In this document: positions 1 to 63,724 of the stretch, one piece after another
Numbering within the stretch: the first letter of the stretch is position 1
How the letters are laid out: each line of letters starts with the position of its first letter
Virus record (IMG/VR): IMGVR_UViG_3300044630_000814
Coordinates: 1 to 63,724 of that record
Direction: 5' to 3' (one strand)
Source of the DNA: a virus
Length of the DNA stretch: 63,724 bases
Program-made: the position numbers and the translations under genes
Notes under the pieces: model-generated
Databases searched by the model: none
What the model saw: the letters and a program-made list of their open reading frames with translations, nothing else
What the model was told of the DNA's origin: nothing

Positions 1-3000
1 TTGTAGATTTTGCTGCGGGCACCAAGGACGTTTTCGTCACTTACCCATCCGAAAAGGCTGTCACGGAAGACTATGGCAATGCGCTAGCCGCAACCACTGC
101 GGCTAACCTAGCTGGCGGTGCAGCGGGTTCCATTCCTTACCAGACTGCGGCCAACACCACAGCGATGCTTGCGACAGGTACAGGCGTCCTGATTGGCGGC
201 ACAACTCCGTCATATACGATGTCTCCGTCGCTGACGCAGGTTACCGTTGCTGGTGACCCGACCGTTAACCTGCAAGTGGCGACCAAACAGTACGTAGACA
301 CCCAGACGTCCGCCGGTATTCACTTCCACCAGCCAGTGCGCGTCGAGTCACCGATCAACCTGAACGCGACATACAACAATGGTTCGTCTGGCGTTGGCGC
401 TACCCTGACCAATGCAGGCACTCAAGCTGCACTGGTTATTGACGGTGTGACGCTTAGTGTCGCTGACCGTGTCTTGGTTTACGAACAGACCGATGAGACC
501 CAGAACGGCATCTACGTCGTGACAAGCGTAGGTAGTGGCTCGACTAACTGGGTATTGACGCGTTCCAGTGACGCGGACACTTACGTCAACGCTAGCCCAG
601 ATGGTCTGAGCCAAGGCTCAACTGTCTTTGTCCAACAGGGTACGACCGGCGCAGGCGAGACCTATACTTGCAACACCGTTGGCACGATTGTCTTTGGTAC
701 GACGGCAATCACGTTTGCTCAGATTTCATCTGCGCAGATTTACAGTGCTGGCACCGGCCTGACACTGACTGGCACGACATTCAGCCTCACCTCACCTGTA
801 GCTACGACGCTAGGCGGTACAGGTCTCACCAGTTTTACAACTGGCGGCGCGGTTTACGCGACGTCTTCCAGTACGCTAACCACAGGCACGCTACCCGCAA
901 CGGCAGGCGGCACAGGGCAGAGCAGCTACACGGCTGGCGACTTGCTATACGCGACCTCGTCTACGACGATAGGTGTAATAGCTGACGTAGCCACTGGTAA
1001 CGCACTTATCTCTGGCGGTGCTGGCGCTGATCCTTCCTACGGCAAAATCGGCCTGACCACGCATATTACCGGCACTCTGGCTGTTGGTAACGGTGGTACG
1101 GGTGCAACTTCGCTAACGGGCTATCTCGTCGGCAACGGCACTTCTGCGTTCACGGCTACGGCCACTATTCCGACCAGCGCCTTGTCTGGTACAATCAGCC
1201 TCACCACGCAGGTCAGCGGCACCCTTGGTGTAGGTAATGGTGGTACTGGGATAAGCAGCTACACCGTTGGCGACATCCTCTACGCCTCTGCGACTACCAC
1301 GCTAAGCTCTTTGGCTGATGTGGCGACCGGCAACGCGCTCATCTCTGGCGGCGTCAGCAACCCTCCATCATGGGGCAAGATTGGCCTCACGACGCATGTC
1401 AGCGGCACGCTGCCTGTAAGCAACGGTGGTTCGGGTGCTACGACCCTGACTGGTTACCTCAAGGGCAACGGCACGTCGGCCTTCACTGCGTCGGCTACGA
1501 TACCAAGTGGTGATATCACTGGCGCGGCTCTAACCAAGGCAGACGACACTAACGTCACCTTGACGTTGGGCGGAAGCCCATCGACTGCACTGCTTGCAGC
1601 AACATCCATAACTGCGGGCTGGTCAGGCCAGCTTGCCGTCTCACGCGGCGGCACGGGCAACTCCACGCTGACGTCGGGCTATCTCCTCAAGGGTAACGGC
1701 GTCTCGCCCACCAGCGCGTCGGTTATTTATGACGACGGTACGAACGTAGGTATTGGTAACGCTGCCATACCCTACACCACCAGTGGACGCACCGTATTCA
1801 ACGTCAATGGCACTAGCTCCGCCATAATCTCGCTTCAGACATCTGGTTCAAATCGTGGCTATTTCTACGGGGACGGCTCTACAATCGCCATCGAAGCTGA
1901 AAGTGGCTGCGCCATCAAACTTAATACCGTCAGCGCGCAACCCATGACGTTCTTTACCAGCAACACAGAACGCCTGTCCATCAACAGCAGCGGCAACGTC
2001 ACGGCCAACGTCGATATGCGTGCGCCGATCTTCTACGACAGCAATAATACCAGCTACTACCTTGATCCTGCTGGCTCCAGCGTGCTTGGGATCATCACGG
2101 CACAATCCACCAATGACGCGCAGCTATACCTGAACGGGAATGGAACGTCGTGGGCTGGTATCCAGTGGACGGATGTCAGTGGCAGCGACAACATGTGGTA
2201 CAACGGCTCCACATCTACGTTCGCCATCGGCGGCGGTGGATCGGTTGTTGCCAATAAAAAACTGCATATTAACGGTGGGACAACCATCGGAAGCGGGATC
2301 GCTGCGTCTGCCAGCGGAACAAATTCTTTGTTGGTTGAAGCGTCCATAACAGCCAACCAGATGTACGCGCAAATCTTCTACGACAGCCAGAACGGCGCAT
2401 ACTACGTTGATCCGGCCAGCACATCGAACCTTAATGACCTAAATGTGGCGAGTGGAAACGTCCTTGGCGCAATCGCCACGTTCAATAACATGAACCAAAC
2501 GCATGGTCAGCAAAGTGACTTTAACGCGATTACTAATTTCGGCGTAAGGTATGTGCAAGGCAGTGCAAATGGCCCCGGCATTTCTGGTGCTACCCAGTAC
2601 TATGGGTTTAGCCTCGGTTTGGGGTCAAACTATCCGTATTCGGACTTTGGCAGTCAATTTTACTGGCCTCGTACCGCAGTAGGCGGACTTCCGTATCCAT
2701 CTGTTCGCTTCCGTGAAAGCGGTACTTGGAGCGCATGGTCAAAGATTTATGCTGGCTGGGCCGACGCTCCAAGTGGTGCTACGTTTGCGGCGTCAGGCGA
2801 CTTCCGCGCACCTATCTTCTACGACAGCAATAACACTGCGTATTACGTAGACCCAGCGTCGGGTTCGGTGCTTAATAGGCTAGTGTCCATAACAGGCGCG
2901 GGTAACAGCAACGGCGGCAATTTGCAGCTTGGTGACAAGGACGTAAACACCGCGAAATGGTCTGTGCTGACTGGGGCGCACTATGCAGGGTCATCAGAAC

Positions 3001-4406
3001 CAAAGGGCGTGATGCTTATTGGTTCGTATTCGGCTTCTGGGAACAACAGCCTTAGCATCGGCGGCAACATCTACGAAGCCAATCCCGCTACCTATATCGC
3101 GTTTTATACGGCGACCACTGCCACGCACCCGACAGGCGGGTTTAATCGCTTAAACATCAACGGGAGCGGCAACGTCACCGCCGAAGTCGATATCCGCTCG
3201 CCCATATATTACGACAGTAACAACACTGCGTATTACCTCGACCCCGCCAGCAGGTCTATCCTAGGCAATATCTCTGTTATCACTGGTGCTACAGAGTGTG
3301 GCATCCGCTTTCGCGGTGACACATTGGATTTCGTTGGGCGCTACGGCGGCTATATGTCGTTGTATAACCAAACAACTGGGGGTGAATTTAAAATACTCGA
3401 CGCCGGTTATTTTAACTTCAACCAATACGCTGTAAACGAAGCATCTTTCCGCGCACCCATATTCTATGACCAGAACGACACTGGCTATTACTTAGACCCT
3501 AACGGTTTCAGCAATCTTAACCGTGCTAACTTTATTGCTCAATCTACCGATACATCAGCATCGTCCATTTACCTTGGGGGTCAAAACGTCACCACAAGTG
3601 GCTCGTTATGGATCAACTTCCACTCTGACGGCGACACTAACTACCGTATAGGCAAGCCCGCTGGGGCGTGGACGCAGCCGCTTGAGTTTCGTTTTTACAC
3701 AGGGCAGCGTTTTAAGGCGTCCGCTTCTTATGGCGGTTTTCAATTCATTGACTTCAACACGAATGGTGTCGTGTTTGACATGGCTAATGGAGGCAGTTTC
3801 ACTCGGTCAATCGTCGCTTTCTACGCGCCAATCATGTACGACAACGACAATAGCGCGTTCTTCGTTGATCCTAACAGCACTTCGGTTCTTAGCACCGTTC
3901 GTGCGGCGACAATCCAACACTCGTCTGGTAACAGGGCTATCACACTTAACGGCTCTACGTGGACGGAGTTTTGCGACGTTAACGGGTCTACCAAACTGTG
4001 GCTTGGTGGGAGCGGCGACCCAAACAACTATTACAATGCTGGTATTCACTACTTCCGCAACACGTCCAGCAGCACCACGATGACGATTGATAGCTCTGGA
4101 AATGTCGTAGCCACAGCAAACGTCACCGCATATTCAGATGCTCGCCTCAAGAAGGACGTTGAGACCATTGGTGACGCGCTTGGTCTCGTCGGTAAGATGC
4201 GCGGCGTGCGGTATACTCGCATAGACACTGAGAAACGCAACGTCGGTGTCATCGCGCAGGAGATGTTGGAAGTTATACCTGAAGTGGTTCATCAAGGCAC
4301 GGGTGACGACGACACGCTCTCTGTTGCTTATGGTAACCTTGTTGGTGTATTAATAGAAGCAATCAAGGAACTCGAAGCCCGCGTGGCCGAATTGGAAGGA
4401 AAGTAA
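1..4406 (+). CDS. Tail fibre with C-terminal S74-type chaperone domain (3' part; begins at 63301)
   Basis: This frame is open from base 3 and continues the frame that starts at ATG 63301, so across the circular junction it encodes about 1,548 residues. The first half is a low-complexity Gly/Thr/Ser stalk with recurring GNGGTG and GNGTSAFTA units. The second half has six copies of a motif of the form (A/S)PI(F/Y)YDSNNTxYYLDP, near bases 2025, 2370, 2810, 3200, 3455 and 3825. The last ~90 residues contain SDARLKKDV and a terminal helix, the signature of the intramolecular chaperone (peptidase S74) domain. In that family the domain trimerises the fibre and then cuts itself off. It is the likely receptor-binding fibre. 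The stalk assignment is inferred from composition. Confidence 0.88.
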   Translation, partial: VDFAAGTKDVFVTYPSEKAVTEDYGNALAATTAANLAGGAAGSIPYQTAANTTAMLATGTGVLIGGTTPSYTMSPSLTQVTVAGDPTVNLQVATKQYVDTQTSAGIHFHQPVRVESPINLNATYNNGSSGVGATLTNAGTQAALVIDGVTLSVADRVLVYEQTDETQNGIYVVTSVGSGSTNWVLTRSSDADTYVNASPDGLSQGSTVFVQQGTTGAGETYTCNTVGTIVFGTTAITFAQISSAQIYSAGTGLTLTGTTFSLTSPVATTLGGTGLTSFTTGGAVYATSSSTLTTGTLPATAGGTGQSSYTAGDLLYATSSTTIGVIADVATGNALISGGAGADPSYGKIGLTTHITGTLAVGNGGTGATSLTGYLVGNGTSAFTATATIPTSALSGTISLTTQVSGTLGVGNGGTGISSYTVGDILYASATTTLSSLADVATGNALISGGVSNPPSWGKIGLTTHVSGTLPVSNGGSGATTLTGYLKGNGTSAFTASATIPSGDITGAALTKADDTNVTLTLGGSPSTALLAATSITAGWSGQLAVSRGGTGNSTLTSGYLLKGNGVSPTSASVIYDDGTNVGIGNAAIPYTTSGRTVFNVNGTSSAIISLQTSGSNRGYFYGDGSTIAIEAESGCAIKLNTVSAQPMTFFTSNTERLSINSSGNVTANVDMRAPIFYDSNNTSYYLDPAGSSVLGIITAQSTNDAQLYLNGNGTSWAGIQWTDVSGSDNMWYNGSTSTFAIGGGGSVVANKKLHINGGTTIGSGIAASASGTNSLLVEASITANQMYAQIFYDSQNGAYYVDPASTSNLNDLNVASGNVLGAIATFNNMNQTHGQQSDFNAITNFGVRYVQGSANGPGISGATQYYGFSLGLGSNYPYSDFGSQFYWPRTAVGGLPYPSVRFRESGTWSAWSKIYAGWADAPSGATFAASGDFRAPIFYDSNNTAYYVDPASGSVLNRLVSITGAGNSNGGNLQLGDKDVNTAKWSVLTGAHYAGSSEPKGVMLIGSYSASGNNSLSIGGNIYEANPATYIAFYTATTATHPTGGFNRLNINGSGNVTAEVDIRSPIYYDSNNTAYYLDPASRSILGNISVITGATECGIRFRGDTLDFVGRYGGYMSLYNQTTGGEFKILDAGYFNFNQYAVNEASFRAPIFYDQNDTGYYLDPNGFSNLNRANFIAQSTDTSASSIYLGGQNVTTSGSLWINFHSDGDTNYRIGKPAGAWTQPLEFRFYTGQRFKASASYGGFQFIDFNTNGVVFDMANGGSFTRSIVAFYAPIMYDNDNSAFFVDPNSTSVLSTVRAATIQHSSGNRAITLNGSTWTEFCDVNGSTKLWLGGSGDPNNYYNAGIHYFRNTSSSTTMTIDSSGNVVATANVTAYSDARLKKDVETIGDALGLVGKMRGVRYTRIDTEKRNVGVIAQEMLEVIPEVVHQGTGDDDTLSVAYGNLVGVLIEAIKELEARVAELEGK

Positions 4407-4407
4407 T

Positions 4408-4785
4408 ATGGCACTTACGTACACTTGGGCGATCACGTCCTTGAAGAAAACCACAGATGGCAGCATTGACAACGTCGTTGTGCAATCCACATGGACCTGC
4501 ACCGGCACGGACGAAGATGGCGACAGCGGCACGTTCAACGGCGCTACGCCCTTTCCGCTTTCAAGCGTAGACCCCGCTACGTTCATCCCCTATGAAGATT
4601 TGACCGAGGCTGACGTCCTTGGTTGGATAGAAGCCGTTGTTGTCGGTTCTTACAAGGAGCACGTCGATGCGCAAATCAACAAGCAGATTGCGCTAATCAA
4701 AGACCCAGTAGTGGACGTCCCTGAAGGCGATTTCCCATGGGACCCAACACCGACCCCAACACCACCAACACCCCCCGTTACCTAA
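4408..4785 (+). CDS. Conserved phage protein downstream of tail fibre
   Basis: A 125-residue protein that starts 1 nt after the fibre stop. It opens with MALTYTWAITSLKKT, has a central WTCTGTDEDGDSGTF segment and ends in a Pro/Thr tail. Proteins with this beginning are common beside tail fibres of aquatic phages, but I know no proven role. Position suggests a virion accessory or fibre-assembly protein. No catalytic motif is visible. Confidence 0.6.
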   Translation: MALTYTWAITSLKKTTDGSIDNVVVQSTWTCTGTDEDGDSGTFNGATPFPLSSVDPATFIPYEDLTEADVLGWIEAVVVGSYKEHVDAQINKQIALIKDPVVDVPEGDFPWDPTPTPTPPTPPVT

Positions 4786-4797
4786 AGGAGAAATAGT

Positions 4798-4992
4798 ATG
4801 AACCCCGAACTAGATAAGTATGACGTTGATAAGCAGGAAGCGCCGGAAATTACGGTTGTCCTGTCTATCCAAGAACTAAACACCATCCTTGCGGCGCTGG
4901 CTGAACTGCCACACCGTGTGTCGGACGCTCTTATTCGTAAGGTCTACACACAGGCTAATGAGCAAATTCCGCAGCAGCAGCGGACAAACTAA
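4798..4992 (+). CDS. Small hypothetical protein
   Basis: Sixty-four residues with a good ribosome site (AAAGGAG) before the ATG. The stop overlaps the start of the endolysin gene by one base (TAATG), so the two are probably translationally coupled. It has an amphipathic helical core (IQELNTILAALAELP) and a Gln-rich end. No family is recognised. Its place in front of endolysin and holin makes a lysis role possible but unproven. Confidence 0.55.
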   Translation: MNPELDKYDVDKQEAPEITVVLSIQELNTILAALAELPHRVSDALIRKVYTQANEQIPQQQRTN

Positions 4993-5474
4993 TGTCTGAT
5001 CCCCGGTGGCTCATCGTCGCTGAAAAACTTGTGGGTACTAAGGAAATTCCCGGCCCTACCCACAGCAAAGTTATTCAGGGCTGGCTTGCAAAACTACGTG
5101 CTTGGTGGCGGGACGATGAGACGCCTTGGTGCGGTGTGTTCGTTGCACACTGCATGTCTGAAGCAGGGCTTCCTTACCCCAAGCTTTATATGCGGGCAAA
5201 AGAGTGGGCTACTTATGGTTCGCTCCTACGTCCTGACCGCGTAGCACCCGGTGCTATCCTTGTCTTTGACCGTGCAGGTGGCGGACATGTGGGCTTCTAT
5301 GTGGGTGAAGATGCTGGGCACTATTATGTGCTTGGTGGAAACCAAGGAAATGCTGTAAATATAATGAAGCTTGGTAAAAGCCGTCTTGTCGCATGCCGCT
5401 GGCCCAAAGATGAGCCGGTGCTTGGCAAGTATGTTTTTATGAAGGGCGGAAAAGTCTCCGCAAATGAAGCATAA
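4992..5474 (+). CDS. Endolysin, CHAP/NlpC-P60-type cysteine peptidase
   Basis: A 160-residue protein with the hallmarks of TIGR02594-type phage peptidoglycan hydrolases. The catalytic Cys lies in TPWCGVFVAHC (C47), the catalytic His in GGGHVGFYVGE (H99), and a polar residue in VLGGNQGNAV follows. There is no signal peptide, so release through a holin is expected, and a two-helix holin-like protein follows directly. It would cut murein peptide bonds at the end of infection. The exact bond is unknown. Confidence 0.82.
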   Translation: MSDPRWLIVAEKLVGTKEIPGPTHSKVIQGWLAKLRAWWRDDETPWCGVFVAHCMSEAGLPYPKLYMRAKEWATYGSLLRPDRVAPGAILVFDRAGGGHVGFYVGEDAGHYYVLGGNQGNAVNIMKLGKSRLVACRWPKDEPVLGKYVFMKGGKVSANEA

Positions 5475-5484
5475 GGAATTTGTT

Positions 5485-5661
5485 ATGAATAAAGACGAAA
5501 TGTTTGGTGTAGTACGCGCCGTGCTAGCTGCAGTAGCTGGCTTTGTAGCTGGCCAAGGTCTCGTAGACTCTGAAACTGCTATGGCCGTTGCCGGTGCTGC
5601 AACCACAATCATCGTTGCCGTATGGTCTGTCCGTTCGAAGCGCGCTGCACCTGCGGAGTAA
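5485..5661 (+). CDS. Putative holin (two transmembrane helices)
   Basis: Fifty-eight residues from ATG 5485, which has AAGGA seven bases upstream. An in-frame ATG at 5464 lies inside the endolysin gene and lacks a ribosome site. Two hydrophobic segments (VRAVLAAVAGFVAGQGLV and AMAVAGAATTIIVAVWSV) are followed by a basic tail (RSKRA). Size, topology and position after the endolysin fit a small class II holin. Membrane function is inferred, and a small virion membrane protein is the alternative. Confidence 0.65.
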   Translation: MNKDEMFGVVRAVLAAVAGFVAGQGLVDSETAMAVAGAATTIIVAVWSVRSKRAAPAE

Positions 5662-5705
5662 TATTCGCCTAATACCCTAATCGCAGAAAGGAGGGAGGCT
5701 AAGTA

Positions 5706-6668
5706 ATGTTTGGTTTCTCTCCTTTTGCGGCTTCCGCCTTTGCGGACCTCCTTGAAACTAACCGGGCCAACCAGAATGTAACTGGCGTTGAAGCCACGTG
5801 CTCTCTTGGTTCCGTTGCGGTCACAGCCGCAGTTAATATCTCTGTCACTGGTGTTGAAGCCACAGGAGACATCGGGCACGTCGATGCTCGGTCGATTGTT
5901 AGCGTCTCCGTAATTGGCGTTGAAGCTCTTGGTGAAGTTGGCACTGTTGCCGTATCTGCCGCCGCATCCACTGTTTTAACTGGTGTCGAAGCTCTTGGCG
6001 AAACCGGTACAGCTAACGCCACAGGCACAGCCAATGTAATTACCACAGGCGTAGGGGCCTCAGGCGCAATCGGTACGGCTGAAGTTTCGGGTAAAGCCTT
6101 TGTCTCCGTCACTGGCGTTCAAGCCCTTGGTGAAACTGGCACCGTCAATGTCGCAGCCTCCGGAAGCGTGGTTGTCACTGGCGTTGAAGCTCTTGGCGAA
6201 ACAGGCACGGTGAACGTCGCAGGCGCAGCCAATGTAATCTCCATAGGCGTAGAAGCTCAAGGTGCGGTCGGCACGGCGACTACCTCAGGTAAAGCCGTTG
6301 TTTCCGTTACTGGCGTCAGCGCCACCGTTGATCTTGGCAGCGTCGTTGTCCGCATACCGAAAATTGTACCTGTCACAGGGGTAGAAGCTACCGGTCAGGT
6401 GGGAACCACTACTGTAGTAGCTGGTTGTAAAGTCCTTGTCTCTGGTGTACAAGCCGCTGCACTAGTTACAACTCCGTTAGTGTGGGGTATTATTAATGAT
6501 AACCAAACACCAAACTGGGTGCCGATTGATGATAGCCAGACAGGAACTTGGGCCCAAGTGAACGACAATCAAACACCAAGCTGGCAGACGGTTGACGATT
6601 CCCAAGCTGGGGATTGGGTGCAAGTGGTAGACGGAAACACAGTAGTCTGGGCTCAGATACCGACGTAA
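5706..6668 (+). CDS. Repeat-built virion protein
   Basis: A 320-residue protein made of about a dozen 20-24 residue repeats with core VTGVEALGETGTVNV. It ends in a different repeat of type DDSQTGTWAQVNDNQTPSW rich in Trp, Asp and Asn. Such beta-rich repeats are typical of phage fibre or decoration proteins exposed on the virion. It has a strong ribosome site (GGAGG) and sits between the lysis genes and a second fibre gene. Receptor contact or cell-surface adhesion is plausible. No enzyme motif is seen. Confidence 0.6.
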   Translation: MFGFSPFAASAFADLLETNRANQNVTGVEATCSLGSVAVTAAVNISVTGVEATGDIGHVDARSIVSVSVIGVEALGEVGTVAVSAAASTVLTGVEALGETGTANATGTANVITTGVGASGAIGTAEVSGKAFVSVTGVQALGETGTVNVAASGSVVVTGVEALGETGTVNVAGAANVISIGVEAQGAVGTATTSGKAVVSVTGVSATVDLGSVVVRIPKIVPVTGVEATGQVGTTTVVAGCKVLVSGVQAAALVTTPLVWGIINDNQTPNWVPIDDSQTGTWAQVNDNQTPSWQTVDDSQAGDWVQVVDGNTVVWAQIPT

Positions 6669-6677
6669 GGAACGAAG

Positions 6678-8618
6678 ATGGCAAGTACGTATAGCAATCT
6701 CAAAATCCAGTTAATGACCACGGGTGAGAACTCGACCACGTGGGGCGACGTTACAAACGTCAATCTCGGCACGGCGCTCGAAGAGGCCATTGTTGGTTCT
6801 AGCGATGTTACTTTCGCCAGTGCCAACGTCACGCTGACCTTATCCAATACCAATGCTTCACAGGCTGCGCGCAACATGCGCCTACGCTGCACCGGCACAA
6901 CTGGTGGCTCGACCCGTAACCTCGTGGTTCCCAGCATCGAGAAGCCGTACATCGTCCTGAACGATTGCGCGGACAGCATCCTTGTTAAGACCTCTGCTGG
7001 TAACGGTATCACCGTCCCTGCGGGTAAGACCATGTGGGTGTATAGCAACGGCACGGATGTAGTGGATGTCACCACCCATCTCACGTCGCTCACGCTTGCC
7101 ACGGCGCTCCCTGTTCTCTCAGGCGGCACAGGCTCCAATACTGCTTCGGGTGCACGGACCAACCTCGGTCTTGGCACAATCGCCACGCAGAACTCAAACG
7201 CTGTCACCATCACTGGTGGTTCGATCACGGGTATTACTGACCTTGCTGTGGCTGACGGGGGCACAGGCGCTTCAACTGCTGCGGATGCACGGACCAATCT
7301 GGGTCTCGGCTCTTTGGCGGTTCTCTCTTCGATTAATAACACCAACTGGTCTGGCACCGCTCTGGCGGTAGCCAATGGCGGCACAGGCGCAACCGATGCG
7401 GCGACTGCTCGGACTAACCTCGGCGCTGGCACGGTCACTTCGGTTGCTGGCGCAGGCACGGTCAACGGTCTCACGCTCACCGGCACAGTTACTTCGTCTG
7501 GCTCGATCACACTTGGCGGCACGCTCTCCGGCGTCAGCCTGACCTCGCAAGTCTCCGGCACACTTCCGATTGCTAATGGCGGTACGAACGCCACGACGGC
7601 TGGGGGTGCGCGCACGGAGCTTGGGGCTACGACGCTCGGTGGTAATCTCTTCACAATCACTAACCCAAGTGCGGTTACATTCCCACGCTTTAACGCGGAT
7701 AACACGGTCTCTGCTTTGGATGCCGCGACTTTCCGGAGTGCAATCGGTGCGGGCACTAGCTCAACTACAGGCACTGTTACCAGCGTTGCTGGCACCGGCA
7801 CGGTCAACGGCCTCACCCTGACAGGCACGGTAACGTCATCTGGTTCGCTTACTCTTGGTGGCACACTAACAGGCGTCAACCTTACGTCTCAGGTCACAGG
7901 CACGCTCCCAATCGGCAACGGGGGCACAGGTATCACATCCACACCGACAAACGGCCAACTTCTGATTGGTAATGGTACGGGTTACACCGCTGCTACAATC
8001 ACGGCTGGTTCTGGCGTCAGCGTCACTAACGGCGCAGGGTCGATTACTATTGCTGCCACTGGCGGCACGGGTACAGTTACAAGCGTGGCGGGCACGGGTA
8101 CAGTCAACGGCATTACGCTTAGCGGGACCGTCACTAGCTCGGGCAGTCTTACACTTGGCGGCTCGCTTTCTGGCGTTAGCCTCACGACGCAAGTCAGTGG
8201 CACGCTCCCTATCGCCAACGGTGGTACTGGGTCTACTTCGACTACTTATTGCAGCCTCACGGCTAACGTCACAGGAACGCTCCCTGTTGCCAATGGCGGT
8301 AGTGGTGCTACGACCCTGACAGGTATTTTGAAGGGTAACGGCACGTCGGCATTTAGCGCTGCTACCGCAGGTACTGACTATGTCGCGCCCGGTGGCGCAC
8401 TCGGTACGCCCTCGTCCGGCACGTTAACAAACTGTACCTTCCCGACGCTTAACCAGAACACCACTGGTAGTGCAGGAAGTCTGGCAACGACCAATTTCTC
8501 CATCGTGGAGAGCGGTGGCGTCCTGTACTTTAAGTATGGCAGCACCAACATCGCTAAGCTAGAAAGCAACGGTGCGTTCACCGCGCTTAACAACGTCACA
8601 GCCTATGGGAGCATCTAA
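6678..8618 (+). CDS. Second tail-fibre-like protein with Gly/Thr repeats
   Basis: A 646-residue protein whose ~150-residue N-terminal domain (MASTYSNLKIQLMTTGENS...) is followed by many repeats of types LPVLSGGTGSNTAS, TARTNLGLG and TVTSVAGTGTVNGLTL. These resemble the stalk repeats of the large fibre, and some stretches look related even at DNA level. The N-terminus probably attaches to the particle while the repeats form an elongated trimeric shaft. It stops one base into the next gene (TAATG). Confidence 0.7.
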   Translation: MASTYSNLKIQLMTTGENSTTWGDVTNVNLGTALEEAIVGSSDVTFASANVTLTLSNTNASQAARNMRLRCTGTTGGSTRNLVVPSIEKPYIVLNDCADSILVKTSAGNGITVPAGKTMWVYSNGTDVVDVTTHLTSLTLATALPVLSGGTGSNTASGARTNLGLGTIATQNSNAVTITGGSITGITDLAVADGGTGASTAADARTNLGLGSLAVLSSINNTNWSGTALAVANGGTGATDAATARTNLGAGTVTSVAGAGTVNGLTLTGTVTSSGSITLGGTLSGVSLTSQVSGTLPIANGGTNATTAGGARTELGATTLGGNLFTITNPSAVTFPRFNADNTVSALDAATFRSAIGAGTSSTTGTVTSVAGTGTVNGLTLTGTVTSSGSLTLGGTLTGVNLTSQVTGTLPIGNGGTGITSTPTNGQLLIGNGTGYTAATITAGSGVSVTNGAGSITIAATGGTGTVTSVAGTGTVNGITLSGTVTSSGSLTLGGSLSGVSLTTQVSGTLPIANGGTGSTSTTYCSLTANVTGTLPVANGGSGATTLTGILKGNGTSAFSAATAGTDYVAPGGALGTPSSGTLTNCTFPTLNQNTTGSAGSLATTNFSIVESGGVLYFKYGSTNIAKLESNGAFTALNNVTAYGSI

Positions 8619-9184
8619 TGACCCTACCAAGCAGCGGCCCTCTTACCCTTGCTGACATCCAGACTGAGTTTGGTGGTTCGAACCCAATCTCACTGAGCGA
8701 GTATTACGCTGGTGGCGCTTACGTTCCGGCTGGGACAAGCGGCACTTACGGTGCTGTGCCTTCATCTGGTGCAATCAGCATTCGGAACTTTTACGGTACG
8801 AGTAACGTCGTTATTTCCATAACCGATCAGTATATATCTGGGTCTGGTGTTAGTGACGCTTACGCTTTTTACTTCCTCACAGCCGGAGGGCAGGTTGAGC
8901 AGTCCACAGATGCGGGGGGCATCAACCCCACGAACCTTGAACAGTGGTGTACGCCGACAGCACAATCGTCAAACTATGAAGCACTGGTAACCTTAGTATT
9001 TGGTACGCTGTCGGGCGGCACCGTAGGTAGCTACGTCGCGTTGTCCACCACAAGGAGTTGGTACGTTGAAGAGTTTACTCCGGGGGGTTCAAATTTCTGT
9101 GAGTTCACCGTACAAATACGCAAGATTGGCACGAGTACCGTACTCGACACCGCAACAATCACCCTTGAGGCAAACGTATTCTAA
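8618..9184 (+). CDS. Small fibre or tail-tip protein
   Basis: A 188-residue protein beginning MTLPSSGPLTLADIQTEF and containing SGAISIRNFYG. This pattern is widespread at the N-terminus of short tail-tip or fibre-associated proteins of cyanophages and other aquatic phages. The C-terminal half is beta-rich. It is coupled by one-base overlaps to both neighbours. A virion location is inferred from family resemblance and operon position. Confidence 0.6.
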   Translation: MTLPSSGPLTLADIQTEFGGSNPISLSEYYAGGAYVPAGTSGTYGAVPSSGAISIRNFYGTSNVVISITDQYISGSGVSDAYAFYFLTAGGQVEQSTDAGGINPTNLEQWCTPTAQSSNYEALVTLVFGTLSGGTVGSYVALSTTRSWYVEEFTPGGSNFCEFTVQIRKIGTSTVLDTATITLEANVF

Positions 9185-11106
9185 TGGCCTTCATCAAACT
9201 CCAGTTTAAACCCGGTGTGAACCGCGATCAGACCGACTACTCCAACGAGGGTGGCTGGTACGAGTGCGACAAGATACGGTTTCGCTCAGGCTATCCGGAG
9301 AAGATTGGCGGCTGGGTAAAGACCACTCCGACTGCGTTTGATGGTGTATGCCGCCAGATGTGGAACTGGATCACGACGTTCAATGATAACTTGCTGGCGC
9401 TTGGGACCGATACCAAAGCCTATATCGAGAACGGTGGTTATTACTACGACATCACGCCGTTTGGTGAAGCACTTGCTGGGTCCAATACCTTTGCGGTAAC
9501 CAACACCTCGGCTGTAGTCACGGTTACGACGACCGCTGCGCTCCCATCTTGGCTGGTAACGGGTGAGCCTGTGCTTGTGGCTGGGTTTGTGTCGGCTCTT
9601 GGTGGTATCCCCATCATCGAACTGAACACAACGCACGTAATCACGAAGACCGGAGCAAACAGTTTCACCTTTACGGTAGCGACACCTGCATCTTCCACCA
9701 CGTCCGTAACTGGCTCAGGCTACACGGTTAAAGCTGAAATCGAACCCGGTAACGCCATTACAATCGCAGGTCTTGGTTGGGGTGCAGGGACTTGGGGGCG
9801 TGACGCTTGGGGTCTGGGTAGCACCACGGGCGGTATCAACCTTCCGCAGCGCGACTGGTGGTTTGACAACTTCGACAATGACCTTGTGCTGAATATCCGC
9901 AACGGTGCACCTTACTGGTGGGTTCGCGGTCCCACAGACGACCCACAGACTGCGCTTGGTACGCACGCTATTACCCTACAGGATTACGCGTCAGGTGAAG
10001 GTTACACGGCTGCCTCCGTCCCTGTGCAGGTTATGCAGTTGCTGGTATCGCAGCAGGACAAGCATCTTATCGCTTTTGGCGCGGTGCCATTTGGTTCGAC
10101 AAGCACGGCTGACTTTGACCCGCTGTTGATCCGCTGGGCTGACCAAGATACGCCGGGTGACTGGACGCCATCCACAACCAACACTGCCGGTGACCTACGC
10201 GTCTCGCGTGGTTCGCGTATCGTGCGCGCACTGCCAACACGTCAGGAAATCTTGGTTTGGACTGACACCAACCTCTATACGCTTCAGTTCCTCGGCACGA
10301 CCGACGTGTTCGGTTTGCAGGAATATGCGGACAATATCTCGGTTGCCTCGCCGCGCTCCATGGCGTCGGCTGCAAACATCACCTACTGGATGGGCCAAGA
10401 CAAGTTCTATGCCTACACTGGCCGCGTCGAGACGCTGCCTTGCACCCTGCGTAACCACGTGTTCAACAACATCAACTTCGACCAATCCGACCAGATTGTC
10501 TGCGGCACCAACGAGCAGTGGAACGAAGTCTGGTGGTTCTACCCAACGGCTGATAGCGACTACAACAACGCTTACGTCATTTATAACCACCTCGAACGCA
10601 TATGGTATTACGGTACGCTTGACCGCACGGCTTGGCTCGATACGCCAATCCGCCAGTATCCGCAGGCTGCGAACACACCAATTACAGTTGATGGTAGCAC
10701 AGTGACCACTGGTGGTGGCTTCGTTTATAACCATGAGAACGGTATCGACGACGATGTGTTAGCCATGGATAGCTACATCCAGTCGTCAGACTTTGACCTC
10801 GACGACGGCGACAACTTCATGCTGGCTCGACGCATACTACCTGACGTTGGCTTTGATGGTTCGACTGCTGCATCTCCTGAGGTCACTCTGACTATCCGCC
10901 CACGCAACTTCCCCGGCAGTGCGTTTAGTGCAGATGCTGCTGATACACAGCGCGTCATTGAGACTTCGGTTGGCGTCTATACCGATCAGGTCTTCATGCG
11001 TGCCCGCGCACGCCAGATGGCGCTTAAGATTAGGTCCGAGACCCTTGGCGTCCAGTGGCAGCTAGGTGCACCCCGCCTCGATGCGCGTCCTGACGGGAGG
11101 CGCTAA
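9184..11106 (+). CDS. Tail hub/nozzle-like structural protein
   Basis: A 640-residue protein opening with KLQFKPGVNRDQT and continuing YSNEGGWYECDKIRFRSG and PEKIGGW. This N-terminal signature belongs to large beta-rich tail proteins of P22-like and marine podoviruses, in the position of P22 gp10. Such proteins form a propeller-like hub closing the tail below the connector. The middle has many Trp, Tyr and Asp residues in short blades. Assignment to the gp10 role is by signature and by gp4-like connectors elsewhere in the genome. Confidence 0.65.
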   Translation: MAFIKLQFKPGVNRDQTDYSNEGGWYECDKIRFRSGYPEKIGGWVKTTPTAFDGVCRQMWNWITTFNDNLLALGTDTKAYIENGGYYYDITPFGEALAGSNTFAVTNTSAVVTVTTTAALPSWLVTGEPVLVAGFVSALGGIPIIELNTTHVITKTGANSFTFTVATPASSTTSVTGSGYTVKAEIEPGNAITIAGLGWGAGTWGRDAWGLGSTTGGINLPQRDWWFDNFDNDLVLNIRNGAPYWWVRGPTDDPQTALGTHAITLQDYASGEGYTAASVPVQVMQLLVSQQDKHLIAFGAVPFGSTSTADFDPLLIRWADQDTPGDWTPSTTNTAGDLRVSRGSRIVRALPTRQEILVWTDTNLYTLQFLGTTDVFGLQEYADNISVASPRSMASAANITYWMGQDKFYAYTGRVETLPCTLRNHVFNNINFDQSDQIVCGTNEQWNEVWWFYPTADSDYNNAYVIYNHLERIWYYGTLDRTAWLDTPIRQYPQAANTPITVDGSTVTTGGGFVYNHENGIDDDVLAMDSYIQSSDFDLDDGDNFMLARRILPDVGFDGSTAASPEVTLTIRPRNFPGSAFSADAADTQRVIETSVGVYTDQVFMRARARQMALKIRSETLGVQWQLGAPRLDARPDGRR

Positions 11107-11786
11107 TGGCACTTACGAAGTTCAAGGCAGCCCCGCTACCCAACCCCCCAGCGGAATACGACTCACAATATGTGCGGCAACTTATCCGCGTACTTGAAAC
11201 CTACTTCTCGCAGTTGGACAGCAGCACGCCGAACTACGCTCAGAGCTACACGGCTGACTTTTTCTATGGGAATGGCACCGGCATCTATGTGCCTTACAAC
11301 CAGTTTTATAGTATGGTTGACCAGACAGTGCCCGCTATTGACCAGTCGGTTGCGGTCAAGTTGGAAGAGACAACCTTCGCAAATGGTATCTCTATTACAG
11401 GCGTAAACGAGACGCGGATTACCTTCAGCGTGGGCGGCATCTACACCTTGGTGTTTAGCTTAGCGTTTAAAAACACAACGAACGACAACCAAGAAATAGA
11501 CATCTGGTTCCGGTATGATGGCGTTGACGTTGCGAACTCTAACAGCCGCTTCACGATAGCGCCGCGCAAATCAACAGGAACTCCCTCGTACCTGATTGCT
11601 ACAGCAGCGTTCACCGGTTTAGCTGCGGGTACCGGTGACTATGTCGAGATTATGTGGGCCACAACCAACACCAGTGTGGTGATGGAACATCTTCCAGCAG
11701 TGGCTTACTCAGCGGGCGTAACTCCTGCTATTCCCGCTACTCCGTCTGCCATTGTGCAGGCTAACTTTGTGTCAAAGGCAGTTTGA
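11106..11786 (+). CDS. Virion protein with C1q/TNF-like C-terminal fold (predicted)
   Basis: A 226-residue protein. Residues ~1-75 contain a helix (QYVRQLIRVLETYFSQLD) that could trimerise. The remainder has the pattern FSVGGIYTLVFSLAF followed by DIWFRYDGVDVANSNSRF, which resembles the jelly-roll found at tips of phage fibres and decoration proteins. The gene follows the tail hub gene by TAATG overlap. It is a likely trimeric adhesin or tail appendage. The fold is inferred from sequence pattern only. Confidence 0.6.
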   Translation: MALTKFKAAPLPNPPAEYDSQYVRQLIRVLETYFSQLDSSTPNYAQSYTADFFYGNGTGIYVPYNQFYSMVDQTVPAIDQSVAVKLEETTFANGISITGVNETRITFSVGGIYTLVFSLAFKNTTNDNQEIDIWFRYDGVDVANSNSRFTIAPRKSTGTPSYLIATAAFTGLAAGTGDYVEIMWATTNTSVVMEHLPAVAYSAGVTPAIPATPSAIVQANFVSKAV

Positions 11787-11787
11787 T

Positions 11788-11844
11788 ATGCGTAAGGGCT
11801 TTAGTTTTAGACATATTGGCGCTATAAGCGTAGGTACAAGGTAG
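11788..11844 (+). CDS. Possible 18-residue micro-ORF
   Basis: ATG 11788 follows the previous stop by one base (TGATATG) and reads MRKGFSFRHIGAISVGTR before TAG. It fills most of a 67-base gap in an otherwise gap-free operon and could be reached by re-initiation. There is no independent ribosome site. It may be a real short peptide or simply spacer. Confidence 0.25.
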   Translation: MRKGFSFRHIGAISVGTR

Positions 11845-11853
11845 GATATCGCA

Positions 11854-13449
11854 ATGGACATGCAGGCTGCTCCGCCAACATACGCAGAAATAAACACTGG
11901 GCAGCCCCCAGTTGGTAACCCTCCCGTGCTTGGACAGCAGGTTCCGGGCATGTCTGGCGGTCTGCCTTCGCAGGGCGGTCTCTCGGTTCTTGCCAACCCA
12001 ATGGCTCAACAACTGCAAAGTATGGGTCGCGGTGACGACAAGATGTTGGTTCATATGACACCCGGTGAGGTTAGTAGCCTCCAAGGTCTGGCTATGGCGA
12101 CAGGCGGCTCTCTCACAATTAACCCACAAACAGGTCTCCCCGAAGCTGGCTGGCTTGGTAAACTCCTACCCACTATTCTTGGCGCAGCCCTAGCGGCTAC
12201 TGGTGTCGGTGCCCCACTTGCTGCTGGTATCGTAGGCGCAGGTCAGTTTGCACGTACTGGTAGCTTGAAGAAAGGCTTGATGGCCGGTCTCGGTGCCTTC
12301 GGTGGCGCTGGTATGGCTGGTATGGCGGGTCTTGGTGGTAAGCTTTCTGAAACAGGTTTTGGCTTGCTCGGAGATAAAGCTGGTTTCTTCGGTGCTAATA
12401 TGGGTCAGGGACTTTCTCAAGGTGCAAATGCCGCAGCAGGGCTAGCTAAAATGGGTACGGCTCCTGTTGAAAATGCCATCAACGTAACTGGCTCTATGCC
12501 CGGTGCTCCGGCTGCGGCTGCGCTAAACCCTGTGCAGACACAAGCAATAATGGGTGGGAACGTCATTGGCTCAGGAACACAAGCGGCCATGACAGGCGTA
12601 GCGCCCACGGCAACAACAGGTGCACAGTTCACAGGTGGCTTAGGCTCGCGCTTCGGCCAAGCTGTGCGCGCTGGCCTCCCCGCTGGCACTCCGAGTATGA
12701 TTTCCAAAGCTGCGCCTATGATGGCAGGCATGGGCGTCCTAAACAACATATCCAGTGCAACCACCCCTTCAGGCGGCAGTATAGGTTCGGACGGCGTTAT
12801 AGATAATGCTTATCAGGGTCCATACACGGCGCAGCAGCGCAAAGCTACGTTTGCCGACTCCACTGCCGATATACTTGGCTCGTCTAAGGAGCGTCGTTAC
12901 TTCGACGTAGATATGCCTGAAGTTTACAACGTGCAGGGGCAAGTCGTGCAGCCGGGTTCCAGCACTAAGCGGGGCACACCTATCCTGCAGAATGTTCTTA
13001 ATCCCAAGGCCAAGAAGGGCGAGAACCGCTACAGTCAGATACTCACCCCGTATATGGGTGGCGTTGACCCCGAGGAGGGAGACTACGCCAAGGGCGGTGA
13101 AGTCGAACTAGCCGACGGAGCCTTTGTGCTTGATGCGCGTACGGTATCTGAAATTGGCAACGGCAGCAGCAATGCTGGCATGGAGGCGCTTCGTAAAATT
13201 GGCGGGCGTCCAATTAACGGCCCGGGCGATGGAGTAAGTGATAGTATCCCTGCTCGTATAGGCCGTGACCAGCCAGCACGTGTTGCACGTGATGAGGTAC
13301 TGATGCCTGCAGATGCAGTACGCCGCCTTGGTAAAGGCAACCCAAAAAAGGGCGCGGACAAACTATACTCGCTTATGAATAAGGCCCATAAAGCCCGTAA
13401 GAAAGCCAAGCGTGGCCAAGACACTAAAGTGCGTCGTGGACTTGTATAA
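11854..13449 (+). CDS. Ala/Gly-rich internal virion protein
   Basis: A 531-residue protein. It has a Pro/Gly/Gln N-terminus, a long hydrophobic Ala/Gly stretch (residues ~95-160, for example ILGAALAATGVGAPLAAGIVG) that could insert into membrane, and a C-terminal domain with YAKGGEVELADGAFVLDART and a basic end. Proteins of this build lie between tail and ejection genes in aquatic podoviruses and are thought to be internal or ejected. The hydrophobic part could help cross the host envelope; this is inference. Confidence 0.55.
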   Translation: MDMQAAPPTYAEINTGQPPVGNPPVLGQQVPGMSGGLPSQGGLSVLANPMAQQLQSMGRGDDKMLVHMTPGEVSSLQGLAMATGGSLTINPQTGLPEAGWLGKLLPTILGAALAATGVGAPLAAGIVGAGQFARTGSLKKGLMAGLGAFGGAGMAGMAGLGGKLSETGFGLLGDKAGFFGANMGQGLSQGANAAAGLAKMGTAPVENAINVTGSMPGAPAAAALNPVQTQAIMGGNVIGSGTQAAMTGVAPTATTGAQFTGGLGSRFGQAVRAGLPAGTPSMISKAAPMMAGMGVLNNISSATTPSGGSIGSDGVIDNAYQGPYTAQQRKATFADSTADILGSSKERRYFDVDMPEVYNVQGQVVQPGSSTKRGTPILQNVLNPKAKKGENRYSQILTPYMGGVDPEEGDYAKGGEVELADGAFVLDARTVSEIGNGSSNAGMEALRKIGGRPINGPGDGVSDSIPARIGRDQPARVARDEVLMPADAVRRLGKGNPKKGADKLYSLMNKAHKARKKAKRGQDTKVRRGLV

Positions 13450-13883
13450 TGGAAGTTAGCCTCATCCCTGCTGAGTTTGTAGGTGGTCTTCTACCCAAGC
13501 TGTTCCCGCATATAAGTAAGGCTGCGGAATATACATTTGGTCGGTATGAACCAGAAGATATAATTGATGCGGTGCTCGACGAAGCAGCACACCTGTGGGT
13601 AGTGATTGAAGGCGAAGATATTCTTGGGGTTACCATTACTCGTTTTTGGCAGTACCCTCGCAAGAAGTGCCTCGATATGCTATTTATCGGTGGCGATGAA
13701 GGTTTTAGTTGGAAAGACCCAATGCTTGAAACTTTGCAACGTTGGGCACGTGATAATAGTTGCGATGTCATCGAGTCTTCGGGTAGGCCCGGATTTGCCC
13801 GTGCTTTCAAAGACGATGGATATAAAATGCTATGGCAGGTATATGAGTTACCCGTAATGGGTCTTGGAGGACAGAATGGCTAA
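13449..13883 (+). CDS. GNAT-fold internal virion protein
   Basis: A 144-residue protein with LWVVIEGEDILGVTITRFWQYP, then MLFIGGD and a late GRPGFARAFKDDGYK. This matches the acetyltransferase-like fold of phage internal core proteins such as T7 gp13. In this family the enzyme activity is usually unproven and the protein acts in virion assembly. It overlaps the previous stop by one base and the next gene by eight bases. A structural role is favoured by location. Confidence 0.65.
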   Translation: MEVSLIPAEFVGGLLPKLFPHISKAAEYTFGRYEPEDIIDAVLDEAAHLWVVIEGEDILGVTITRFWQYPRKKCLDMLFIGGDEGFSWKDPMLETLQRWARDNSCDVIESSGRPGFARAFKDDGYKMLWQVYELPVMGLGGQNG

Positions 13884-15894
13884 GGGTGGTAGCAGTCAAC
13901 CGGTTAAACAGGAGATAACCCAGTCAACTCTCCCTGAATATGCACGTCCTTATTTTGAAGGGATGATGCAGCGCGCAAGTACAGCGCTTACTACACCTTA
14001 TCAGACCTATGGCCAAGAGCGCATTGCTGGGTTCACACCTGAGCAGCAGCAGCTTCAACAGAACATCCTTAACCAGCAGACTCCGGGTGAGTTCGGGCAA
14101 GCTGGCAGTTTGGCTTCCGCTGCAGGTCTTGGTTCACTACAAGCTTCGCAATATAACGCCGGTCAGTTTGGTGCACAGCAGATCGGGATGCCCAACCTCC
14201 AACAGTACAGCATGAGTGGGCCATCTAACGTACAAGCGCAGCAATACGGCTCGCCTCAGATGCAGGCTGCTCAGACTGGCTTCAGCCCACAGGTACAAGC
14301 TTACATGATGGGTGGCGCTCGTGATGTTGGTGCACAGGGCGTGTCGGCACAGGATATGCAGGCCGCGCAGTCGGGCTACCGCCCAGACCTCGAAGCATTC
14401 CAGATGAGCCCCGCCGAACGCATTGGTGGATACGATGTCAATGCTCCCATGATGCAGGCTGCGCAGACAAGCTACGGCCAAGGGCCGCTTGAGCAGTTCC
14501 GCATGGAAGGGCCGCAAGCTTTTGGTTTAGCACAGGCCCAGCAGTACATGTCGCCTTTTGCGGAAGCCGTAATGGAGCCACAGAAGCGCGAAGCTATCCG
14601 TAGTGCGAAGCAGTCGCAGCTTGTCCAAGACCTCGGCGCTGCGCGTCAGGGTACCTATGGCGGGTCTCGTCAGCTTCTTGCTGGGTTGGAGCGCGAACGC
14701 AATCTTGGCACTCAACTTGGTGATATCGACGCTCGTGGTCGTCAGGCAGCGTACGAAAGTGCGCAGCAGCAGTTTGAGCGTGACCGTGCAGCGGGTATGA
14801 CAGCCGGACGTGAGAACCTCCAAGCAGCGCTCCAACAGCAGCAGCTTGGCACCCAGACAGGTCTACAGGCGACTCTGGCTAACTTATCCAACGAACAGCA
14901 AGCCAACGTAAATAATCAGGCCATGCAGTTCCAAGCACAGGGTATGTCTGCGGATAACGCCATGAGGGCAGCATTGGCTAATCAGCAAGCTGGTCTCACC
15001 ACAGGCCAACAGAACCTTGCGGCGCGTCTCGGCGTACAAGAACTTGGTGCGCAGCAGGGTCTTCAGGTTGCGATGCAGAACCTATCGAACGAGCAGCAGG
15101 CTGCGGTTAATAACCAAGCCCAGCAGTTCCAAGCTCAGGGTATGAACGCCGACAACGCGCTCAAGGCAGCATTGGCCAATCAGGGTGTGGACGTCACACG
15201 GGCGCAGGCAAACCAACAAGCCCAGATGCAGGCTCAGCAGCTTAGCACTCAGACGGGTATGCAGACGGCACTTGCTAACCTTGACGCTGCTTCACAGGCT
15301 AACGTCCAGAACTTGGCAGCACAACTCCAGACACAAGGGCTTAACTCCGAGCAGGCGATGCGTGCAGCATTGGCCAACCAGCAGGCACAGCTTACGACGG
15401 GCCAGCAGAACCTTAGCGCCGCGCTGGATACTCAGCGTCTGGGTGCAACTACAGGACTTGAAGCTCTTCGGGCCAACCAGCAGGCAGACCTTGAGCGCCA
15501 GCGTATGCGTGAGCAGTCCCGTCAGTTTGGAGCGCAGCAGCGCCTTGCAGGTCTTGGGCAGGCCGGTCAGATGGGTCAGACCCTTACCAATATCGGTTCG
15601 GCACGCTCGCAGGCAGACCTTGCGCGGTTCGGTCAGCAGACACAGACTGCGGCGCAGCAGCAGGCGCTACAACAGCAGTACCTCGACACGGCATATCAAG
15701 ACTTCCTGCGTCAGCAGGGTTATCCGATGGAACAGTTGCAGCAGTATAGCAGCCTGCTTCGTGGTGTCCCTGTAGAACCTAATGTGAGTAGGACGGCTTA
15801 TGCACCGAGTGCTTCTCTAGGTTCCCAGCTTATGGGCGGCGGACTTGCTGCGGCTGGTATATACAACACGGCTAACCGGGCGGGGTTAATTTAA
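13876..15894 (+). CDS. Gln/Ala-rich coiled-coil virion protein
   Basis: The start is ATG 13876, with GGAGG five bases upstream; a TTG at 13864 is possible but weaker. The 672-residue protein is very rich in Gln and Ala and carries ~40-residue helical repeats around 'NLSNEQQANVNNQAMQFQAQ' and 'LANQQAQLTTGQQNLSA'. This predicts long alpha-helical coiled coils. Such proteins occupy the internal-core or ejection-protein slot in short-tailed phages. It may line a transenvelope channel. No enzymatic motif is seen. Confidence 0.6.
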   Translation: MAKGGSSQPVKQEITQSTLPEYARPYFEGMMQRASTALTTPYQTYGQERIAGFTPEQQQLQQNILNQQTPGEFGQAGSLASAAGLGSLQASQYNAGQFGAQQIGMPNLQQYSMSGPSNVQAQQYGSPQMQAAQTGFSPQVQAYMMGGARDVGAQGVSAQDMQAAQSGYRPDLEAFQMSPAERIGGYDVNAPMMQAAQTSYGQGPLEQFRMEGPQAFGLAQAQQYMSPFAEAVMEPQKREAIRSAKQSQLVQDLGAARQGTYGGSRQLLAGLERERNLGTQLGDIDARGRQAAYESAQQQFERDRAAGMTAGRENLQAALQQQQLGTQTGLQATLANLSNEQQANVNNQAMQFQAQGMSADNAMRAALANQQAGLTTGQQNLAARLGVQELGAQQGLQVAMQNLSNEQQAAVNNQAQQFQAQGMNADNALKAALANQGVDVTRAQANQQAQMQAQQLSTQTGMQTALANLDAASQANVQNLAAQLQTQGLNSEQAMRAALANQQAQLTTGQQNLSAALDTQRLGATTGLEALRANQQADLERQRMREQSRQFGAQQRLAGLGQAGQMGQTLTNIGSARSQADLARFGQQTQTAAQQQALQQQYLDTAYQDFLRQQGYPMEQLQQYSSLLRGVPVEPNVSRTAYAPSASLGSQLMGGGLAAAGIYNTANRAGLI

Positions 15895-15895
15895 G

Positions 15896-17239
15896 ATGGA
15901 AACGAAACCGTACGATCTACAGTCCCCTGAGCAAATTGCTAAGGACTATGGTGGTAATAAGCAGAAGATCGCTGAAGCTATGCAGATGGGCATTCTTGAC
16001 CCTACCGCTGGTACGTTGGCTGGTATGTTTATTGACCGCATGCGTTCTGCTGCTCAGATGGAAGCCGCTCCCCAGCAGACTGTAGCTCAACAGACGTTTG
16101 CGCCTCCCGCTCCACCCCAGCCGCCCATGGGTGCCCCTGCGGGTCTTGGTGCTACACCACAAGCTGCGGCTATGCCGCCTATGAACGCTGCGCCACCTAT
16201 GGGTGCGGTCCCCCCACAAGGTGAAATGCCTGCTATGGCCGAAGGCGGTATGGTTCCCCCATATATGGCTGGCGGTGGTCTTTCTGATATACCGCTTCCT
16301 GACGGTATGTTCGATGAACCTAGCAACGGCGGATTTAACGACGGCTATGCTGGCGGCGGATTGGTCGCGTTTTTTGAGGGTGGTCCTGTTAAGGAAAAAA
16401 CACCGGAAGAAATAGCAGCAGAAGAAGCAGAAAAGGCATATCTAGCTCAGCTAGACAGCGAATATGTTCCACCTGCGAGCGCAGCTAGTCCGATTGACGT
16501 TTATGGCGCGACACCTGCTAAAGCTCCGATACCGCTTAACGTCCCAGAGTTTTCAGGCATACCGGCAGCTATGTATGGTGTATCAAGGTTGCCGAAGGAT
16601 AACTTGGCAATGATTAGGGAGTTGGCCCCACAGCAGACTAAGTACAGTGAGCGACTTACTAAGGAACTGGAAAAGTCCCTCGACGAAGGAGAGCAGAAAA
16701 AACGTGCTCGGGAAAATCTCGACATGGCGATGATTAGGGCCGGTGTTGCAATGGCAAATGCACCGGGCTCTATACTTCAATCTGCTACCGCAGGTGTCGG
16801 CGCAGCACTGCCCGATTTTGAGGCTGGGGTTAAGGAGCAGCGTGCTGAAGTGCGTGACGCTGTTAAGGCGCTGGCTGAGCAGGAGGGGGTAAGTAATAAA
16901 GCTGCTCGAGAAGCCGCGAATTTGGCTATGGAAATGACCATGAAATATGGTACGTTGGCTGAAGCTATGAAGGACCGGGCTGTTCAAATAGAACTTTCGA
17001 AGCGGAGTAATGCAGTTCAACTGCTCATCGCTCAGATGCAGGCCGCCACTGCAAGGGCAGGCCATCAAGTGCAGTTACAAGTAGCAAACGCCCCGTCTGC
17101 CACGGAACGTATTATCGAGCGGTTAGGTAACGGTGATTTTGCGGCTGGGTTTACCACTTTTTCAGAAGGTAAAGCAAAGAGTAGCCAAGGGGCAAACAGT
17201 AGCGGTGATGGTTGGGGCGAAGCTCAGGTCGATAATTAA
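15896..17239 (+). CDS. Internal virion protein, Pro-rich then helical
   Basis: A 447-residue protein. The N-terminus (residues 1-50) is helical, residues ~60-110 are Pro/Ala/Met-rich, and the middle has Gly-rich motifs (MAEGGMVPPYMAGGGL, GYAGGGLVAFFEGGP). The last 230 residues are helical and charged. The GGGLVAF(F/A)xGGP motif recurs in internal proteins of many aquatic podoviruses upstream of a giant virion protein, as here. It probably packs in the head core and leaves with the DNA. Confidence 0.55.
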   Translation: METKPYDLQSPEQIAKDYGGNKQKIAEAMQMGILDPTAGTLAGMFIDRMRSAAQMEAAPQQTVAQQTFAPPAPPQPPMGAPAGLGATPQAAAMPPMNAAPPMGAVPPQGEMPAMAEGGMVPPYMAGGGLSDIPLPDGMFDEPSNGGFNDGYAGGGLVAFFEGGPVKEKTPEEIAAEEAEKAYLAQLDSEYVPPASAASPIDVYGATPAKAPIPLNVPEFSGIPAAMYGVSRLPKDNLAMIRELAPQQTKYSERLTKELEKSLDEGEQKKRARENLDMAMIRAGVAMANAPGSILQSATAGVGAALPDFEAGVKEQRAEVRDAVKALAEQEGVSNKAAREAANLAMEMTMKYGTLAEAMKDRAVQIELSKRSNAVQLLIAQMQAATARAGHQVQLQVANAPSATERIIERLGNGDFAAGFTTFSEGKAKSSQGANSSGDGWGEAQVDN

Positions 17240-17254
17240 TAGCAAGGGGTTTTT

Positions 17255-20200
17255 ATGCCTACATACCGGATCAAAGCCCCTGACGGTAACACCTACCGGA
17301 TAGAGGGGCCACCCAACGCGTCTCAAGCCGATGTAATCGCTGCAGTAATGAGGCAGAACCCATCGGCGGGTGTAGCTAAAGTTACGCATCAAATAAAGGC
17401 ACCTGATGGCAATACGTATGCGATCGAAGGGCCTAAGAATGCTACCCAGAAGGAAGTTGCTGCGGCTGTAATTCGGCAGAAGCCGACGGCTGGCAAACCA
17501 CCAGCACCGGTCAAGCCCACACCTAAAGCAGCGGTTGAAATCGGCAAACGCACAAAAGAACTCGATGAGAGTGCCGCGAGCCTTAATCGGATGATTGCTG
17601 AAACCCAACGCTTATCTAAGCTACCCGGCGCGACAGCAAGCATGCGGGAAAAAGCTAACGTAGCCATAGAAGAATACCGCAAAACCCTTGCGAACATCGC
17701 AAATGAAAAAGGGTACATGCAGCGCACGGGTACGCTTGTGCCCGAACGGTCCTTTGGTGAGATTGCCACAGATACACTTAAAGGACTTGGTGCCGGTGCG
17801 CTCCGTACAGTTGCGGGTATACCGAGCCTGTTGGGTGCTGTAGGTATAGAAAGTCCGGGTAAAGCATCCGAGCAAGCAGCCGAACGATTTATTCAGCGTA
17901 ACCTTGCACCTGATGAGAGCGATGCAGCCCAATTTGGTACGTTTGCGCAGCAGGGTCGGCGACTTTCTGAAGTAGCAGGTAGCGTCCTACCTGCGTTTGC
18001 CACTCGTGGCGCGTCTCGTGCAGGTATGGCTGTTGCTGGTCCACGCGCTGTTCCGATACTTACAAGGACAGAACAAGCAGCACAACTTGCATTAGGTGCG
18101 GGTCCCGGTGCTCAGCAACAGCGTCAGGCAATCGAGCAATACGAAGCTGAGACAGGGAAGGTCGTTAACCCTCTCGTACGTGCGCTTGCGCAGGCTGGCG
18201 GTGCAGCCATTGGGGCTACAGAAGTTCTCACCTTAGACGCTATGATGGCGCGGGTACCTTCCAAGTTGCGTGGGTCTATGACTTCAAAACTTGCAGGTCT
18301 TGTGGAGCGTATAGAAGCCGGTGGCATATCGCCGAAAGCTGCGGCAGCAGAAGTACGCACCCTTATGGCTGACATCCAGAAAACTGGCCGAGGCCGTGTG
18401 GGTGTCGCTATGCTGGAAGAAGGTACGCAGGAAGGTACCGCTCAGTTCGCACAGAATGTCCTCGAGAAAACGGCGTACAACTCCGAAAAGGATGTAACCG
18501 AAGGGGTCGCAGAGAACTTTATCTACGGTGCGGTTGTTGGTGGCGGCGTACGTGGGCTTACTGAGCTAGTTACAAAAGTAACAGGCGGCGTAGAAACCGC
18601 TAATAAAATTAAGTCGGACGCAAAGCTTATCGCTGCAACTATGCGGTTGCAAGAGAACCCGAACGACGATGCCGCTTTCGATACCATCGTTGAACGTATG
18701 GTGGAAAGCTACGGAATTACCCCAGAGAAAGCAGCGCTATACGCCCAACAACAACTCGGACGCGCACGCGAAGAAGGAGATACGGATGTCCCCGATGCTG
18801 ATACCGGAGTGGATGACTTCGGAGGAACTGACGCAGGCACTGCTTCTGATATCGGAACCACTCCGTCCATATCCGGTGCTACAGACGTTGGAGAGACTGT
18901 CGGAGGAGGACTGGAGCGGGCTGTTTCTGGCGTATCAACTACTGATGTTGGCGAGGGAGCGGGAGTCAGTTCACTAGACGAAACTAAGCAAATCCTTGCC
19001 GATAAGAAAGTCAAACTGACTGAACGCGTTAATGTAGCTAGGCAGCTACTGAACGACACGATACTCAACAACCCCCTCGTCAGTGTGAATGACGTTGACC
19101 AGAAGCAGTTCGATGCGGCTAAGAAGCAGCTTGCGAATGGTAAATACAATGGTGACCCCGTGGCTGCGCTGGAAGCGGTTACAGGCAAGAAGTTTGCTGC
19201 TCCTCTCGACGTCAACACGACTGTTGAGGATGTGAACACACAAGAAATCCAAGGGGGGCTCGACGCTGTCACCCAAGGAATTGCGGAAAATCAAGCGCAA
19301 ATTAAGTCCTTCATCCAAGGGATTGAGGAAAATCAAGCGAAACTTGCGGCTGCACCTGAAGTCACTACACCCCCATTGGATGTGCAAGCTACGGCTCCTG
19401 TTAAGACGGCGATTGAATCGGTCACTACCCCTGCTCCTGACGCTAGCCCTATCCCATCCTTGGCTCAAGCAAGTGCACAACAGTTGGGTATTACACCTAC
19501 GGCTGCGCCTGAAGCTGCGCCCGAAATGGCTGCGCCTGAAGTGGCCCCGCTTAGCCGTGAAGAGAAACCGGTTTATGACCCCGCAGACTACACCCCACAG
19601 GAAATCTACGACAACCTAACACGTTTTGGGTACAAAGAAGCCGAGCGCCGTGGTTATGTGTTTAACACCGCTGAAAACGGTATGTTTGGTGAAGGTGTAC
19701 GGGAAGCAAAGAACCCCGACATCCAGCCTCTAACTGACGAACAAGTCCTTTCCCTTGAGCGGGGTAGCCCCGAAGTTCTTGCCGCTTACAAAGAAGGCCA
19801 GCAGTGGGGGAAAGAACAGGTTGCAGCCGTACAAGCTGCGCCAGTAGCCGAAGAAGCCGCACTTGAAGCTGCGCCTGTACAGGAACCTGTACAAGGTTAT
19901 GTTGATACGCGGAAGCAAGAACTAGCAGCACAAGAGGCTGCGGATGTTGAAGCCGAGGCTAACCTACGGCAAGAGATTGAAGCGCGTAAGCAGCAAGAAG
20001 AAGCTGCGCCAGTAGCCGAAGCAGCCGCACTTGAAGCTGCGCCAGTAGCCGAAGAGGTTGCACCTGAGGTAGTTACTGCACCTATCGAGGAAGCAGCACC
20101 AGAAGTCGATCCTTATGCTGGCGTACTTGCGGACATTGAGGCAGCGCTAGCCGACGAGGCGATTGATGCAAGGACACATAAGCTGCTTACCTCGGCAGTA

Positions 20201-23200
20201 GAACGCCGCCTGCCGTTAGAAAAAATTGAAGCTCAACTTGATGTAGCCCGCACGCGAAGTGCTGAGCGAGCCATGGGTGCTTCCAATAGTGAACGTGCAA
20301 CTCCGAGCGAAAGGCTTCAAGGTCTTATATACCGGATGCAGGATGCGTGGAAGGTGCTTACTGGTAAGCCTATACTGGCCAATGCTAGGTTAGCAGATTT
20401 GCTGCGCGACCCAGACATTCTCAGCAAAATGAATCCTGCGCAGCGGGGGCTTGCTGCTGCCTTGGCGGATGTCATAGATGACGACGTTGACGTCTATATC
20501 GGCAATCTTAACTTTAGCCCCCAAGAAGCTTTTACCTTAGGAACTGCCACTGTTTATGACGGCGCAGCCCCCGACGTTCGTTTGCGCGGGGTGTCAACCG
20601 CAGCAAACATTGTAACCCTCCTTCACGAGGCAGTTCACATTGCTTTGATAGCTAAGTTTGGCTCGGACTTTAAGCGTTTAACAGACCTTGGCCCTGACGC
20701 TGACCCAGAAATGCTTGCATTACGCGATGAAGTCTATAACTTGATTGATGCATACAACACCATGTTTGAGGTGGAGAGTTCGGCGGACCTACTGCTCAAG
20801 GCATCCCCGTACGGCATGAAAAACCTAGACGAGTTCATCGCTGAAGGACTGACCCAACCGAGCTTCCAAAAATTCTTGGAGAAGGGTAACCTGTGGACGC
20901 GTTTCGTAGCGTTAGTGCGGAAGCTGCTTAAGCTGCAACCTAAATTCCAGCCTCAACTGGATAACGTACTAAAAGCTGGCGCTAAACTAATTGCCGCGTC
21001 CAAGAACATCGACCGTATGGAGTATGTATCGGGCACTTTTGAGCAGCGGAAAAAGGCTGCTCCTAAAGGTAAAGGTAGTGCACAAGAGAGGGTCGCTACC
21101 GGCGAAGCAGAGATTAATCGTGGTGTGGCCCAAGCACAAATGGCAGCGGACATGCTGGAGTTCACCGATGGTCTCAGTGCGGCTATCGACGGGCGCGACG
21201 GCAGCTTCTTCCTCCCCTCGATAAAAGAAGGATGGGCTTCCTTCAATGACGCTACCCGTGAATATATACTGCCCGCACTGACCAGCTCGTTCATTATTAA
21301 CGATATTGATAAGGGCCGGTTACCGCCATTGCGGCGTATGGAGACGATTGAAGCTAACATCCGTGGGGCGCAAAACAGGATGCGTGCCCAATTTGGGAAG
21401 CTAGACCGGCGTTTTACGAAGTTCGTCAACCGTACAGGGCAGCGTGTCCTTGCAACGACTATGCATGCGGCACGCATCAACGAGTTCTCCCCCTCGGACT
21501 TCTCGTCGTTAGATAATGCGCTCCAGAACGACCCTATTATGGTTTGGTACAATGACGCAATAAAGGACCCAACCGTTAGCAAGGGGCAGGTCGCTGCGTT
21601 TAAAGGCAAGAAGACCATCCGCGAGAAACAAATTAAGGCGGTCTGGAAGCTTTGGGAAGAGCTTGGTAAGCAAAAGAACGGCCACGACATTTATGTGCGC
21701 GTCCGCGATTTTTACGCTGATATGTATACTATCATGCGTACCGAGCAGAACAGCTTCATCAAGAAACTACCTATCGACGATGCGGCTAAAGAAGAGCTTC
21801 TTGTAGCGGTGGACCCCGATACTTTTGCTGAAGGGGAGGCAGACCCGAATGACCCGCATGCTGGTATCCCAGACAGCGTACGTCCCAAGGAGTACTTCCC
21901 TTTCCGCCGTTACGGTAAATATTGGCTGACGGTTAAAGGCGATGGCATAAAAACAGGCCGCGAGCGCCACCACTTCGAAACCGCTTTTGGGCGGAATGCC
22001 TTCCTGCGTAAGCGCGCCAAGGAGTTGGGTGTAGACCCACAAAATGAAAACGTTTTCGAGAAGGGTAATACCCTAGAGGACTTCCAGAATAACTTGGTCG
22101 AGAGCAGCTTGATGCTCAGCAATATATTCTCAGTGATTGACAAGGCCGTTATTTCTGGGAACTACGACACCACTAAATACGCTACACCTGCTGAAGCACT
22201 AGAAGCCATGAAGAAAGAGCTTAGGGATAAGCTCTACCAGACGTACCTCATGACACTACCAGAGCGCAGCCTTCGTAGGCAGTTTATCCATGCCGAGCGC
22301 GTGACAGGTTTCAGCAGCGATGTACTGCGTAATTTCAGGTCCAGTTCTGCACAATACGCGGTGCAAATCCCGAAGCTGCAGTATGGGTCCGACGTTAACA
22401 GCGTAATCAGCGAAGGCTATGATGCCCTTGAAGGCATGCCTGTGGACGAAAAAGCCGCCGCAAGAACTTACGTGGATGAAATGGTCCAACGGCTGCGCGG
22501 AGCCATCAACCCAGAAGCACCGAATGCATTCGTGGCGGGGGTTAGCCGGTTTGCTTTCTACGAAGTCATGTCCAGCATTGCGTCTGCTGCATCGCAGATG
22601 TTGTCCGTCCCGATCTCGGTTATGCCTAAACTCAATGCGGACTACGGGTACACCGCAGCTGCCGCTGCTTTTATGCGTTACTCCTTCATCCCGTACAGCT
22701 TCGGTCTTCCTGAGCGTGACGCAGATGGCATGTTTTCACAAGTTATGCCTTCGATAGGGACGTCAGTAGCGGTAAAAAGTAACCCTATCCGTGCCCGTGC
22801 GTTTAAGGAATTTACCGACCGCGATTTGTTCGACTCTTCTGCGGCTAGCTCCCTATTCCTCAACAACGAGATGGCGCATACATACTCTTCGTACAACATT
22901 CCGGCGGAAGTGCTCGGGCTGGCGTTTAAGGCTATGCGTCTTCCCTTCACTATGTTTGACGTGGCTTCTCGTGAGATGAGCGCCATGATGTTCTTCGACC
23001 TTGACTACGGCAAAAACCGTAAGGACGGCATGGAGCCAGAGGAAGCATATAACGCTGCTATCCAGAACACTGTTAATGGCTTGAACGAAACTATCGGTAG
23101 CCACAACTTGTTCGAGCGTCCGCGTTACATGGTCGGGCAAATCCGCCAACTGCTTTTCCTGTTCCGCATGTACGCTGTGAACCGCACCATGTTTGGTTTG

Positions 23201-24202
23201 CGTATGGGTATACAAGTCATGCGGGGTGAGAATGCCACTGGCCGTACTCGCGCTGCTGCCATACACGAACTAGGTGGCAACTTGGCAATGGTGGCAGTCC
23301 TTGGTGGTATAGCAGGTGCACCGCTGTTAGACGTGGTGTGCGGGGCTATTGATATGATCCTGCCGTCGCTCATGGATGACGAGGAAGAAGAAGAGTTCCG
23401 GCGTCAGCACCCATATTCATACAACAACTCCAAGCACCGGTTCCTGTACGAGTGGCTGCCGGAGAATTTTGGTAACCCTACACTGCCCGGTCTAGATGGT
23501 AAGCAGCATGCGCTGGCAGATGTCCTGCGTAACGGTATACCGTCCGAGCTTATCGGCGTTAACTTCGCATCTCGTGTTAGCTGGAACGGCATGTGGATAC
23601 GCGACAGCATCCCCGGAGAAAACTGGAGCGAGTCAATCGTAAACTGGCTTGAGACCAACCTGTCTCCCGGTGCGGCTATCAGTATCGAGTTCATCAAAGC
23701 GCTTGAGGATGTGTACAAGGGTGACGTTATGCGTGGTCTTGAGAAGATAGTCCCCGGCACATTCCGTGGTTCTATAACTGCCGAGCGGCTGTCAACTCAG
23801 GGGGCAGAAACCCGCAAGGGTGGGAAAATGTTCGCAAAGGACGAAATTACAGCTTTGCAGCTTAACTTCCAGCGTATGGGTTGGGCACCGAACGAGGTAT
23901 CGGATTGGCAGCGTGAGCGTATGGGCGCCCTCTCTATGATTAACGCCGTTACTGGCGAACGCACTGACCTTATGGCTAAGCTAAATAAAGCTAAGTCCGA
24001 CCCCGAAGGTTCCAGCGAGACAGTTGCTGAAGTCGAAGCCGATATCCGTGAGTTCAACAGGTTGCACCCAATACCAGAACTGCAGATTGAAGAGGAAGAC
24101 ATAGCCAAGTCTCGTAGCCGCTACCTACAGAGCGAACTGGATAGCTATCGTGGTATGCAACTTACTGCGGAGCAGAAGGCTCTTATGCTAAAGTACAAAT
24201 AA
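17255..24202 (+). CDS. Giant virion (polyvalent-type) protein with HEXXH metalloprotease motif
   Basis: At 2,315 residues this is the largest gene. The N-terminus has two copies of a ~35-residue module (YRIKAPDGNTYRIEGP and HQIKAPDGNTYAIEGP). Residues ~640-950 are a Pro/Ala/Glu-rich linker with AAPVAEE repeats. HEAVH at residues 1124-1128, with DEFIAEG about 70 residues later, fits a gluzincin-type zinc peptidase. The C-terminal half is helical with a hydrophobic patch near residue 2020 followed by DDEEEEE. Giant multidomain proteins of this type are packaged and injected with the genome to protect it or modify the host. Substrate unknown; the gene ends the rightward arm. Confidence 0.7.
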   Translation: MPTYRIKAPDGNTYRIEGPPNASQADVIAAVMRQNPSAGVAKVTHQIKAPDGNTYAIEGPKNATQKEVAAAVIRQKPTAGKPPAPVKPTPKAAVEIGKRTKELDESAASLNRMIAETQRLSKLPGATASMREKANVAIEEYRKTLANIANEKGYMQRTGTLVPERSFGEIATDTLKGLGAGALRTVAGIPSLLGAVGIESPGKASEQAAERFIQRNLAPDESDAAQFGTFAQQGRRLSEVAGSVLPAFATRGASRAGMAVAGPRAVPILTRTEQAAQLALGAGPGAQQQRQAIEQYEAETGKVVNPLVRALAQAGGAAIGATEVLTLDAMMARVPSKLRGSMTSKLAGLVERIEAGGISPKAAAAEVRTLMADIQKTGRGRVGVAMLEEGTQEGTAQFAQNVLEKTAYNSEKDVTEGVAENFIYGAVVGGGVRGLTELVTKVTGGVETANKIKSDAKLIAATMRLQENPNDDAAFDTIVERMVESYGITPEKAALYAQQQLGRAREEGDTDVPDADTGVDDFGGTDAGTASDIGTTPSISGATDVGETVGGGLERAVSGVSTTDVGEGAGVSSLDETKQILADKKVKLTERVNVARQLLNDTILNNPLVSVNDVDQKQFDAAKKQLANGKYNGDPVAALEAVTGKKFAAPLDVNTTVEDVNTQEIQGGLDAVTQGIAENQAQIKSFIQGIEENQAKLAAAPEVTTPPLDVQATAPVKTAIESVTTPAPDASPIPSLAQASAQQLGITPTAAPEAAPEMAAPEVAPLSREEKPVYDPADYTPQEIYDNLTRFGYKEAERRGYVFNTAENGMFGEGVREAKNPDIQPLTDEQVLSLERGSPEVLAAYKEGQQWGKEQVAAVQAAPVAEEAALEAAPVQEPVQGYVDTRKQELAAQEAADVEAEANLRQEIEARKQQEEAAPVAEAAALEAAPVAEEVAPEVVTAPIEEAAPEVDPYAGVLADIEAALADEAIDARTHKLLTSAVERRLPLEKIEAQLDVARTRSAERAMGASNSERATPSERLQGLIYRMQDAWKVLTGKPILANARLADLLRDPDILSKMNPAQRGLAAALADVIDDDVDVYIGNLNFSPQEAFTLGTATVYDGAAPDVRLRGVSTAANIVTLLHEAVHIALIAKFGSDFKRLTDLGPDADPEMLALRDEVYNLIDAYNTMFEVESSADLLLKASPYGMKNLDEFIAEGLTQPSFQKFLEKGNLWTRFVALVRKLLKLQPKFQPQLDNVLKAGAKLIAASKNIDRMEYVSGTFEQRKKAAPKGKGSAQERVATGEAEINRGVAQAQMAADMLEFTDGLSAAIDGRDGSFFLPSIKEGWASFNDATREYILPALTSSFIINDIDKGRLPPLRRMETIEANIRGAQNRMRAQFGKLDRRFTKFVNRTGQRVLATTMHAARINEFSPSDFSSLDNALQNDPIMVWYNDAIKDPTVSKGQVAAFKGKKTIREKQIKAVWKLWEELGKQKNGHDIYVRVRDFYADMYTIMRTEQNSFIKKLPIDDAAKEELLVAVDPDTFAEGEADPNDPHAGIPDSVRPKEYFPFRRYGKYWLTVKGDGIKTGRERHHFETAFGRNAFLRKRAKELGVDPQNENVFEKGNTLEDFQNNLVESSLMLSNIFSVIDKAVISGNYDTTKYATPAEALEAMKKELRDKLYQTYLMTLPERSLRRQFIHAERVTGFSSDVLRNFRSSSAQYAVQIPKLQYGSDVNSVISEGYDALEGMPVDEKAAARTYVDEMVQRLRGAINPEAPNAFVAGVSRFAFYEVMSSIASAASQMLSVPISVMPKLNADYGYTAAAAAFMRYSFIPYSFGLPERDADGMFSQVMPSIGTSVAVKSNPIRARAFKEFTDRDLFDSSAASSLFLNNEMAHTYSSYNIPAEVLGLAFKAMRLPFTMFDVASREMSAMMFFDLDYGKNRKDGMEPEEAYNAAIQNTVNGLNETIGSHNLFERPRYMVGQIRQLLFLFRMYAVNRTMFGLRMGIQVMRGENATGRTRAAAIHELGGNLAMVAVLGGIAGAPLLDVVCGAIDMILPSLMDDEEEEEFRRQHPYSYNNSKHRFLYEWLPENFGNPTLPGLDGKQHALADVLRNGIPSELIGVNFASRVSWNGMWIRDSIPGENWSESIVNWLETNLSPGAAISIEFIKALEDVYKGDVMRGLEKIVPGTFRGSITAERLSTQGAETRKGGKMFAKDEITALQLNFQRMGWAPNEVSDWQRERMGALSMINAVTGERTDLMAKLNKAKSDPEGSSETVAEVEADIREFNRLHPIPELQIEEEDIAKSRSRYLQSELDSYRGMQLTAEQKALMLKYK

Positions 24203-24205
24203 AAA

Positions 24206-24231
24206 CCCCCGGCTGAGTGAGCAACCGGGGG
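24206..24231 (-). terminator. Intrinsic terminator ending the leftward arm
   Basis: A CCCCCGG stem pairs with CCGGGGG across a 12-base loop. On the minus strand the hairpin is followed by TTTTTATTTG, giving a rho-independent terminator for the replication operon. On the plus strand no U-tract follows, so it may only weakly stop the rightward transcript. A second small hairpin (CGGAAG/CTTCCG) lies at 24246-24264. Confidence 0.8.
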
Positions 24232-24277
24232 CTTAGTGTGCCTAACGGAAGGAGCAAACTTCCGGGGGTGTGTATAC

Positions 24278-24472
24278 TCACATTCTCCAGACACGTAAAC
24301 CCCTAATACCATCTTCGATCACCGCTTTTATCAATACCTTGAGTTTCAAGCGTTTGGTAACCACTAGGACTTGTGCCTTAGCGCGTTTGGGGTCTAGGCA
24401 CGGGAAGAATATAGATGTCCCGCGCTTGAACTTTCTCCAGTTAACCTCGTAACTAACTCCCTCCAGCTTCAT
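24278..24472 (-). CDS. Small basic phage protein
   Basis: Sixty-four residues starting inside the 3' end of the primase gene (20-base overlap). It reads VNWRKFKRGTSIFFPC in the middle and KVLIKAVIEDGIRGLRVWRM at the end. The WRKF-KRGTS-F-PCL and EDGI-GLRVWR pattern recurs in small proteins of other aquatic phages. It is last in the leftward operon, just before the terminator. DNA or RNA binding is possible given its basic charge; function unknown. Confidence 0.6.
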   Translation of the reverse strand: MKLEGVSYEVNWRKFKRGTSIFFPCLDPKRAKAQVLVVTKRLKLKVLIKAVIEDGIRGLRVWRM

Positions 24473-27299
24473 CCTTAATCTCCACGGGCAATAAGCCTTC
24501 TACGTCCATGAAGCCATTGACCGACGTATCGAAGAACAGGGCTTGTACGCCGAGGGTGTTAATCCTCATGCCCTTCGACATCCGCTTAGTGTCGCTCTTG
24601 ATGTACACGCCGTCGTCCTTCAGCCTACGCAGGGTTTCCTTGTAGTTAATCTGGAACTGTACGCAGTACTCCTTGAACTTTTTAGCTGCGAAGAACAACA
24701 TCTTAGTGTCAGGCTCGTAGCGGATGATGAGTTCGCCCTTAGGCTCCATCTTCGGCTTAACCTCCATGTTAGAGCGGCTGTCCACTTGGTCGTCTACGAC
24801 GAGCGTGTTCTGGATGTGGCGGTTCACAAAGTCACCGATGACTTGACTCGTGTCCGTCGCTGGTGGCTCAATCTCTTGCCGCAGTGTGGTAATCATGTTG
24901 CATGCCCACTGGTATATATCGTTCATATTCCAGTCGATTAGGCCCAGCATCTTGGCGATAAAACCTGCCGTGATGTTAGCGGCGACACCAGCCGACCAGA
25001 AACGTTCGCGCTGTGTTAGACGTAGCTGCAGGTCAAGCCGAGACTGGATGTTCTGGCAGGCTTCAAACACCTCTTCCATATTATCTAGCACGTATGCCAT
25101 GAAGATAGGTCCGGCGTGGCCGTAGTTATCCATCAACTGCTGGTCGAACATCTGCTTACCTTCTTCGGTGCTGATGGCATCCGTCTGGCTAATGCGATAC
25201 TCAATTAGGCGCATCATCTCCCCGTCAGGGCTATCCTTGCGGATAGACAGCTTTTCATAGAATGATGCGTTCGACGTACATATCGAGATAGTCTGCCATG
25301 TGGTCTCGTTGATGCGCAGTTCATTACCTCCTGCGGTCATACGTTCTTTGCCCTTACCTTGGGACATCCCGTAAACCAGTTCGGAGAACTCATCAGCGTT
25401 CATGTTGGTGATTTCGTCCACGCAGTATGGCAGGTTGCACATGATAGCCAACCACTGCATCTTCGCGTTCAACGTGTCTGACTTCTTAGCAATAAGCTCA
25501 GTGGGGTGCCCATATACGCTCATGGCCATACGAGCGATGGTTGTCTTACCCGTGCCGGACTCAGGGCTTACGAGGTTGATGGCAGCACCTGACTGCTTGA
25601 GAAACTTCAAGAGCGGCGCACCGAAGGCGCTAAGCGCGGCAAAGGCATGGCCTTCTAAGCCGGGACGCCCGTATAGTGCCCACACTTCTTTCCATTTATC
25701 CAACGAACCCACCGGCCCCATATACCGTGCTAGCGGTGCCGTGACTGCCGAAGGCGGGCTATAGAGCATACCATCCCGAGTGACTTCTTGGTCGCCGATG
25801 ACAAAGCGGCTGTTGTTGTCTGCCCATCCAAATTGATTACGCATGATTTCTAACTTTCCTGTGTTCTGTGTAGCGTTCACCGACAGCATCACATAATCCA
25901 TGAACATGTCGAACTTCTTGGGGTGAATGGCTACGCTGTATGTTGATATAGCTTTGCGAAGCAGGTCTTTCGAGGACACCTCGTTAAGGGGTACCGAAAA
26001 ATCTTCTACTCCGTCGAGCGGCAGGTGGCGGCGGAAAACTAGGACTTCTCCCATCTTCCTGTCCTTCATACGCTTCACGATGTATATGTCGTTGTGGTAT
26101 ACGAGGATAGGTTCCGCTTCGTCGCCGTCGCCCTTTGGTGGCTTGCGCCATATGCCCCCACCTTCCCCACGGAAGAACGGGAACGGATACTCCGGTATAT
26201 AGAATGTTTCTGACTTAGGTCCTGTGGGTGTATCTATAACCTCTTCGACTTTGTTGCTCTTGGCTTCGTTTATCTTGCGGCCAAGATACTTAGGGCCGAG
26301 GATTTCCCCCTTCCACTTGCATCCTTGGCATAGGGTCGGGTTCTTCCCCTCGAACTTAGCGCAACTTGTTGCCCCCTTGATGGTGGCTACCTTGTTCTCC
26401 AGCGTAGCAGGGTCATACTCTGGGTGTCCTTCGGACATCATATGCACCGCTTCAGCCGCATCTTCGCACATGGCGGCGACCGATATGGCGTGAAACCAGT
26501 CGTAATAGTCTATGGTAGCACGGTTGTTATACGCATGGAGAAGCTGGGCGCATCCCTCACCCTTCTCGCTACGACGCATAATCTTGCCAAAGTTGAACTG
26601 AACGCTTTTGTTCATTGCCTTACCGAGTTCGGTAGGCTCCCACTTGGGCTGCGCTGCTAGGTGCTTCACACCTAACGTCTGTATAACCCAGTCAAAATTA
26701 ACAGGCTTACCGACGAACATTACTTCGACAGGCTTTGGGGGGTCATCTTTAAAGTTCAAAGTGCCGGGTATGCGCAGTATGCGCGCCGCTTCAAACACTG
26801 CTGCGTCCACGTAAAAGTTGTGGGTGTAGCATAAGTCACGGAGGCGGAGGGCAACAGGCTCCCACTCTTCGCGGGTTACGTCGCGGTCAAGCGTCCAGTA
26901 TGCGTGTATACCGCGCCCTGAGTTAACAAGGGTAGGCTTAGGTAGCCCTGTGAGTTCACAGAAATCCCGTAGCGCGGCAAGACCAGTCTCTTGGTCTATA
27001 TATCCGTCAGGACGGCCAGTTTTTTCGCTGACTACGGCTTTGCTTTCACCGCAGTCGATATCTAGCCATAGGGCACGGAGCGCCTTTACGTTGTCCTTGG
27101 TACGCCCTGCGTCCGTTTTATATTTAGCAACACCGAAGAAAACATTGCGTTGTTGAGAGAGGTACAGAGCCGCAACCCTATCTGCTTCCTCACGCGTCTC
27201 AACCAGCGTCTGTCTTACATCGTCTTTGCCTTTGTTACCGAAGATCGCAAACCACCCTTCAGATGGCTGTACTGTCGATAGGAGGTCAAACTCTTCCAT
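24453..27299 (-). CDS. Primase-helicase: archaeo-eukaryotic primase fused to DUF927/SF3-like ATPase
   Basis: I choose ATG 27299 (948 residues); a GTG three codons upstream is possible. The N-terminal domain has LWLDIDCGE (D80 and D82, metal ligands), SGRGIHAYWTL with the catalytic His, and ILRIPGTLNFKDD, the three motifs of archaeo-eukaryotic primases. A Cys-bearing linker (CAKFEGKNPTLCQGC) follows. The C-terminal ATPase has Walker A ESGTGKTT (K585) and Walker B YCVDEI. It should unwind DNA and prime replication with the phage family A polymerase. It is the only replicative helicase candidate here. Confidence 0.85.
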   Translation of the reverse strand: MEEFDLLSTVQPSEGWFAIFGNKGKDDVRQTLVETREEADRVAALYLSQQRNVFFGVAKYKTDAGRTKDNVKALRALWLDIDCGESKAVVSEKTGRPDGYIDQETGLAALRDFCELTGLPKPTLVNSGRGIHAYWTLDRDVTREEWEPVALRLRDLCYTHNFYVDAAVFEAARILRIPGTLNFKDDPPKPVEVMFVGKPVNFDWVIQTLGVKHLAAQPKWEPTELGKAMNKSVQFNFGKIMRRSEKGEGCAQLLHAYNNRATIDYYDWFHAISVAAMCEDAAEAVHMMSEGHPEYDPATLENKVATIKGATSCAKFEGKNPTLCQGCKWKGEILGPKYLGRKINEAKSNKVEEVIDTPTGPKSETFYIPEYPFPFFRGEGGGIWRKPPKGDGDEAEPILVYHNDIYIVKRMKDRKMGEVLVFRRHLPLDGVEDFSVPLNEVSSKDLLRKAISTYSVAIHPKKFDMFMDYVMLSVNATQNTGKLEIMRNQFGWADNNSRFVIGDQEVTRDGMLYSPPSAVTAPLARYMGPVGSLDKWKEVWALYGRPGLEGHAFAALSAFGAPLLKFLKQSGAAINLVSPESGTGKTTIARMAMSVYGHPTELIAKKSDTLNAKMQWLAIMCNLPYCVDEITNMNADEFSELVYGMSQGKGKERMTAGGNELRINETTWQTISICTSNASFYEKLSIRKDSPDGEMMRLIEYRISQTDAISTEEGKQMFDQQLMDNYGHAGPIFMAYVLDNMEEVFEACQNIQSRLDLQLRLTQRERFWSAGVAANITAGFIAKMLGLIDWNMNDIYQWACNMITTLRQEIEPPATDTSQVIGDFVNRHIQNTLVVDDQVDSRSNMEVKPKMEPKGELIIRYEPDTKMLFFAAKKFKEYCVQFQINYKETLRRLKDDGVYIKSDTKRMSKGMRINTLGVQALFFDTSVNGFMDVEGLLPVEIKDEAGGS

Positions 27300-27316
27300 T
27301 GGGCACACTCGTCACT

Positions 27317-27330
27317 GCAGGTTAACCTGC
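27317..27330. promoter_or_regulatory. 14-bp perfect palindrome before primase gene
   Basis: GCAGGTTAACCTGC lies between the Cro-like gene (stop at 27354) and the primase start (27299). A perfect 14-bp palindrome in a 54-base gap directly downstream of a small DNA-binding-protein gene is a candidate operator for that protein. No promoter is obvious beside it. Confidence 0.45.
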
Positions 27331-27353
27331 TTACTGCTTGCGGGGGGTGAAAC

Positions 27354-27587
27354 TTAAGTAGGGAAGTTGGTGATGTATTTACGGATAAGTCCGATAAACT
27401 CGCCCTGCGGGGCGCTAACCCCGCAGAACCAGTTGTATACAGACTGCCGTGTGGCACCAAGGTCATGTGCAACTTTGCTCACAGAAACTCCGTGCTCAAT
27501 GCACTTCCTCCCTAGCTGCACACCTAGATGCCCATCGTCAGCTTCGCTATTAGCTTCAATGGTTTTGAGGCTATAGCCGTAAGTCAT
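27354..27587 (-). CDS. Cro/C1-type helix-turn-helix regulator
   Basis: Seventy-seven residues with VSKVAHDLGATRQSVYNWF, a good helix-turn-helix of the Cro/XRE class, in the middle. The start overlaps the SSB-like stop (TAATG), so the two are coupled. A small single-domain regulator between SSB and primase could control the replication operon. Its binding site may be the palindrome at 27317-27330 or the CTAAC repeats; neither is proven. Confidence 0.7.
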   Translation of the reverse strand: MTYGYSLKTIEANSEADDGHLGVQLGRKCIEHGVSVSKVAHDLGATRQSVYNWFCGVSAPQGEFIGLIRKYITNFPT

Positions 27588-28501
27588 TAATCGTCCTCAT
27601 CACTACCCCAGTTGCTAATAACAGCAGCTAGGTTGGCTTTAGGTTCTGCGGCAGTGTCACTTTTAGCAGCAGGACGCTTCTTGGGTTCTTCAAGCTCTTC
27701 TTCGGGTTCGTCCGAGCGAGAGATTTGCGGTGCCGGTGCAGGGGCGGCTGGCTGCTTCTTTACGCCGTCTTGCTGGGCTACGGTTAGTTCGCACATACGC
27801 TTTGTACCTGCGTCCGCTTGTGCGCGTTTTACGAGTTCCTGCTCTTCGTCACTGGTACCACGCACGGGGGTAAAGAGAAGCTCCATGCTATCGGCGTTGA
27901 GGTCGTAGCTGATGTTGGTCACTACCGTATCCGGCGACTCGTGGTTAGCCAATAGGTAACGTACATAGCTTTCAAACGGATGCACATTACCTACACCCTT
28001 ACCGAAGAGCGACTTGGCTGGGACGTTGAACTGGTACACTTCTCCCGAAGGGTCGTTAGGCATGATAACTGCAATACGGCGCTGATAGCGGCATGCGCGA
28101 CCCTTACCGTTAGTACCCGAGCCGACTACGTTCTTAGGGCAACTTACGCAGTTGGGCGATTGTTTGTTACCCGCAGCGGCTTCTGGAATATCACCGTTGT
28201 TCGACCAGCAGTCTGGGAGCGTTGGCTTAGCGTTAGGGTCGTAAGCACCGGCATAAAACACGCGGCTAACCTTGGGTAGTGCATGGACGATGATAACATC
28301 AATGTCGCCACGCACCGCATCGCCAATCTGCTCACCATTTACGAGGCGCTTAAACGTCCCGTTGGTGTTGGTTTGGATGCGACGGTTAGTGCCGCCACCC
28401 GCACCACTGGCCAGAGTTTTGGCAAGTTCACTGAGTTCACGACGACCGACTGACGTTGAGACGGCACCGGCTTGCTTAAAAATAGAAACTTCATTGGACA
28501 T
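27587..28501 (-). CDS. Putative single-stranded DNA-binding protein with Zn site
   Basis: A 304-residue protein with four Cys (C98, C118, C121, C137) able to bind zinc and a Pro/Glu/Lys linker. It ends in an acidic tail (NWGSDEDD), the tail type through which SSBs bind replication partners. The core (IDVIIVHALPKVSRVFYAG, YQFNVPAKSLFGKG) predicts beta structure. It lies directly upstream of the regulator and primase-helicase. The SSB role is inferred from architecture and context. Confidence 0.65.
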   Translation of the reverse strand: MSNEVSIFKQAGAVSTSVGRRELSELAKTLASGAGGGTNRRIQTNTNGTFKRLVNGEQIGDAVRGDIDVIIVHALPKVSRVFYAGAYDPNAKPTLPDCWSNNGDIPEAAAGNKQSPNCVSCPKNVVGSGTNGKGRACRYQRRIAVIMPNDPSGEVYQFNVPAKSLFGKGVGNVHPFESYVRYLLANHESPDTVVTNISYDLNADSMELLFTPVRGTSDEEQELVKRAQADAGTKRMCELTVAQQDGVKKQPAAPAPAPQISRSDEPEEELEEPKKRPAAKSDTAAEPKANLAAVISNWGSDEDD

Positions 28502-28513
28502 GGGTATATCCCC

Positions 28514-28918
28514 TTATTTAGATGTAGGTTTACGGACTTGTACGACGTACTTGGTATCGGCTTGTAGGCCAACAGGAAGAACCTCTGGGTTGTCTGCCAA
28601 GAACTGCTTCAAGTTACCATTATGGATGCGTTGTTCCAGCAGGAAGGGTGCATCATGTTCCTTGATGAACTGATACATCGCATCCCAGTCGCTCGTCCAG
28701 TACCGAGTGTTAACCCGACGAGAGACCGTCCCTGCGTTGGTGCGTAGGCTATCCACATCCAGCGTATTGCAGATGTCGAGTAAGCCTCCGGCAACAAGGT
28801 CTAATTGTTCTTTGAGGGAGGCAAGTTCTTCCTTGTGCTCTTCCTCTTTGTCACGGATGACATCCCGGATTCGCCGGTACGCCGTGACCATTTCTTCTAC
28901 TGACTGTTCGTTATCCAT
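28514..28918 (-). CDS. Conserved coiled-coil phage protein, possible nuclease-inhibitor-like
   Basis: From ATG 28918 (134 residues), with AAGGAG six bases upstream; the ATG just before it at 28921 is too close to the ribosome site. Residues ~8-50 form a charged coiled coil (VIRDKEEEHKEELASLKEQL). The second half has VSRRVNTRYWTSDWDAMYQF and LPVGLQADTKYVVQVRK. It is the first gene after a structured leader RNA and a promoter. Its coiled coil plus small alpha/beta domain recalls Gam-like host-nuclease inhibitors, but that is only a resemblance. Confidence 0.55.
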   Translation of the reverse strand: MDNEQSVEEMVTAYRRIRDVIRDKEEEHKEELASLKEQLDLVAGGLLDICNTLDVDSLRTNAGTVSRRVNTRYWTSDWDAMYQFIKEHDAPFLLEQRIHNGNLKQFLADNPEVLPVGLQADTKYVVQVRKPTSK

Positions 28919-28934
28919 CATTTGCTCCTTCGTG

Positions 28935-29039
28935 TTGGGGTAGGCTCACCCGACTTAACCTGTCAATTCAGGTCCGCCTTTTTTATCAGCGCCGTCGCAA
29001 CAGGATTTCCCACCGCCGTGGGCACTGAGCCTACCCCAA
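28935..29039 (-). ncRNA. Structured 5' leader RNA, riboswitch-like
   Basis: Two 14-base arms, TTGGGGTAGGCTCA (28935-28948) and TGAGCCTACCCCAA (29026-29039), are exactly complementary and enclose 77 bases. Inside are hairpins at 29009-29022 (CCCAC/GTGGG) and 28958-28973 (ACCTG/CAGGT), separated by a purine-rich strand. The predicted transcription start (~29037) falls in the first arm. The second arm ends a few bases before the AAGGAG of the downstream gene. This is the layout of a cis-regulatory RNA with a closed P1 stem. I do not recognise a known riboswitch class. Confidence 0.6.
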
Positions 29040-29043
29040 ACCC

Positions 29044-29071
29044 TACATACACTACCCTTTGACATTGTCAA
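29044..29071 (-). promoter_or_regulatory. Promoter P1, before leader RNA and SSB/primase operon
   Basis: On the minus strand TTGACA (29066-29071) is followed after 16 bases by TATGTA (29044-29049). The -35 lies in a 13-base palindrome TTGACAATGTCAA. Sequence and spacing closely match the promoter at 38454-38481, including shared GTGTATG and GGG. It overlaps the end of the SNF2 helicase gene by four bases. Confidence 0.65.
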
Positions 29072-30618
29072 GCGGTACCGCTTACCATTTCTCGATATAG
29101 GTCGATAATTTTTTCGTGGTTCTCGATATTGCCACGGAGCATGCCGTACAGCCGCTCCTCCACCGGACTGCCCTTGATGTGCACAATGGTCATGGCGTTC
29201 TTCTGGCCGGGGCGATTGATACGGGCGTTTGCCTGTAGGTAGGTTTCCACGCTGGTTACTGGCGCATACCAGATGATTGTGTCTGCTGCCGTAAGCGTAA
29301 GCCCGTGCGATGCAGCCTGTGGCTGTATGAGTAGCACATGTGGGTCTTTCCGTGACTGGAAGTCCTCGACAATCTCACTGCGCTTGTTCATCGACACTTT
29401 CCCGTTGATGACTGCGCAACTAATCTTGTGCTTGGTTAGGTGGGCTTCCAGTAACTCGATGGTGTGCGTGAACGGTATGAATACCAGTACCTTGCTAGTG
29501 GCTTCTTCGATGACCTCCGTAACTACGTTCAAGCGGTTTGATACGTCGAACTCGATGACTTCTTTAGTGTCCGTGTAGACCGCACCACCGCTGATTTGCA
29601 GGAGCTTGTTTATCTTGGTCGCTGCGTTGACCGCGCTGACCTCCTCACCTGCTGCTTCGATGAGCATCTCGTTCTTAAGCTCGTTGTAGTACTTACGCTG
29701 CTGCGGGGTGAGAGGCGCTTCACGTTCAGTATACGTCACTTCCGGTAGGTCGAGGCAGTCCTTCTTCTCAAACCGGATGGCTGGCTGAAGCACACGATGC
29801 ACGATGCGATCAGCGCCGGGTCGAGGTGCCCACTTGAACTGGGTTACCTTTGCCATAACCGAGTCGCGGAACTGGCCGAAATATCTAGGGCAACCGTCAG
29901 GGTTAACCAGCTTGGCGAGACCAAACGCATCGACAGGGCTTTGTGCTGCTGGCGTACCAGTAAGCATCCATAGATATGGGTTAGTGTGTTGCAGGATTTG
30001 CGCGAGCACTTTCCAGCGGTTTGTCTGTGGGTTCTTATAGGCGTTCGCTTCGTCCACTACGATAAGGTCAAAACCACCAGCTATAATCTCGTCCTTGACG
30101 ACAGCTACGCCGTCGAAGTTGATGATGACGAACTCAGCGCCAGCGGCGATAATCTTCTTGCGTTGTTTGGCATCACCGTGGGCGACAGAACAAGACCGGT
30201 GCATAGCAAAGGTGAACATGTCGCGCTGCCATGCCGACTTCATAATCGAGAGAGGTCCAAGCACAAGGACGCGGTTAATCTTACCTAAGTTCAATAGGTA
30301 GTCCGCTGCCCAGATGACGCTTGCCGTCTTACCCGTACCCTGTTCGTTAAAGCAGAAGGCGCGTTTGTGTAGGGTAAGGAACGATGCGGTTGCCTCTTGG
30401 TGGGTGAATGGTTTGAACTTGCCGGTCCACGCGTAGTCGCGCTTGATAGGCGACGGAACATCGGCGAAGCCAAGGGATGCCAGCGTTTGGGCTTCTTTTA
30501 ACCCCCACTTGACGGCCACTTCGCCTGTTTCGATGATTACGCTTTTAGGTATGCTCTGGGTTATTAGGCTTGGGTCGTCAGTCGTTAGGACCAACGCACG
30601 GTTTTCAACGATTTGCAT
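29068..30618 (-). CDS. SNF2-family DNA helicase
   Basis: A 516-residue superfamily 2 ATPase. Motif I is NEQGTGKT (residues 91-98), motif II is VVDEANA (D189, E190), motif III is LTGTP and motif VI is QANARINRPGQ. It has two RecA-like domains and no extra domains. Phage SNF2 proteins of this size probably remodel DNA at forks or during recombination. It is followed by promoter P1 and preceded by the small basic gene at 30643. Confidence 0.85.
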   Translation of the reverse strand: MQIVENRALVLTTDDPSLITQSIPKSVIIETGEVAVKWGLKEAQTLASLGFADVPSPIKRDYAWTGKFKPFTHQEATASFLTLHKRAFCFNEQGTGKTASVIWAADYLLNLGKINRVLVLGPLSIMKSAWQRDMFTFAMHRSCSVAHGDAKQRKKIIAAGAEFVIINFDGVAVVKDEIIAGGFDLIVVDEANAYKNPQTNRWKVLAQILQHTNPYLWMLTGTPAAQSPVDAFGLAKLVNPDGCPRYFGQFRDSVMAKVTQFKWAPRPGADRIVHRVLQPAIRFEKKDCLDLPEVTYTEREAPLTPQQRKYYNELKNEMLIEAAGEEVSAVNAATKINKLLQISGGAVYTDTKEVIEFDVSNRLNVVTEVIEEATSKVLVFIPFTHTIELLEAHLTKHKISCAVINGKVSMNKRSEIVEDFQSRKDPHVLLIQPQAASHGLTLTAADTIIWYAPVTSVETYLQANARINRPGQKNAMTIVHIKGSPVEERLYGMLRGNIENHEKIIDLYREMVSGTA

Positions 30619-30642
30619 GGGTGTATTTCCACCTTGATAGAG

Positions 30643-30927
30643 TCACTTCTTACGTTTGCGTTCCCGCGTACTTGTTTCCGATACTAGGTTCTTCTTGCTG
30701 TCCCGCTTGAAAGAGCGGTTGGCAGATTTGCTCTCGACGCGCAACCCCGTCTTGTTGCTGCCGCCCTTGTCAAATGCTTTTGTGTGGGCGACATCCTTGC
30801 CGTCACCCTTACTAACTTTACCGGCCTTCATCATCTTGGCACGGGCAGCGTTACGCGCAGCGCGGTTCTTCTTCTGCTCCGCTGTGCCTTGGTACGTCTC
30901 GTACTCGCGTTTGTAATCCCGTGCCAT
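30643..30927 (-). CDS. Small basic protein with degenerate HNH-like motif
   Basis: Start ATG 30927 has GAGGAG upstream; a longer upstream frame lacks a ribosome site. The 94 residues are very basic, with RDYKREYETYQGTAEQKKNRAARNAAR followed by DGKDVAHTKAF, GGSNKTG and KSANRSFKR. The order D-x-H...N...N resembles the HNH core, but the usual DH is AH and no Cys pairs are present. It may be a divergent HNH nuclease or a nucleic-acid-binding remnant. Confidence 0.5.
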   Translation of the reverse strand: MARDYKREYETYQGTAEQKKNRAARNAARAKMMKAGKVSKGDGKDVAHTKAFDKGGSNKTGLRVESKSANRSFKRDSKKNLVSETSTRERKRKK

Positions 30928-31598
30928 TAGCGTCTCCTCGGGCGGTGGTGTTCGCATTCTACCACAGGACACCACCCACATAAAGGGCCACTTTTAGGGT
31001 TCCAAACCCCGCTTAGTTCTGCGTGTTCTAACCTATCCAGCTCATCGCGGAAGGTTTCTAAATACTTGCTCAGCTTCTCACGTTTGTGAACCTTTGGGAT
31101 AAACTCGTTGCTCACTACATATGCTAGAGCAGACTTAACCGTCTTAAGCTCCGGGTAATGCACGAACAACGCGCCAGCCATCAGGTCAAGCTGCTTGGGG
31201 TCTGCGTACTTGCTGTTCTTTCCGGTTTTGTAGTCAACCATGTGGGCCTTGTCGCCGTTGATGATAACAAGGTCAACGATGCCCCTCCACCAAACACCCT
31301 TGTCGAAGAAGCCGCATGGCTCGTAGCCAGCGTCCGTCTTCCTGACACCGAGCTTCAACTCTGTGTGTTTGTCACCTTCGATAACAGCTAGGCTCTCGAC
31401 GATGGGCTTCATGTACGCAAACTTGTTCGGGATTGGTATTCCGTGTTTGACGTAATGCTCTGCCGCTTCGTGAACAGCGGTCCCATAGTCAGCAGCTTCC
31501 CCCGGTTCGTCCTTAACGTCCTTCACAACCTTGAGGTGGAAGTATTTCTTCGGACACTGGTCGAAGGTCTTGATGCTACTATAGGACCACGCTGTCAT
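30927..31598 (-). CDS. PD-(D/E)XK exonuclease, Cas4/RecB-like with Fe-S cysteines
   Basis: A 223-residue protein. Nuclease motifs are H43, GIVDLVI (D109), MVDYKTG (D122, K124) and Q136. Four Cys are placed as in Cas4 and AddB iron-sulfur nucleases: C15 in DQCPKKY, then C207, C210 and C215 in CGWCPVVEC. It probably resects DNA ends in phage recombination or degrades host DNA. It overlaps the next gene by one base and sits in the replication block. Confidence 0.85.
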   Translation of the reverse strand: MTAWSYSSIKTFDQCPKKYFHLKVVKDVKDEPGEAADYGTAVHEAAEHYVKHGIPIPNKFAYMKPIVESLAVIEGDKHTELKLGVRKTDAGYEPCGFFDKGVWWRGIVDLVIINGDKAHMVDYKTGKNSKYADPKQLDLMAGALFVHYPELKTVKSALAYVVSNEFIPKVHKREKLSKYLETFRDELDRLEHAELSGVWNPKSGPLCGWCPVVECEHHRPRRR

Positions 31599-31599
31599 G

Positions 31600-32091
31600 T
31601 TATCTGATTTTCCCTTGGAGACGGTCAGCCACTAACGTAGCATAGCCAGCTATATCGGTCCAGCTATCTACATGGTCGGGGTTACCGTTAAGTATACGCG
31701 CAATCTTAGTGGCAATCATATCGAGTGCTTCAACTTGGTCGGCATCCAGCACCGTGGGGTTACCTATGAGGGCTGTGTGGATTAGCGACTTAATATCCTG
31801 TGCAGTCCCCGCTACGGTTTCAAAGCTCCCGTAAGTATTACCACGTTCGTTAAGGATTGCGTCTACGTTAGTATCAGCTTGAACAAACTCTCCGGGCTTA
31901 AGTCCTTGTACGGCTTCCTGTATAGCTTCAACTGCGGCTTCGACTTCGCCCTGTGCTTGGTCTCTCATGTTCTTCCATAACTTCCATGCGTAGTTGTAGC
32001 TTACCGCCATACGCTGGGTTATTTCCGTAGGTGTGTAACCCTGCTTCAACAGTTTGATAACCTTTTCGCCTAGTTTTTTCTTCCTTTGCAT
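31600..32091 (-). CDS. HTH plus MazG-like nucleotide pyrophosphohydrolase domain
   Basis: Start ATG 32091 has an AAGGAGCAAAC ribosome site; the longer frame to 32142 is less likely. The 163 residues have an N-terminal helix-turn-helix (GYTPTEITQRMAVSYNYAWKL) and a C-terminal domain with LNERGNTYGSF, DQVEALDMIATKIARI and DSWTDIAGYATLV. That domain resembles DUF6378, a MazG-like all-alpha NTP pyrophosphohydrolase. Such enzymes hydrolyse dNTPs or alarmone-linked nucleotides. The fusion to an HTH is unusual. Substrate is unknown. Confidence 0.6.
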   Translation of the reverse strand: MQRKKKLGEKVIKLLKQGYTPTEITQRMAVSYNYAWKLWKNMRDQAQGEVEAAVEAIQEAVQGLKPGEFVQADTNVDAILNERGNTYGSFETVAGTAQDIKSLIHTALIGNPTVLDADQVEALDMIATKIARILNGNPDHVDSWTDIAGYATLVADRLQGKIR

Positions 32092-32108
32092 TTCGTTTGC
32101 TCCTTCGG

Positions 32109-32303
32109 TTAAAGTTTTTCGTAGGCGTTTGGGGTGGGCCAACTCTTGCTGGCAAACTCTTTCAACGCTTCAGCGGTTATGCAGGTGCGGTTCCCGATTT
32201 TAATTATTGGTAAGTTCCCCACTTTAATATGACTGTAGAGGTTGGTCCTTCCTATCCCCGTGGCAGTCACAGCTTCGTTTACACTGTATAGTAACTTCTC
32301 CAT
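32109..32303 (-). CDS. AlpA/excisionase-type helix-turn-helix protein
   Basis: Sixty-four residues from ATG 32303 (AAGGAGC upstream). LLYSVNEAVTATGIGRTNLY, then HIKVGNLPIIKIGNR and ITAEALKEFA, is the winged-helix pattern of MerR-like AlpA/Xis proteins. No integrase gene is present, so a transcription-factor role is more likely than excision. It precedes the MazG-like gene in the leftward operon. Confidence 0.7.
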   Translation of the reverse strand: MEKLLYSVNEAVTATGIGRTNLYSHIKVGNLPIIKIGNRTCITAEALKEFASKSWPTPNAYEKL

Positions 32304-32314
32304 TACTTGCTCCT

Positions 32315-33073
32315 TCATTTAAGATTGCCACCGCTCTGCAGGATGTCACCACCAAACACATACGTGCCTACATGGTGCAGCTTGATGAACGGGTGGGCGT
32401 GTATTTTGCCACCGTGGTTGCGCCACAGTTCGCAAAAATGGTAATCTTCGCTTAGCAATGCGCCACTGGCGTCTATGCTGGTAGCGAAAAACTCGTGGGT
32501 CAAAGGCTTGGCATACTCGCCTGTCACTGGGTCTTGGAACGATGATACGCGGTAGGTGGGTACGTGGGGTATAAGGTGCTCGAATACCCCCCGCTTGATG
32601 AGCATGAAGCCTGTGCCACCATGGCGGACCTCAATGCAGCCTGTCTCGTCGCTGTGCACATCTTCACCCCCGACCATGTTGAACACAAATGCTCCGGCAT
32701 GGTTCTCAAGGTCGGACTTACCTGCAAGTGCTGCACGGTTGACGCTATCCCAGTTCACTTCCTTCTTAGGGTAGATACCGCATGCGATGTCCTTGTCGGC
32801 CAGCAACAAGTGCGCGATGGCCTCACTGTCGAAACCAATGTCGGCGTCAATGAACATCAGATAGTCGTGGTCACTCTCAAGGAACACCCGTGCCAGTTCG
32901 TTACGCGCCCGTGTGATAAGGCTCTCGTTCATAATCTGACACCATGCCACATTGACGCCGATTTCCCGCATCTTGTTCATGGTCATCAACAAGCCTTGCA
33001 CATAGTGCCCCGTGCACATGCCCCCATACATGGGTGTGGCAATCATTAGGCTTGGGCGTTTTTCTTCAGTCAT
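32315..33073 (-). CDS. GT-A-type glycosyltransferase (early copy)
   Basis: A 252-residue protein with LMIATPMYGG, then TRARNELARVFLESDHDYLMF followed by IDADIGF, the DxD nucleotide-sugar/metal motif. HGGTGFMLIKRGVFE and LSEDYHFCELWR follow, typical of small phage and bacterial GT-A enzymes. It has a paralogue in the head operon at 57602. The early copy could modify phage DNA or a host surface or protein target. Acceptor and sugar cannot be read. Confidence 0.75.
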   Translation of the reverse strand: MTEEKRPSLMIATPMYGGMCTGHYVQGLLMTMNKMREIGVNVAWCQIMNESLITRARNELARVFLESDHDYLMFIDADIGFDSEAIAHLLLADKDIACGIYPKKEVNWDSVNRAALAGKSDLENHAGAFVFNMVGGEDVHSDETGCIEVRHGGTGFMLIKRGVFEHLIPHVPTYRVSSFQDPVTGEYAKPLTHEFFATSIDASGALLSEDYHFCELWRNHGGKIHAHPFIKLHHVGTYVFGGDILQSGGNLK

Positions 33074-33227
33074 TTGCTTTTTGCTTTCTCTTTAATTTGT
33101 AATAGCGGCCTTCCACGGAGGCAATCGTAAGCCCCATTCGTTCCGCTATATATGCTGGCCTCAAGCCATGTTGGTAATAAGCCAGTAACTCTGCGTCCTT
33201 CTCAGGAGTCCATACTTTTTTAGGCAC
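33066..33227 (-). CDS. Small GcrA/Myb-like HTH protein
   Basis: A 53-residue protein from GTG 33227, with a GGAGG ribosome site. It reads MPKKVWTPEKDAELLAYY, then IAERMGLTIASVEGRYYKLK, a Trp-containing helix-turn-helix like the GcrA N-terminal or SANT domain. It overlaps the glycosyltransferase start by eight bases and the upstream gene by one (TAGTG). A paralogue beginning MPKKVW is at 44596. It is probably a DNA-binding regulator. Confidence 0.65.
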   Translation of the reverse strand: MPKKVWTPEKDAELLAYYQHGLRPAYIAERMGLTIASVEGRYYKLKRKQKAND

Positions 33228-33406
33228 TATTTACCTCCTCGGAAACGGCCACGCTCGTCGCGGTCCGTTAATTTATGTAGTTCGGCGTTTAGCCGCTCGT
33301 TCTCGCGCTTAAGTGTAAGGACGTTCCCGTCCGCGCTGCCCTTACCAAGTAAGTATCCAAACGCAGGTAGCGCAATAAAAACTACTACTAATACTAAGAC
33401 TTCCAT
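33227..33406 (-). CDS. Small membrane protein, TM helix plus coiled coil
   Basis: Fifty-nine residues from ATG 33406 (AGGAGAG upstream). Residues 2-20 are hydrophobic (EVLVLVVVFIALPAFGYLL), followed by a charged helix LKRENERLNAELHKL and a basic GRFRGGK end. This is an N-in membrane anchor with a cytoplasmic coiled coil. Its position among early genes argues against a spanin. Possible roles include superinfection exclusion or membrane tethering of replication. Confidence 0.6.
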   Translation of the reverse strand: MEVLVLVVVFIALPAFGYLLGKGSADGNVLTLKRENERLNAELHKLTDRDERGRFRGGK

Positions 33407-33425
33407 CTCTGCTCTCCTCTCTTGG

Positions 33426-33941
33426 TTATCTACGTACTAATTTCTTCAACTTCCCAAGCGTTGACCCCAGTGTCGCGCCTGTGCTGCCGTTAGCTATAGG
33501 CAGACTGTTCGGAGACTGCCCCGCTATGTGTGTAACCCCTGCGCTCCGGTACATATCACGGTCCACGTCGTACACACCTAGCTGTCCCACGGCATTCTGA
33601 TACTGCTGCATTTGCTGCATTTGCTGCTGCATTGCTTGCTGCTTCGTAAGTAGCAGTGACTTTGAAAGGTTACGCTCGTACTCCTGCTCTTCAAATACCT
33701 TGCGGCGGCGCTCTTCACCGTTAAGCAACTCGTCCATCACCCGTTCGTGGGTTTCGGCCAGTCGGATTTCCCGTAAACCTTCGGCCATTGCAGCCTTGTC
33801 AGCCTCACTCCCAAAAGCCTGTATCGAATTTACGTGGTCATACCAGCGGTCGTGGAACGGTGCGTCTGCGACCCTAAACTCTTCGGGGTGGCTCTTCATC
33901 CGCTTGAGTAGCAGTGTTACTACCTCGTGTGGCTCACTCAT
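33426..33941 (-). CDS. Hypothetical protein with LLLxRMxxHPEEF domain
   Basis: A 171-residue protein. The N-terminus (VTLLLKRMKSHPEEF) is shared with the protein at 37583. The middle is a charged helix (ETHERVMDELLNGEERRRKVFEE) and a Gln/Met-rich run (QQMQQMQQYQ), ending in a basic KLKKLVRR. It is coupled to the alpha-CTD-like gene by a four-base overlap. Function unknown; the shared domain suggests a phage-specific protein-binding module. Confidence 0.5.
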   Translation of the reverse strand: MSEPHEVVTLLLKRMKSHPEEFRVADAPFHDRWYDHVNSIQAFGSEADKAAMAEGLREIRLAETHERVMDELLNGEERRRKVFEEQEYERNLSKSLLLTKQQAMQQQMQQMQQYQNAVGQLGVYDVDRDMYRSAGVTHIAGQSPNSLPIANGSTGATLGSTLGKLKKLVRR

Positions 33942-34339
33942 TGGTCTGCTCCTAGTTTCTCTAGCGTATCCACAAGGTCCCGCGCACGGCGCACAAAACT
34001 ACCAAGCTCGTTGCGTGTTCTGTCGATACGTGAAAGGGTATCCCTTAATGCTTGGATTGTGTGGTACTCGCTAGAGGCCGTTGTCCCCTCTGGTTCGTCA
34101 ACAAGCCAAAGTATGTGTTTCCATTCGACCAGTGACTTCCTACCAAAGTTAGGGGTCCGCAGCATCTCTTCATCTGATATGTGCCTCAGGTCTTTAACCT
34201 TTGGCAGGGGCAACGTGCCAGCTGGCTCAAATGGTCGCCACCCGTGTATGTCTCTGTACATACCAAGGAGGCAGTTGGCCGTCCGTACCGATAGCTCTAG
34301 GTCGTCAATCAGCGTTTCGTTTGTAGGTTTAACCAACAT
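33938..34339 (-). CDS. Stand-alone RNA polymerase alpha C-terminal-domain-like protein
   Basis: A 133-residue protein from ATG 34339 (AAGGAGCAGACC upstream). Residues 11-24 (IDDLELSVRTANCL) and 59-73 (MLRTPNFGRKSLVEW) match the two conserved blocks of the RpoA C-terminal domain. R19, N22, C23, G66, K68, S69 and E72 correspond to E. coli R265, N268, C269, G296, K298, S299 and E302, the residues that bind UP-element DNA or activators. About 20 extra residues separate the blocks. There is no alpha N-terminal dimerisation domain. It is probably a transcription modifier that mimics or replaces host alpha-CTD at promoters. Confidence 0.72.
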   Translation of the reverse strand: MLVKPTNETLIDDLELSVRTANCLLGMYRDIHGWRPFEPAGTLPLPKVKDLRHISDEEMLRTPNFGRKSLVEWKHILWLVDEPEGTTASSEYHTIQALRDTLSRIDRTRNELGSFVRRARDLVDTLEKLGADQ

Positions 34340-34547
34340 GGTCTGCTCCTTCTCTCTGCTTACGTGCCTCGTCAATACGGGCTTGCTGTGCTGCTCGGCG
34401 GCCTTCCCTACCTACAACCTGACGCGCTCGCTCACGGGTAAGCCCATACTTTCGCCCCAAGGCTGCGAACGTGGTTCCTTGCTCCTCGCGTTCCCTATGG
34501 ATTGCTAGGTCTCGCTCGGCATTAACCCTAACTCCTTTAACCGCCAT
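34329..34547 (-). CDS. Sigma region 4-like HTH protein
   Basis: Seventy-two residues with RDLAIHREREEQGTTFAALG followed by RKYGLTRERARQVV. This is close to sigma70 region 4.2 (pattern TL--IG--F-VTRER-RQI), the helix-turn-helix that reads the -35 element. It lacks regions 2 and 3, so it cannot be a full sigma factor. It overlaps the polymerase gene upstream and the alpha-CTD-like gene downstream by 11 bases each, implying coupled translation. It likely binds DNA or core polymerase. Confidence 0.68.
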   Translation of the reverse strand: MAVKGVRVNAERDLAIHREREEQGTTFAALGRKYGLTRERARQVVGREGRRAAQQARIDEARKQREGADHVG

Positions 34548-36354
34548 AACTTTCTCCTATGTGGCTTTCACAGTTTAATGGTAATCCTAACGCCCACTTG
34601 GGGCGTATACGCATGCAAATCTCTACGAACTCTTGGGCGCGTTCGGCTTCTTCTGTTGGGACAATGCAGCCCACAGCGTCATGCACCGTCATGACCACAC
34701 GATACTTACGGGCAATCATCAACATCTGTTCGCCAATCACGATACGAGCGAGAGCCTGACATACATTCTCGATGAGCTTCCCACCGTATATGCGGTTAGG
34801 TATAACCGCCTTACCTCTCTTCTGGTCGTAAATCATCTCTTGCTTGCCATCGGTAAACACCCACCGAAGGTTCGGATATTTGAGGTATAGCCCGTTGGGT
34901 AGTCGGATACCGTTGTATCCTTCAACCTGTACAACGCCAGCAAGCCCAAGGGGTGCTGTCTGGTTGTTAGCGATAGCGTCGAGCGCCTCGCCAGCCTCAC
35001 GCCACAACTCAGGGATTTTAGGGTAAGTCTCCCGATACACCCTGATGATGCGGTCGCATTCGCTTTGCGGTAGGTCCACACCCATTGACTTAAGCTGGAT
35101 GCGGAACTTTTTAGGCCCCATGCCATACCCTGCACCGAGGATTGTTGTCTTACCCACGAACCGCTGGTCCTTGGTCACAGCCTCGCGGTCAACGCCGTAT
35201 ATGGAGGATGCCATAATTTTATAAACGTCCTCGCCTTTCTCGAAGGCATCCACAAGGTCGTTCTGCCCTGCCAGCCACGCTAAGGTCCGCGCTTCAATCT
35301 GCGAGGAGTCGCTGTCCACAAACATATGGTTCGGAGGTGCGAGGATGCAGTCTTTGAGGGGTGAGTTGCGAGGTAGGTTCTGCATGTTAACCTTATCGTC
35401 GCCGCCCCAGCGCCCCGTGTGTGCTGCGTAGTAGCGTAGTGGGATGGGTAGTAGTCCCCGTGTCGCTATGCCCATGAACCGTTCGGTGCGTGTCTCTTCC
35501 AGCGTAGACTTTACCCCTAGCCGCGCAGCTACAAGCGCTTGAACCTGTGGGTCCTCATGCTCCAACAGTGCCTTGAACTCCTCGTCGCTCTTGGCGAACG
35601 CATAGGTCTCCTTGCCCGTGGTTGGGCTAATCTTCGTTGGGGGTGTTACACCTAAGTTTGTTAGTATCTCAGCAAACTTCGGGTTACTCATCAACTGTTC
35701 GCGGTCAGCGTTTATCTTTTCCATGAGCAACGCTTTGTCTTCACGCACTTTACCAAGATGCGTTACCAGTGAGTAGTAACCTACCTCCAGTGTAGGTTCA
35801 GTGAACATGCGTATCGTCAGGTCTATGAGCCGCAGTTCAGCCACAGGGAAGTCCACCGCAAGGCACTCGAAAAGCTTATAGGTAAGCTCCGTGTCGTTGA
35901 CACAATACTCTGCGTAGCGGGATAGCTCGTCTGACGTGAAGTCCAGTCGTCCTTTGCCAAGTGCGTTTACGACCTCGTTGCCTTTTACCCCTAGCTTATA
36001 GTGTTCGGCCAGTGCTTTTAGGCTTCCGCTCACCGACGTGCCGTGCTTGGCCCGTGCCATAGATAGCGTGTCCACTATGCGTTTGGGTCGGATGTCGAAC
36101 TGCCAGTTGAGGATAGCCATGTCGAACATGGCGTTGTGTGCCACGGCGGTCGCCTCGTCCCACGCAAACTGCGAAAGCCATTTTTGCGTAGCTTCCTTCG
36201 GACCGGAGAACCACTGGGCCGGTGCGTCGTTCACCTTTACAGATACGCCGATAGCCTCAAACAACTCATCGCGGATATACTCTTCGGTGGTAACCTTGGA
36301 GAGCGAGTAGGTCCGGTCGTAGTAAGTCTCGAAGTCGATGGTCAGGATGGTCAC
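34537..36354 (-). CDS. DNA polymerase family A (PolI-like) with 3'-5' exonuclease
   Basis: A 605-residue replicative polymerase. The exonuclease domain begins TIDFETY (D7, E9) and has HNAMFD and YAEYCVNDTELT. Polymerase motif A is DSDSSQIEARTLAWL, motif B is RFVGKTTILGAGYG, and motif C is TVHDAVG. The residue equivalent to E. coli F762 is Leu (L406). There is no 5'-3' exonuclease domain. It works with the primase-helicase, SSB-like protein and nucleases on this strand. It is followed by the sigma-4-like gene with an 11-base overlap. Confidence 0.92.
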   Translation of the reverse strand: MTILTIDFETYYDRTYSLSKVTTEEYIRDELFEAIGVSVKVNDAPAQWFSGPKEATQKWLSQFAWDEATAVAHNAMFDMAILNWQFDIRPKRIVDTLSMARAKHGTSVSGSLKALAEHYKLGVKGNEVVNALGKGRLDFTSDELSRYAEYCVNDTELTYKLFECLAVDFPVAELRLIDLTIRMFTEPTLEVGYYSLVTHLGKVREDKALLMEKINADREQLMSNPKFAEILTNLGVTPPTKISPTTGKETYAFAKSDEEFKALLEHEDPQVQALVAARLGVKSTLEETRTERFMGIATRGLLPIPLRYYAAHTGRWGGDDKVNMQNLPRNSPLKDCILAPPNHMFVDSDSSQIEARTLAWLAGQNDLVDAFEKGEDVYKIMASSIYGVDREAVTKDQRFVGKTTILGAGYGMGPKKFRIQLKSMGVDLPQSECDRIIRVYRETYPKIPELWREAGEALDAIANNQTAPLGLAGVVQVEGYNGIRLPNGLYLKYPNLRWVFTDGKQEMIYDQKRGKAVIPNRIYGGKLIENVCQALARIVIGEQMLMIARKYRVVMTVHDAVGCIVPTEEAERAQEFVEICMRIRPKWALGLPLNCESHIGESYGG

Positions 36355-36560
36355 TGCTTTGCCGCCTCTTCCACGGTCATCTTGGGGCAGCGGTCGTTTG
36401 GTTTAATCTCGATGCTCTCGATGGTGTAGAAGCTAGGCCCACACTCAACGATGTCTTGAAGCTCGAAAAGTTCCTCGACGTTAATCGTGGTGCTGCGTGG
36501 CCCATCCCCATGGTAATAGGTCAGCGTTACTGTCCAGCGTGGTTTTCCATTAGTAATCAT
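36351..36560 (-). CDS. Small conserved hypothetical protein
   Basis: Sixty-nine residues with an AAGGAGCAAGC ribosome site, overlapping the polymerase start by four bases. The pattern WTVTLTYYHGDGP, INVEELFELQDIVE and FYTIESIEI predicts a compact alpha/beta domain. No function is known to me. Coupling to the polymerase suggests a replication accessory role, but this is only context. Confidence 0.55.
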   Translation of the reverse strand: MITNGKPRWTVTLTYYHGDGPRSTTINVEELFELQDIVECGPSFYTIESIEIKPNDRCPKMTVEEAAKQ

Positions 36561-36571
36561 TCGCTTGCTCC

Positions 36572-36649
36572 TTAAAATTTAATCTCATCGTCGGCCCAGT
36601 CGTAAATATCCCAGCCGAAATTATCGAACAGGAATTGGCGCAGGGTCAT
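36572..36649 (-). CDS. 25-residue micro-protein
   Basis: ATG 36649 overlaps the Lar-like stop (ATGA), and the frame encodes MTLRQFLFDNFGWDIYDWADD plus EIKF. It ends just before the ribosome site of the next gene. Acidic and Trp/Phe-rich, it might bind a host protein. It is supported only by tight packing and coupling. Confidence 0.35.
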   Translation of the reverse strand: MTLRQFLFDNFGWDIYDWADDEIKF

Positions 36650-36996
36650 TTGCTTTGTTCCAGTGCTGCGCGAGCAACATCACCAAAGTCGAGGCTATCA
36701 ATACCCCACGGACCAGTCATCAGTTCCTGTGCGTAATACTCCAAAGCATCCCGCAGCCGCTCAATCTCTGCCGCTTGGGCTTCGATGGTGGCATCGGTCT
36801 GGGCGCGGGTGTTCCATGCTGCGATTGCTTCGGCTTCCGTTTTAAGTTCTACGCTTGGTTGTGCGAGACAGTTATTCTCATCGGAGCAAAATATTAACCA
36901 GTAACCATAAGTGCTATCGCCGGACTTTGGCGGGTTCCCACAAAACGGGCATGGCAATAGCACAGCCTCGCGTTCCTGCTTTGCATCGTTCGTCAT
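36646..36996 (-). CDS. Lar-like restriction-alleviation zinc-ribbon protein
   Basis: A 116-residue protein. The N-terminus LLPCPFCGNPP (C16, C19) with IFCSDENNC (C37, C43) and EAEAIAAWNTR is the Lar-family zinc ribbon. In the Rac prophage, Lar modulates type I restriction-modification in favour of methylation. The C-terminal half is a coiled coil plus an acidic tail, as in many phage Lar-like fusions. An anti-restriction role is inferred from the family, though many members are untested. Confidence 0.65.
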   Translation of the reverse strand: MTNDAKQEREAVLLPCPFCGNPPKSGDSTYGYWLIFCSDENNCLAQPSVELKTEAEAIAAWNTRAQTDATIEAQAAEIERLRDALEYYAQELMTGPWGIDSLDFGDVARAALEQSK

Positions 36997-37367
36997 TGCC
37001 CCTTCTCCCGTATCTCAATCTCAAAACCAGAATTTTCCAATTTGGCGCGGATGTGGTGAGCATAACTTTCTGCGTGTTTTCGGCTTTCAAATCCCGACAA
37101 CACGCTTTCAATAGCATCCACCAGCGGGTCAGGCTTGGGCTTGGGGATGATGAAGCATTGCATATGCTCTGGTGCGTATTCTGCGTAATGGTATTCCGAC
37201 ACAATCGCATCGCTCACCTTTTGCTTAAAGGCTTCGTGTTGTTCGATGGCGCGGCATAGTGCTTCTATTTCAGGCTCGCTGCGATAGAGTTCAAAATAGG
37301 CTAGGTTGCCACGTTCATCTGCTACCTCATTCAGGAGCGCCAAGGCTTTTGCTTCAATGTCGGTCAC
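36993..37367 (-). CDS. Hypothetical early phage protein
   Basis: A 124-residue, mostly helical protein beginning MTDIEAKALALLNEVADERG and ending in FEIEIREKGQ. It overlaps both neighbours by four bases (ATGA). The composition resembles short accessory proteins common in temperate and lytic phages of proteobacteria. No motif supports a function. Confidence 0.5.
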   Translation of the reverse strand: MTDIEAKALALLNEVADERGNLAYFELYRSEPEIEALCRAIEQHEAFKQKVSDAIVSEYHYAEYAPEHMQCFIIPKPKPDPLVDAIESVLSGFESRKHAESYAHHIRAKLENSGFEIEIREKGQ

Positions 37368-37546
37368 AGCGCCCTCCCTATCTCAATGCCCTTGCGGATG
37401 CCTTGCTCGACCAGACGCATCCAGATGGTGTGGTCGTAATCACCAGCCAAGTAGTTCTGTGACGCCAAGCTATTTTCTTTCCATGCTTGCAGGGCGCAGA
37501 TTTCCCGTGCGGCCTCGCGGATTATCATGTCATCTTCGTTAGTCAT
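37364..37546 (-). CDS. Hypothetical early phage protein
   Basis: Sixty residues, helical, with IIREAAREICALQAWKENS and a central YLAGDYDHTIW. The ribosome site AGGAGAAGCG precedes ATG 37546. It is first in a coupled group that runs to the DNA polymerase. No recognised family function. Confidence 0.5.
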   Translation of the reverse strand: MTNEDDMIIREAAREICALQAWKENSLASQNYLAGDYDHTIWMRLVEQGIRKGIEIGRAL

Positions 37547-37570
37547 TCGCTTCTCCTATGATAGTAAGCA

Positions 37571-37589
37571 CACCTAACAGGGTTAGGTG
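37571..37589. promoter_or_regulatory. CTAAC operator-like repeat (19-bp perfect arms)
   Basis: CACCTAAC-AGG-GTTAGGTG is the longest version of the CTAACNNNGTTAG element, with eight paired bases per arm. It covers the stop codon of the gene at 37583 and lies just before the gene starting at 37546. It could act as operator or RNA hairpin. Confidence 0.55.
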
Positions 37590-37879
37590 CTGCCATCGGT
37601 TAGCAGCGTAGCCATAACCCTGCGACTGAAGCTATCGCCTTGGATGCTCATATACTTATCGTAGAGTATGAGGATTTCACGGTCTGTCAGGAACCCAAGG
37701 GACTCGTGATGCAGCACTGGGTCCTCGTCCGGTGACTTGTTCATAAAGTCTATCCGTGTCTTGACCGCCCCCATTACCCACCTCCACTTTTCGCGGACAT
37801 GTTTGTCTGGGTTGTGGGTATTAAACTCTTCGGGATGAGTATCCATCCGTTGCAGCAAAAGCTCTACACCTTGGTTCAT
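37583..37879 (-). CDS. Hypothetical protein with LLLxRMxxHPEEF domain
   Basis: Ninety-eight residues beginning MNQGVELLLQRMDTHPEEF, clearly related to the N-terminus of the protein at 33426. The remainder (KWRWVMGAVKTRIDFM, LTDREILILYDKYM) is helical. It overlaps the capsid-mimic gene upstream by four bases. The domain probably exists alone here and fused there. Function unknown. Confidence 0.55.
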   Translation of the reverse strand: MNQGVELLLQRMDTHPEEFNTHNPDKHVREKWRWVMGAVKTRIDFMNKSPDEDPVLHHESLGFLTDREILILYDKYMSIQGDSFSRRVMATLLTDGST

Positions 37880-38124
37880 ATGTTTGGCCCCATAAATTTT
37901 TTATATGCGTCCATCTCGTCGGGAGCGTCTGTGATTTTGACGGGGTTTGTGCCCTCGTCTCGCTCAAACCATGGCACGATTTTGGTAACTTTAAGTTCCC
38001 CAGTGTTGGAGTCATGTTCAGCGTAGACTGCCCATGTGTTTCCATACTCCTCATACTTCATACCAAACAGCTCGTTTAGGCCCGGAAGCAGTTCCTTGAG
38101 TAATTGGGCGCGACTGATAGCCAT
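37876..38124 (-). CDS. Early protein with major-capsid-protein N-terminus
   Basis: An 82-residue protein beginning MAISRAQLLKELLPGLNELF. The major capsid protein at 55811 begins with 17 identical residues and continues the same way except Ala for Glu at residue 18, then the related ...LFGxxYxxYG. The DNA codes differ at many third positions, so the similarity is old and selected rather than a recent copy. After residue ~28 it diverges into an acidic domain (AVYAEHDSNTGELKVTKIVP). It lies between a VRR-NUC nuclease and the LLLxRM protein. It may interact with capsid assembly partners. Confidence 0.6.
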   Translation of the reverse strand: MAISRAQLLKELLPGLNELFGMKYEEYGNTWAVYAEHDSNTGELKVTKIVPWFERDEGTNPVKITDAPDEMDAYKKFMGPNI

Positions 38125-38429
38125 CAGTGAACCTCCCCTTTTAATTTTTTAACAAGGTCAGGGAGCATGTCGTAGTTCGTCTCGTCTACTACTACAGCTA
38201 CGCCGTTAGACCGACGTATCGCTTCAATCTCGCGCACCTGTAGTGCCGTAGTCTTGCCGCCGTTTGCCTTGCACTCAACGGCAAGAAACCAGCCGTTCAC
38301 ACAGGCTACAATGTCGGGGACGCCACTACGTCCGAAGCCGTGGGTTGCGGGGGAAAAGAAATATACTTCATGTGCAGTGAAGATAGATTTTACCTTATCC
38401 TTCACTTTTTTCTCAGGCGTTGCTGCCAT
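38124..38429 (-). CDS. VRR-NUC nuclease
   Basis: A 101-residue protein from ATG 38429 (AAGGAGCAAACC upstream). GRSGVPDIVACVNGWFLAVE followed by CKANGG carries the D...ExK catalytic core, and TALQVREIEAIRRSNGVAVV completes the VRR-NUC pattern. Stand-alone VRR-NUC proteins cut branched DNA such as Holliday junctions. It likely resolves replication or packaging intermediates. It is the first gene after promoter P2. Confidence 0.85.
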   Translation of the reverse strand: MAATPEKKVKDKVKSIFTAHEVYFFSPATHGFGRSGVPDIVACVNGWFLAVECKANGGKTTALQVREIEAIRRSNGVAVVVDETNYDMLPDLVKKLKGEVH

Positions 38430-38453
38430 GGTTTGCTCCTTGTTTGGCATCCC

Positions 38454-38481
38454 ACCATACACCATCGGTTTACAATGTCAA
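38454..38481 (-). promoter_or_regulatory. Promoter P2
   Basis: TTGACA (38476-38481) and TATGGT (38454-38459) on the minus strand are 16 bases apart. It aligns with P1 (29044-29071) through TTGACA(A/T)TGT and GTGTATG with GGG downstream. It lies just after a terminator and before the VRR-NUC gene, so it likely drives the polymerase-containing operon. Confidence 0.65.
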
Positions 38482-38498
38482 ATGCTAAGGATAAAAAA

Positions 38499-38520
38499 AG
38501 ACCGCCCCGAAAGGCGGTCT
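38499..38520 (-). terminator. Intrinsic terminator
   Basis: AGACCGCC pairs with GGCGGTCT around a six-base loop, and on the minus strand it is followed by TTTTTTTATCC. It ends the leftward operon that carries the MoxR/VWA genes and separates it from promoter P2. Confidence 0.88.
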
Positions 38521-38523
38521 AGT

Positions 38524-38536
38524 CTAACATAGTTAG
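38524..38536. promoter_or_regulatory. CTAACATAGTTAG operator-like repeat
   Basis: A perfect 5-3-5 inverted repeat between the stop of the gene at 38550 and the terminator at 38499. It is about 45 bp upstream of the P2 -35 element. Confidence 0.55.
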
Positions 38537-38549
38537 GAGCAACTATATG

Positions 38550-38723
38550 TTATCTGTGTGTATCAGCGTAGTCCGCTAAGACTTCACGCATCTTAGCCGT
38601 GTAGCTAGGGTATGTTTTGTAATAGTCTAGCACCTCCGTTGGTATGCGTAGGTGTGTCAGGCTCATGGCCGGACGCTTGCCCAGCCCACGCTGCCCTCGG
38701 TATCGTTTTGGTTCTTCAGTCAT
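38550..38723 (-). CDS. Small ribbon-helix-helix-like protein
   Basis: Fifty-seven residues. ATG 38723 overlaps the upstream stop (ATGA). After a basic N-terminus (PKRYRGQRGLGKRPA) it reads MSLTHLRIPTEVLDYYKTYP followed by SYTAKMREVLADYA. The short beta strand, the LRIPxEVLxYY helix and the second helix resemble BrnA/Arc-type antitoxins and repressors. No toxin gene adjoins it, so a transcription-regulator role is more likely. It ends the MoxR operon. Confidence 0.55.
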   Translation of the reverse strand: MTEEPKRYRGQRGLGKRPAMSLTHLRIPTEVLDYYKTYPSYTAKMREVLADYADTHR

Positions 38724-39589
38724 ACGGGTTCCTTATCCATAACAAAGAAGGCATGGTCGTTAAGTCGCACACCTACGTTGGGTATAATCCGACTACCCTC
38801 ATGTAGTTTGAGGAAGCCAAGGTTGCGGCGGATGTTGTCTGTCAGTTGTTCGCTGGACTTGACCTCTGTCTCTCGCTCGTCCCCGAAGCCGCGCACCATG
38901 ATGTAGTCGCTGCCTCGCGTGATTATAGTGAACCCTTCTCGGTTGCGATAGGCCAGTTCTACACCCTCCGCTTCGTTCCTAGCAGCGAGTCGCTCAGGCA
39001 TATCCTCTGGCACTGGTGCGCCCATTGCCTTTAGCGCAGGTGCTACCGCATCCCAGTTATTCATAACATACTGCGTGACAAACGGACTGATACGCCTGTA
39101 ACCCGCATCAAAATCTTTGTTAACGAGATGGGTGTTTCCGGATAGCTTAGTAGTTATGGCCTGTTCATATTCTATAATGCTCTCGTCTAGTGTCTTACCA
39201 TGGAAGGCTTTAAGTATGCTCTTCACTGCTAGGTCGAGCTTACTGGTTTTAGTCCATATACCCCGCTGGCGCTTATGGGCTAGCCTTGGGTTATCGAAGC
39301 GGTAGTATGTAACTGACCCCACACCAGCGCGATACCCAGACTCAATGGAGATTTCTCCTAACGACTGGCCGCTCTCGTAGATGTCAAAGTGGTGCGCCGT
39401 TACTGTTTCACCCGTTATATTTACGTTAGCGGATATTAGCGTCCATTGCGGGCGGTGCTTATGTAGCTCCTCTATTAAGGGTAGCGCCTTCTCGTGGACC
39501 ACGAACCGCGTATCAGGTTTTACGAAAGCAGGGTTGCGGCTGATGGACGCATGAGAGAAACCCTCGCATGGGTATAGTTGCTTAGTCAT
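38720..39589 (-). CDS. Conserved hypothetical protein of MoxR/VWA operon
   Basis: A 289-residue protein from ATG 39589 (AAGGAG eight bases upstream). It contains THFD-like segments TVTAHHFDIYESGQSLG, ITTKLSGNTHLVNKDF and a C-terminal VGVRLNDHAFFVMDKEP. No catalytic signature is evident. It follows the DUF3150-like gene and may be part of the same module. Confidence 0.5.
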   Translation of the reverse strand: MTKQLYPCEGFSHASISRNPAFVKPDTRFVVHEKALPLIEELHKHRPQWTLISANVNITGETVTAHHFDIYESGQSLGEISIESGYRAGVGSVTYYRFDNPRLAHKRQRGIWTKTSKLDLAVKSILKAFHGKTLDESIIEYEQAITTKLSGNTHLVNKDFDAGYRRISPFVTQYVMNNWDAVAPALKAMGAPVPEDMPERLAARNEAEGVELAYRNREGFTIITRGSDYIMVRGFGDERETEVKSSEQLTDNIRRNLGFLKLHEGSRIIPNVGVRLNDHAFFVMDKEPV

Positions 39590-39612
39590 TGTGATTACTC
39601 CTTCTCTATATC

Positions 39613-40455
39613 TTACCAATCAAAGCCCGAAAGGATTGTATCGAGCTTGCCCTTGACGTTGGTGCGGATGTCTTCGCTTTCCTTGAGGTCATCAATATCC
39701 AAGCCAATCAAAGCCGACTCCAGCTTGCGCCGCGCATCCTCTAGCTTGGGGTCGCCAGTGAGGTTGAGGTGAGTAAGCATCCCGCACATTTCCTGTGCGT
39801 TCGTAATGAAGGTGTCGTGCCAGCGGGTCTTTTCCTCTAGCCCTAGCTTAGTAGACATTGAGGTCAGCATCTTGTGCAGCTGCTCCCATGGGGTGCGCAT
39901 GGCTTCGTCAACACGGCTAACAAAATTATCATCATACTCCTTGCGTATGGCGTCGAGTTCTTGGTTGGGGATGTCCACACGGAAGTCACCCGACTCTGGC
40001 ACAGGGGAGAACACAAGGCGGAAGCCAAACTTGTCCATCACCTCATCCACGCTTGGGTAGTCCGCAGGGTCATGCAGGTCGCCCATGTGCTGCGCCGCAG
40101 TGGTCATCAGCTTGGGGTATTCGAGGCGAAACTTATCTACCAACTGCGTGAACGTATCACGTCGTGCGTTGGCCTCGGTCTTGTATGCCATGAAGAGGCT
40201 TGTGGGTAGCAGCCTAGCACCTCGGTCTGCCCAAGGTAATGTCCGACTGTTGTGCCATGTGCGGCACAGCGCAGCGAAGTCCGCTATGTCCTTGCGCAGG
40301 GTTGTGCCAGCCATGAGGTTCTTACGCACTTGGGCTGCATCGCTGGTCGCGTTGCTGTCAGCGGTCAGCTTGGTGGTGGTATCCTTGTCCAGCTTGTTGG
40401 CTGTCCAGACGGATATGTTCAGTTCGACAAGAACCGATGAAGATGTAATGCTCAT
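39613..40455 (-). CDS. DUF3150-like protein, partner of MoxR/VWA
   Basis: A 280-residue protein beginning MSITSSSVLVELNISVWTA. It has DRGARLLPTSLFMAYK and long helices later (WEQLHKMLTSMSTKLGL, DPKLEDARRKLESALIG). The pattern fits DUF3150 proteins, which in phages sit beside MoxR-type ATPases and VWA proteins, as here. It could be the substrate or adaptor of that chaperone-like pair. Function has not been assigned to my knowledge. Confidence 0.62.
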   Translation of the reverse strand: MSITSSSVLVELNISVWTANKLDKDTTTKLTADSNATSDAAQVRKNLMAGTTLRKDIADFAALCRTWHNSRTLPWADRGARLLPTSLFMAYKTEANARRDTFTQLVDKFRLEYPKLMTTAAQHMGDLHDPADYPSVDEVMDKFGFRLVFSPVPESGDFRVDIPNQELDAIRKEYDDNFVSRVDEAMRTPWEQLHKMLTSMSTKLGLEEKTRWHDTFITNAQEMCGMLTHLNLTGDPKLEDARRKLESALIGLDIDDLKESEDIRTNVKGKLDTILSGFDW

Positions 40456-40479
40456 TAGTTTGCTCCTATTGTGTTATAT

Positions 40480-40492
40480 GTAACTTAGTTAG
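40480..40492. promoter_or_regulatory. CTAAC-type operator-like repeat (one mismatch)
   Basis: GTAACTTAGTTAG lies between the DUF3150-like gene start and the small gene ending at 40518. The first base departs from the CTAACNNNGTTAG consensus. Confidence 0.45.
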
Positions 40493-40517
40493 GTCGTCCG
40501 GTTTGCTATCCGGTATT

Positions 40518-40763
40518 TTATTTCTCGTCGGGTTTACCCGCCAACTTAGCCATGCGGTATAGACCATCAGGCATCATCGTAATGTCGCGCATCTCGCTGC
40601 TCATGTCCTGCTCCCAGACATGGTAGGTAGTGCCGCCATCTTGCGCCGAACGATAGGTCCTATGATAGTGTTCAGCCTTGGCTAGGATTTCATGTATGCG
40701 CAGTGCATCCTCTGCCTCCACGATATAATGGTCGTAGCCGTAACGTATGATTGCTTTAGACAT
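40518..40763 (-). CDS. Small hypothetical protein
   Basis: Eighty-one residues from ATG 40763 (AAGGAGCAAATA upstream). It opens MSKAIIRYGYDHYIVEAEDA and contains YRSAQDGGTTYHVW and ITMMPDGLYRMAKLAG. It probably folds as a small alpha/beta domain. It lies inside the MoxR/VWA/DUF3150 operon, between the VWA and DUF3150-like genes. Confidence 0.55.
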   Translation of the reverse strand: MSKAIIRYGYDHYIVEAEDALRIHEILAKAEHYHRTYRSAQDGGTTYHVWEQDMSSEMRDITMMPDGLYRMAKLAGKPDEK

Positions 40764-40773
40764 TATTTGCTCC

Positions 40774-41982
40774 TTATCCTTTGATATGCACAGTTTTGCC
40801 AACTGGTGACACGATACGGCCTGAGCTGTAGCGATGCTCGGAGATTACCCACATGATAGGCGCACCCCAGTCGTCACCCCAGTCACCGACATACCCGTCA
40901 GTCAGCTGGATGATGCACTCTGGCTTGATGTTTTGTTCCTTGAGGTAGTGCATCATACAGGTTGGGTCAGTGCCGCCACCGCCCACTGGCTTGGTAGAGC
41001 TAACAAGGTTAGACATGGTTGCCATGTCATAGACCTCATGCCCTGCCACCGCTCCGTCCCAATAGATGAGGTCTATCTTGTCGGGATGCACCTCCTCGAC
41101 GATAGCCTTGACCTCGGACAGGAACACGCTGAGTTCGTCCGCACCGATAGAGCCGCTTGTGTCTACGCCGATAGCGATATGCCCGACCTTCTCCCCTACT
41201 AGCGTAGGGAGATATACGTCTTGGCTTAGCATGCGCCTGTTGACCCTGCGCCATGATGACGCATCCTTGGCATTGCAAGTAGCGGACACAAACTCACGCA
41301 GTGCTTCGCGCCAGTCTATCTGTGGTTGGAGCATGTCACCCAGCTCGCGGTTGACACCTAGCCCGCCTTTGCCCGCAGCTTTCATAGATGCTATCTGGCC
41401 TTGGCGTAGGGCTTGGTCCACCTCGCGTTCTAGTTCCTTGCGCTCGTCGGCAGTCATTTCCTTGGCCCCGTCCCAGTCATGCTCGTCGAACCCTTCGCCG
41501 CCTTGACCACCATCAGGGTTATCCTTCTTCTCCTGCTTGAGTATGTCGAAGACTTGCTTGGTGTTCATGCCTTTGAAGCGGGTGTCGTAACACGCCATCG
41601 GTGTGCCATCCTCGCGGCGAACCATAGCGATGACTTGCTCGTTCGGGTCCATCTCCATAATCATAAGGTTGATGACATGGTCCATTGCGATGTTGGCTAG
41701 GTGAGGGTCCTCTGCTCGGAGCTTCTGCCACGTTGTCATGTGACGTAAGCCCTTGTGCATGTTCTCGTGTAGCACGACGAAGCCCAGTTGCTTCTCGTCT
41801 AACTTTGTTATGAACTCCAAGCCGTATATCTCGTCACGCCCGTTGGTGCATGCCGTTGGCACGTCCTCGGCTACGCTGGTCTTGCCGACCATCATGATGC
41901 CAGACCACAACGCAAACATGGGGTTGCGCATCAGGTTAATCTTGACTTTCTTGAGCTTGCGCTCAGCTTTCTGCATATCCAT
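40774..41982 (-). CDS. Metallopeptidase-like plus VWA-domain protein (DUF2201-type)
   Basis: A 402-residue protein from ATG 41982 (AAGGAGCAAACTA upstream). Residues 70-76 are VLHENMH, a zinc-peptidase HEXXH motif. Residues ~150-195 are a charged linker. The C-terminal VWA-like domain has the metal site DTSGSIG (274-280) with LTDGYVGDW further on. This matches DUF2201-type metallopeptidase/VWA proteins, which pair with MoxR ATPases. The MoxR gene directly precedes it. Together they may remodel or cleave a host or phage complex. Confidence 0.78.
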   Translation of the reverse strand: MDMQKAERKLKKVKINLMRNPMFALWSGIMMVGKTSVAEDVPTACTNGRDEIYGLEFITKLDEKQLGFVVLHENMHKGLRHMTTWQKLRAEDPHLANIAMDHVINLMIMEMDPNEQVIAMVRREDGTPMACYDTRFKGMNTKQVFDILKQEKKDNPDGGQGGEGFDEHDWDGAKEMTADERKELEREVDQALRQGQIASMKAAGKGGLGVNRELGDMLQPQIDWREALREFVSATCNAKDASSWRRVNRRMLSQDVYLPTLVGEKVGHIAIGVDTSGSIGADELSVFLSEVKAIVEEVHPDKIDLIYWDGAVAGHEVYDMATMSNLVSSTKPVGGGGTDPTCMMHYLKEQNIKPECIIQLTDGYVGDWGDDWGAPIMWVISEHRYSSGRIVSPVGKTVHIKG

Positions 41983-42004
41983 TAGTTTGCTCCTTGTGTT
42001 GGTA

Positions 42005-43072
42005 TCAAAGTAGGTCCTCGTTATCCCGCACCCAGTTAGCGAATGCAGCGGATGAAAACGCAACCGACTGGCGCTGCGGGTTCTTCGCAATGTTGATAGC
42101 GAAGCATGCTTGCCACTCTGGTTCGAAGCGGGACAGGTAGGTCATGAACGGCGTCATTGTCTCTTTAGTCACCTTCATGATTGCACCAAAGATAAGCACC
42201 GCACATGCTCCTGCTGACGTAGGGATAGCCGCATCATTCGGCTTGGATGTGATGTTCTCCCATGTGGGTAGCTGGTCTTGGTATGTGATGTAGGCTTGCA
42301 TGTCCCGCGCTGCTGCCTCACCGATTGTGCCTGATAGCGCAGCGGTAAGAGCGTTGGATGAAATCCGCTCACGATGCCTCACAATGTTAGATGCACGCGA
42401 CAAAGAGCGTGGGCTGACATAGGACTTCTGCATAGCCTTGGGGTTGTAGATATATGCGTTCTCGTTCTGCGTGCCGTCAGTGTATGAAGCCAGCGCATGC
42501 GGGAACTGCTTAACCCAAGCCATGACAACAGGCTCAACGTCATTGTTGATTGCCCACTCAAGCCACTGGTCGCTGTCAGGCTTGGCTACGCGCACTCTGG
42601 ATACTCTGTTAAGAGTATGGCCCTTGATAACATCGCCGACACCATCGCTCGACAAGTTAGATGTGAGGAACACGATTGAGTCTGGATGTAGCTCAATGTC
42701 GCCCAGTCGTGGGTTGTGTTCTTCGAGTAGCGGGTGAAGCATATTCTGCACAGGCGGCGGAGCCTTGGCAAACTCGTCAAGCATGATGACTGCTGGCTTG
42801 CCATGCTGCAACTGGAGCGCAGCATTGGGGAAATACTCTGTTACCCGTAGCTCTCGGTTGACGCTTGGCATGGCAATGTCACCCAAGTCCTTCTGCGCAC
42901 AGTCGAAGTAGGCATAGACGTAGCGGTCACCTAGCTTGGCCTTGAGCGCCTTCATGATGCTAGACTTACCAATCCCAGGTTCGCCTTCGAGCAGGAACCG
43001 ATTGTCGGGGATGGCTGCGATAAGCTCTGCGGCTTCGGCAAGTGAGATGTTTGAACCAAAATCAATAGACAT
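42005..43072 (-). CDS. MoxR-family AAA+ ATPase
   Basis: A 355-residue protein with Walker A GEPGIGKSS (residues 30-38), Walker B AVIMLDEFAKA (D99, E100), sensor 1 FLTSNLSSDG and an arginine-rich segment SPRSLSRASNIVRHR. MoxR ATPases act as chaperones with VWA partners, like RavA with ViaA. The gene is first after promoter P3 and is followed by the HEXXH/VWA and DUF3150-like genes. It likely powers assembly, inactivation or remodelling of a target still unknown. Confidence 0.85.
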   Translation of the reverse strand: MSIDFGSNISLAEAAELIAAIPDNRFLLEGEPGIGKSSIMKALKAKLGDRYVYAYFDCAQKDLGDIAMPSVNRELRVTEYFPNAALQLQHGKPAVIMLDEFAKAPPPVQNMLHPLLEEHNPRLGDIELHPDSIVFLTSNLSSDGVGDVIKGHTLNRVSRVRVAKPDSDQWLEWAINNDVEPVVMAWVKQFPHALASYTDGTQNENAYIYNPKAMQKSYVSPRSLSRASNIVRHRERISSNALTAALSGTIGEAAARDMQAYITYQDQLPTWENITSKPNDAAIPTSAGACAVLIFGAIMKVTKETMTPFMTYLSRFEPEWQACFAINIAKNPQRQSVAFSSAAFANWVRDNEDLL

Positions 43073-43089
43073 AATATTACTCCTTCGTT

Positions 43090-43102
43090 GTAACTTTGTT
43101 AG
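43090..43102. promoter_or_regulatory. Operator-like repeat downstream of P3
   Basis: GTAACTTTGTTAG, one mismatch from consensus, is centred about +43 from the predicted P3 start. An equivalent element occupies the same place relative to P4. Confidence 0.6.
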
Positions 43103-43145
43103 GCTTGTTTACTCTAGTTGGCTGATTTCTCAGCTTTTTCTTTTT

Positions 43146-43174
43146 ATTGTAGCACAATAACATACCCAAGTCAA
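43146..43174 (-). promoter_or_regulatory. Promoter P3 (MoxR operon)
   Basis: TTGACT (43169-43174), a 17-base spacer and TACAAT (43146-43151) on the minus strand. The region CCCACATCACTTGAC is identical upstream in P4, and TTGTGCTACAA is shared at the -10. A GCTGA-GAAA-TCAGC hairpin lies in the transcribed leader. CTAAC repeats sit at about -69 and +43. Confidence 0.78.
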
Positions 43175-43201
43175 GTGATGTGGGCATCGGGTCGGGGACC
43201 T

Positions 43202-43214
43202 CTAACTTTGTTAG
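43202..43214. promoter_or_regulatory. CTAACTTTGTTAG operator-like repeat upstream of P3
   Basis: A perfect inverted repeat 27 bp before the -35 hexamer, overlapping the 3' end of the gene at 43211. The same 27-bp spacing is seen at P4. Confidence 0.65.
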
Positions 43215-44155
43215 AACCAATTCATATAGCGGTCCTTTGTCGGCACACCCAGCTTCGCTGGCTTGCGCTCCAACACCTCATAGCGGTGCATGAACATGAG
43301 TAGCTCGTCGAACGTTCTGCCTATGCGCTCTGGTGAGACGGAGATGCCTTCGGAGCTAATCCAATAGCGTCCCTCGTGGGCGCTTCTTATGATAGTAAGC
43401 AAAGCTCGGTAGTTATCCTCGACCTTGTCACTGCGTATCAGTCCCTTGAGGTTGTCTGCCTGTGACGCATAGTTGCGGTTAGCTTCCACCATGTTAGTGC
43501 GCTCTATGAGGTTGTGCGCCTCAAACTCACTGCGGCTTACCTTCACCACGGGTAGGGTCACATCAGGCCCATTCCAGCGCGGCTGCGATACATACTCGGT
43601 GCGCAGCTTGGTCATTGCGGAGAGGTATTTCCTGAACTCTGTGTATTCCTTCCTAACTTTGTTAGCTGCCTTGCGGTTGACCGCATGCTTCACGTTTTCT
43701 TCTATGTCGTCGATTAGCCAGTGGTTCTCATGGCGGACAACGCGCACAGGTGTGTTGTTAGGTAGCCGCCAATCGCCTTGCACAATCTCAGGCGCGTTTG
43801 ACCCTATGGCCCTACGCATGAAGCAAGTAACCCAAGCCCTGTAGTGGAAGGTATACATCTTTAGCCCAAGCAACATGTAGAACATGTCGTGTGTCGTGGG
43901 CGATACCCAGCCACCATTGTTTATGGTTAGCGTATTATCTGGATGGTAACGCACGATGTCCGTGGCATGCATCCGCACCACGATGTCGTTACCCTCCTTG
44001 CGTATGTTGTAGTATTTCTTGTTGCGCGCACCCAGCGGCTTAGTTCCGTCCTTGTCGCCCCTGACGGGATTGACAAGGGACTCGTGCCTCGCTGCGTCGT
44101 TGTATGATGCAAGTCTGGGGATGTCCCAGTTGCGGTAGTGGTTATTCCAGCCCAT
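43211..44155 (-). CDS. Conserved hypothetical phage protein
   Basis: A 314-residue protein with AAGGAGCAAAC before ATG 44155. It contains PLGARNKKYYNIRKEG, VVRMHATDIVRYHPDNTLTI and NNGGWVSPTTHDM, then a helical basic region (KHAVNRKAANKVRKEYTEF) and a C-terminal domain. The RPLG--NIRK--DI--R-H-TDIV pattern recurs in aquatic phages without assigned function. It is last in the P4 operon. Confidence 0.55.
   Translation of the reverse strand: MGWNNHYRNWDIPRLASYNDAARHESLVNPVRGDKDGTKPLGARNKKYYNIRKEGNDIVVRMHATDIVRYHPDNTLTINNGGWVSPTTHDMFYMLLGLKMYTFHYRAWVTCFMRRAIGSNAPEIVQGDWRLPNNTPVRVVRHENHWLIDDIEENVKHAVNRKAANKVRKEYTEFRKYLSAMTKLRTEYVSQPRWNGPDVTLPVVKVSRSEFEAHNLIERTNMVEANRNYASQADNLKGLIRSDKVEDNYRALLTIIRSAHEGRYWISSEGISVSPERIGRTFDELLMFMHRYEVLERKPAKLGVPTKDRYMNWF
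43653..43665. promoter_or_regulatory. CTAACTTTGTTAG repeat inside a coding region
   Basis: A perfect copy within the gene at 43211-44155 (encoding A-N-K-V-R). Intragenic placement suggests an extra binding site or roadblock, though chance is possible for a single copy. Confidence 0.4.
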
Positions 44156-44168
44156 GTGTTTGCTCCTT

Positions 44169-44181
44169 CTAACTTTGTTAG
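44169..44181. promoter_or_regulatory. CTAACTTTGTTAG operator-like repeat
   Basis: A perfect copy spanning the stop codon of the gene at 44178 and lying a few bases before the AAGGAGC of the next gene. In RNA it would form a small hairpin beside that ribosome site. Confidence 0.55.
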
Positions 44182-44594
44182 GCTTGTGATTGAAACGATA
44201 TCTCGGTCGAGCGGTTCACGCCGACCACTGCATCTGCGTTGGTGCTCATCCTTATCTCGGTGTCTTGGTCTTCCTCGCCAAGGCGCACAAACTCCCATGC
44301 TATGTTGAACGCCGTGGGGTCGCCCGTCACTGCTTGCTCGTCTAGCAGTCGGTCGATGGCCTCGAACACTCTCTCCACCGCTTGCGGATGCTCGTAGTGC
44401 TCATACCACTTCACGTCGTTGTAATAGACGGAGATGCCTCGGCTCTCTGGGTCGTAGGTAATCCTCGCATCCCATTCGTTCGTGGCTTCCTTGACGGGGT
44501 AGTTCTCGTCGAACCATAGCTTGAGCAGCGGGTATGATGTCTCGCTGTCAACGGGTGCGTAGATAACTACGTCTACTTCTGAGCGATAGCCCAT
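44178..44594 (-). CDS. Conserved hypothetical protein, acidic
   Basis: A 138-residue protein beginning MGYRSEVDVVIYAP and containing ISVYYNDVKWYEHYEHPQAV and TGDPTAFNIAWEFVRLGEED. Small proteins opening MGYRSEV with a VKWY motif occur in many phages; their role is unknown. Strong acidity could suggest DNA mimicry or host-factor binding, but that is speculation. Confidence 0.55.
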   Translation of the reverse strand: MGYRSEVDVVIYAPVDSETSYPLLKLWFDENYPVKEATNEWDARITYDPESRGISVYYNDVKWYEHYEHPQAVERVFEAIDRLLDEQAVTGDPTAFNIAWEFVRLGEEDQDTEIRMSTNADAVVGVNRSTEISFQSQA

Positions 44595-44595
44595 G

Positions 44596-44874
44596 TTATG
44601 CTTCCTCCTGTTCTGGTTTATCTAGATACTCGTCTATTCGTTGATGCTTGCTAAAGAGGTCATCGGTCAGGCGTCCGGTTAGGAAATTGCTTCGGCCATT
44701 ATGAGTGCCGCTTTTCCCGTCCAGCCGGACACGTGCTTTCGCTTTGTGCATGCGGCCCTTCACTGCCTTCTCCGTTACACCTAGCCGCTCGGCGATAGCT
44801 CTGGCGCTAAAGCCAGCACGTTTCAGCCCTGCAGCGCGGGCCACCATCTCTGCGTCCCACACCTTCTTAGGCAT
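44596..44874 (-). CDS. GcrA/Myb-like HTH protein
   Basis: Ninety-two residues beginning MPKKVWDAEMVARAAGLK, then FSARAIAERLGVTEKAVKGR and MHKAKARVRL. The Trp-start helix-turn-helix resembles the GcrA N-terminal domain, and it is a paralogue of the 53-residue protein at 33066. The C-terminal 40 residues are variable. It likely regulates transcription and is a candidate reader of the CTAAC repeats. Confidence 0.65.
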   Translation of the reverse strand: MPKKVWDAEMVARAAGLKRAGFSARAIAERLGVTEKAVKGRMHKAKARVRLDGKSGTHNGRSNFLTGRLTDDLFSKHQRIDEYLDKPEQEEA

Positions 44875-44875
44875 A

Positions 44876-44971
44876 TCACTTCCCCTTGAATGTGTCGTGT
44901 ATCGCCCAGACGACGAAGATAAACACGGATATGAAAAATACCTCGGCTGCTGCGTGTAATATGGTAGTCAT
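44876..44971 (-). CDS. 31-residue single-pass membrane peptide
   Basis: From ATG 44971 with AAGGAGCAAGACTA upstream. HAAAEVFFISVFIFVVWAI is a clear transmembrane helix followed by HDTFKGK. The upstream frame to 45100 is not used, since it belongs to the next gene in another frame. Tiny early membrane peptides of phages often alter host membrane functions; the role here is unknown. Confidence 0.55.
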   Translation of the reverse strand: MTTILHAAAEVFFISVFIFVVWAIHDTFKGK

Positions 44972-45141
44972 TAGTCTTGCTCCTTCAGTTTCTCGTATAT
45001 CTGCGCCATGCTCATGCCTTTGAGTTCTTCTGGCACTTCGCCGCGCATCTCTGCTTCGATAGAGGCAATCGCCTCGTGGTAGCGGTCGAGTCCGACCCAA
45101 CCTGTCGGGTCATCGACGTTTAGTTTTGCTTTCTTTCCCAT
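44971..45141 (-). CDS. 56-residue hypothetical protein
   Basis: It reads MGKKAKLNVDDPTGWVGLDR, then YHEAIASIEAEMRGEVPEEL and MSMAQIYEKLKEQD. The start overlaps the preceding stop (TGATG), and the stop overlaps the next start (TAATG). Its own 3' end supplies the ribosome site of the next gene. Helical and acidic. No family is recognised. Confidence 0.6.
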   Translation of the reverse strand: MGKKAKLNVDDPTGWVGLDRYHEAIASIEAEMRGEVPEELKGMSMAQIYEKLKEQD

Positions 45142-45320
45142 CAGTCCCGCCTCTCACGTTCTGCTTTTAGTAACCGCTCGGTTAGCACCTGCTCTAACTC
45201 TGTTAGGTGTAAGCGTTCCTTGGCGGTGGCGATAAGCTCGTTGTTGGTTAGCATCCGGTAGTAGTTCCGGTCTTTGGTTGCTTGTGTGGTTTCGTTTGCT
45301 TGTGTGGTTGTCTGTGTCAT
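45141..45320 (-). CDS. 59-residue hypothetical helical protein
   Basis: From ATG 45320 with GAGGAAGGA upstream. A Thr/Gln-rich N-terminus leads to RNYYRMLTNNELIATAKERL and HLTELEQVLTERLLKAERER, predicted to be helical. A CTAACTCTGTTAG repeat lies within it. It overlaps both neighbours. Function unknown. Confidence 0.6.
   Translation of the reverse strand: MTQTTTQANETTQATKDRNYYRMLTNNELIATAKERLHLTELEQVLTERLLKAERERRD
45194..45206. promoter_or_regulatory. CTAACTCTGTTAG repeat inside a small gene
   Basis: A perfect 5-3-5 copy encoding L-T-E-L in the 59-residue protein. Confidence 0.4.
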
Positions 45321-45466
45321 CCGTTATATCCTTCCTCGCAAAAGGCTTCCCACAAGTCGCGGTCCACCTGTATCCATAGGGTTGTGTCAAACTCCTGCAT
45401 CACCTCGGCATTCTCAAGTATGTCGAAGGCCAATGCTACCTTGTCCCAGTCGTTCAGTTCATCCAT
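45317..45466 (-). CDS. 49-residue acidic hypothetical protein
   Basis: It reads MDELNDWDKVALAFDILENA and LWIQVDRDLWEAFCEEGYNG with four Trp and many acidic residues. ATG 45466 lies inside the upstream gene, and the stop overlaps the next start (ATGA). An acidic early protein of this size could mimic DNA or bind a host enzyme. No family is recognised. Confidence 0.6.
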   Translation of the reverse strand: MDELNDWDKVALAFDILENAEVMQEFDTTLWIQVDRDLWEAFCEEGYNG

Positions 45467-45698
45467 GTGCTTTCTCCCATGCATCACGCTCGGCTGCTAT
45501 CTCCAGACGGGTTAGTTCATCGCGTTCCAACTCACTGCGGAAGTGGTCTTTCGATAAGCCTCGGCGTCCAGTCTCTATGCCGTATTGGGCCACGGCTGGG
45601 CCTAGCTCATACTCTGTCTCGCGTAGCTGTCTGCGTAGCTGGTCATATCTGCGTAGCAGGACGGCTGCTTTCATCTTGGTGCTTAAGTCGTTAACCAT
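45459..45698 (-). CDS. Hypothetical charged helical protein
   Basis: From ATG 45698 (79 residues), with AGGA six bases upstream; ATG 45704 abuts the ribosome site. It is helical with a high Arg/Glu content (LLRRYDQLRRQLRETEYELG and SELERDELTRLEIAAERDAW). It is likely a coiled-coil protein. Second gene after P4. Confidence 0.55.
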   Translation of the reverse strand: MVNDLSTKMKAAVLLRRYDQLRRQLRETEYELGPAVAQYGIETGRRGLSKDHFRSELERDELTRLEIAAERDAWEKAHG

Positions 45699-45706
45699 TT
45701 TCATTC

Positions 45707-45719
45707 CTCACTTTGTTAG
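45707..45719. promoter_or_regulatory. Operator-like repeat (CTCACTTTGTTAG)
   Basis: One mismatch from the consensus. It overlaps the stop of the zinc-ribbon gene and lies just before the next gene's ribosome site. Confidence 0.45.
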
Positions 45720-45907
45720 GCGTTATTATACTTCGGGTTGAGCTGCTTGAGTTCGGTAAAGTTGGAGACGAGGACGTAATTGCTCTTGTTGAGCGGGGCC
45801 ACGCAGTGCCTTACCTTCCTCGCCTCCAAGTCCCCACACACAGGACAGGTTTGGTAGCCAAGGGCTACACGTCTCGGATTAATTTTGTCGCCGCAGTGAC
45901 ATTTCAT
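45716..45907 (-). CDS. Small zinc-ribbon protein, first gene after P4
   Basis: Sixty-three residues with AAGGAGCAAACT before ATG. C3 and C5 in MKCHCGD and C21 and C24 in TCPVCGD form a zinc ribbon, followed by KVRHCVAPLNKSNYVLV and LKQLNPKYNN. The arrangement resembles TraR/DksA-like small phage zinc proteins, some of which bind RNA polymerase. As first gene of an early operon it could modify host transcription; this is inferred. Confidence 0.6.
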   Translation of the reverse strand: MKCHCGDKINPRRVALGYQTCPVCGDLEARKVRHCVAPLNKSNYVLVSNFTELKQLNPKYNNA

Positions 45908-45921
45908 AGTTTGCTCCTTTT

Positions 45922-45934
45922 CTAACCTTGTTAG
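45922..45934. promoter_or_regulatory. CTAACCTTGTTAG operator-like repeat downstream of P4
   Basis: A perfect inverted repeat centred about +43 from the predicted P4 start, directly before the first ribosome site. Confidence 0.65.
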
Positions 45935-45977
45935 GGCTGGTTGGGTGAACCGACCTGACCTTTTGTTTTTTCTTTTA

Positions 45978-46006
45978 TTTGTAGCACAAAATACCTTCTA
46001 CGTCAA
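45978..46006 (-). promoter_or_regulatory. Promoter P4 (small early gene operon)
   Basis: TTGACG (46001-46006), a 17-base spacer and TACAAA (45978-45983) on the minus strand. CCCACATCACTTGAC upstream and TTGTGCTACAA at the -10 match P3. Its CTAAC repeats stand at the same distances as those of P3. Confidence 0.78.
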
Positions 46007-46033
46007 GTGATGTGGGCACGAGGTCGGGCACGT

Positions 46034-46046
46034 CTAACTAGGTTAG
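46034..46046. promoter_or_regulatory. CTAACTAGGTTAG operator-like repeat upstream of P4
   Basis: A perfect inverted repeat 27 bp before the -35 hexamer, as at P3; centred near -69. Confidence 0.65.
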
Positions 46047-46051
46047 GTAGC

Positions 46052-46477
46052 GTAAGAAAATGGGATGACGGGAAACTGCGCTTTGTAAGGAAAATCGGGG
46101 TAATGTAAGAAAAGTGGCGAGGAAAAACTTACAAAAGAAAATGGCAGAAGCCTGCGGGTTTCAGTAAGGAAGTTGGGTGTAATGTAAGAAAGTTAGTTAA
46201 AAAAATAATAATAAAGGGCTGGAACGATTTTGCTTACGGATATTTCGGTGCATCTGCGAGAGAGCGTCTTTTCGGAGCGATGCCCCAAAAAAACCTTACA
46301 ACCCTTACGACCCTTACAAAGCGCAGAAATGCGTGGGTCATTTTCTTACAATAGGGCTAACTTTTCTTACATTACACAACTTTCCTTACAATACCCTGTG
46401 CGCTCGTCAGTCCTGTTACTATCATAGGAGCACCTAACTAAGTTAGGGCTGGTAATGTAAGTTTTCTGCATTGTAAG
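46052..46477. repeat. TGTAAG iteron-like array in non-coding hub
   Basis: Eleven exact TGTAAG hexamers occur in about 430 bp. The plus-strand copies are at 46084, 46104, 46183, 46456 and 46472. The inverted CTTACA copies are at 46128, 46295, 46313, 46345, 46366 and 46385. Four one-base variants lie at 46052, 46164, 46233 and 46304. Larger units of about 35 bp (GTAAGGAA...GTAATGTAAGAAA) occur twice directly and once inverted. No convincing gene lies here. It may be a replication origin, or a multi-site regulator target between the two arms. Confidence 0.6.
46399..46446 (+). repeat. 48-bp direct repeat, copy A
   Basis: Starts TGCGCTCGTCAGTC, continues with GTTACTATCATAG and ends in CTAACTAAGTTAG. 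It matches copy B (46496-46543) at 43 of 48 positions. Each copy carries one CTAAC operator at its right end. TACTATCAT could also act as a -10 region. Confidence 0.65.
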
Positions 46478-46495
46478 TTTTTCGCCTGCACCTAA

Positions 46496-46543
46496 TGCGC
46501 TCGTCAGTCTCGTTACTATCATAGAAGCCCCTAACAAAGTTAG
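46496..46543 (+). repeat. 48-bp direct repeat, copy B
   Basis: The second copy, 97 bp from the first, ends in the operator CTAACAAAGTTAG (46531-46543). The five differences from copy A are clustered in two small patches and the operator spacer, so the operator arms are conserved. Confidence 0.65.
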
Positions 46544-46579
46544 ATGTGTTCACCCTGCTGCATTAGGTGCAAACAAAAA

Positions 46580-46601
46580 CCCCCATGCTTGCGCATGAGG
46601 G
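46580..46601 (-). terminator. Intrinsic terminator after gene 46658
   Basis: CCCCCATGC and GCATGAGGG pair (one mismatch) around TTGC. On the minus strand the hairpin is followed by TTTTTG. It isolates the 46658 gene transcript from the P4 operon. Confidence 0.75.
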
Positions 46602-46615
46602 TTCGGTGAGAGGTT

Positions 46616-46628
46616 CTAACTTTGTTAG
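46616..46628. promoter_or_regulatory. CTAACTTTGTTAG operator-like repeat
   Basis: A perfect copy between two hairpins in the 3' untranslated region of the gene at 46658. Confidence 0.5.
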
Positions 46629-46631
46629 GTC

Positions 46632-46656
46632 GGGGGAGCTTGCGCTCCCCTCCCCG
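46632..46656. other. Strong hairpin directly after stop codon
   Basis: GGGGAGC-TTGC-GCTCCCC, extended by TCGGGG/CCCCGA flanks, begins two bases after the stop of the 46658 gene. No U-tract follows, so it may stabilise the mRNA end rather than terminate. Confidence 0.55.
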
Positions 46657-46657
46657 A

Positions 46658-47149
46658 TTAGTCCATTAGGTTGAATTGTGTCAGGTCGATGCCGAGCTTC
46701 TCAAGTCCCATGCCGATATAGAAGGTTGCATCAAGGGTTGCCTCGGTCGGATTCTCATCTGCCTTGCCTGCCTTATAGAGCTTGGTAAGCTCGGTGACAA
46801 AGCGGTCGTGAATATCCCGTGGCGCATTGGCCCCCGCACCTTTCTTGACCTCAGGCTTCACATACTTAAGCACATCAGACCAAGGCTTATACTCATTATA
46901 CTTAGGGTTCTTGGCCTTCTTCTCCTTGGCTAGCTCTAACACTAGAGCCTTCTCCGCTCGGATAGCTTCCCGCACCTTGGCCTCATTACCAGATAGCGGG
47001 CCTTTCATCGGGATAAGCCACCAGCCAGCACCGAACTGTTCGGTAAGACTCTCGGCATATTCACGTAGCTTGCCGTATGTGGACTCGGTGGCCTTCATGT
47101 AGGCAAGGCGAGTAGTTGTGAGTGCGTTACGCATTGTTGCATTAGTCAT
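46658..47149 (-). CDS. Hypothetical early protein, own transcription unit
   Basis: A 163-residue protein from ATG 47149 with AGGAGCAAACATATT upstream; the longer frame to 47197 has no ribosome site. It contains YGKLREYAESLTEQFGAGWW followed by LIPMKGPLSGNEAKV, then a basic region and a C-terminal FYIGMGLEKLGIDL. It is the most upstream leftward gene and has its own terminator, so it may be expressed first. It is a candidate regulator of the adjacent hub. No family is recognised. Confidence 0.55.
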   Translation of the reverse strand: MTNATMRNALTTTRLAYMKATESTYGKLREYAESLTEQFGAGWWLIPMKGPLSGNEAKVREAIRAEKALVLELAKEKKAKNPKYNEYKPWSDVLKYVKPEVKKGAGANAPRDIHDRFVTELTKLYKAGKADENPTEATLDATFYIGMGLEKLGIDLTQFNLMD

Positions 47150-47541
47150 AATATGTTTGCTCCTATTAGTGTGTGAGTATCGGGGAGTGTTTGTCACCCT
47201 TCCGATGATTTGTTTGTCTCACAATTTAATCGGGATTGCAAGAAAAAAACGCATAAAAGCACCTAACAAGGTGAGGTTTCACGTTTTGTTCCGGTGGGGG
47301 CAGGGGTTGTTCGTTCTTTGTTCTGTTTACCCTACCGCCCCCCGACCCCCCAAGCCACACAGACAAGGTGCCGCTCCCCCTATACATACTATTTTGCACA
47401 TTATCTCACCACATTTTAAAAAACCCTGTCATCTGGCACACCCCCGGGATTCGAAACCACAAATCGACCCCCCACCCCCATATTTTTCCAGCCACCGTTT
47501 TCCCGGCACTCGATATCTGCAGACCCCCCGTCGATGGTACC
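47150..47541. other. Non-coding divergent region
   Basis: About 390 bp between the leftward and rightward arms, with no gene that I can support. It holds an imperfect operator copy (CTAACAAGGTGAG, 47263-47275), nested inverted repeats at 47178-47227 (TGTGAG...CTCACA enclosing ATCGG...CCGAT) and C-rich tracts. A packaging site near the HNH and terminase genes could also lie here, but none can be identified by eye. Confidence 0.5.
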
Positions 47542-47571
47542 TTGACGTATTTGACCCCCCGGGGGTATTAT
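47542..47571 (+). promoter_or_regulatory. Rightward (structural operon) promoter P5
   Basis: TTGACG (47542-47547), an 18-base spacer and TATTAT (47566-47571). The spacer contains ACCCCC-C-GGGGGT, a G/C inverted repeat that could hold a regulator. It is the only clear plus-strand promoter before the HNH and terminase genes. A terminator lies about 90 nt downstream of its predicted start. Confidence 0.65.
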
Positions 47572-47664
47572 TTTTGAATGGGGTGGGTAGCTTCGGGACT
47601 GCTCCGTGGCTTGCTTGCAAGGCCCACCTCTTTTCCCGTCGCTGCGTTGTTCTCTGCGCAGCAG

Positions 47665-47700
47665 CCCCCGTCACCCTAGGTGTTCGGGGGTTTTTCTTTT
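47665..47700 (+). terminator. Terminator in the leader of the structural operon
   Basis: CCCCCG (47665-47670) pairs with CGGGGG (47685-47690), enclosing a CACC/GGTG hairpin, and TTTTTCTTTT follows. It stands between promoter P5 and the HNH gene, so most P5 transcripts would stop at about 110-120 nt unless terminator read-through is allowed. Confidence 0.72.
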
Positions 47701-47727
47701 ACCGTTGCTGTGCTATGCGCACCACCC

Positions 47728-48084
47728 ATGCCGTTCAACGACATAGAAAAGCGTAGGGAAGCGAGCCGCAGGCACTATGCGAAGCATCGTGAAAAGGTCA
47801 TTGCCAAGGCAAAAGTATATAGCAAAGCGGCCAAAGACCGTATCCGTGCGTTTATAAACGCCCACCTAGTGGCTAATCCATGTGTGGATTGCGGCGAAAC
47901 TAACACCGTCGTGCTTGAGTTCGACCACATAGGCGGCAACAAACACTTCAACATATCAGATGCGGCCCGGTTCGGGTACGGAATGGCAAAACTCAAGGAA
48001 GAAATAGCCAAGTGCGAAGTGCGCTGCGCCAACTGCCACAGGAAGAAAACGTACGAGCGAGGCGGCTGGACCCATCGGGGTTAA
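47728..48084 (+). CDS. HNH endonuclease
   Basis: A 118-residue protein from ATG 47728. CVDCG and CANCHRK provide the zinc-binding Cys pairs, and VVLEFDHIGG carries the catalytic His, the usual HNH order. The N-terminus is basic (KRREASRRHYAKHREKV). HNH nucleases next to terminase genes stimulate specific genome cleavage in several tailed phages. It is the first gene of the rightward arm, directly before the terminase pair. Confidence 0.82.
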   Translation: MPFNDIEKRREASRRHYAKHREKVIAKAKVYSKAAKDRIRAFINAHLVANPCVDCGETNTVVLEFDHIGGNKHFNISDAARFGYGMAKLKEEIAKCEVRCANCHRKKTYERGGWTHRG

Positions 48085-48160
48085 TTTTTGTCTTTGCTTT
48101 TTCCTGCTACTAGCGTACACGCACGGCTTCACTGCTTCCCTCAAACCGGATGCTGCACAC

Positions 48161-48793
48161 ATGCCCGTTATTAAAGTAGAACCGTCCGACGAATATCCGG
48201 TGCCTTATGACACCGTCGAAGAGAAACCCACGTCGCTCCTTGAAGAGATTGCGTTAGCGGGGAACACGGCAGAACTCCTTGTTGGTATGGGTGCCCCACT
48301 CGAACTGGATGAAAACACCGCTAAGGAAGCCAAGAAGCTTGCCGACATGGTGCAGAAGCGGGAAACCAAGAACCTTAATCAGGTGACGACTGCATTTGGT
48401 GCGGCCCAGTTTCTACGTGCCTATGGCCAACAGTTGGCATTAGATGCAAACCAAGTGCGGGCTGCAATTACGTTCAAGCTCATGGAGCTAGCGAATTACG
48501 GTGACCCTAAGGTGGAACTGAAGGCGCTTGAGCTTCTAGGTAAGCACAGCGACATCGGGCTATTCACGAACAAGTCTGAGATTACCATCAACTACAAAGA
48601 CCCGACAGAGTTGGAGAATGCGATTAAGGAGCGTGTCAAGCGGTTACTGAATGCAGATGTCATCGACATCACGCCCCTCGGACAGACCATCGAGGAAGAA
48701 CTGGCGCATTACGACCACAACGAGGCGTACGGGGAACTTGATGAGATGGAAGACGCACAGTTCGCAGAACTGGCGGAGGATGAGGACGAGTGA
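48161..48793 (+). CDS. Terminase small subunit (putative)
   Basis: A 210-residue protein with an acidic C-terminus. KPTSLLEEIALAGNTAELLV is followed by helical segments (TTAFGAAQFLRAYGQQLAL, LKALELLGKHSDIGLF). Size, helical character and direct coupling to the large subunit (GTGA overlap) support the small-subunit role of binding packaging sites. Small subunits are poorly conserved, so the call rests mainly on context. Confidence 0.65.
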   Translation: MPVIKVEPSDEYPVPYDTVEEKPTSLLEEIALAGNTAELLVGMGAPLELDENTAKEAKKLADMVQKRETKNLNQVTTAFGAAQFLRAYGQQLALDANQVRAAITFKLMELANYGDPKVELKALELLGKHSDIGLFTNKSEITINYKDPTELENAIKERVKRLLNADVIDITPLGQTIEEELAHYDHNEAYGELDEMEDAQFAELAEDEDE

Positions 48794-50322
48794 CCGTCAA
48801 TATCGCCAACATCAGCCTAAAGGATATCCCCAAAATCCTACCGAAGCTGAGCTTGCCGGAGCAGGAGAAGCTGCTTGCGGAGTTGGAAAAGCTTCATGAG
48901 TTAAAGTCCAAGAAGGTTGCGCAGGATAAGTTCCTTGGCTTCGTCAAGGAAGTGTGGCCGTCATTCATAGGGGGACGACACCATGCAAAAATGGCAGATG
49001 CCTTTGAACGCGTCGCTCGTGGTGAGTGCAAACGGCTCATTATTAATATGCCACCGCGACACACTAAGTCGGAGTTCGCCTCTTACCTGCTCCCTGCATG
49101 GTTCCTCGGCAAATACCCCCATAAGAAGATTATCCAATGCTCGCACACGGCAGAGCTCGCGGTAGGCTTCGGGCGTAAGGTTCGAAATTTGGTAGACACG
49201 GAGGTCTACCGCAACATTTTCCCCGACCTTGTTCTGGCCTCGGACTCTAAGGCAGCTGGACGATGGAACACAAGTAAGGGCGGGGATTACTTTGCTATCG
49301 GTATCGGGGGTGCCGTGACCGGTAAGGGTGCTGACGTGCTCATCATCGACGACCCGCACTCAGAACAAGAAGCGGCTATCGCCGAAGTTAACCCAGATAT
49401 CTACGACAAGACCTATGAGTGGTATACCTCTGGGCCTCGTCAGCGTCTCCAGCCCGGTGGGGCCATTGTGGTCGTGATGACCAGATGGAGTAAGAGGGAT
49501 TTGACAGGGCAGATACTTAAGGATGCGGTAGCTAACGAGAGCCTCGGTGAGTGGGAAGTTATTGAATTTCCAGCTATTTTACCCAGCGACAAACCTCTGT
49601 GGCCTGAGTTCTGGGAGTTAAGTGAGCTTGAGAAAGTTAAGCGCGACGTCCCTAACAGCAAGTGGATGGCGCAGTATCAGCAGAACCCCATCTCGGAAAG
49701 CGCGGCTATCGTGAAACGCGAGTGGTGGCAGGAGTGGGAAAGCGACAACCCACCGGCCTGTGACTTTATCTTACAAAGCTGGGATACGGCCTTCGAGAAG
49801 ACGCAACGTGCCGACTATTCGGCCTGTACTACGTGGGGTGTGTTTTATCAGGCTGACGACAATGGTGAGACGCAGGCTAATATCATCCTCCTGAACGCGT
49901 TCAGGGATCGCATGGAGTTCCCGGAATTGAAGCGGGTCGCCATCGAGGAGTATAAAGAGTGGCAACCGGACGGGGTCATCATCGAGAAAAAGGCATCGGG
50001 TGCGCCGCTCATCTACGAGATGCGAGCCATGGGTATACCGGTGCAGGAGTTCACTCCGACGCGTGGTAACGACAAGATTTCACGACTCAACGCTATCGCA
50101 GATATCTTTGCATCTGGTAGAGTATGGGCACCGGGGACGCGCTGGGCCGAGGAAGTCATTGATGAAGTTGCAGAATTTCCCGCAGGTAGTCATGACGACT
50201 TTGTCGATACGGTGTCTATGGCCCTACATAGATTCAGGCGTGGAGGCTATATCACTACTACGCTAGACGAACCGGACGAAATCCAGTATTTTAAGTCAAA
50301 TCGCAATCAGGGGTATTACTAA
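48790..50322 (+). CDS. terL: Terminase large subunit
   Basis: A 510-residue protein from GTG 48790. The ATPase has an adapted Walker A PPRHTKS (88-94) and Walker B VLIIDDPHS (D187, D188). The C-terminal RNase H-like nuclease has D332 in SWDTAFEK, E399 in VIIEKKASG and the pair around D469-D473 in AGSHDDFVD. This motor cuts and pumps DNA into proheads. The start overlaps the small-subunit stop by four bases. Confidence 0.95.
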   Translation: MTVNIANISLKDIPKILPKLSLPEQEKLLAELEKLHELKSKKVAQDKFLGFVKEVWPSFIGGRHHAKMADAFERVARGECKRLIINMPPRHTKSEFASYLLPAWFLGKYPHKKIIQCSHTAELAVGFGRKVRNLVDTEVYRNIFPDLVLASDSKAAGRWNTSKGGDYFAIGIGGAVTGKGADVLIIDDPHSEQEAAIAEVNPDIYDKTYEWYTSGPRQRLQPGGAIVVVMTRWSKRDLTGQILKDAVANESLGEWEVIEFPAILPSDKPLWPEFWELSELEKVKRDVPNSKWMAQYQQNPISESAAIVKREWWQEWESDNPPACDFILQSWDTAFEKTQRADYSACTTWGVFYQADDNGETQANIILLNAFRDRMEFPELKRVAIEEYKEWQPDGVIIEKKASGAPLIYEMRAMGIPVQEFTPTRGNDKISRLNAIADIFASGRVWAPGTRWAEEVIDEVAEFPAGSHDDFVDTVSMALHRFRRGGYITTTLDEPDEIQYFKSNRNQGYY

Positions 50323-50603
50323 TGGTCAAGGCGCTTTTCCCAATCGGCAAAACTCAGTGGTTAAAATGGTCTGACGACCAGCGCACAGCGTTCAACGAAG
50401 CGCGTGCAGCAGGCGTACCGTATATGGACGCTATCGCAGGTGCAAACCAGACGCAGGCTAAAAAGAAAAAGAACGTGCTCGATGTCATCGAAGACGTAGC
50501 GGAAACTGCAGTTCGCGTTGCCGACGTAGCAGCAAAGGTATCGCCGGTTGTATCAATAGCCAAGACAGTGGTTAAGGCCGCTACCAAAAAGAAAGCTAAG
50601 TAA
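50322..50603 (+). CDS. Small basic protein between terminase and portal
   Basis: A 93-residue protein. A helical N-terminus (WLKWSDDQRTAFNEARAAGV) is followed by a Lys run and a hydrophobic/Ala helix (AETAVRVADVAAKVSPVVSI), ending in KKKAK. It is coupled to both neighbours. It could be a minor head protein or assist portal assembly. No known family. Confidence 0.5.
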   Translation: MVKALFPIGKTQWLKWSDDQRTAFNEARAAGVPYMDAIAGANQTQAKKKKNVLDVIEDVAETAVRVADVAAKVSPVVSIAKTVVKAATKKKAK

Positions 50604-53087
50604 ATGGACATCGACAAGTCGCTCAACCAAGCCCCGTTAGGTATGTCTCCGATGAACACGGAGATAGACGAGGGTCCTGACCTTGAGATTGAGATCGAAG
50701 ACCCTGAGAGTGTCAGCATTGGCATTGATGGTATGGAGATCGAGATTGACCCGAGTGAGGACGAGGGCGACTTCAACGACAACCTAGCCGAAGACTTGGA
50801 CGAGGGCGTGCTGGCAGAACTTGCCGGTGACCTAATCGGTGAGTTTAACGAAGATATCAGCAGCCGCAAGGACTGGATACAGACTTACGTCGATGGGCTT
50901 GAGTTGCTGGGTATGAAGGTCGAAGACCGCACAGAACCTTGGCCCGGAGCTTGTGGTGTACATCACCCCTTACTTTCCGAAGCTGTCGTAAAGTTCCAAG
51001 CCGAGACTATGAGCGAGACATTCCCAGCCCAAGGGCCGGTGCGTACGCAGATTATCGGTAAAGAGACTAACGAGAAGAAGGACGCCGCTCAGCGCGTCCA
51101 AGAAGATATGAATTATCAGTTGACCGATGTGATGGTCGAGTATCGCCCTGAACACGAACGGATGCTGTGGGGGTTGGGCCTCGCAGGTAATGCGTTCAAG
51201 AAGGTGTATTTCGATCCATCACTCGGTCGTCAGGTCTCCATGTACGTTGCAGCAGAAGATGTTGTCGTACCTTATGGCGCGTCCAGCTTGGAAGTCGCTG
51301 AACGCGTCACCCATGTGATGCGGAAAACCCCGAATGAGCTTAAAAAGCTCCAAGCGAATGGGTTTTACCGTGATATCGACCTGCCAGACCCTGTCAATTC
51401 GATGGATGAGGTTGAGCAGAAGATTTCAGAGCAGCTCGGCTTCCGCGCTGAGACCGATGACCGGTACAAGCTGCTGGAAATGCACGTCGATATCGTCATT
51501 GAGGACGATAAATACCGCGACAAAGAGGAAAATGACCTTGGAATTGCCCTTCCGTACGTCATTACCATAGATAAAGAGACCGAAACGGTCCTATCCATTC
51601 GCCGTAACTGGAACCCAGATGACAAGAAAAAGCTTAAGCGCAACCACTTCGTACATTATTCGTACGTTCCGGGCTTTGGCTTCTACGCTTTTGGCCTTAT
51701 TCACCTTATCGGTGCTTTTGCTAAGTCTGGTACCAGCCTTATTCGTCAGCTTGTCGATGCTGGTACTCTATCTAATCTACCGGGTGGATTTAAAACTAAA
51801 GGCTTGCGCGTCAAAGGTGACGACACGCCGATAAGCCCTGCGGAATGGCGTGATGTGGACGTAGCGTCGGGTACGATGCGCGACAATATTATGCCTTTAC
51901 CTTACAAGGAACCTTCACAGGTCCTTTATTCGCTTCTGGGTACCATCGTAGACGAAGGTCGTCGCTTCGCAGGTATGGCGGATATGAAGGTGTCTGACAT
52001 GTCTGCACAGGCTCCTGTGGGCACCACGCTGGCTATTCTCGAGCGTACGCTGAAGATGATGAGTGCTGTGCAGGCACGCGTCCACTACGCGATGAAGCGC
52101 GAGTTCCAATTACTCAAAGGTATCATCCGCGATTATACGCCAGCTACGTATAGCTACGAGCCAGAAGAAGGCGGTCGTCGGGCTAAGAAGTCTGACTATG
52201 ATAACGTCGATGTTATTCCTGTATCTGACCCCAATGCTGCCACTATGGCGCAGAAGATTGTGCAGTATCAGGCAGTTATCCAGTTGGCACAGGGCGCGCC
52301 GCAAATCTACGACTTACCCTATTTACACCGTCAGATGCTTGAGGTGCTGGGTATCAAGAACGCGGAGAAGCTCGTACCGCTCAAGGACGGTGACGACATG
52401 AAGCCGCGTGACCCTGTGTCTGAAAACATGGATGTCATCAACGGCAAGCCTGTCAAGGCGTTTATCTATCAAGACCACGAAGCACATATTGCAGTGCACA
52501 CAAGCGCTATGCAGGACCCCAAGATTATGCAGCTTTTGGGTCAGAACCCCAACGCGCAGTCGATGATGGCTTCTATGCAAGCACATATAGCCGAACACTT
52601 GGCCTTCGAATATCGTAAGCAAGTCGAAGCGCAGGCAGGCGTACCACTACCGCCACCTAATGCCGAGATGGACGAGAACACCGAGCTGGCTATCTCTCGT
52701 CTGGCTGCCGCTGCCTCGTCGCAGTTACTTCAGAAGAACCAAGCCGAAGCCCAACAGCAACAGAACCAGCAGATGGCTCAAGACCCCATCGTGCAGATGC
52801 AGATGCAGGAGCTTGAGATCAAGAAGGGCGAACTTGAGCTTAAGAAGCAGAAGTTGATGATCGACGCTGCTGAGAAGAACGACCGTATCGAACTTGAGAT
52901 GGCTCGCATCGAGTCACAAGAAGAAATTGCTGGCCTAAACGTCGGCGCAAAACTTGCCACTTCCAAAGGACAACTGGAAGCTAAGCAGGAAGCCGAAGGA
53001 CTTCGCATGGGCGTCGAAATTGCCCGTGAAGCCCTTCAAAGTGAACGACCCGTTCCCAACCAAGCAACGCCTAAGGAGACTGAATGA
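50604..53087 (+). CDS. Portal protein, P22-type large form
   Basis: An 827-residue protein. An acidic N-terminal region (EIEIEDPESVSIGIDGMEIE) is followed by the portal core with DWIQTYVDGLELLG, TEPWPGACGVHHPLL and PGFGFYAFGLIHLIG. The last ~150 residues form a Gln-rich coiled coil (QMQELEIKKGELELKKQKLM), which resembles the long helical barrel of the P22 portal. It forms the dodecameric DNA gate and packaging-motor docking site. Length and barrel support a P22-like podovirus. Confidence 0.9.
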   Translation: MDIDKSLNQAPLGMSPMNTEIDEGPDLEIEIEDPESVSIGIDGMEIEIDPSEDEGDFNDNLAEDLDEGVLAELAGDLIGEFNEDISSRKDWIQTYVDGLELLGMKVEDRTEPWPGACGVHHPLLSEAVVKFQAETMSETFPAQGPVRTQIIGKETNEKKDAAQRVQEDMNYQLTDVMVEYRPEHERMLWGLGLAGNAFKKVYFDPSLGRQVSMYVAAEDVVVPYGASSLEVAERVTHVMRKTPNELKKLQANGFYRDIDLPDPVNSMDEVEQKISEQLGFRAETDDRYKLLEMHVDIVIEDDKYRDKEENDLGIALPYVITIDKETETVLSIRRNWNPDDKKKLKRNHFVHYSYVPGFGFYAFGLIHLIGAFAKSGTSLIRQLVDAGTLSNLPGGFKTKGLRVKGDDTPISPAEWRDVDVASGTMRDNIMPLPYKEPSQVLYSLLGTIVDEGRRFAGMADMKVSDMSAQAPVGTTLAILERTLKMMSAVQARVHYAMKREFQLLKGIIRDYTPATYSYEPEEGGRRAKKSDYDNVDVIPVSDPNAATMAQKIVQYQAVIQLAQGAPQIYDLPYLHRQMLEVLGIKNAEKLVPLKDGDDMKPRDPVSENMDVINGKPVKAFIYQDHEAHIAVHTSAMQDPKIMQLLGQNPNAQSMMASMQAHIAEHLAFEYRKQVEAQAGVPLPPPNAEMDENTELAISRLAAAASSQLLQKNQAEAQQQQNQQMAQDPIVQMQMQELEIKKGELELKKQKLMIDAAEKNDRIELEMARIESQEEIAGLNVGAKLATSKGQLEAKQEAEGLRMGVEIAREALQSERPVPNQATPKETE

Positions 53088-53278
53088 CACATGAGTTACT
53101 GATGTACCTGTCAAAAAAGGTACAGGAGGAGATTGACGTGATGAGCGGCGATCTCGCCCGTGGGACCGCAAAAGACCATGGGGAATATAAATACGCCTGC
53201 GGGATTATCCGTGGGCTTATGACGGCAAACGGTTTCATTGCTGAAGCCGCACAAAGAATGGAACAAGACGATGACTGA
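53084..53278 (+). CDS. Small conserved protein after portal
   Basis: Sixty-four residues overlapping the portal stop (ATGA) and the co-chaperonin start. It reads LYLSKKVQEEIDV-like LLMYLSKKVQEEID, then ARGTAKDHGEYKYACGIIRG. Short proteins with a KDxxEYKxxCGxIRG motif follow portal genes in many podoviruses. Role unknown; probably a minor head or assembly factor. Confidence 0.6.
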   Translation: MTHELLMYLSKKVQEEIDVMSGDLARGTAKDHGEYKYACGIIRGLMTANGFIAEAAQRMEQDDD

Positions 53279-53705
53279 TATTGTTGGGGTCACCACCCCC
53301 TCGTTAGTGGGCCTCAATGGCAAACCCATTGTGGCAAAGGACAAAGAACCGGAAGTTCCGGTAGAAGATCGCGCAAAGCAGCTTCCAGACCCATCCGGCT
53401 ATCGCATTCTGTGCGCTATCCCAGAAGTCGAAGAGAAGACCGCTGGCGGTATTTTCAAGGCCGACTCGACCAAGCAGTTTGAAGAACTCACTACCCCAGT
53501 ACTTATGGTGCTGAAGATGGGTCCAGATTGCTACAAGGACGAGAAACGCTTCCCATCTGGCCCATGGTGCAAGGAAGGTGACTTCATCCTTACTCGCCCA
53601 CATGCCGGTAGCCGTGTGAAAATCCATGGTCGTGAGTTCCGCATCATCAACGACGACAGCGTAGAAGGCATCGTTGAAGACCCTCGGGGCATTTCCCGCG
53701 CTTAA
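53271..53705 (+). CDS. GroES-like co-chaperonin
   Basis: A 144-residue protein from ATG 53271; the open frame begins further upstream inside the previous gene. Residues 40-145 follow the Cpn10 pattern: PSGYRILCAIPEVEEKTAGG with mobile-loop AGGIF (58-62), then VLKMGPDCYKD and WCKEGDFILTRPHAGS. Phage GroES homologues such as T4 gp31 cap host GroEL to fold the capsid protein. The gene lies between portal and scaffold, which fits that role. Confidence 0.82.
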   Translation: MTDIVGVTTPSLVGLNGKPIVAKDKEPEVPVEDRAKQLPDPSGYRILCAIPEVEEKTAGGIFKADSTKQFEELTTPVLMVLKMGPDCYKDEKRFPSGPWCKEGDFILTRPHAGSRVKIHGREFRIINDDSVEGIVEDPRGISRA

Positions 53706-53735
53706 CGGACGTAACCCGTACAAAGGAGAAGTAAA

Positions 53736-54686
53736 ATGAGTATGCAGAATGATGATTTCGACGATTTTTCGTTCGAGGTCGAAGATGAAACCCCCGTTTC
53801 TGGGGCTGAGAAGCCCGAAATCGAAATAGAAGATGATACTCCCGAGGCAGACCGTGGGCGTGAGCCTATGCCCAAGGAGCTTGTCGAAGAGTTGGAAGCT
53901 GATGAGCTTGAAGACTATTCCGACAAGGTAAAGACCCGTCTGAAGCAGATGAAGAAGGTCTGGCACGACGAGCGTCGTGAAAAAGAACGCGAAATGCGGG
54001 AAAAGACCGAAGCTTTGTCTGCAGCCCAACGGTTACTTGAGGAAAACCGCAAGTTAAAGGCTACCCTTTCCGAGGGCGAGCAAACACTGGTTGGTAGCTT
54101 CAAGCAGGCCGCTGAATACGAGCTTGCACAGGCCAAACGTGAGTATAAGGATGCTTACGAAGCCGGTGATACTGATCGCGTCCTAGACGCACAGCAGAAG
54201 CTCAGTGAGGCACAGTACAAGATACAACAACTCGCAGGTTATCGTCCTACTTTACAAGAGGAATATAATGAGGTAGGAATACCACAACAGCAGGTCCAAA
54301 TTCCGCAACCTGACCAGAAAACTATGGCGTGGCAAGAGCGCAATACGTGGTGGGGTACTGATCCGGAAATGACCGCAGCTGCTCTTGGGCTTCATCAGAG
54401 GCTCATAAATGAACGTGGCCCGCAGTTTGCAGGTACCGACGAATATTGGGGCGTCATAGACAAAACTATGCGTCGTCGCTTCTCCGATTACTTCGGGGAT
54501 GAAATGGATAATGGTGACACCAGACCCACTGCACGCGAACAAAAAGCGTCATCGGTCGTCGCTCCAGCCTCACGAACACGGTCCCCCAAAAAGATTGTGT
54601 TGAAACAGTCCCAATTGGCAATTGCAAAACGTCTAGGCTTAACGCCCGAACAGTATGCCCGTGAACTAGTGAAGATGGAGAAATAA
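53736..54686 (+). CDS. Capsid scaffolding protein
   Basis: A 316-residue protein with an acidic N-terminus (EVEDETPVSGAEKPEIEIED), a long charged coiled coil (residues ~60-165) and a basic C-terminal end (KIVLKQSQLAIAKRLGLTPE). Acidic-helical proteins with a basic capsid-binding tail between portal and capsid genes are scaffolds in P22- and T7-like phages. It would direct prohead assembly and exit or be degraded. No protease motif is seen. Confidence 0.75.
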   Translation: MSMQNDDFDDFSFEVEDETPVSGAEKPEIEIEDDTPEADRGREPMPKELVEELEADELEDYSDKVKTRLKQMKKVWHDERREKEREMREKTEALSAAQRLLEENRKLKATLSEGEQTLVGSFKQAAEYELAQAKREYKDAYEAGDTDRVLDAQQKLSEAQYKIQQLAGYRPTLQEEYNEVGIPQQQVQIPQPDQKTMAWQERNTWWGTDPEMTAAALGLHQRLINERGPQFAGTDEYWGVIDKTMRRRFSDYFGDEMDNGDTRPTAREQKASSVVAPASRTRSPKKIVLKQSQLAIAKRLGLTPEQYARELVKMEK

Positions 54687-54687
54687 G

Positions 54688-55164
54688 ATGACCAAGTTGA
54701 TTGACGCTATCAATGAGACGCCAGAGGCAACTCGCGCTCCTCGTGAAACTCGTGCAGATGCTGAACGTCCTAAAGTATGGCAACCGGCTTCGACCCTGCC
54801 AGAACCGGACAAACAGCCGGGTTACGCGTACCGTTGGGTACGTGTGGCCTCAATGGGTCAGAACGATCCCCGCAATATCTCGTCCAAACTACGGGAAGGC
54901 TGGGAGCCAGTTAGCATAAGTGAACAACCTCAGTTCCGTATGCTGGTAGACCCTGACAGCCGTTTCAAAGACAACATCGAAGTCGCAGGACTGTTGTTGT
55001 GCAAGGCACCGGAAGAACTGATGAAACAGCGTAAGGAATACTTCGCTGGTAAAAATCAGGCTCAGATGGACTCCGTGGACAATAACTTCATGCGTGAGAA
55101 CGACGCTCGTATGCCACTCTTTAGGGAAAAACGGTCTACGACGTCATTTGGCAAAGGCAAATAG
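54688..55164 (+). CDS. Conserved hypothetical head-region protein
   Basis: A 158-residue protein starting one base after the scaffold stop. It contains PGYAYRWVRVASMGQNDPRN followed by LREGWEPV, and later GLLLCKAPEELMKQRKEYFA. The YxWVR...REGWEPV pattern recurs between scaffold and capsid genes of aquatic podoviruses. A structural or assembly role is likely but unproven. Confidence 0.6.
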   Translation: MTKLIDAINETPEATRAPRETRADAERPKVWQPASTLPEPDKQPGYAYRWVRVASMGQNDPRNISSKLREGWEPVSISEQPQFRMLVDPDSRFKDNIEVAGLLLCKAPEELMKQRKEYFAGKNQAQMDSVDNNFMRENDARMPLFREKRSTTSFGKGK

Positions 55165-55180
55165 CTAAAGGAGCTATAAT

Positions 55181-55798
55181 ATGGCATACCCTTCTGTTAC
55201 CAGCCCTTACGGGCTAATCCCGATCAATTTGATCGGCGGACAGGTTTTTGCTGGTGCTACTCGTCAACTCCCAATCGCAACTAACTCTTCGACTGCCATC
55301 TTTTACGGTGACGTCGTTAAGTTGCTCGCAGGCGGTACTGTTGGCAAGGACACTGGTACAGACTCGGCCACCCCTGTTGGTGTTTTCCTCGGTTGCACCT
55401 ACACGGACCCAACCTTTGGTCTGACATTCCGTCAGTACTACCCCGGCACCACAAACATCAGTGACGTCACAGCTTACATTCAGGAAGACCCTGATGCGCT
55501 GTTTAAGGTCGCTGTATGCGCTGGTACCAACTCGAACACTGTTAGCTATGTAACACAGGCTGCTGTTGGTTCGAACCTCAAGCTGGCAAACGGCGCAAAC
55601 AACGTAGGTTCAACTTCGAACGGTAACTCTAAGGTCGGTGTAGACTCGACCGAAGGTACGACTTCGACATGGCCTATCCGCGTTGTGGACGTTGTTCCTG
55701 AGACCGCTCTGGCAGGTAACCCCGGTTCTTACACCGAAGTTATCGTCAAGTGGAATCAAGGCACGCACAGCTACCTCAACCCAACCGGTCTGGCATAA
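55181..55798 (+). CDS. Putative capsid decoration/head protein
   Basis: A 205-residue beta-rich protein opening MAYPSVTSPYGLIPINLIGG, with FYGDVVKLLAGGTV and VGVFLGCTYTDPTFGLTF. Its position directly before the capsid gene and this beta-sandwich pattern fit a head decoration or minor capsid protein. A clear RBS (AAAGGAGC) precedes it. Expected to be abundant in the particle. Confidence 0.6.
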   Translation: MAYPSVTSPYGLIPINLIGGQVFAGATRQLPIATNSSTAIFYGDVVKLLAGGTVGKDTGTDSATPVGVFLGCTYTDPTFGLTFRQYYPGTTNISDVTAYIQEDPDALFKVAVCAGTNSNTVSYVTQAAVGSNLKLANGANNVGSTSNGNSKVGVDSTEGTTSTWPIRVVDVVPETALAGNPGSYTEVIVKWNQGTHSYLNPTGLA

Positions 55799-55810
55799 GG
55801 AGACTGAACA

Positions 55811-56722
55811 ATGGCAATTTCACGCGCACAACTTCTTAAAGAACTGTTGCCCGGACTGAACGCTTTGTTCGGCCTTGAGTATGCACGTTACGGCGAAGAG
55901 CACAAAGAAATCTACGAAACGGAAACTTCTGAACGTTCGTTCGAAGAAGAAACGAAGCTTTCTGGTTTCTCGGCTGCTCCAGTCAAGAACGAAGGTTCGG
56001 CCATCGCGTACGACAACGCACAGGAAGTCTTCACTGCTCGCTACAACCACGAAACGATTGCCCTCGGGTTCTCGCTCACGGAAGAAGCGATTGAAGATAA
56101 CTTGTACGACTCCTTGTCGTCGCGTTACACAAAGGCATTGGCTCGCGCCATGTCCTACACCAAGCAAACTAAAGCTGCTGCAGTCTTGAACAACGGCTTC
56201 GACACCGATTATACCGGTGGTGACGGCCAACCATTGTTCTCGGCTTCGCACCCATTGGTTTCTGGTGGCACGAACTCGAACATCCCAAGCACTCCTGCTG
56301 ATTTGAACGAAACGTCGCTTGAAGCGGCTGTAATTCAGATCGCAGCGTGGACGGATGAACGTGGCCTTCTCATCGCGGCTAAACCGCGTAAGCTGGTAGT
56401 TCCGCCAAGCCTGATGTTCGTTGCTACTCGCTTGCTCGAAACCGAACTCCGCGTTTCGACAGCTGACAACGACATCAACGCTCTGAAGTCAAACGGCTCG
56501 ATCCCAGAAGGATACGCCGTAAACCACTTCTTGACCGACACTGACGCGTGGTTCTTGACCACCGACGTGCCAAACGGTCTGAAGCACTTTGTTCGTACGC
56601 CAATGGCGACGGGCATGGACGGTGACTTCGATACTGGTAACGTACGTTACAAGGCTCGTGAGCGTTATTCGTTCGGCTGGTCAGACCCTCTGGGTATGTA
56701 CGGCAGCGAAGGCGCAGCCTAA
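55811..56722 (+). CDS. Major capsid protein
   Basis: A 303-residue protein. It opens MAISRAQLLKELLPGLNALF and continues ERSFEEETKLSGFSAAP, YNHETIALGFSLTEEAIEDN and LFSASHPLVSGGTNSN, as in Mu gpT-like HK97-fold capsid proteins. It follows the scaffold, GroES-like and decoration-like genes and is followed by a strong terminator, typical for the most abundant virion protein. Its first residues recur in the early protein at 37876. Confidence 0.88.
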   Translation: MAISRAQLLKELLPGLNALFGLEYARYGEEHKEIYETETSERSFEEETKLSGFSAAPVKNEGSAIAYDNAQEVFTARYNHETIALGFSLTEEAIEDNLYDSLSSRYTKALARAMSYTKQTKAAAVLNNGFDTDYTGGDGQPLFSASHPLVSGGTNSNIPSTPADLNETSLEAAVIQIAAWTDERGLLIAAKPRKLVVPPSLMFVATRLLETELRVSTADNDINALKSNGSIPEGYAVNHFLTDTDAWFLTTDVPNGLKHFVRTPMATGMDGDFDTGNVRYKARERYSFGWSDPLGMYGSEGAA

Positions 56723-56759
56723 TAAGTTTCCCCGAGAGCGTAGCTCAAGGGAACGGGGG

Positions 56760-56793
56760 GAAGGGAGGAGAGAAATCTCTTCCCTTCTTTTTT
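56760..56793 (+). terminator. Strong intrinsic terminator after capsid gene
   Basis: GAAGGGAGGAGA pairs with TCTCTTCCCTTC (one G-U pair) across a GAAA tetraloop, followed by TTTTTT. It probably limits downstream transcripts relative to capsid mRNA. The 170-base gap that follows has a 7-bp inverted repeat CGTACCG/CGGTACG (56829-56867) but no clear promoter. Confidence 0.9.
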
Positions 56794-56895
56794 ATATATG
56801 CTATATCCACGTCACTAGGGATATTATTCGTACCGACCGGCCCAGCGGACTTAGTAGAGACGGTACGGACGAGTGCTACTACACGGAGAAATATT

Positions 56896-57261
56896 ATGGC
56901 TAATACTACCTTTAACGGTCCAGTCCGTTCGGAAAACGGCTTCCAGAGCATCTCTATCGACGCTACGACTGGTGCTGTAACTGTTAACGCTACGCTTGGT
57001 TCAGCTACCTCGGTCGCTACGGTTGCTGCTACCGGCACCGTTACCGCACGTAGCGCTTCGGGTCTCACCGCTGGCGGCGCTGCTGGTTTTATCGGCACTA
57101 ACGTCGCTGCTGGCATGGGCATTTACTTTGGTTCGGGTGCCCCAACTGTTGCAGCTGCTAAGGGTTCAATCTACCTGCGTAGCGACGGTTCGTCTGCTTC
57201 GACACGTTTGTACGTCTCGGATGGCGGCACGACTTGGGTTGCCGTAACTACTGCATCGTAA
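56896..57261 (+). CDS. Small Ala/Thr-rich virion protein
   Basis: A 121-residue protein opening MANTTFNGPVRSENGFQSIS and containing GIYFGSGAPTVAAAKGSIYL. Proteins with this start follow capsid genes in many cyanophages and other podoviruses. Low-charge and beta-rich, it is probably a head surface or decoration component. Confidence 0.65.
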   Translation: MANTTFNGPVRSENGFQSISIDATTGAVTVNATLGSATSVATVAATGTVTARSASGLTAGGAAGFIGTNVAAGMGIYFGSGAPTVAAAKGSIYLRSDGSSASTRLYVSDGGTTWVAVTTAS

Positions 57262-57289
57262 TCGGTAACCTCTAAGAAGGAGAAATCCG

Positions 57290-57598
57290 ATGGCAATGCA
57301 AAGTGACGTCAAGGTAACCAAGCCCCTGACTGCTACCGGTGTGTTTAAAACACAGACGGATGCTAACATGGCTTTCCGCGCACGTGTTAAAGGCATCTAC
57401 GTTAAGAACGGTGCCTCGGCTGGTTCGGTGGTTGTGGCGGATGGTCAGGGTGGAAGCGTATTGTTTACACTTGAAACTTCCCCCTCCGCTGACACGGGTG
57501 ATTTCTATATCCCGGTCCCAGACCAAGGTGTACTTGCAGAAAATGGGTTATATGGTACGCTCACCAATACAGCGTCCATTACTATTTTCTACGGGTGA
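57290..57598 (+). CDS. Small virion protein
   Basis: A 102-residue beta-rich protein (VKGIYVKNGASAGSVVVADG, LYGTLTNTASITIFYG) with AAGGAGAAATCCG before ATG. The pattern resembles small head or decoration proteins next to capsid genes. It lies three bases before the late glycosyltransferase gene. Confidence 0.55.
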   Translation: MAMQSDVKVTKPLTATGVFKTQTDANMAFRARVKGIYVKNGASAGSVVVADGQGGSVLFTLETSPSADTGDFYIPVPDQGVLAENGLYGTLTNTASITIFYG

Positions 57599-57601
57599 CA
57601 T

Positions 57602-58339
57602 ATGCAGCAGGAACAAAGCTACGATTTAGCTGGTAAGAGCGTCTTCATCGCTCTTCCAGCGTACGACTTCAAGGTGTCCTTGAAGCTAGCTGTTTCTCTC
57701 GCACGTTTTGCTCAGCAAGCTGCGCAGCACGGAATTGAACTTCACATCGGCAGCATATGCGGGTGTTCGGTTGTTTCTCGTGCGCGCAACCTGCTGGCGC
57801 AAGACCTACTTGAGTCAAAGTGCGACTACCTAATGTTCATCGACTCGGACATTAATTTCGAGCCGCAAGATGTGTTCCGCCTTATGGCGTGGGGCACCGA
57901 CCCTAAGAAGGGTATTGTAGCTGCCGTGCCCCGTACGCGCAGCGAAACCAAAAACTATATTGCTACTCTCGACCACGACGAGAATAACCAGCTCACTATG
58001 AACAATATGGGTCTGGTCCGGGCTAAGCGTGTAGCTACAGCATTTATGCTGGTACGCCGCGAAGTGTTCGAGCAGATGTCTGCAGCCCACCCAGAGTGGA
58101 GCTACTACGACACGCGGTCTGACCGCATGCTAAACGCTATGTTTGATTTCCTTGTTACCGACGAAGGTTATATCGGAGAGGACTTCCTCTTCTGCGACCG
58201 GGCACGGGAACTCGGTTTTGAAGTGTGGGTAGACCCCACAATCACATTGGGCCACATGGGCGTACAGGAATATGTCGGTAACTACGGCGATGACATTCTT
58301 TATCCAATGATTGTCCCCACACAGAAGGAAGCAGCATAA
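57602..58339 (+). CDS. GT-A-type glycosyltransferase (late copy)
   Basis: A 245-residue protein with VFIALPAYDFKVSLKLAVSL, SRARNLLAQDLLESKCDYLM and FIDSDINF, the DxD motif, then RAKRVATAFMLVRREVFEQM and GEDFLFCDRARELG. It is a paralogue of the early enzyme at 32315. Its place between head genes and tail genes suggests glycosylation of virion proteins or a host surface molecule. Sugar and acceptor are unknown. Confidence 0.75.
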   Translation: MQQEQSYDLAGKSVFIALPAYDFKVSLKLAVSLARFAQQAAQHGIELHIGSICGCSVVSRARNLLAQDLLESKCDYLMFIDSDINFEPQDVFRLMAWGTDPKKGIVAAVPRTRSETKNYIATLDHDENNQLTMNNMGLVRAKRVATAFMLVRREVFEQMSAAHPEWSYYDTRSDRMLNAMFDFLVTDEGYIGEDFLFCDRARELGFEVWVDPTITLGHMGVQEYVGNYGDDILYPMIVPTQKEAA

Positions 58340-58692
58340 TGGGTATTAAATTAGGCGACATCTCCCCCATGGCAGGTGCCATAAGCGGTAAGGGTTTATT
58401 CGGCAAAGGACTGGCCAAACTGGGTAATGCCATGGGTCCTATGGGTGGCCTTATGCCAATGCTAGCTGCTAACCAGCGCAAGAAACTCCTCGCCCGCGAG
58501 GCAGCTAAAGGAAGCGGTATGCGCCGTCGTCCTATGGCGGAAGAAGTCATGATGGCAGAGGAAGTTCCCGCAGGCGCACCGATGATGCGCAAGGGTGGCA
58601 AGGTTAAGAAGATGGCTAAGGGCGGTTCAACTGCCTCCAAGCGCGCCGATGGCTGCGCTACCAAGGGTAAGACGAAAGGGCGGTTTGTATAA
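58339..58692 (+). CDS. Basic Gly/Lys-rich virion protein
   Basis: A 117-residue protein. The N-terminus is Gly/Met-rich (GLFGKGLAKLGNAMGPMGGL) and the C-terminus very basic (MMRKGGKVKKMAKGG) ending KRADGCATKGKTKGRFV. The ADGxAxKGKTKG motif also ends the gene at 59202. It overlaps both neighbours by one base. It may bind packaged DNA. Confidence 0.55.
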   Translation: MGIKLGDISPMAGAISGKGLFGKGLAKLGNAMGPMGGLMPMLAANQRKKLLAREAAKGSGMRRRPMAEEVMMAEEVPAGAPMMRKGGKVKKMAKGGSTASKRADGCATKGKTKGRFV

Positions 58693-58952
58693 TGGCTAAG
58701 ACGCCTGCTTGGACACGTAAGGAAGGTAAGAACCCCAAGGGCGGCTTGAACGCTAAGGGTCGTGCGTCTGCAAAGGCGCAGGGGATGAACCTCAAACCTC
58801 CAGTCTCGGCCAAGCAGGCAAAGAAGTCACCTAAGTCCGCTGCACGACGCAAGAGCTTTTGTGCACGTATGTCGGGTATGCCGGGGCCAATGAAGGACGA
58901 GAAAGGTCGTCCTACTCGTAAAGCTCTATCGTTACGTAAGTGGGACTGCTAA
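58692..58952 (+). CDS. Basic protein with RRKSFCARM motif (DUF6321-like)
   Basis: Eighty-six residues: KTPAWTRKEGKNPKGGLNAK followed by GRASAKAQG, later RRKSFCARMSGMPG and a terminal RKWDC. The TRKEGKNPxGGLNxKGR and RRKSFCARM blocks define a family seen in phages and giant viruses whose role is unknown. It is highly basic and contains two Cys. It is one of seven small basic genes in this cluster. Confidence 0.65.
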   Translation: MAKTPAWTRKEGKNPKGGLNAKGRASAKAQGMNLKPPVSAKQAKKSPKSAARRKSFCARMSGMPGPMKDEKGRPTRKALSLRKWDC

Positions 58953-58953
58953 C

Positions 58954-59202
58954 ATGGAAATGATGATATGGAACATCGTACTGAGCGCAGTGGTGGCGGT
59001 TATGGGCTTCTTGTTTAAGGGCAAGATTGACGAGTTGGACCGTATTGGCATCCTACTCAATAAAACCCGCGAGGAAGTTGCTCGGGATCATGTGACTCGT
59101 TCGGAGATGAACACACTGGTCGATAAGCTGGGGGATCGGTTCGACCGGGCCTTCGAGCGCCTTGAAGCTAAAGTAGAAGAGATAGGAAGGACAAAGTCGT
59201 GA
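58954..59202 (+). CDS. Small membrane-anchored coiled-coil protein
   Basis: Eighty-two residues with an N-terminal transmembrane helix (MIWNIVLSAVVAVMGFLF) and a charged helical remainder (REEVARDHVTRSEMNTLVDK). This resembles phage membrane proteins annotated as holin- or spanin-like. Its place among head-tail genes rather than lysis genes leaves the role open. A membrane step in DNA entry or lysis is possible. Confidence 0.5.
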   Translation: MEMMIWNIVLSAVVAVMGFLFKGKIDELDRIGILLNKTREEVARDHVTRSEMNTLVDKLGDRFDRAFERLEAKVEEIGRTKS

Positions 59203-59582
59203 TGGATAAGAAGAAAAAGTCGATGCCCCCGCAGCCAACTGCTGCTGATCGTGCGTCGGATGCTAAGTTCCGTAAGTCTGTAAAGGACCTCAAGGTTACG
59301 CCAGAAAATGCTGCGGCTATCGGGCGTGGAAATCGTTCTACAGGTATGGCGAAAGGTGGAAAAATGGCAACTAAGTTTGGCGCTGCTATGAAAAAGAAAT
59401 CGGCTGACACCAAGGGCCGTGCAATGGTCAAGAAGGCCGGTGGTGGCAAATGTTACGCTTCGGGCGGTCTTGTTGCTGGCCACAAGTCGGCTGATGGTAT
59501 TGCCAAGAAGGGCAAGACCAAAGGCAAGATGCTGGCAATGGGCGGCATGGCTGGTTACAAGCGTGGTGGGAAAACCTGCTAA
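59202..59582 (+). CDS. Basic Lys/Gly-rich virion protein
   Basis: From ATG 59202 (126 residues), which follows the previous stop codon; GTG 59199 is an alternative. It has a Lys-rich start, GGKMATKFGAAMKKKSADTK, and a C-terminal SADGIAKKGKTKGKM related to the protein at 58339. A strongly positive charge suggests DNA contact inside the head. No enzyme motif is present. Confidence 0.55.
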   Translation: MDKKKKSMPPQPTAADRASDAKFRKSVKDLKVTPENAAAIGRGNRSTGMAKGGKMATKFGAAMKKKSADTKGRAMVKKAGGGKCYASGGLVAGHKSADGIAKKGKTKGKMLAMGGMAGYKRGGKTC

Positions 59583-59860
59583 TGCGCGCTTGTCGGGGTA
59601 TGGGGGCCATAAACCCCTCAAAAATGCCGGGGGCGAAAACAATTCGTCGTAAGGATAATCCCGACGAAGTGAAGGTGTACGCCAAGGGCGGCGAGTCCAA
59701 GGTCAACGAAGCTGGCAATTACACGAAGCCCGGTATGCGCAAGTCTTTATTTAACGCGATCAAAGCGGGCGGTAAAGGCGGCGCACCGGGTCAGTGGTCA
59801 GCCCGTAAAGCCCAGATGTTGGCGATGCAGTATAAGAAGAAGGGCGGCGGATACAAGTGA
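59582..59860 (+). CDS. Small basic protein with GQWSARKAQMLAMQYKKKGGG motif region
   Basis: A 92-residue protein that begins one base into the previous stop (TAATG). KVYAKGGESKVNEAGNYTKP is followed by MRKSLFNAIKAGGKGGAPGQ and a WSARKAQ helix. The (P/G)xWSARKAQxLAxxYxxxGGGY motif occurs in phage and giant-virus proteins with unknown role. It is very basic. Confidence 0.6.
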   Translation: MRACRGMGAINPSKMPGAKTIRRKDNPDEVKVYAKGGESKVNEAGNYTKPGMRKSLFNAIKAGGKGGAPGQWSARKAQMLAMQYKKKGGGYK

Positions 59861-60111
59861 GCGGACTTGCTAAATCCCAGCAGAGCCTGAAGAATTGGAC
59901 CAAGCAGAAGTGGCGGACCAAAAGCGGTAAACCATCGACGCAGGGGTCCAAGGCGACAGGTGAGCGGTACCTACCTGAGAACGCTATAAAGTCTTTGTCC
60001 CCTGCGGAATATGCAGCCACGACAAAAGCTAAGCGGGTTGGTAAGGCTAAGGGGAAGCAGTTCGTAAAGCAGCCTAAGACTATTGCAAAAAAGACGAAAG
60101 GGTTTAGATAA
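59857..60111 (+). CDS. Small basic protein (DUF5872-like)
   Basis: Eighty-four residues: LKNWTKQKWRTKSGKPST then GERYLPENAIKSLSPAEYAA and KQFVKQPKTIAKKTKGFR. The WTxQxWRTKSGKPS...GERYLP pattern is typical of a family found across phages, cyanobacteria and giant viruses. It overlaps both neighbours (ATGA and TAATG). Positive charge suggests nucleic-acid binding. Confidence 0.65.
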   Translation: MSGLAKSQQSLKNWTKQKWRTKSGKPSTQGSKATGERYLPENAIKSLSPAEYAATTKAKRVGKAKGKQFVKQPKTIAKKTKGFR

Positions 60112-60386
60112 TGGCACTGAAACCGACCGACAAAAAAGCCAATCCCGGGCTGGCAAAACTGCCCACAGAAGTGCGGAATAAGATGGGTTATGCTAAAAAA
60201 GGCGGTAGCACGAACTTCATCCAAAAAGCGATCAAGAAACCCGGCGCACTCCGTGCGGAGCTTGGCACTCCTAAGGGAAAGAAAATCCCAGCAGCAAAGC
60301 TTGCCAAAGCCGCCAAGGCTCCCGGTAAGCTAGGTCAACGTGCACGGTTTGCTCAACTCTTGAAGGGTTTCAAGAAAGGTAAGTAA
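60111..60386 (+). CDS. Small basic protein with FIQKAIKKPGALR motif
   Basis: Ninety-one residues, rich in Lys and Ala. STNFIQKAIKKPGALRAELG is followed by KIPAAKLAKAAKAPGKLGQR and ARFAQLLKGF. The FIQKAI-KPGALR-xLG...KLGQRARxA pattern is shared with histone-like small proteins of phages and giant viruses. It overlaps the gp4-like gene by one base. It may condense DNA in the capsid. Confidence 0.6.
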   Translation: MALKPTDKKANPGLAKLPTEVRNKMGYAKKGGSTNFIQKAIKKPGALRAELGTPKGKKIPAAKLAKAAKAPGKLGQRARFAQLLKGFKKGK

Positions 60387-61096
60387 TGACCACAAGTGGC
60401 ACTACAGCATTTAACCTGAACCTCAACGACCTAGTCGAAGAGGCTTTTGAGCGCTGCGGTGCAGAACTCCGCACGGGCTATGACCTGCGTACGGCGCGGC
60501 GCAGCCTGAACCTGCTTACCATCGAGTGGGCAAACCGTGGCATAAACCTGTGGACAATCGAGCAGGGCTCGATACCACTTGTGCAGGGGCAGATTGTTTA
60601 CGATTTACCCATCGACACCATCGACTTACTTGAGCATGTCGTGCGCACCCAGACTGGGCAGCAACAGACTGATATCACCATCAACCGTATCAGCATCGAC
60701 ACATACTCGACCATCCCGAATAAGAACGCGCAGGGTCGGCCTATCCAAGTATGGATTAACCGCCAGTCAGGTGCAGACTATCCGGTGGATGGCGTTGCAA
60801 ATCCGCAGATCAACGTGTGGCCAGCGCCAGACCAGAGCAACTATTATACCTTTGTCTACTGGCGCTTGCGCCGCTTACAGGATGCTGGTGATGGTGTTAC
60901 TACGCAAGATATACCGTTTAGGTTCCTCCCTTGTCTGGTGGCTGGTCTCGCGTATCACCTATCCCTGAAGGTACCCGGTGCGCTTGAGCGTTCTATGAGC
61001 CTTAAAGCGCAGTATGAAGAACTCTGGCAACAGGCTGCTGATGAGGACCGCGAGAAAGCGCCACTGCGCATCGCGCCTCGTCAGTATTTCCGGTGA
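60386..61096 (+). CDS. Head-tail connector protein, P22 gp4-like
   Basis: A 236-residue protein with LNDLVEEAFERCGAELRTGY, DLRTARRSLNLLTIEWANRG and INLWTIEQG, the N-terminal pattern of P22 gp4-type tail accessory factors. A helical bundle is followed by beta segments. It would bind the portal after packaging and receive the tail. It is followed by other connector and tail genes. Confidence 0.75.
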   Translation: MTTSGTTAFNLNLNDLVEEAFERCGAELRTGYDLRTARRSLNLLTIEWANRGINLWTIEQGSIPLVQGQIVYDLPIDTIDLLEHVVRTQTGQQQTDITINRISIDTYSTIPNKNAQGRPIQVWINRQSGADYPVDGVANPQINVWPAPDQSNYYTFVYWRLRRLQDAGDGVTTQDIPFRFLPCLVAGLAYHLSLKVPGALERSMSLKAQYEELWQQAADEDREKAPLRIAPRQYFR

Positions 61097-61099
61097 TTT

Positions 61100-61492
61100 G
61101 TGCCTAATCGGTTTGCATCTGGTAAATGGGCAATCGCCCAGTGCGACCGCTGTAACTTTCGCTATAAGCTGAAAGAGCTCAAGCGGCTCGTCATTAAGAC
61201 CAAGAATATCAATATTCTCGTGTGCCCTACATGCTGGGAGCCGGACCAGCCGCAGCTTCAGTTGGGTATGTATCCAGTGGACGACCCACAAGCGTTGCGC
61301 GACCCACGTCCGGACAACAGCTATTTTCAAGCGGGTCTGAACGTGAACAATAACCCTACTGACGGTAGTCGCGTAATTCAGTGGGGGTGGGACCCGGTAG
61401 GGTTAAATAATCCTTTGGGTTTATTTGGTCTTCCAAATACGCTATTAGGTAATGGTCAAGTAGGGACCGTAACGATTGAGACGGAGAATTAG
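61100..61492 (+). CDS. Zinc-ribbon virion protein
   Basis: A 130-residue protein from GTG 61100. CDRC (C15, C18) and CPTC (C43, C46) form a zinc ribbon separated by YKLKELKRLVIKT; the rest is Pro/Asn/Gly-rich (SRVIQWGWDPVG). Proteins of this type follow gp4-like genes in aquatic podoviruses. It is probably a small tail or connector component. Confidence 0.65.
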   Translation: MPNRFASGKWAIAQCDRCNFRYKLKELKRLVIKTKNINILVCPTCWEPDQPQLQLGMYPVDDPQALRDPRPDNSYFQAGLNVNNNPTDGSRVIQWGWDPVGLNNPLGLFGLPNTLLGNGQVGTVTIETEN

Positions 61493-61494
61493 TG

Positions 61495-61686
61495 ATGGAT
61501 AAGAAAGACATGAAGCAGGACAAGGCTACTGTGGCAAAGGCCGTGCACAAACACGAGCGTGCGAAACACAAGGGCCAGCCCCTAACTAAGCTTGCTAAAG
61601 GCGGTAAGACCAACGCACAGATGAAGGCTCTAGGTCGCAATCTTGCCAAAATCGCCAACCAGAAGAAATCTTCGCGGGGTAAATAA
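61495..61686 (+). CDS. Small Lys-rich protein
   Basis: From ATG 61495 (63 residues). DKKDMKQDKATVAKAVHKHE followed by RAKHKGQPLTKLAKGGKTNA and a basic end. The DMKQDK...KAVxxHxxxxH...LxKGG pattern is common in the same class of phage basic proteins. The start follows the previous stop by two bases. Confidence 0.6.
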   Translation: MDKKDMKQDKATVAKAVHKHERAKHKGQPLTKLAKGGKTNAQMKALGRNLAKIANQKKSSRGK

Positions 61687-61687
61687 T

Positions 61688-61828
61688 ATGGACTATAAAC
61701 CAAAAACGGTGCCGATTGTGAAGAACAATAACGGTTATCCGAACAACGTACCTAACACCCAGACCGTGAAAACACGCGGAACCGGTGCGGCGACTAAGGG
61801 CACGCATAGCAGCAAGAAGTTGGCATAA
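61688..61828 (+). CDS. 46-residue basic peptide
   Basis: From ATG 61688, reading MDYKPKTVPIVKNNNGYPNN and ending KTRGTGAATKGTHSSKKLA. The RGTGAATKG end recurs in very small virion peptides of aquatic phages. The stop overlaps the next start (TAATG). Likely a minor virion or DNA-binding peptide. Confidence 0.5.
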   Translation: MDYKPKTVPIVKNNNGYPNNVPNTQTVKTRGTGAATKGTHSSKKLA

Positions 61829-62508
61829 TGAATTACGCTGAACTGTTCGAAACGATCAAAGGGTACGTCGAAAACGACTTCCCCAACACCTCATGGACCG
61901 GCTCTGACGGCTCCAGCACGGTGACGCTGACGTCTACCGAACAGATCAACACGTTCATTCAGGAGGCCGAGCAACGCATCTTCAATACGGTGCAACTCCT
62001 TGACCTCCGCAAGAACGTTACGGGTAACATGACGTCGGGCAACAAGTACCTTTCGGTACCTTCAGACTGGCTGGCCAACTTCTCTCTGGCCGTTATCGAC
62101 GCGACCGGACGGTATGAGTATTTGCTGAACAAGGATGTGAGTTACATCCGGCAAGCGTTTCCGAACCCAAGCACGACAGGCATACCCACACACTATGCTT
62201 ATTTTGACGAGAACTCGTACATCTTGGGGCCGACGCCGGACTCGAACTATGCAGTCGAACTACACTATTTCTACTACCCGCCTTCGATTGTGACGGCAGG
62301 TACGTCGTGGTTGGGTGATAACTTCGATAGCGTTTTGCTTTACGGATCACTGCTCGAAGCGTACACTTTCATGAAGGGCGAAGCAGATATCATCGCAGGC
62401 TACCAGAAGCGGTATGACGAAGCGATGGCGATGCTCAAACAGCTTGGTGAAGGCAAAAACCGTCAGGATATGTATCGTAGCGGTCAAGCCCGCTACCCGG
62501 TCCAGTAG
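61828..62508 (+). CDS. Head-tail adaptor protein
   Basis: A 226-residue protein. TYAE-like N-terminus MNYAELFETIKGYVENDFPN, then TSTEQINTFIQEAEQRIFN and WLGDNFDSVLLYGSLLEAYT, and a helical end (AGYQKRYDEAMAMLKQLGE). This alpha/beta/alpha layout is typical of head-tail adaptors that dock on the portal. It may work with the gp4-like protein at 60386. Assigned by pattern and context. Confidence 0.65.
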   Translation: MNYAELFETIKGYVENDFPNTSWTGSDGSSTVTLTSTEQINTFIQEAEQRIFNTVQLLDLRKNVTGNMTSGNKYLSVPSDWLANFSLAVIDATGRYEYLLNKDVSYIRQAFPNPSTTGIPTHYAYFDENSYILGPTPDSNYAVELHYFYYPPSIVTAGTSWLGDNFDSVLLYGSLLEAYTFMKGEADIIAGYQKRYDEAMAMLKQLGEGKNRQDMYRSGQARYPVQ

Positions 62509-62517
62509 GAGCTATAT

Positions 62518-62799
62518 ATGTTTAACGGACTCAGCGACGTCGGAAATGTGATGGTCATGGCGACCGAAGGACGTGGTTTCACGCCCGAGGAAACTGCTGA
62601 GCGCGCACTCGACAAAATCATCTATGTGGGCAGTCAGGCACACCCTGCTATCCGCGATCAGGCCGAAGCCTTCAAGGACAGCATCCGTCAGGTGCTCATC
62701 CACTATATGCACGAGGCTGTGCGGTCCCATAACGTAACTCTGGTTAATAAATTCAAACAGGCGGGGCATCCAGAGCTAACCGCCATACTCGATACATAA
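62518..62799 (+). CDS. Small conserved tail-region protein
   Basis: Ninety-three residues with AGGAG before ATG. FTPEETAERALDKIIYVGSQ is followed by AHPAIRDQAEAFKDSIRQVL and a helical end. The RALDKIIxVGxxAHPAIRxQA pattern is common next to tail genes of aquatic podoviruses. Helical; role unknown. Confidence 0.6.
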   Translation: MFNGLSDVGNVMVMATEGRGFTPEETAERALDKIIYVGSQAHPAIRDQAEAFKDSIRQVLIHYMHEAVRSHNVTLVNKFKQAGHPELTAILDT

Positions 62800-62811
62800 G
62801 GAGGCCTTAAG

Positions 62812-63291
62812 ATGCCAATTACTCAAGCGATGTGCACCAGCTTTAAGGCCGAGCTTATGCTGGCCGTGCACGATTTCCGGGTTACCGGCGGCGACACTTT
62901 CAAGCTGTCGCTGTACACTTCGTCCGCTTCGCTAGATGCCAACACTACGGCGTATACATCCAGCCAAGAAGTTTCATCTTCGGGTACGAACTACACCGCT
63001 GGCGGCGGTACGCTGACGCGCCTTGGTGTTGTGACGTCGGATAATACAGCTTCGTCTGGTACGGGCTTTACCGATTTCGGTGACCTGACCTTTGCTAACG
63101 CGACGATTACGGCTCGTGGCGCGCTGATTTATAACACGACTCCTTCGGCTAACTCGAACGCGAACACTACGCTGACGAACGCTGCTGTGGCTGTGTTAGA
63201 TTTTGGTTCGGATAAGACCTCGACGGATGGTGATTTTACGATTATCTTCCCGACGGCCACAAACACGACGGCCATTATCCGTATCGCATAA
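62812..63291 (+). CDS. Tail or fibre-associated beta-rich protein
   Basis: A 159-residue protein: FKAELMLAVHDFRVTGGDTF, KLSLYTSSASLDANTTAYTS, later ITARGALIYNTTPS and AVAVLDFGSDKTS. The order GDTFKxxLYxSSAxL...ATITARGAxIYN...VAVLDFG is a common phage tail-protein signature. It directly precedes the long tail fibre gene. Confidence 0.68.
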   Translation: MPITQAMCTSFKAELMLAVHDFRVTGGDTFKLSLYTSSASLDANTTAYTSSQEVSSSGTNYTAGGGTLTRLGVVTSDNTASSGTGFTDFGDLTFANATITARGALIYNTTPSANSNANTTLTNAAVAVLDFGSDKTSTDGDFTIIFPTATNTTAIIRIA

Positions 63292-63300
63292 GGAAAACTA

Positions 63301-63724
63301 ATGGCTCTTGTCCTCGCTGACCGCGTTAGGGATACCACTGCTACAACTGGTACAGGTACGGTAACGCTCAGCGGGACCGCGCCGACCGGGTATCAGAACT
63401 TTTCGGTAATCGGTAACGGTAACACGACGTATTATACGATTAACAGCGACACCCAGTGGGAAGTCGGCGTTGGCACCTACACGTCTTCCGGTACGACCCT
63501 AGCGCGTAACACGGTATTGGCGTCGAGCAATGGTGGTGCGCTTGTAGATTTTGCTGCGGGCACCAAGGACGTTTTCGTCACTTACCCATCCGAAAAGGCT
63601 GTCACGGAAGACTATGGCAATGCGCTAGCCGCAACCACTGCGGCTAACCTAGCTGGCGGTGCAGCGGGGTCTATCCCTTACCAGACTGCGGCTAACACCA
63701 CAGCGATGCTTGCAACGGGCACGG
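63301..63724 (+). CDS. Tail fibre, N-terminal part (continues at window base 1)
   Basis: ATG 63301 has AAGGAAAACTA upstream. The first ~80 residues (MALVLADRVRDTTATTGTGT, then YQNFSVIGNGNTTYYTINSD) form a likely attachment domain found at the start of many fibre proteins. The frame joins without a break to the one at base 3 of the window, because the sequence from 63542 repeats bases 1-127. Combined length is about 1,548 residues. Confidence 0.88.
   Translation, partial: MALVLADRVRDTTATTGTGTVTLSGTAPTGYQNFSVIGNGNTTYYTINSDTQWEVGVGTYTSSGTTLARNTVLASSNGGALVDFAAGTKDVFVTYPSEKAVTEDYGNALAATTAANLAGGAAGSIPYQTAANTTAMLATGT
63542..63668 (+). repeat. Terminal overlap with window start (127 bp identical)
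   Basis: Bases 63542-63668 equal bases 1-127 exactly. The next 56 bases match bases 128-183 except at eight positions, all synonymous in the fibre frame. This is best read as a circular or circularly permuted genome closed by assembly, with a variant at the fibre gene. A unit length of 63,541 bp follows. Confidence 0.85.

What the first reader, a model, noticed from the sequence alone, without database searches (positions are those of the whole stretch)
28925..29071. Riboswitch-like leader RNA in front of the SSB/primase operon
Seen: 14-bp perfect outer stem, two inner hairpins, a purine-rich joining strand, a predicted transcript start at the first base of the stem and the ribosome site just after the last. 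Such a closed stem next to a Shine-Dalgarno is typical of cis-regulatory RNA. It does not match a riboswitch class I know. It may sense a metabolite, or bind the SSB-like protein for autoregulation.
Basis: partly seen in the sequence, partly recalled or inferred. Interest (0 to 1): 0.78.

Follow-up and report, generated by a model that had tools for sequence, protein, structure and literature searches.

The report
Optional structured RNA in phage leader
In front of a phage replication operon sits a small, strongly folded RNA of a family not in the public RNA library; related phages gain and lose it as a unit and some carry other structured RNAs in the same slot, so it looks more like an interchangeable accessory RNA than a classic riboswitch, and what it does is unknown.

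Summary
The structure is real and lies on the minus strand, 28935-29039: a 14-bp perfect stem closing a conserved core, between a promoter (-35 29066-29071) and the Shine-Dalgarno (28925-28930) of a gp33-like (DUF7307) gene. The core occurs in 19 further viral contigs (15 distinct sequences with the window's). 9 of 17 modelled base pairs show changes on both sides (0 of 500 shuffles reach the covariation score). No Rfam 15 family matches.

The riboswitch reading fits less well. Relatives 88-96% identical around the slot lack the RNA, some keeping a bare 5-6 bp hairpin; a helicase tree needs at least 8 gains or losses. Relatives carry other structured RNAs, and one a tRNA-Gly gene, in the same slot. 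In two distant phages the RNA lies between gp33 and gp34, or after gp34. I found no terminator and no conserved SD-sequestering fold. The second gene does encode a likely gp32-like SSB, but the two distant phages have an unrelated protein there; gp33 is the only neighbour family shared by all three lineages.

Best reading: a new phage structured-RNA family, carried as an optional module; function unproven (trans-acting accessory RNA about 0.45, cis-regulation about 0.35).

The parts
29066..29071 (-). -35 element TTGACA (overlaps the helicase stop codon)
   Evidence: sequence; conserved across the clade
29044..29049 (-). -10 element TATGTA (weak; TATACT/TATAGT in many relatives); predicted start 29037-29039
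   Evidence: inference for the start
28935..29039 (-). the whole RNA module (105 nt)
   Evidence: fold z -3.65; absent as a unit in close relatives
29026..29039 (-). P1 outer stem, 5' arm UUGGGGUAGGCUCA
   Evidence: covaries between W and L097
28935..28948 (-). P1 outer stem, 3' arm UGAGCCUACCCCAA
29009..29022 (-). side hairpin P1x CCCAC-GGCG-GUGGG, shared in form with L097 (UCCAC/GUGGG) and L375 (CCGCU/AGCGG) only
28946..29007 (-). conserved core as matched by covariance model R1 (76.1 bits)
29001..29004 (-). inner stem P1b, 5' arm CCUG (pairs with CGGG 28949-28952)
   Evidence: pairs covary across homologues
28949..28952 (-). inner stem P1b, 3' arm CGGG
28989..28998 (-). P2, GCG-ACGG-CGC; invariant, so not confirmed by covariation (an alternative CGCU/GGCG pairing is possible)
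28974..28988 (-). joining strand UGAUAAAAAAGGCGG
   Evidence: GGCGG invariant in all homologues
28958..28973 (-). P3 hairpin ACCUG-AAUUGA-CAGGU (ACAUG/CAUGU in L358, AUACG/CGUAU in L375)
   Evidence: covariation
28925..28930 (-). Shine-Dalgarno AAGGAG of the gp33-like gene
28514..28921 (-). gp33-like protein (DUF7307 / Pam3 gp33-like, below Pfam's cutoff; phrog_13900), 135 aa, first gene behind the RNA
27587..28501 (-). 304-aa gp32-like single-strand DNA-binding protein candidate
   Evidence: OB-fold matches, RB69 gp32 Z 6.6; invariant Cys 98, 118, 121, 137
24453..27308 (-). primase/helicase-like protein (DUF927; phrog_25314, phrog_8841)
29068..30618 (-). SNF2-family helicase, upstream gene

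Best explanation
A new family of small phage RNA, carried as an optional module between the promoter and the Shine-Dalgarno of the gp33 operon. Shown by comparison: it folds into a domain closed by a long stem, with a nearly invariant core of about 45 nt, and it enters or leaves genomes as a unit bounded by that stem. Inferred: in this clade transcription starts at about the first base of the stem, and the long stem isolates the domain from the ribosome site behind it. Most likely (about 0.45) it works as an accessory RNA through its core, binding a host or phage partner in trans, either still attached to the mRNA or cut free, with the gp33 leader serving as a promoter-proximal docking site for such RNAs and for tRNA genes. 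Control of the gp33 operon in cis is the main rival (about 0.35). No target is known.
For: Structure and strand: covariation in P1 and P3, 9 of 17 pairs changed on both sides, 0/500 shuffles, slid controls far lower; several G-U pairs on the sense strand. Module: filled and empty sites compared in phages about 95% (L096/L097), 92-98% (L087/L104) and 88-89% (L098/L100) identical, the indel lying between -10 and Shine-Dalgarno; W's own near relatives have GGGGTA-TGCC-TACCCC at the spot; at least 8 changes on the tree, L096 and L097 having identical helicase fragments. Transfer as a unit: W and L097 share 96% over 81 nt of RNA, against 64-66% identity in gp33. Slot: relatives carry other structured elements (class B z -4.2 to -5.8) and a tRNA-Gly there. 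No fixed target gene: before gp33, between gp33 and gp34 (L358), after gp34 (L375). No expression platform: no terminator on the sense strand, no conserved Shine-Dalgarno sequestration. One strong copy per record. Phage tRNAs as counter-defence are a precedent for RNA cargo (PMC11555353, abstract).
Against: All 20 records (window included) with the RNA have it beside gp33 or gp34, which also fits a functional link with gp33. No processing site, separate terminator or trans target was found. In the window's clade the RNA always sits just before the same gene's ribosome site. Mean predicted openness of the Shine-Dalgarno is lower with the RNA than without (0.61 against 0.82; 11 and 7 sequences), so an effect on translation is not excluded.
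Confidence: 0.45

Rival explanations
1. Cis-regulatory leader: a metabolite riboswitch, or a site bound by a phage protein (gp33 the best candidate) that controls translation of the gp33/SSB/primase operon.
For: Position directly between promoter and Shine-Dalgarno in the window's clade; aptamer-like invariant core; the gp33 family is the only neighbour shared by all three lineages; T4 gp32 is a precedent for autoregulation from a folded leader (PMC535899).
Against: Missing in near-identical phages with the same operon; no terminator or conserved Shine-Dalgarno-pairing alternative; P1 is 11-14 bp in this clade and predicted permanently closed (pair probability 0.9999); after gp34, not before it, in L375.
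Confidence: 0.35
2. Autoregulation by the SSB-like protein specifically, as in T4 gene 32.
For: The second gene is a likely gp32-like OB-fold SSB; T4/RB69 gp32 bind a folded 5' element in their own leader (PMC535899).
Against: In L358 and L375 the same RNA stands beside Pam3_Gp34, which shows no detectable relation to the window's SSB-like protein (hhalign probability 0.1%); the SSB-like gene is present in phages without the RNA; the RNA is followed by a Shine-Dalgarno within 3-10 nt, not by a >40-nt less structured stretch with UUAAA repeats.
Confidence: 0.07
3. Only a 5'-terminal hairpin that stabilises the mRNA or keeps the ribosome site open; the core is passive.
For: Relatives without the core keep a bare 5-6 bp hairpin at the same place (for example L083, L082, L085, L010, L011, L012).
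Against: A passive filler would not keep about 45 nt nearly invariant across three phage lineages while the stem sequence changes freely.
Confidence: 0.07
4. A DNA-level element (replication origin or single-strand initiation hairpin) rather than an RNA.
For: Lies in the replication region beside helicase, SSB-like and primase-like genes.
Against: Absent in near-identical phages that must replicate; no fixed position in the cassette; begins at a promoter.
Confidence: 0.04

Closest known systems
Orphan riboswitch candidates / small metabolite riboswitches
   Same: Closed by a stem next to a Shine-Dalgarno, with a nearly invariant core.
   Different: No Rfam match, no expression platform seen, no fixed regulated gene, present or absent among near-identical genomes.
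T4/RB69 gene 32 translational operator
   Same: Folded element at the start of the transcript of a replication gene in a phage that encodes a gp32-like SSB.
   Different: T4 has a ~28-nt pseudoknot plus a >40-nt less structured UUAAA-repeat stretch before gene 32 itself; here a long stem-closed domain stands before gp33, close to its ribosome site.
Phage-borne tRNA genes and other small stable RNA cargo
   Same: Optional small RNA genes near a promoter; one relative (L038) has a tRNA-Gly in this slot.
   Different: ARAGORN finds no tRNA or tmRNA in the window, and the fold is not a cloverleaf.
5' stabilising hairpins of phage and bacterial mRNAs
   Same: Strong hairpin at the predicted 5' end; relatives have just such a mini-hairpin.
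   Different: Here the hairpin carries a large invariant core.

Membership tests
Any Rfam 15 family | score at or above a family's gathering threshold | tested here: not met
   no match for the window; only chance-level matches at relaxed thresholds for W, L007 and L358, none for L375
Riboswitch | conserved, covarying aptamer-like structure in a leader | tested here: met
   leader position
Riboswitch | expression platform (terminator or Shine-Dalgarno-sequestering alternative fold) | tested here: inconclusive
   no sense-strand terminator; no consistent sequestration, but predicted openness is somewhat lower with the RNA
Riboswitch | consistent regulated gene or pathway | tested here: inconclusive
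   gp33 in one clade, gp34 in L358, genes after gp34 in L375, always in the gp33/gp34 region
Riboswitch | binds a small ligand | not testable with these tools
   needs in-line probing
T4 gene 32 translational operator | 5' folded element followed by >40 nt of less structured UUAAA/UAAA repeats over the ribosome site | tested here: not met
   Shine-Dalgarno 3-10 nt behind the stem, no such repeats (definition from PMC535899)
T4 gene 32 translational operator | bound by the phage's own SSB | not testable with these tools
   needs a binding assay
gp32-like SSB (for the 304-aa protein) | OB fold of the gp32 core | tested here: inconclusive
   RB69 gp32 Z 6.6, rmsd 4.6 over 157 residues, other OB folds next; Foldseek itself not significant
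tRNA / tmRNA | recognised by ARAGORN | tested here: not met
   0 genes in the window

The most novel reading that the evidence does not exclude
The leader of the gp33 operon is an exchangeable docking site for small RNAs: related phages swap unrelated structured RNAs (this family, several others, and tRNA genes) in and out of one promoter-proximal slot, and these RNAs act in trans in the conflict with the host, as an RNA counterpart of anti-defence gene islands.
Probability: 0.3. Interest if true: 0.85.

Novelty: new variant of a known kind. Interest (0 to 1): 0.62.

Why it matters
It is a structured RNA family absent from Rfam 15, with base-pair covariation, in uncultivated phages, and it sits in a slot where unrelated structured RNAs appear in related genomes. 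Natural filled/empty pairs make its effect on operon expression or on the host directly testable, which is rarely possible for orphan RNAs.

Tried and rejected
Plus-strand reading: rejected, since the genes and the G-U pairs are on the minus strand. Known RNA families: none (in one search only the L038 tRNA scored). Known ribozymes: considered from memory only (no hammerhead CUGAUGA/GAAA pair); the Rfam search is the actual test. Cultured phages, plasmids and E. coli genomes by blastn with core queries: no true match. Bacterial genomes: the genome contigs pattern was too short and returned chance coding matches; exact patterns in 398 and 386 genomes of two phyla found nothing, and the covariance-model scan of 9 genomes scored only some candidates, so absence from bacteria is not proven. 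One viral pattern had a wrong gap and missed the known members. A last relaxed viral pattern found only chance matches besides known members. The lowest-energy inner hairpins were rejected in favour of the comparative fold. P2 could not be confirmed because it never varies. For the gp33 model no convincing structural relative appeared. Gain or loss in the window's own lineage is not settled.

Full report
Observation. The interval 28925-29071 is the gap between the SNF2-helicase gene and a 135-aa ORF, both on the minus strand, so the RNA must be read there. The transcript strand holds TTGACA-N16-TATGTA, then UUGGGGUAGGCUCA at 29039-29026, pairing perfectly over 14 bp with 28948-28935, then AAGGAG at 28930-28925 and ATG at 28921. 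The fold is stronger than shuffled sequence (z -3.65, 0 of 200).

Homologues. Helicase and gp33-like proteins were used to fetch relatives from IMG/VR. The closest relatives (helicase 97%) have only GGGGTA-TGCC-TACCCC (or a close variant) where the window has the RNA, but other, more distant relatives have the RNA in the same place. Context-free pattern scans of the viral collection then found further members. In all there are 19 contigs besides the window, and 15 distinct sequences with the window's. A last relaxed scan gave only chance coding matches besides known members.

Structure. A MAFFT alignment of nine sequences, not fitted to any structure, was tested against P1 + P2 + P3. 94.6% of cells pair, 9 of 17 pairs have changes on both sides, the covariation score is 0.381 against 0.196 in shuffles (0 of 500), and slid structures give at most 3 double-changed pairs. 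A second set of five sequences with the long outer stem gives the same answer for P1, except that one of its measures (pairs with a change on both sides) is reached by 57 of 500 shuffles. G-U pairs stand on the sense strand, where they would be A-C on the other, which fits an RNA. P2 is invariant and therefore unproven. The comparative fold lies 7.6 kcal/mol above the predicted minimum for the window, so single-sequence folding probably misplaces the inner hairpins. The window, L097 and L375 share an extra side hairpin of differing sequence. Rfam 15 has no match.

Gene context. The first gene behind the RNA is gp33-like (DUF7307, below Pfam's cutoff; phrog_13900), the second a 304-aa protein, the third primase/helicase-like. 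The AlphaFold model of the 304-aa protein best matches OB folds, with RB69 gp32 first (Z 6.6) and four invariant cysteines in the family. Z values of this size can arise from a common arrangement, so this is a lead. In L358 the RNA lies between a DUF7307 gene and a Pam3_Gp34 gene; in L375 it lies just after Pam3_Gp34. Pam3_Gp34 shows no profile similarity to the window's SSB-like protein. Gp34 is common in cultured phages (504 records); in eight annotated cassettes, which also include relatives of the SSB-like protein, no RNA of this family was found.

Gain and loss. On an 88-row helicase tree, presence of the RNA needs at least 8 changes. L096 and L097 have identical helicase fragments, yet only L097 has the RNA. 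Filled and empty sites differ by an indel between the -10 element and the Shine-Dalgarno, in pairs about 88-96% identical. W and L097 share 96% over 81 nt of the RNA, while their gp33 proteins share about 64-66%, which suggests movement of the RNA as a unit. The promoter is conserved across the clade with or without the RNA. Each record scanned has a single strong copy (a second hit of 17 bits in L375's record is weak).

Other RNAs in the slot. The empty slot is about 40-65 nt. In a subclade it is 230-430 nt and holds other elements: class B, with a 12-bp stem and three-way form (z -4.2 to -5.8), class C, class D with a core AAAGCGGAUGCU...AGACGCAGCGAGUA, class E, and in L038 a tRNA-Gly. None of these classes was tested for covariation, and D and E do not fold convincingly better than shuffles. 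Only the tRNA is known to Rfam.

Mechanism. Two readings remain. As accessory RNA: optional, mobile as a unit, in a slot shared with unrelated RNAs, in different gene positions in three lineages, without a visible expression platform. As cis-regulator: always near gp33, adjacent to the ribosome site in one clade, with an aptamer-like core. I prefer the first at about 0.45 over the second at about 0.35. SSB autoregulation as in T4 (PMC535899) is less likely because the RNA lacks the T4 layout and occurs beside an unrelated protein elsewhere.

Limits. The hosts are unknown. No expression data were available. The bacterial search covered few genomes. Collections hold fragments. The direction of the event (gain or loss) in the window's own lineage is open.

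Noticed in passing
L034, L036, L037, L038, L043, L044, L045, L052, slot between helicase and gp33: A second structured element ('class B', 72-76 nt): 12-bp outer stem, two inner hairpins and an A-rich joining strand, folding z -4.2 to -5.8; no Rfam match.
   Followed up: partly
L034-L055 (several loci), same slot, just before the gp33 Shine-Dalgarno: 'Class C' element: 5-bp hairpin with conserved loop AGGUGGCGCUAAUAACA followed by a GUGGGG...CCCCAC hairpin; stem sequences appear to covary by eye.
   Followed up: no
L036, L042, L047, L048, L055, same slot: 'Class D' element: conserved AAAGCGGAUGCU ... AGACGCAGCGAGUA around a variable hairpin, closed by a short stem that differs between phages; in some followed by ACCA.
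   Followed up: partly
L038:5197-5272: A tRNA-Gly (TCC) gene in the same slot as the structured RNAs.
   Followed up: yes
L375:7032-7085 (minus strand): Another stem-closed element (UUGCCG...CGGCAA) directly before the RNA of this family, after gp34.
   Followed up: no
window 17255-24202: 2315-aa ORF with DarB-like antirestriction and weaker virion RNA polymerase profile matches.
   Followed up: no
L014-L018, L041, L046, slot between helicase and gp33: In some relatives the slot seems to hold a small reading frame instead of an RNA, so it may accept protein cargo too.
   Followed up: no

What the first reader, a model, noticed from the sequence alone, without database searches (positions are those of the whole stretch)
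33938..34547. Overlapping gene pair encoding a sigma region 4-like HTH and a stand-alone RNA polymerase alpha-CTD-like protein
Seen: one gene has LTRERARQVV in a sigma region 4.2-like context. The next, overlapping by 11 bases, has ELSVRTANCL and TPNFGRKSL, which keep the E. coli alpha-CTD residues for minor-groove DNA and activator contact (R265, N268, C269, G296, K298, S299, E302). Established: sigma region 4 and alpha-CTD are the two upstream promoter-reading modules of RNA polymerase and touch each other at some promoters. Inference: the phage supplies both as separate small proteins to redirect host polymerase, since it has no polymerase of its own. They may act at the phage promoters P1-P5.
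Basis: partly seen in the sequence, partly recalled or inferred. Interest (0 to 1): 0.87.

Follow-up and report, generated by a model that had tools for sequence, protein, structure and literature searches.

The report
Phage cassette: detached RNA-polymerase promoter-reading domains
A virus of bacteria carries, in a swappable gene slot, two small proteins built like the two parts of the bacterial gene-reading enzyme that recognise where genes start; similar pairs, sometimes fused into one protein, recur in many other phages, so they may steer the host's enzyme to chosen genes.

Summary
On the minus strand, a 72-aa HTH gene (34329-34547, "P2") overlaps by 11 bp a 133-aa gene (33938-34339, "P1"). 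P1 is an RNA polymerase alpha-CTD: Pfam PF03118 46 bits (cut-off 23.8), a predicted structure whose best PDB matches are all alpha-CTDs, and kept DNA- and sigma-4-contact residues. It adds an internal insert and a 44-residue C-terminal helix. P2 alone is below the sigma-4 cut-off, but two relatives pass it. Neither gene is core: the slot behind polA is hypervariable, three 60-61-kb relatives lack any alpha-CTD, each gene occurs without the other, and the P2-P1 block is 98% identical between phages whose flanks are 67-72% identical (a recently moved cassette). Within this clade HTH and alpha-CTD do not co-occur above chance. Outside it, sigma-4 HTH and alpha-CTD are repeatedly fused in one phage protein (7 of 43 viral alpha-CTD clusters versus 3 of 515 background genes, p=1e-6), including fusions found starting from P2 only. 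Best reading: an accessory promoter-reading adaptor acting on host RNA polymerase. Decoy and non-transcriptional roles remain open. Stand-alone phage alpha-CTDs were annotated before; I found no functional study of one.

The parts
34329..34547 (-). P2, 72-aa sigma-region-4-like / Mor-like HTH protein
   Evidence: family members L034 and L026 pass the Pfam Sigma70_r4 cut-off; AF2 3 helices, Foldseek hits sigma-4, KorA/ArdK
33938..34339 (-). P1, 133-aa stand-alone RNA polymerase alpha-CTD protein
   Evidence: PF03118 46.2 bits; AF2 pLDDT 84.7; Foldseek top hits all RNAP alpha chains
34097..34309 (-). alpha-CTD fold of P1 (residues 11-81), with R265/N268/C269/G296/K298/S299/E302 and D259/E261 equivalents
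34202..34261 (-). insert in P1 (about residues 27-46) between alpha-CTD helices 1 and 2, absent from RpoA
   Evidence: alignments; similar length in L133, shorter in L134-L140
33947..34078 (-). C-terminal 44-residue helix of P1 (residues 88-131), heptad-like hydrophobic spacing, possible dimerisation helix
   Evidence: AF2, hydrophobic positions; dimerisation is inference
34346..34351 (-). Shine-Dalgarno AAGGAG of P1, inside the P2 gene
   Evidence: sequence
34329..34339 (-). 11-bp P2/P1 overlap ATGTTGGTTAA, a variant of the junction ATGGCGGATAA seen at the polA end
33426..33941 (-). P6, gene after P1 (unknown function); its homologue is fused to a different alpha-CTD in relative L023
34537..36354 (-). 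family A DNA polymerase, border of the variable slot
   Evidence: PF00476, phrog_17

Best explanation
P1 is an alpha-CTD freed from the RNA polymerase alpha subunit and P2 is a minimal sigma-4-type HTH. Together they form an accessory, exchangeable promoter-reading module that acts on the host RNA polymerase. Shown: the domain identities, the kept DNA-contact and sigma-4-contact residues, the cassette mobility, and recurrent sigma-4-HTH + alpha-CTD fusion in other phages. Inferred: P2 binds a -35-like site in the major groove; P1 (perhaps dimeric through its C-terminal helix) binds the neighbouring AT-rich minor groove through the 265 determinant and contacts sigma region 4 (host sigma or P2) through D259/E261. 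Polymerase is thereby recruited to a subset of phage promoters, as Mor plus alpha-CTD do at the phage Mu middle promoter, but with the alpha-CTD supplied in trans.
For: P1 is an alpha-CTD by profile, structure and residues. The R265 equivalent is invariant in 52 of 52 viral alpha-CTDs not selected on that motif; position 261 is acidic in 47/52, 259 in 38/52. Fusions: 7 of 43 alpha-CTD clusters carry a sigma-4 HTH versus 3 of 515 background genes, p=1e-6; Pfam confirms Sigma70_r4 + PF03118 over cut-off in L020, L022, L044, L045. Searching from P2-family sequences alone returned 12 loci with a P2-like HTH fused N-terminally to an alpha-CTD, and L055, a divergent P2-alphaCTD gene pair in the same order. 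L133 has another sigma-4-like HTH gene overlapping the alpha-CTD gene; L135 has XRE+sigma-4 two genes away, the architecture that is fused to alpha-CTD in L022/L167. Mu Mor and alpha-CTD bind side by side at Pm (PMC4390567).
Against: In this phage clade HTH and alpha-CTD are not linked beyond chance (p=0.64-1); P1-type genes stand alone in L003, L134, L136-L139, and P2 without P1 in L006/L007. Most viral alpha-CTD clusters carry no sigma-4 (36 of 43). P2 covers only profile positions 14-40 of 50 of sigma-4 and may lack a beta-flap surface. No binding, expression or promoter data. Conservation at 294-302 is biased by the search pattern. The sigma-4 model was built here and the clusters are not fully independent, so p=1e-6 is approximate.
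Confidence: 0.45

Rival explanations
1. P1 is a decoy: a free alpha-CTD that occupies UP elements, activators or sigma region 4 and so shuts down strong host promoters (rRNA) during infection. P2 is an unrelated small regulator.
For: A free alpha-CTD lacks the anchor to polymerase, so it would compete; phage LUZ19 also attacks this point by cleaving the alpha-CTD off host RNA polymerase (PMC7552054). P1-type genes often stand without an HTH partner. An accessory, mobile gene fits a host-takeover factor.
Against: Recurrent fusion to sigma-4 HTH suggests targeting to sites, not simple competition; the 287 activator-contact determinant is not kept; P1 carries an added insert and helix.
Confidence: 0.27
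2. P1 and P2 are general DNA-binding proteins of the replication module ((HhH)2 and HTH), helping polymerase, exonuclease or recombination, with no action on transcription.
For: Position between DNA polymerase and exonuclease/helicase genes; P2-alphaCTD fusions in another phage group sit between a primase-like and a UvrD-like helicase gene; alpha-CTD fused to P6 in L023.
Against: RNAP-specific residues beyond generic HhH are kept (E261, C269, E302); sigma-4 modules with full 4.1-4.2 are fused to alpha-CTDs elsewhere.
Confidence: 0.2
3. P2 is a small autorepressor or accessory repressor (KorA/ArdK-type HTH) and the P2/P1 pairing is only the result of gene shuffling in a variable slot. This overlaps the decoy and replication readings of P1.
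For: Foldseek ranks ArdK/KorA beside sigma-4; the slot holds many unrelated HTHs; no co-occurrence above chance in the clade.
Against: Relatives of P2 pass the Sigma70_r4 cut-off and P2-like HTH is fused to alpha-CTD in other phages; P2+P1 share one recently exchanged block between window and L004.
Confidence: 0.25

Closest known systems
[quoted passage not shown] Caulobacter 9zum/7ye1, E. coli 3n97)
   Same: fold, two-part profile match, 265 and 261 determinants, TPNFGRKSL motif identical to the Caulobacter type
   Different: no alpha-NTD; about 20-residue insert; long C-terminal helix; encoded by a phage
Stand-alone alpha-CTD proteins annotated in phages (Caulobacter phage CcrColossus gp133, Bacillus phage Goe8 c00050, Microbacterium phage Mazun gp26, Erythrobacter phage L02 ORF40 in PMC9127768)
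   Same: phage proteins with PF03118 over cut-off (CcrColossus, Goe8, Mazun; L02 as annotated by its authors); no function tested in what I found
   Different: other domain contexts, no annotated HTH partner beside them, very low identity to P1
NCBIfam PRK07758 (NF005841), 95-aa hypothetical protein with alpha-CTD-like profile
   Same: curated model of a short alpha-CTD-like protein that matches other viral alpha-CTDs weakly
   Different: P1 itself does not match it; function unknown
Phage Mu Mor / C activators (PF08765)
   Same: P2's best Pfam hit; Mor replaces the -35 contact and works with host alpha-CTD bound next to it (PMC4390567)
   Different: P2 lacks the Mor N-terminal part and is below cut-off
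T4 AsiA/MotA sigma appropriation, T4 gp33/gp55, minimal single-HTH sigma of jumbo phages (PMC7824862)
   Same: phage redirects host RNA polymerase with small sigma-4-like or sigma-4-binding proteins
   Different: none supplies an alpha-CTD

Membership tests
RNA polymerase alpha-CTD (PF03118) | Pfam score over the curated cut-off | tested here: met
   46.2 bits vs 23.8; 47.5 in-frame
RNA polymerase alpha-CTD (PF03118) | (HhH)2 alpha-CTD fold | tested here: met
   AF2 + Foldseek: top 21 hits are RNAP alpha chains, most with probability near 1, but E 0.02-0.65
RNA polymerase alpha-CTD (PF03118) | 265 determinant residues | tested here: met
   R265, N268, C269, G296, K298, S299, E302 kept
RNA polymerase alpha-CTD (PF03118) | binds UP-element DNA or sigma-4 | not testable with these tools
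   needs biochemistry
RNA polymerase alpha subunit (RpoA) | alpha-NTD for polymerase assembly | tested here: not met
   133 aa; NCBIfam rpoA cut-offs 227-523 bits, got at most 43
Sigma-70 region 4 (PF04545) | Pfam score over cut-off for P2 | tested here: not met
   17.6 vs 24.1 bits; relatives L034 24.6 and L026 27.2 pass
Sigma-70 factor | region 2 and -10 recognition | tested here: not met
   72 aa, HTH only
Sigma-70 region 4 (PF04545) | beta-flap binding | not testable with these tools
   no complex modelling available
Mor/C activator (PF08765) | Pfam cut-off and N-terminal part of the protein | tested here: not met
   21.2 vs 24.9 bits; only profile 59-103 of 107
sigma-4 HTH + alpha-CTD phage proteins (this work) | both modules together | tested here: inconclusive
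   separate overlapping genes here; fused elsewhere; not linked above chance in this clade

The most novel reading that the evidence does not exclude
Phages possess a widespread, modular class of detachable promoter readers: sigma-4-type HTH and alpha-CTD domains, free or fused, shuffled as cassettes, that re-create in trans the upstream promoter-reading face of RNA polymerase and let a phage reprogram host polymerase without its own sigma factor or polymerase.
Probability: 0.3. Interest if true: 0.82.

Novelty: new variant of a known kind. Interest (0 to 1): 0.6.

Why it matters
Phage control of host RNA polymerase is known through sigma mimics, anti-sigmas, and enzymes that modify or cleave alpha. 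A free alpha-CTD supplied by the phage, with a sigma-4-like partner, would be a different handle: adding promoter-reading surface in trans. At least 43 viral alpha-CTD clusters that are not full-length rpoA turned up in one scan. The class can be tested directly with small purified proteins and standard UP-element and class I/II promoter assays, and it bears on whether alpha-CTD can act when not tethered to polymerase.

Tried and rejected
P1 in bacterial genomes: a genome-contig scan with P1 found no relative. The XRE-sigma4-alphaCTD fusion in bacterial genomes (A5): all 40 hits match only the sigma-4 part, so the scan does not tell whether bacteria carry the fusion. P1 is not in PHROGs and neither protein is in PADLOC. 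'Virion RNA polymerase' for the 2315-aa protein rejected: the matched stretch resembles phiKMV-like internal virion/lytic proteins. Palindromes CTAACNNNGTTAG as P2/P1 sites: considered, but they occur in relatives without P1/P2 in the slot, so another core protein is the likelier binder. Literature searches for phage stand-alone alpha-CTD or sigma4-alphaCTD fusions found no functional paper.

Full report
WHAT IS THERE. The window is a 63.7-kb virus record whose DNA polymerase is nearest to Rhizobium phage RHph_TM3_14A (37.5%) and Pseudomonas phage KPP25 (36%). The two genes lie on the minus strand directly after the family A DNA polymerase gene (34537-36354): P2 (34547..34329, 72 aa) and P1 (34339..33938, 133 aa), overlapping by 11 bp, followed by gene P6 (33941..33426).

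P1. Pfam gives RNA_pol_A_CTD at 46.2 bits (E 3.9e-12, cut-off 23.8); the match falls in two stretches because P1 has about 20 extra residues between the first and second helix of the domain. The best solved-structure hits by sequence are alpha-CTDs, the first being 9zum and 7ye1; 9zum is the Caulobacter alpha-CTD on AT-rich DNA. AlphaFold (12-sequence alignment) gives pLDDT 84.7 with the alpha-CTD helices and a 44-residue C-terminal helix. Foldseek's first 21 PDB hits are RNA polymerase alpha chains or alpha-CTDs, most with probability near 1, although E-values are only 0.02-0.65 because the query is small. On E. coli numbering D258, D259, E261, R265, N268, C269, N294, G296, K298, S299 and E302 are kept; residue 287, a CRP-contact position (own knowledge), is not. 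The C-terminal helix has hydrophobic residues at heptad-like spacing; dimerisation is inference.

P2. P2 alone is below every Pfam cut-off: Mor 21.2 (24.9), Sigma70_r4 17.6 (24.1). NCBIfam's only hit is the region-4 end of a sigma-32 model, far below cut-off. Its relatives L034 and L026 pass the Sigma70_r4 cut-off. The model is a three-helix HTH whose Foldseek neighbours are sigma region 4 and the plasmid repressors KorA/ArdK. 'Sigma-4-like HTH' is therefore a family-level statement.

A SWAPPABLE SLOT. The interval between polA and P6 differs among close relatives: P2+P1 (window, L004), P1 alone (L003), P2 with another gene (L006/L007), other HTHs (L024, L026, L030, L034), a Cys-rich protein (L032/L033), or nothing (L027, L035, L036). 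P2 and P1 are 98.2-98.3% identical in DNA between window and L004, while polA is 67% and P6 72%; P1 is 98.3% identical between window and L003, while polA is 65% and P6 64%. The identity drops sharply at the polA end and the P6 start. The block has been exchanged recently between divergent phages. Three relatives of 60-61 kb (G007, G009, G011) have no alpha-CTD match. The genes are accessory. Inside this clade a sigma-4-like HTH is next to an alpha-CTD in 4 of 8 alpha-CTD lineages and present in 4 of about 10 lineages without alpha-CTD: no association (p=1; p=0.64 if L135 is counted; lineages grouped by eye).

THE P1 FAMILY. L133-L140 carry 109-130-aa relatives of P1 (33-49% identity over most of P1; L140 is cut off by its contig end), and where the contig shows it they sit behind polA too. 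P1 and L133 differ at codon positions 1/2/3 in 62/40/83 of 128 codons, as expected of a protein under selection. L055 has a P2-like gene (57%) followed by a divergent alpha-CTD gene and P6, the same order as here. L133 has a different sigma-4-like HTH gene overlapping its alpha-CTD gene, and L135 an XRE+sigma-4 gene two genes downstream. In L023 a different alpha-CTD is fused to a P6 homologue. In L151/L194 yet another alpha-CTD sits before polA.

FUSIONS ELSEWHERE. Two alignment scans of viral contigs gave viral alpha-CTD proteins, none a full-length rpoA by size. Of 43 clusters at 60% identity in the second scan, 7 carry a sigma-4-type HTH in the same protein, against 3 of 515 other gene clusters on the same contigs (odds ratio 33, p=1e-6). 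The HTH model was built here and includes P2-family sequences, so the number is approximate. Pfam confirms Sigma70_r4 and PF03118 together over cut-off in L020, L022, L044 and L045. Independently, a search started from P2-family sequences only, with no alpha-CTD in the query, returned 12 loci in which a P2-like HTH is fused to an alpha-CTD in a 122-167-aa protein; some of those alpha-CTDs are diverged. In 52 viral sequences not selected on the first motif, the R265 equivalent is invariant, position 261 is acidic in 47 and 259 in 38. The second motif was selected by the search and its conservation is not evidence.

MECHANISM. Established knowledge: alpha-CTD binds AT-rich minor groove through R265 and neighbours and can contact sigma region 4 through D259/E261; Mor of phage Mu replaces the -35 contact and works with host alpha-CTD bound beside it (PMC4390567); phage LUZ19 cleaves the alpha-CTD off host polymerase (PMC7552054). 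From this I infer that P1 and P2 form an accessory promoter-reading adaptor acting in trans. The adaptor model explains the kept surfaces and the fusions. The decoy model explains the absence of an alpha-NTD and the frequent lack of a partner. A replication role explains the neighbourhood. Nothing here measures binding, so the adaptor gets less than even odds.

POLYMERASE. No beta-subunit domain was found (control positive); the single-subunit search is uninformative because its control never rang. The 2315-aa protein's partial 'virion RNA polymerase' PHROG match lies in a stretch resembling phiKMV-like internal virion/lytic proteins, with no Pfam or PDB match.

NOVELTY. Phage alpha-CTD proteins have been annotated in CcrColossus, Goe8 and Erythrobacter phage L02 (PMC9127768), so a stand-alone alpha-CTD in a phage is not new. 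I found no functional study and no description of sigma-4/alpha-CTD fusions in the open library; most subscription papers are not held, so this is not proof of absence. New here: the P1 family with insert and C-terminal helix, its cassette behaviour, and the recurrent split/fused pairing.

Noticed in passing
window 37574-46628 (12 sites: 37574, 38524, 41000, 43202, 43653, 44169, 45194, 45922, 46034, 46434, 46531, 46616): Palindrome CTAACNNNGTTAG occurs 12 times (0.04 expected by shuffling), all upstream of the polA cluster, some just before a ribosome-binding site or upstream of promoter-like sites (43174, 38481 on the minus strand). Also 10-15 copies in related contigs G005, G007, G018, the first two without P1/P2 in the slot: looks like a clade-wide operator.
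   Followed up: partly
window 34329-34339 and 34537-34547; L003 5990-6011, L006 end of P2, L024 end of slot gene: Plug-in junction: polA and several slot genes end in ..(A)SYGG*, with GGAGCA..ATGGCGGATAA, so the end of each gene holds the RBS and start of the next (11-bp overlap). This may let cassettes be swapped by short homology.
   Followed up: partly
L069, L078, L080, L084, L087, L088, L108, L111, L112, L114, L118, L123: P2-like HTH fused to a diverged alpha-CTD between a primase-like and a UvrD-like helicase gene in another phage group.
   Followed up: partly
L023 4992-5633: alpha-CTD fused to a homologue of P6, the gene next to P1 in the window; suggests a link between alpha-CTD and P6, whose function is unknown.
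   Followed up: partly
L151 2899-3327 and L194 2944-3327: A second alpha-CTD lineage in the same phage clade, placed between a VRR-NUC-like gene and polA.
   Followed up: no
window 33066-33227 (-) and 44596-44874 (-): Two small HTH proteins that both start MPKKVW (53 and 92 aa), probably paralogues; the first matches Myb/GcrA-like and 'D5-like' regulator profiles weakly, the second sigma-4 weakly.
   Followed up: no
window 46041-46600: Intergenic stretch rich in TGTAAG/CTTACA (11 of 26 in the whole window) and 48-nt direct repeats 97 bp apart; possible origin or control region.
   Followed up: no
window 17255-24202 (+): 2315-aa protein, similar in part to phiKMV-like internal virion/lytic proteins and to DarB-like families.
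   Followed up: partly
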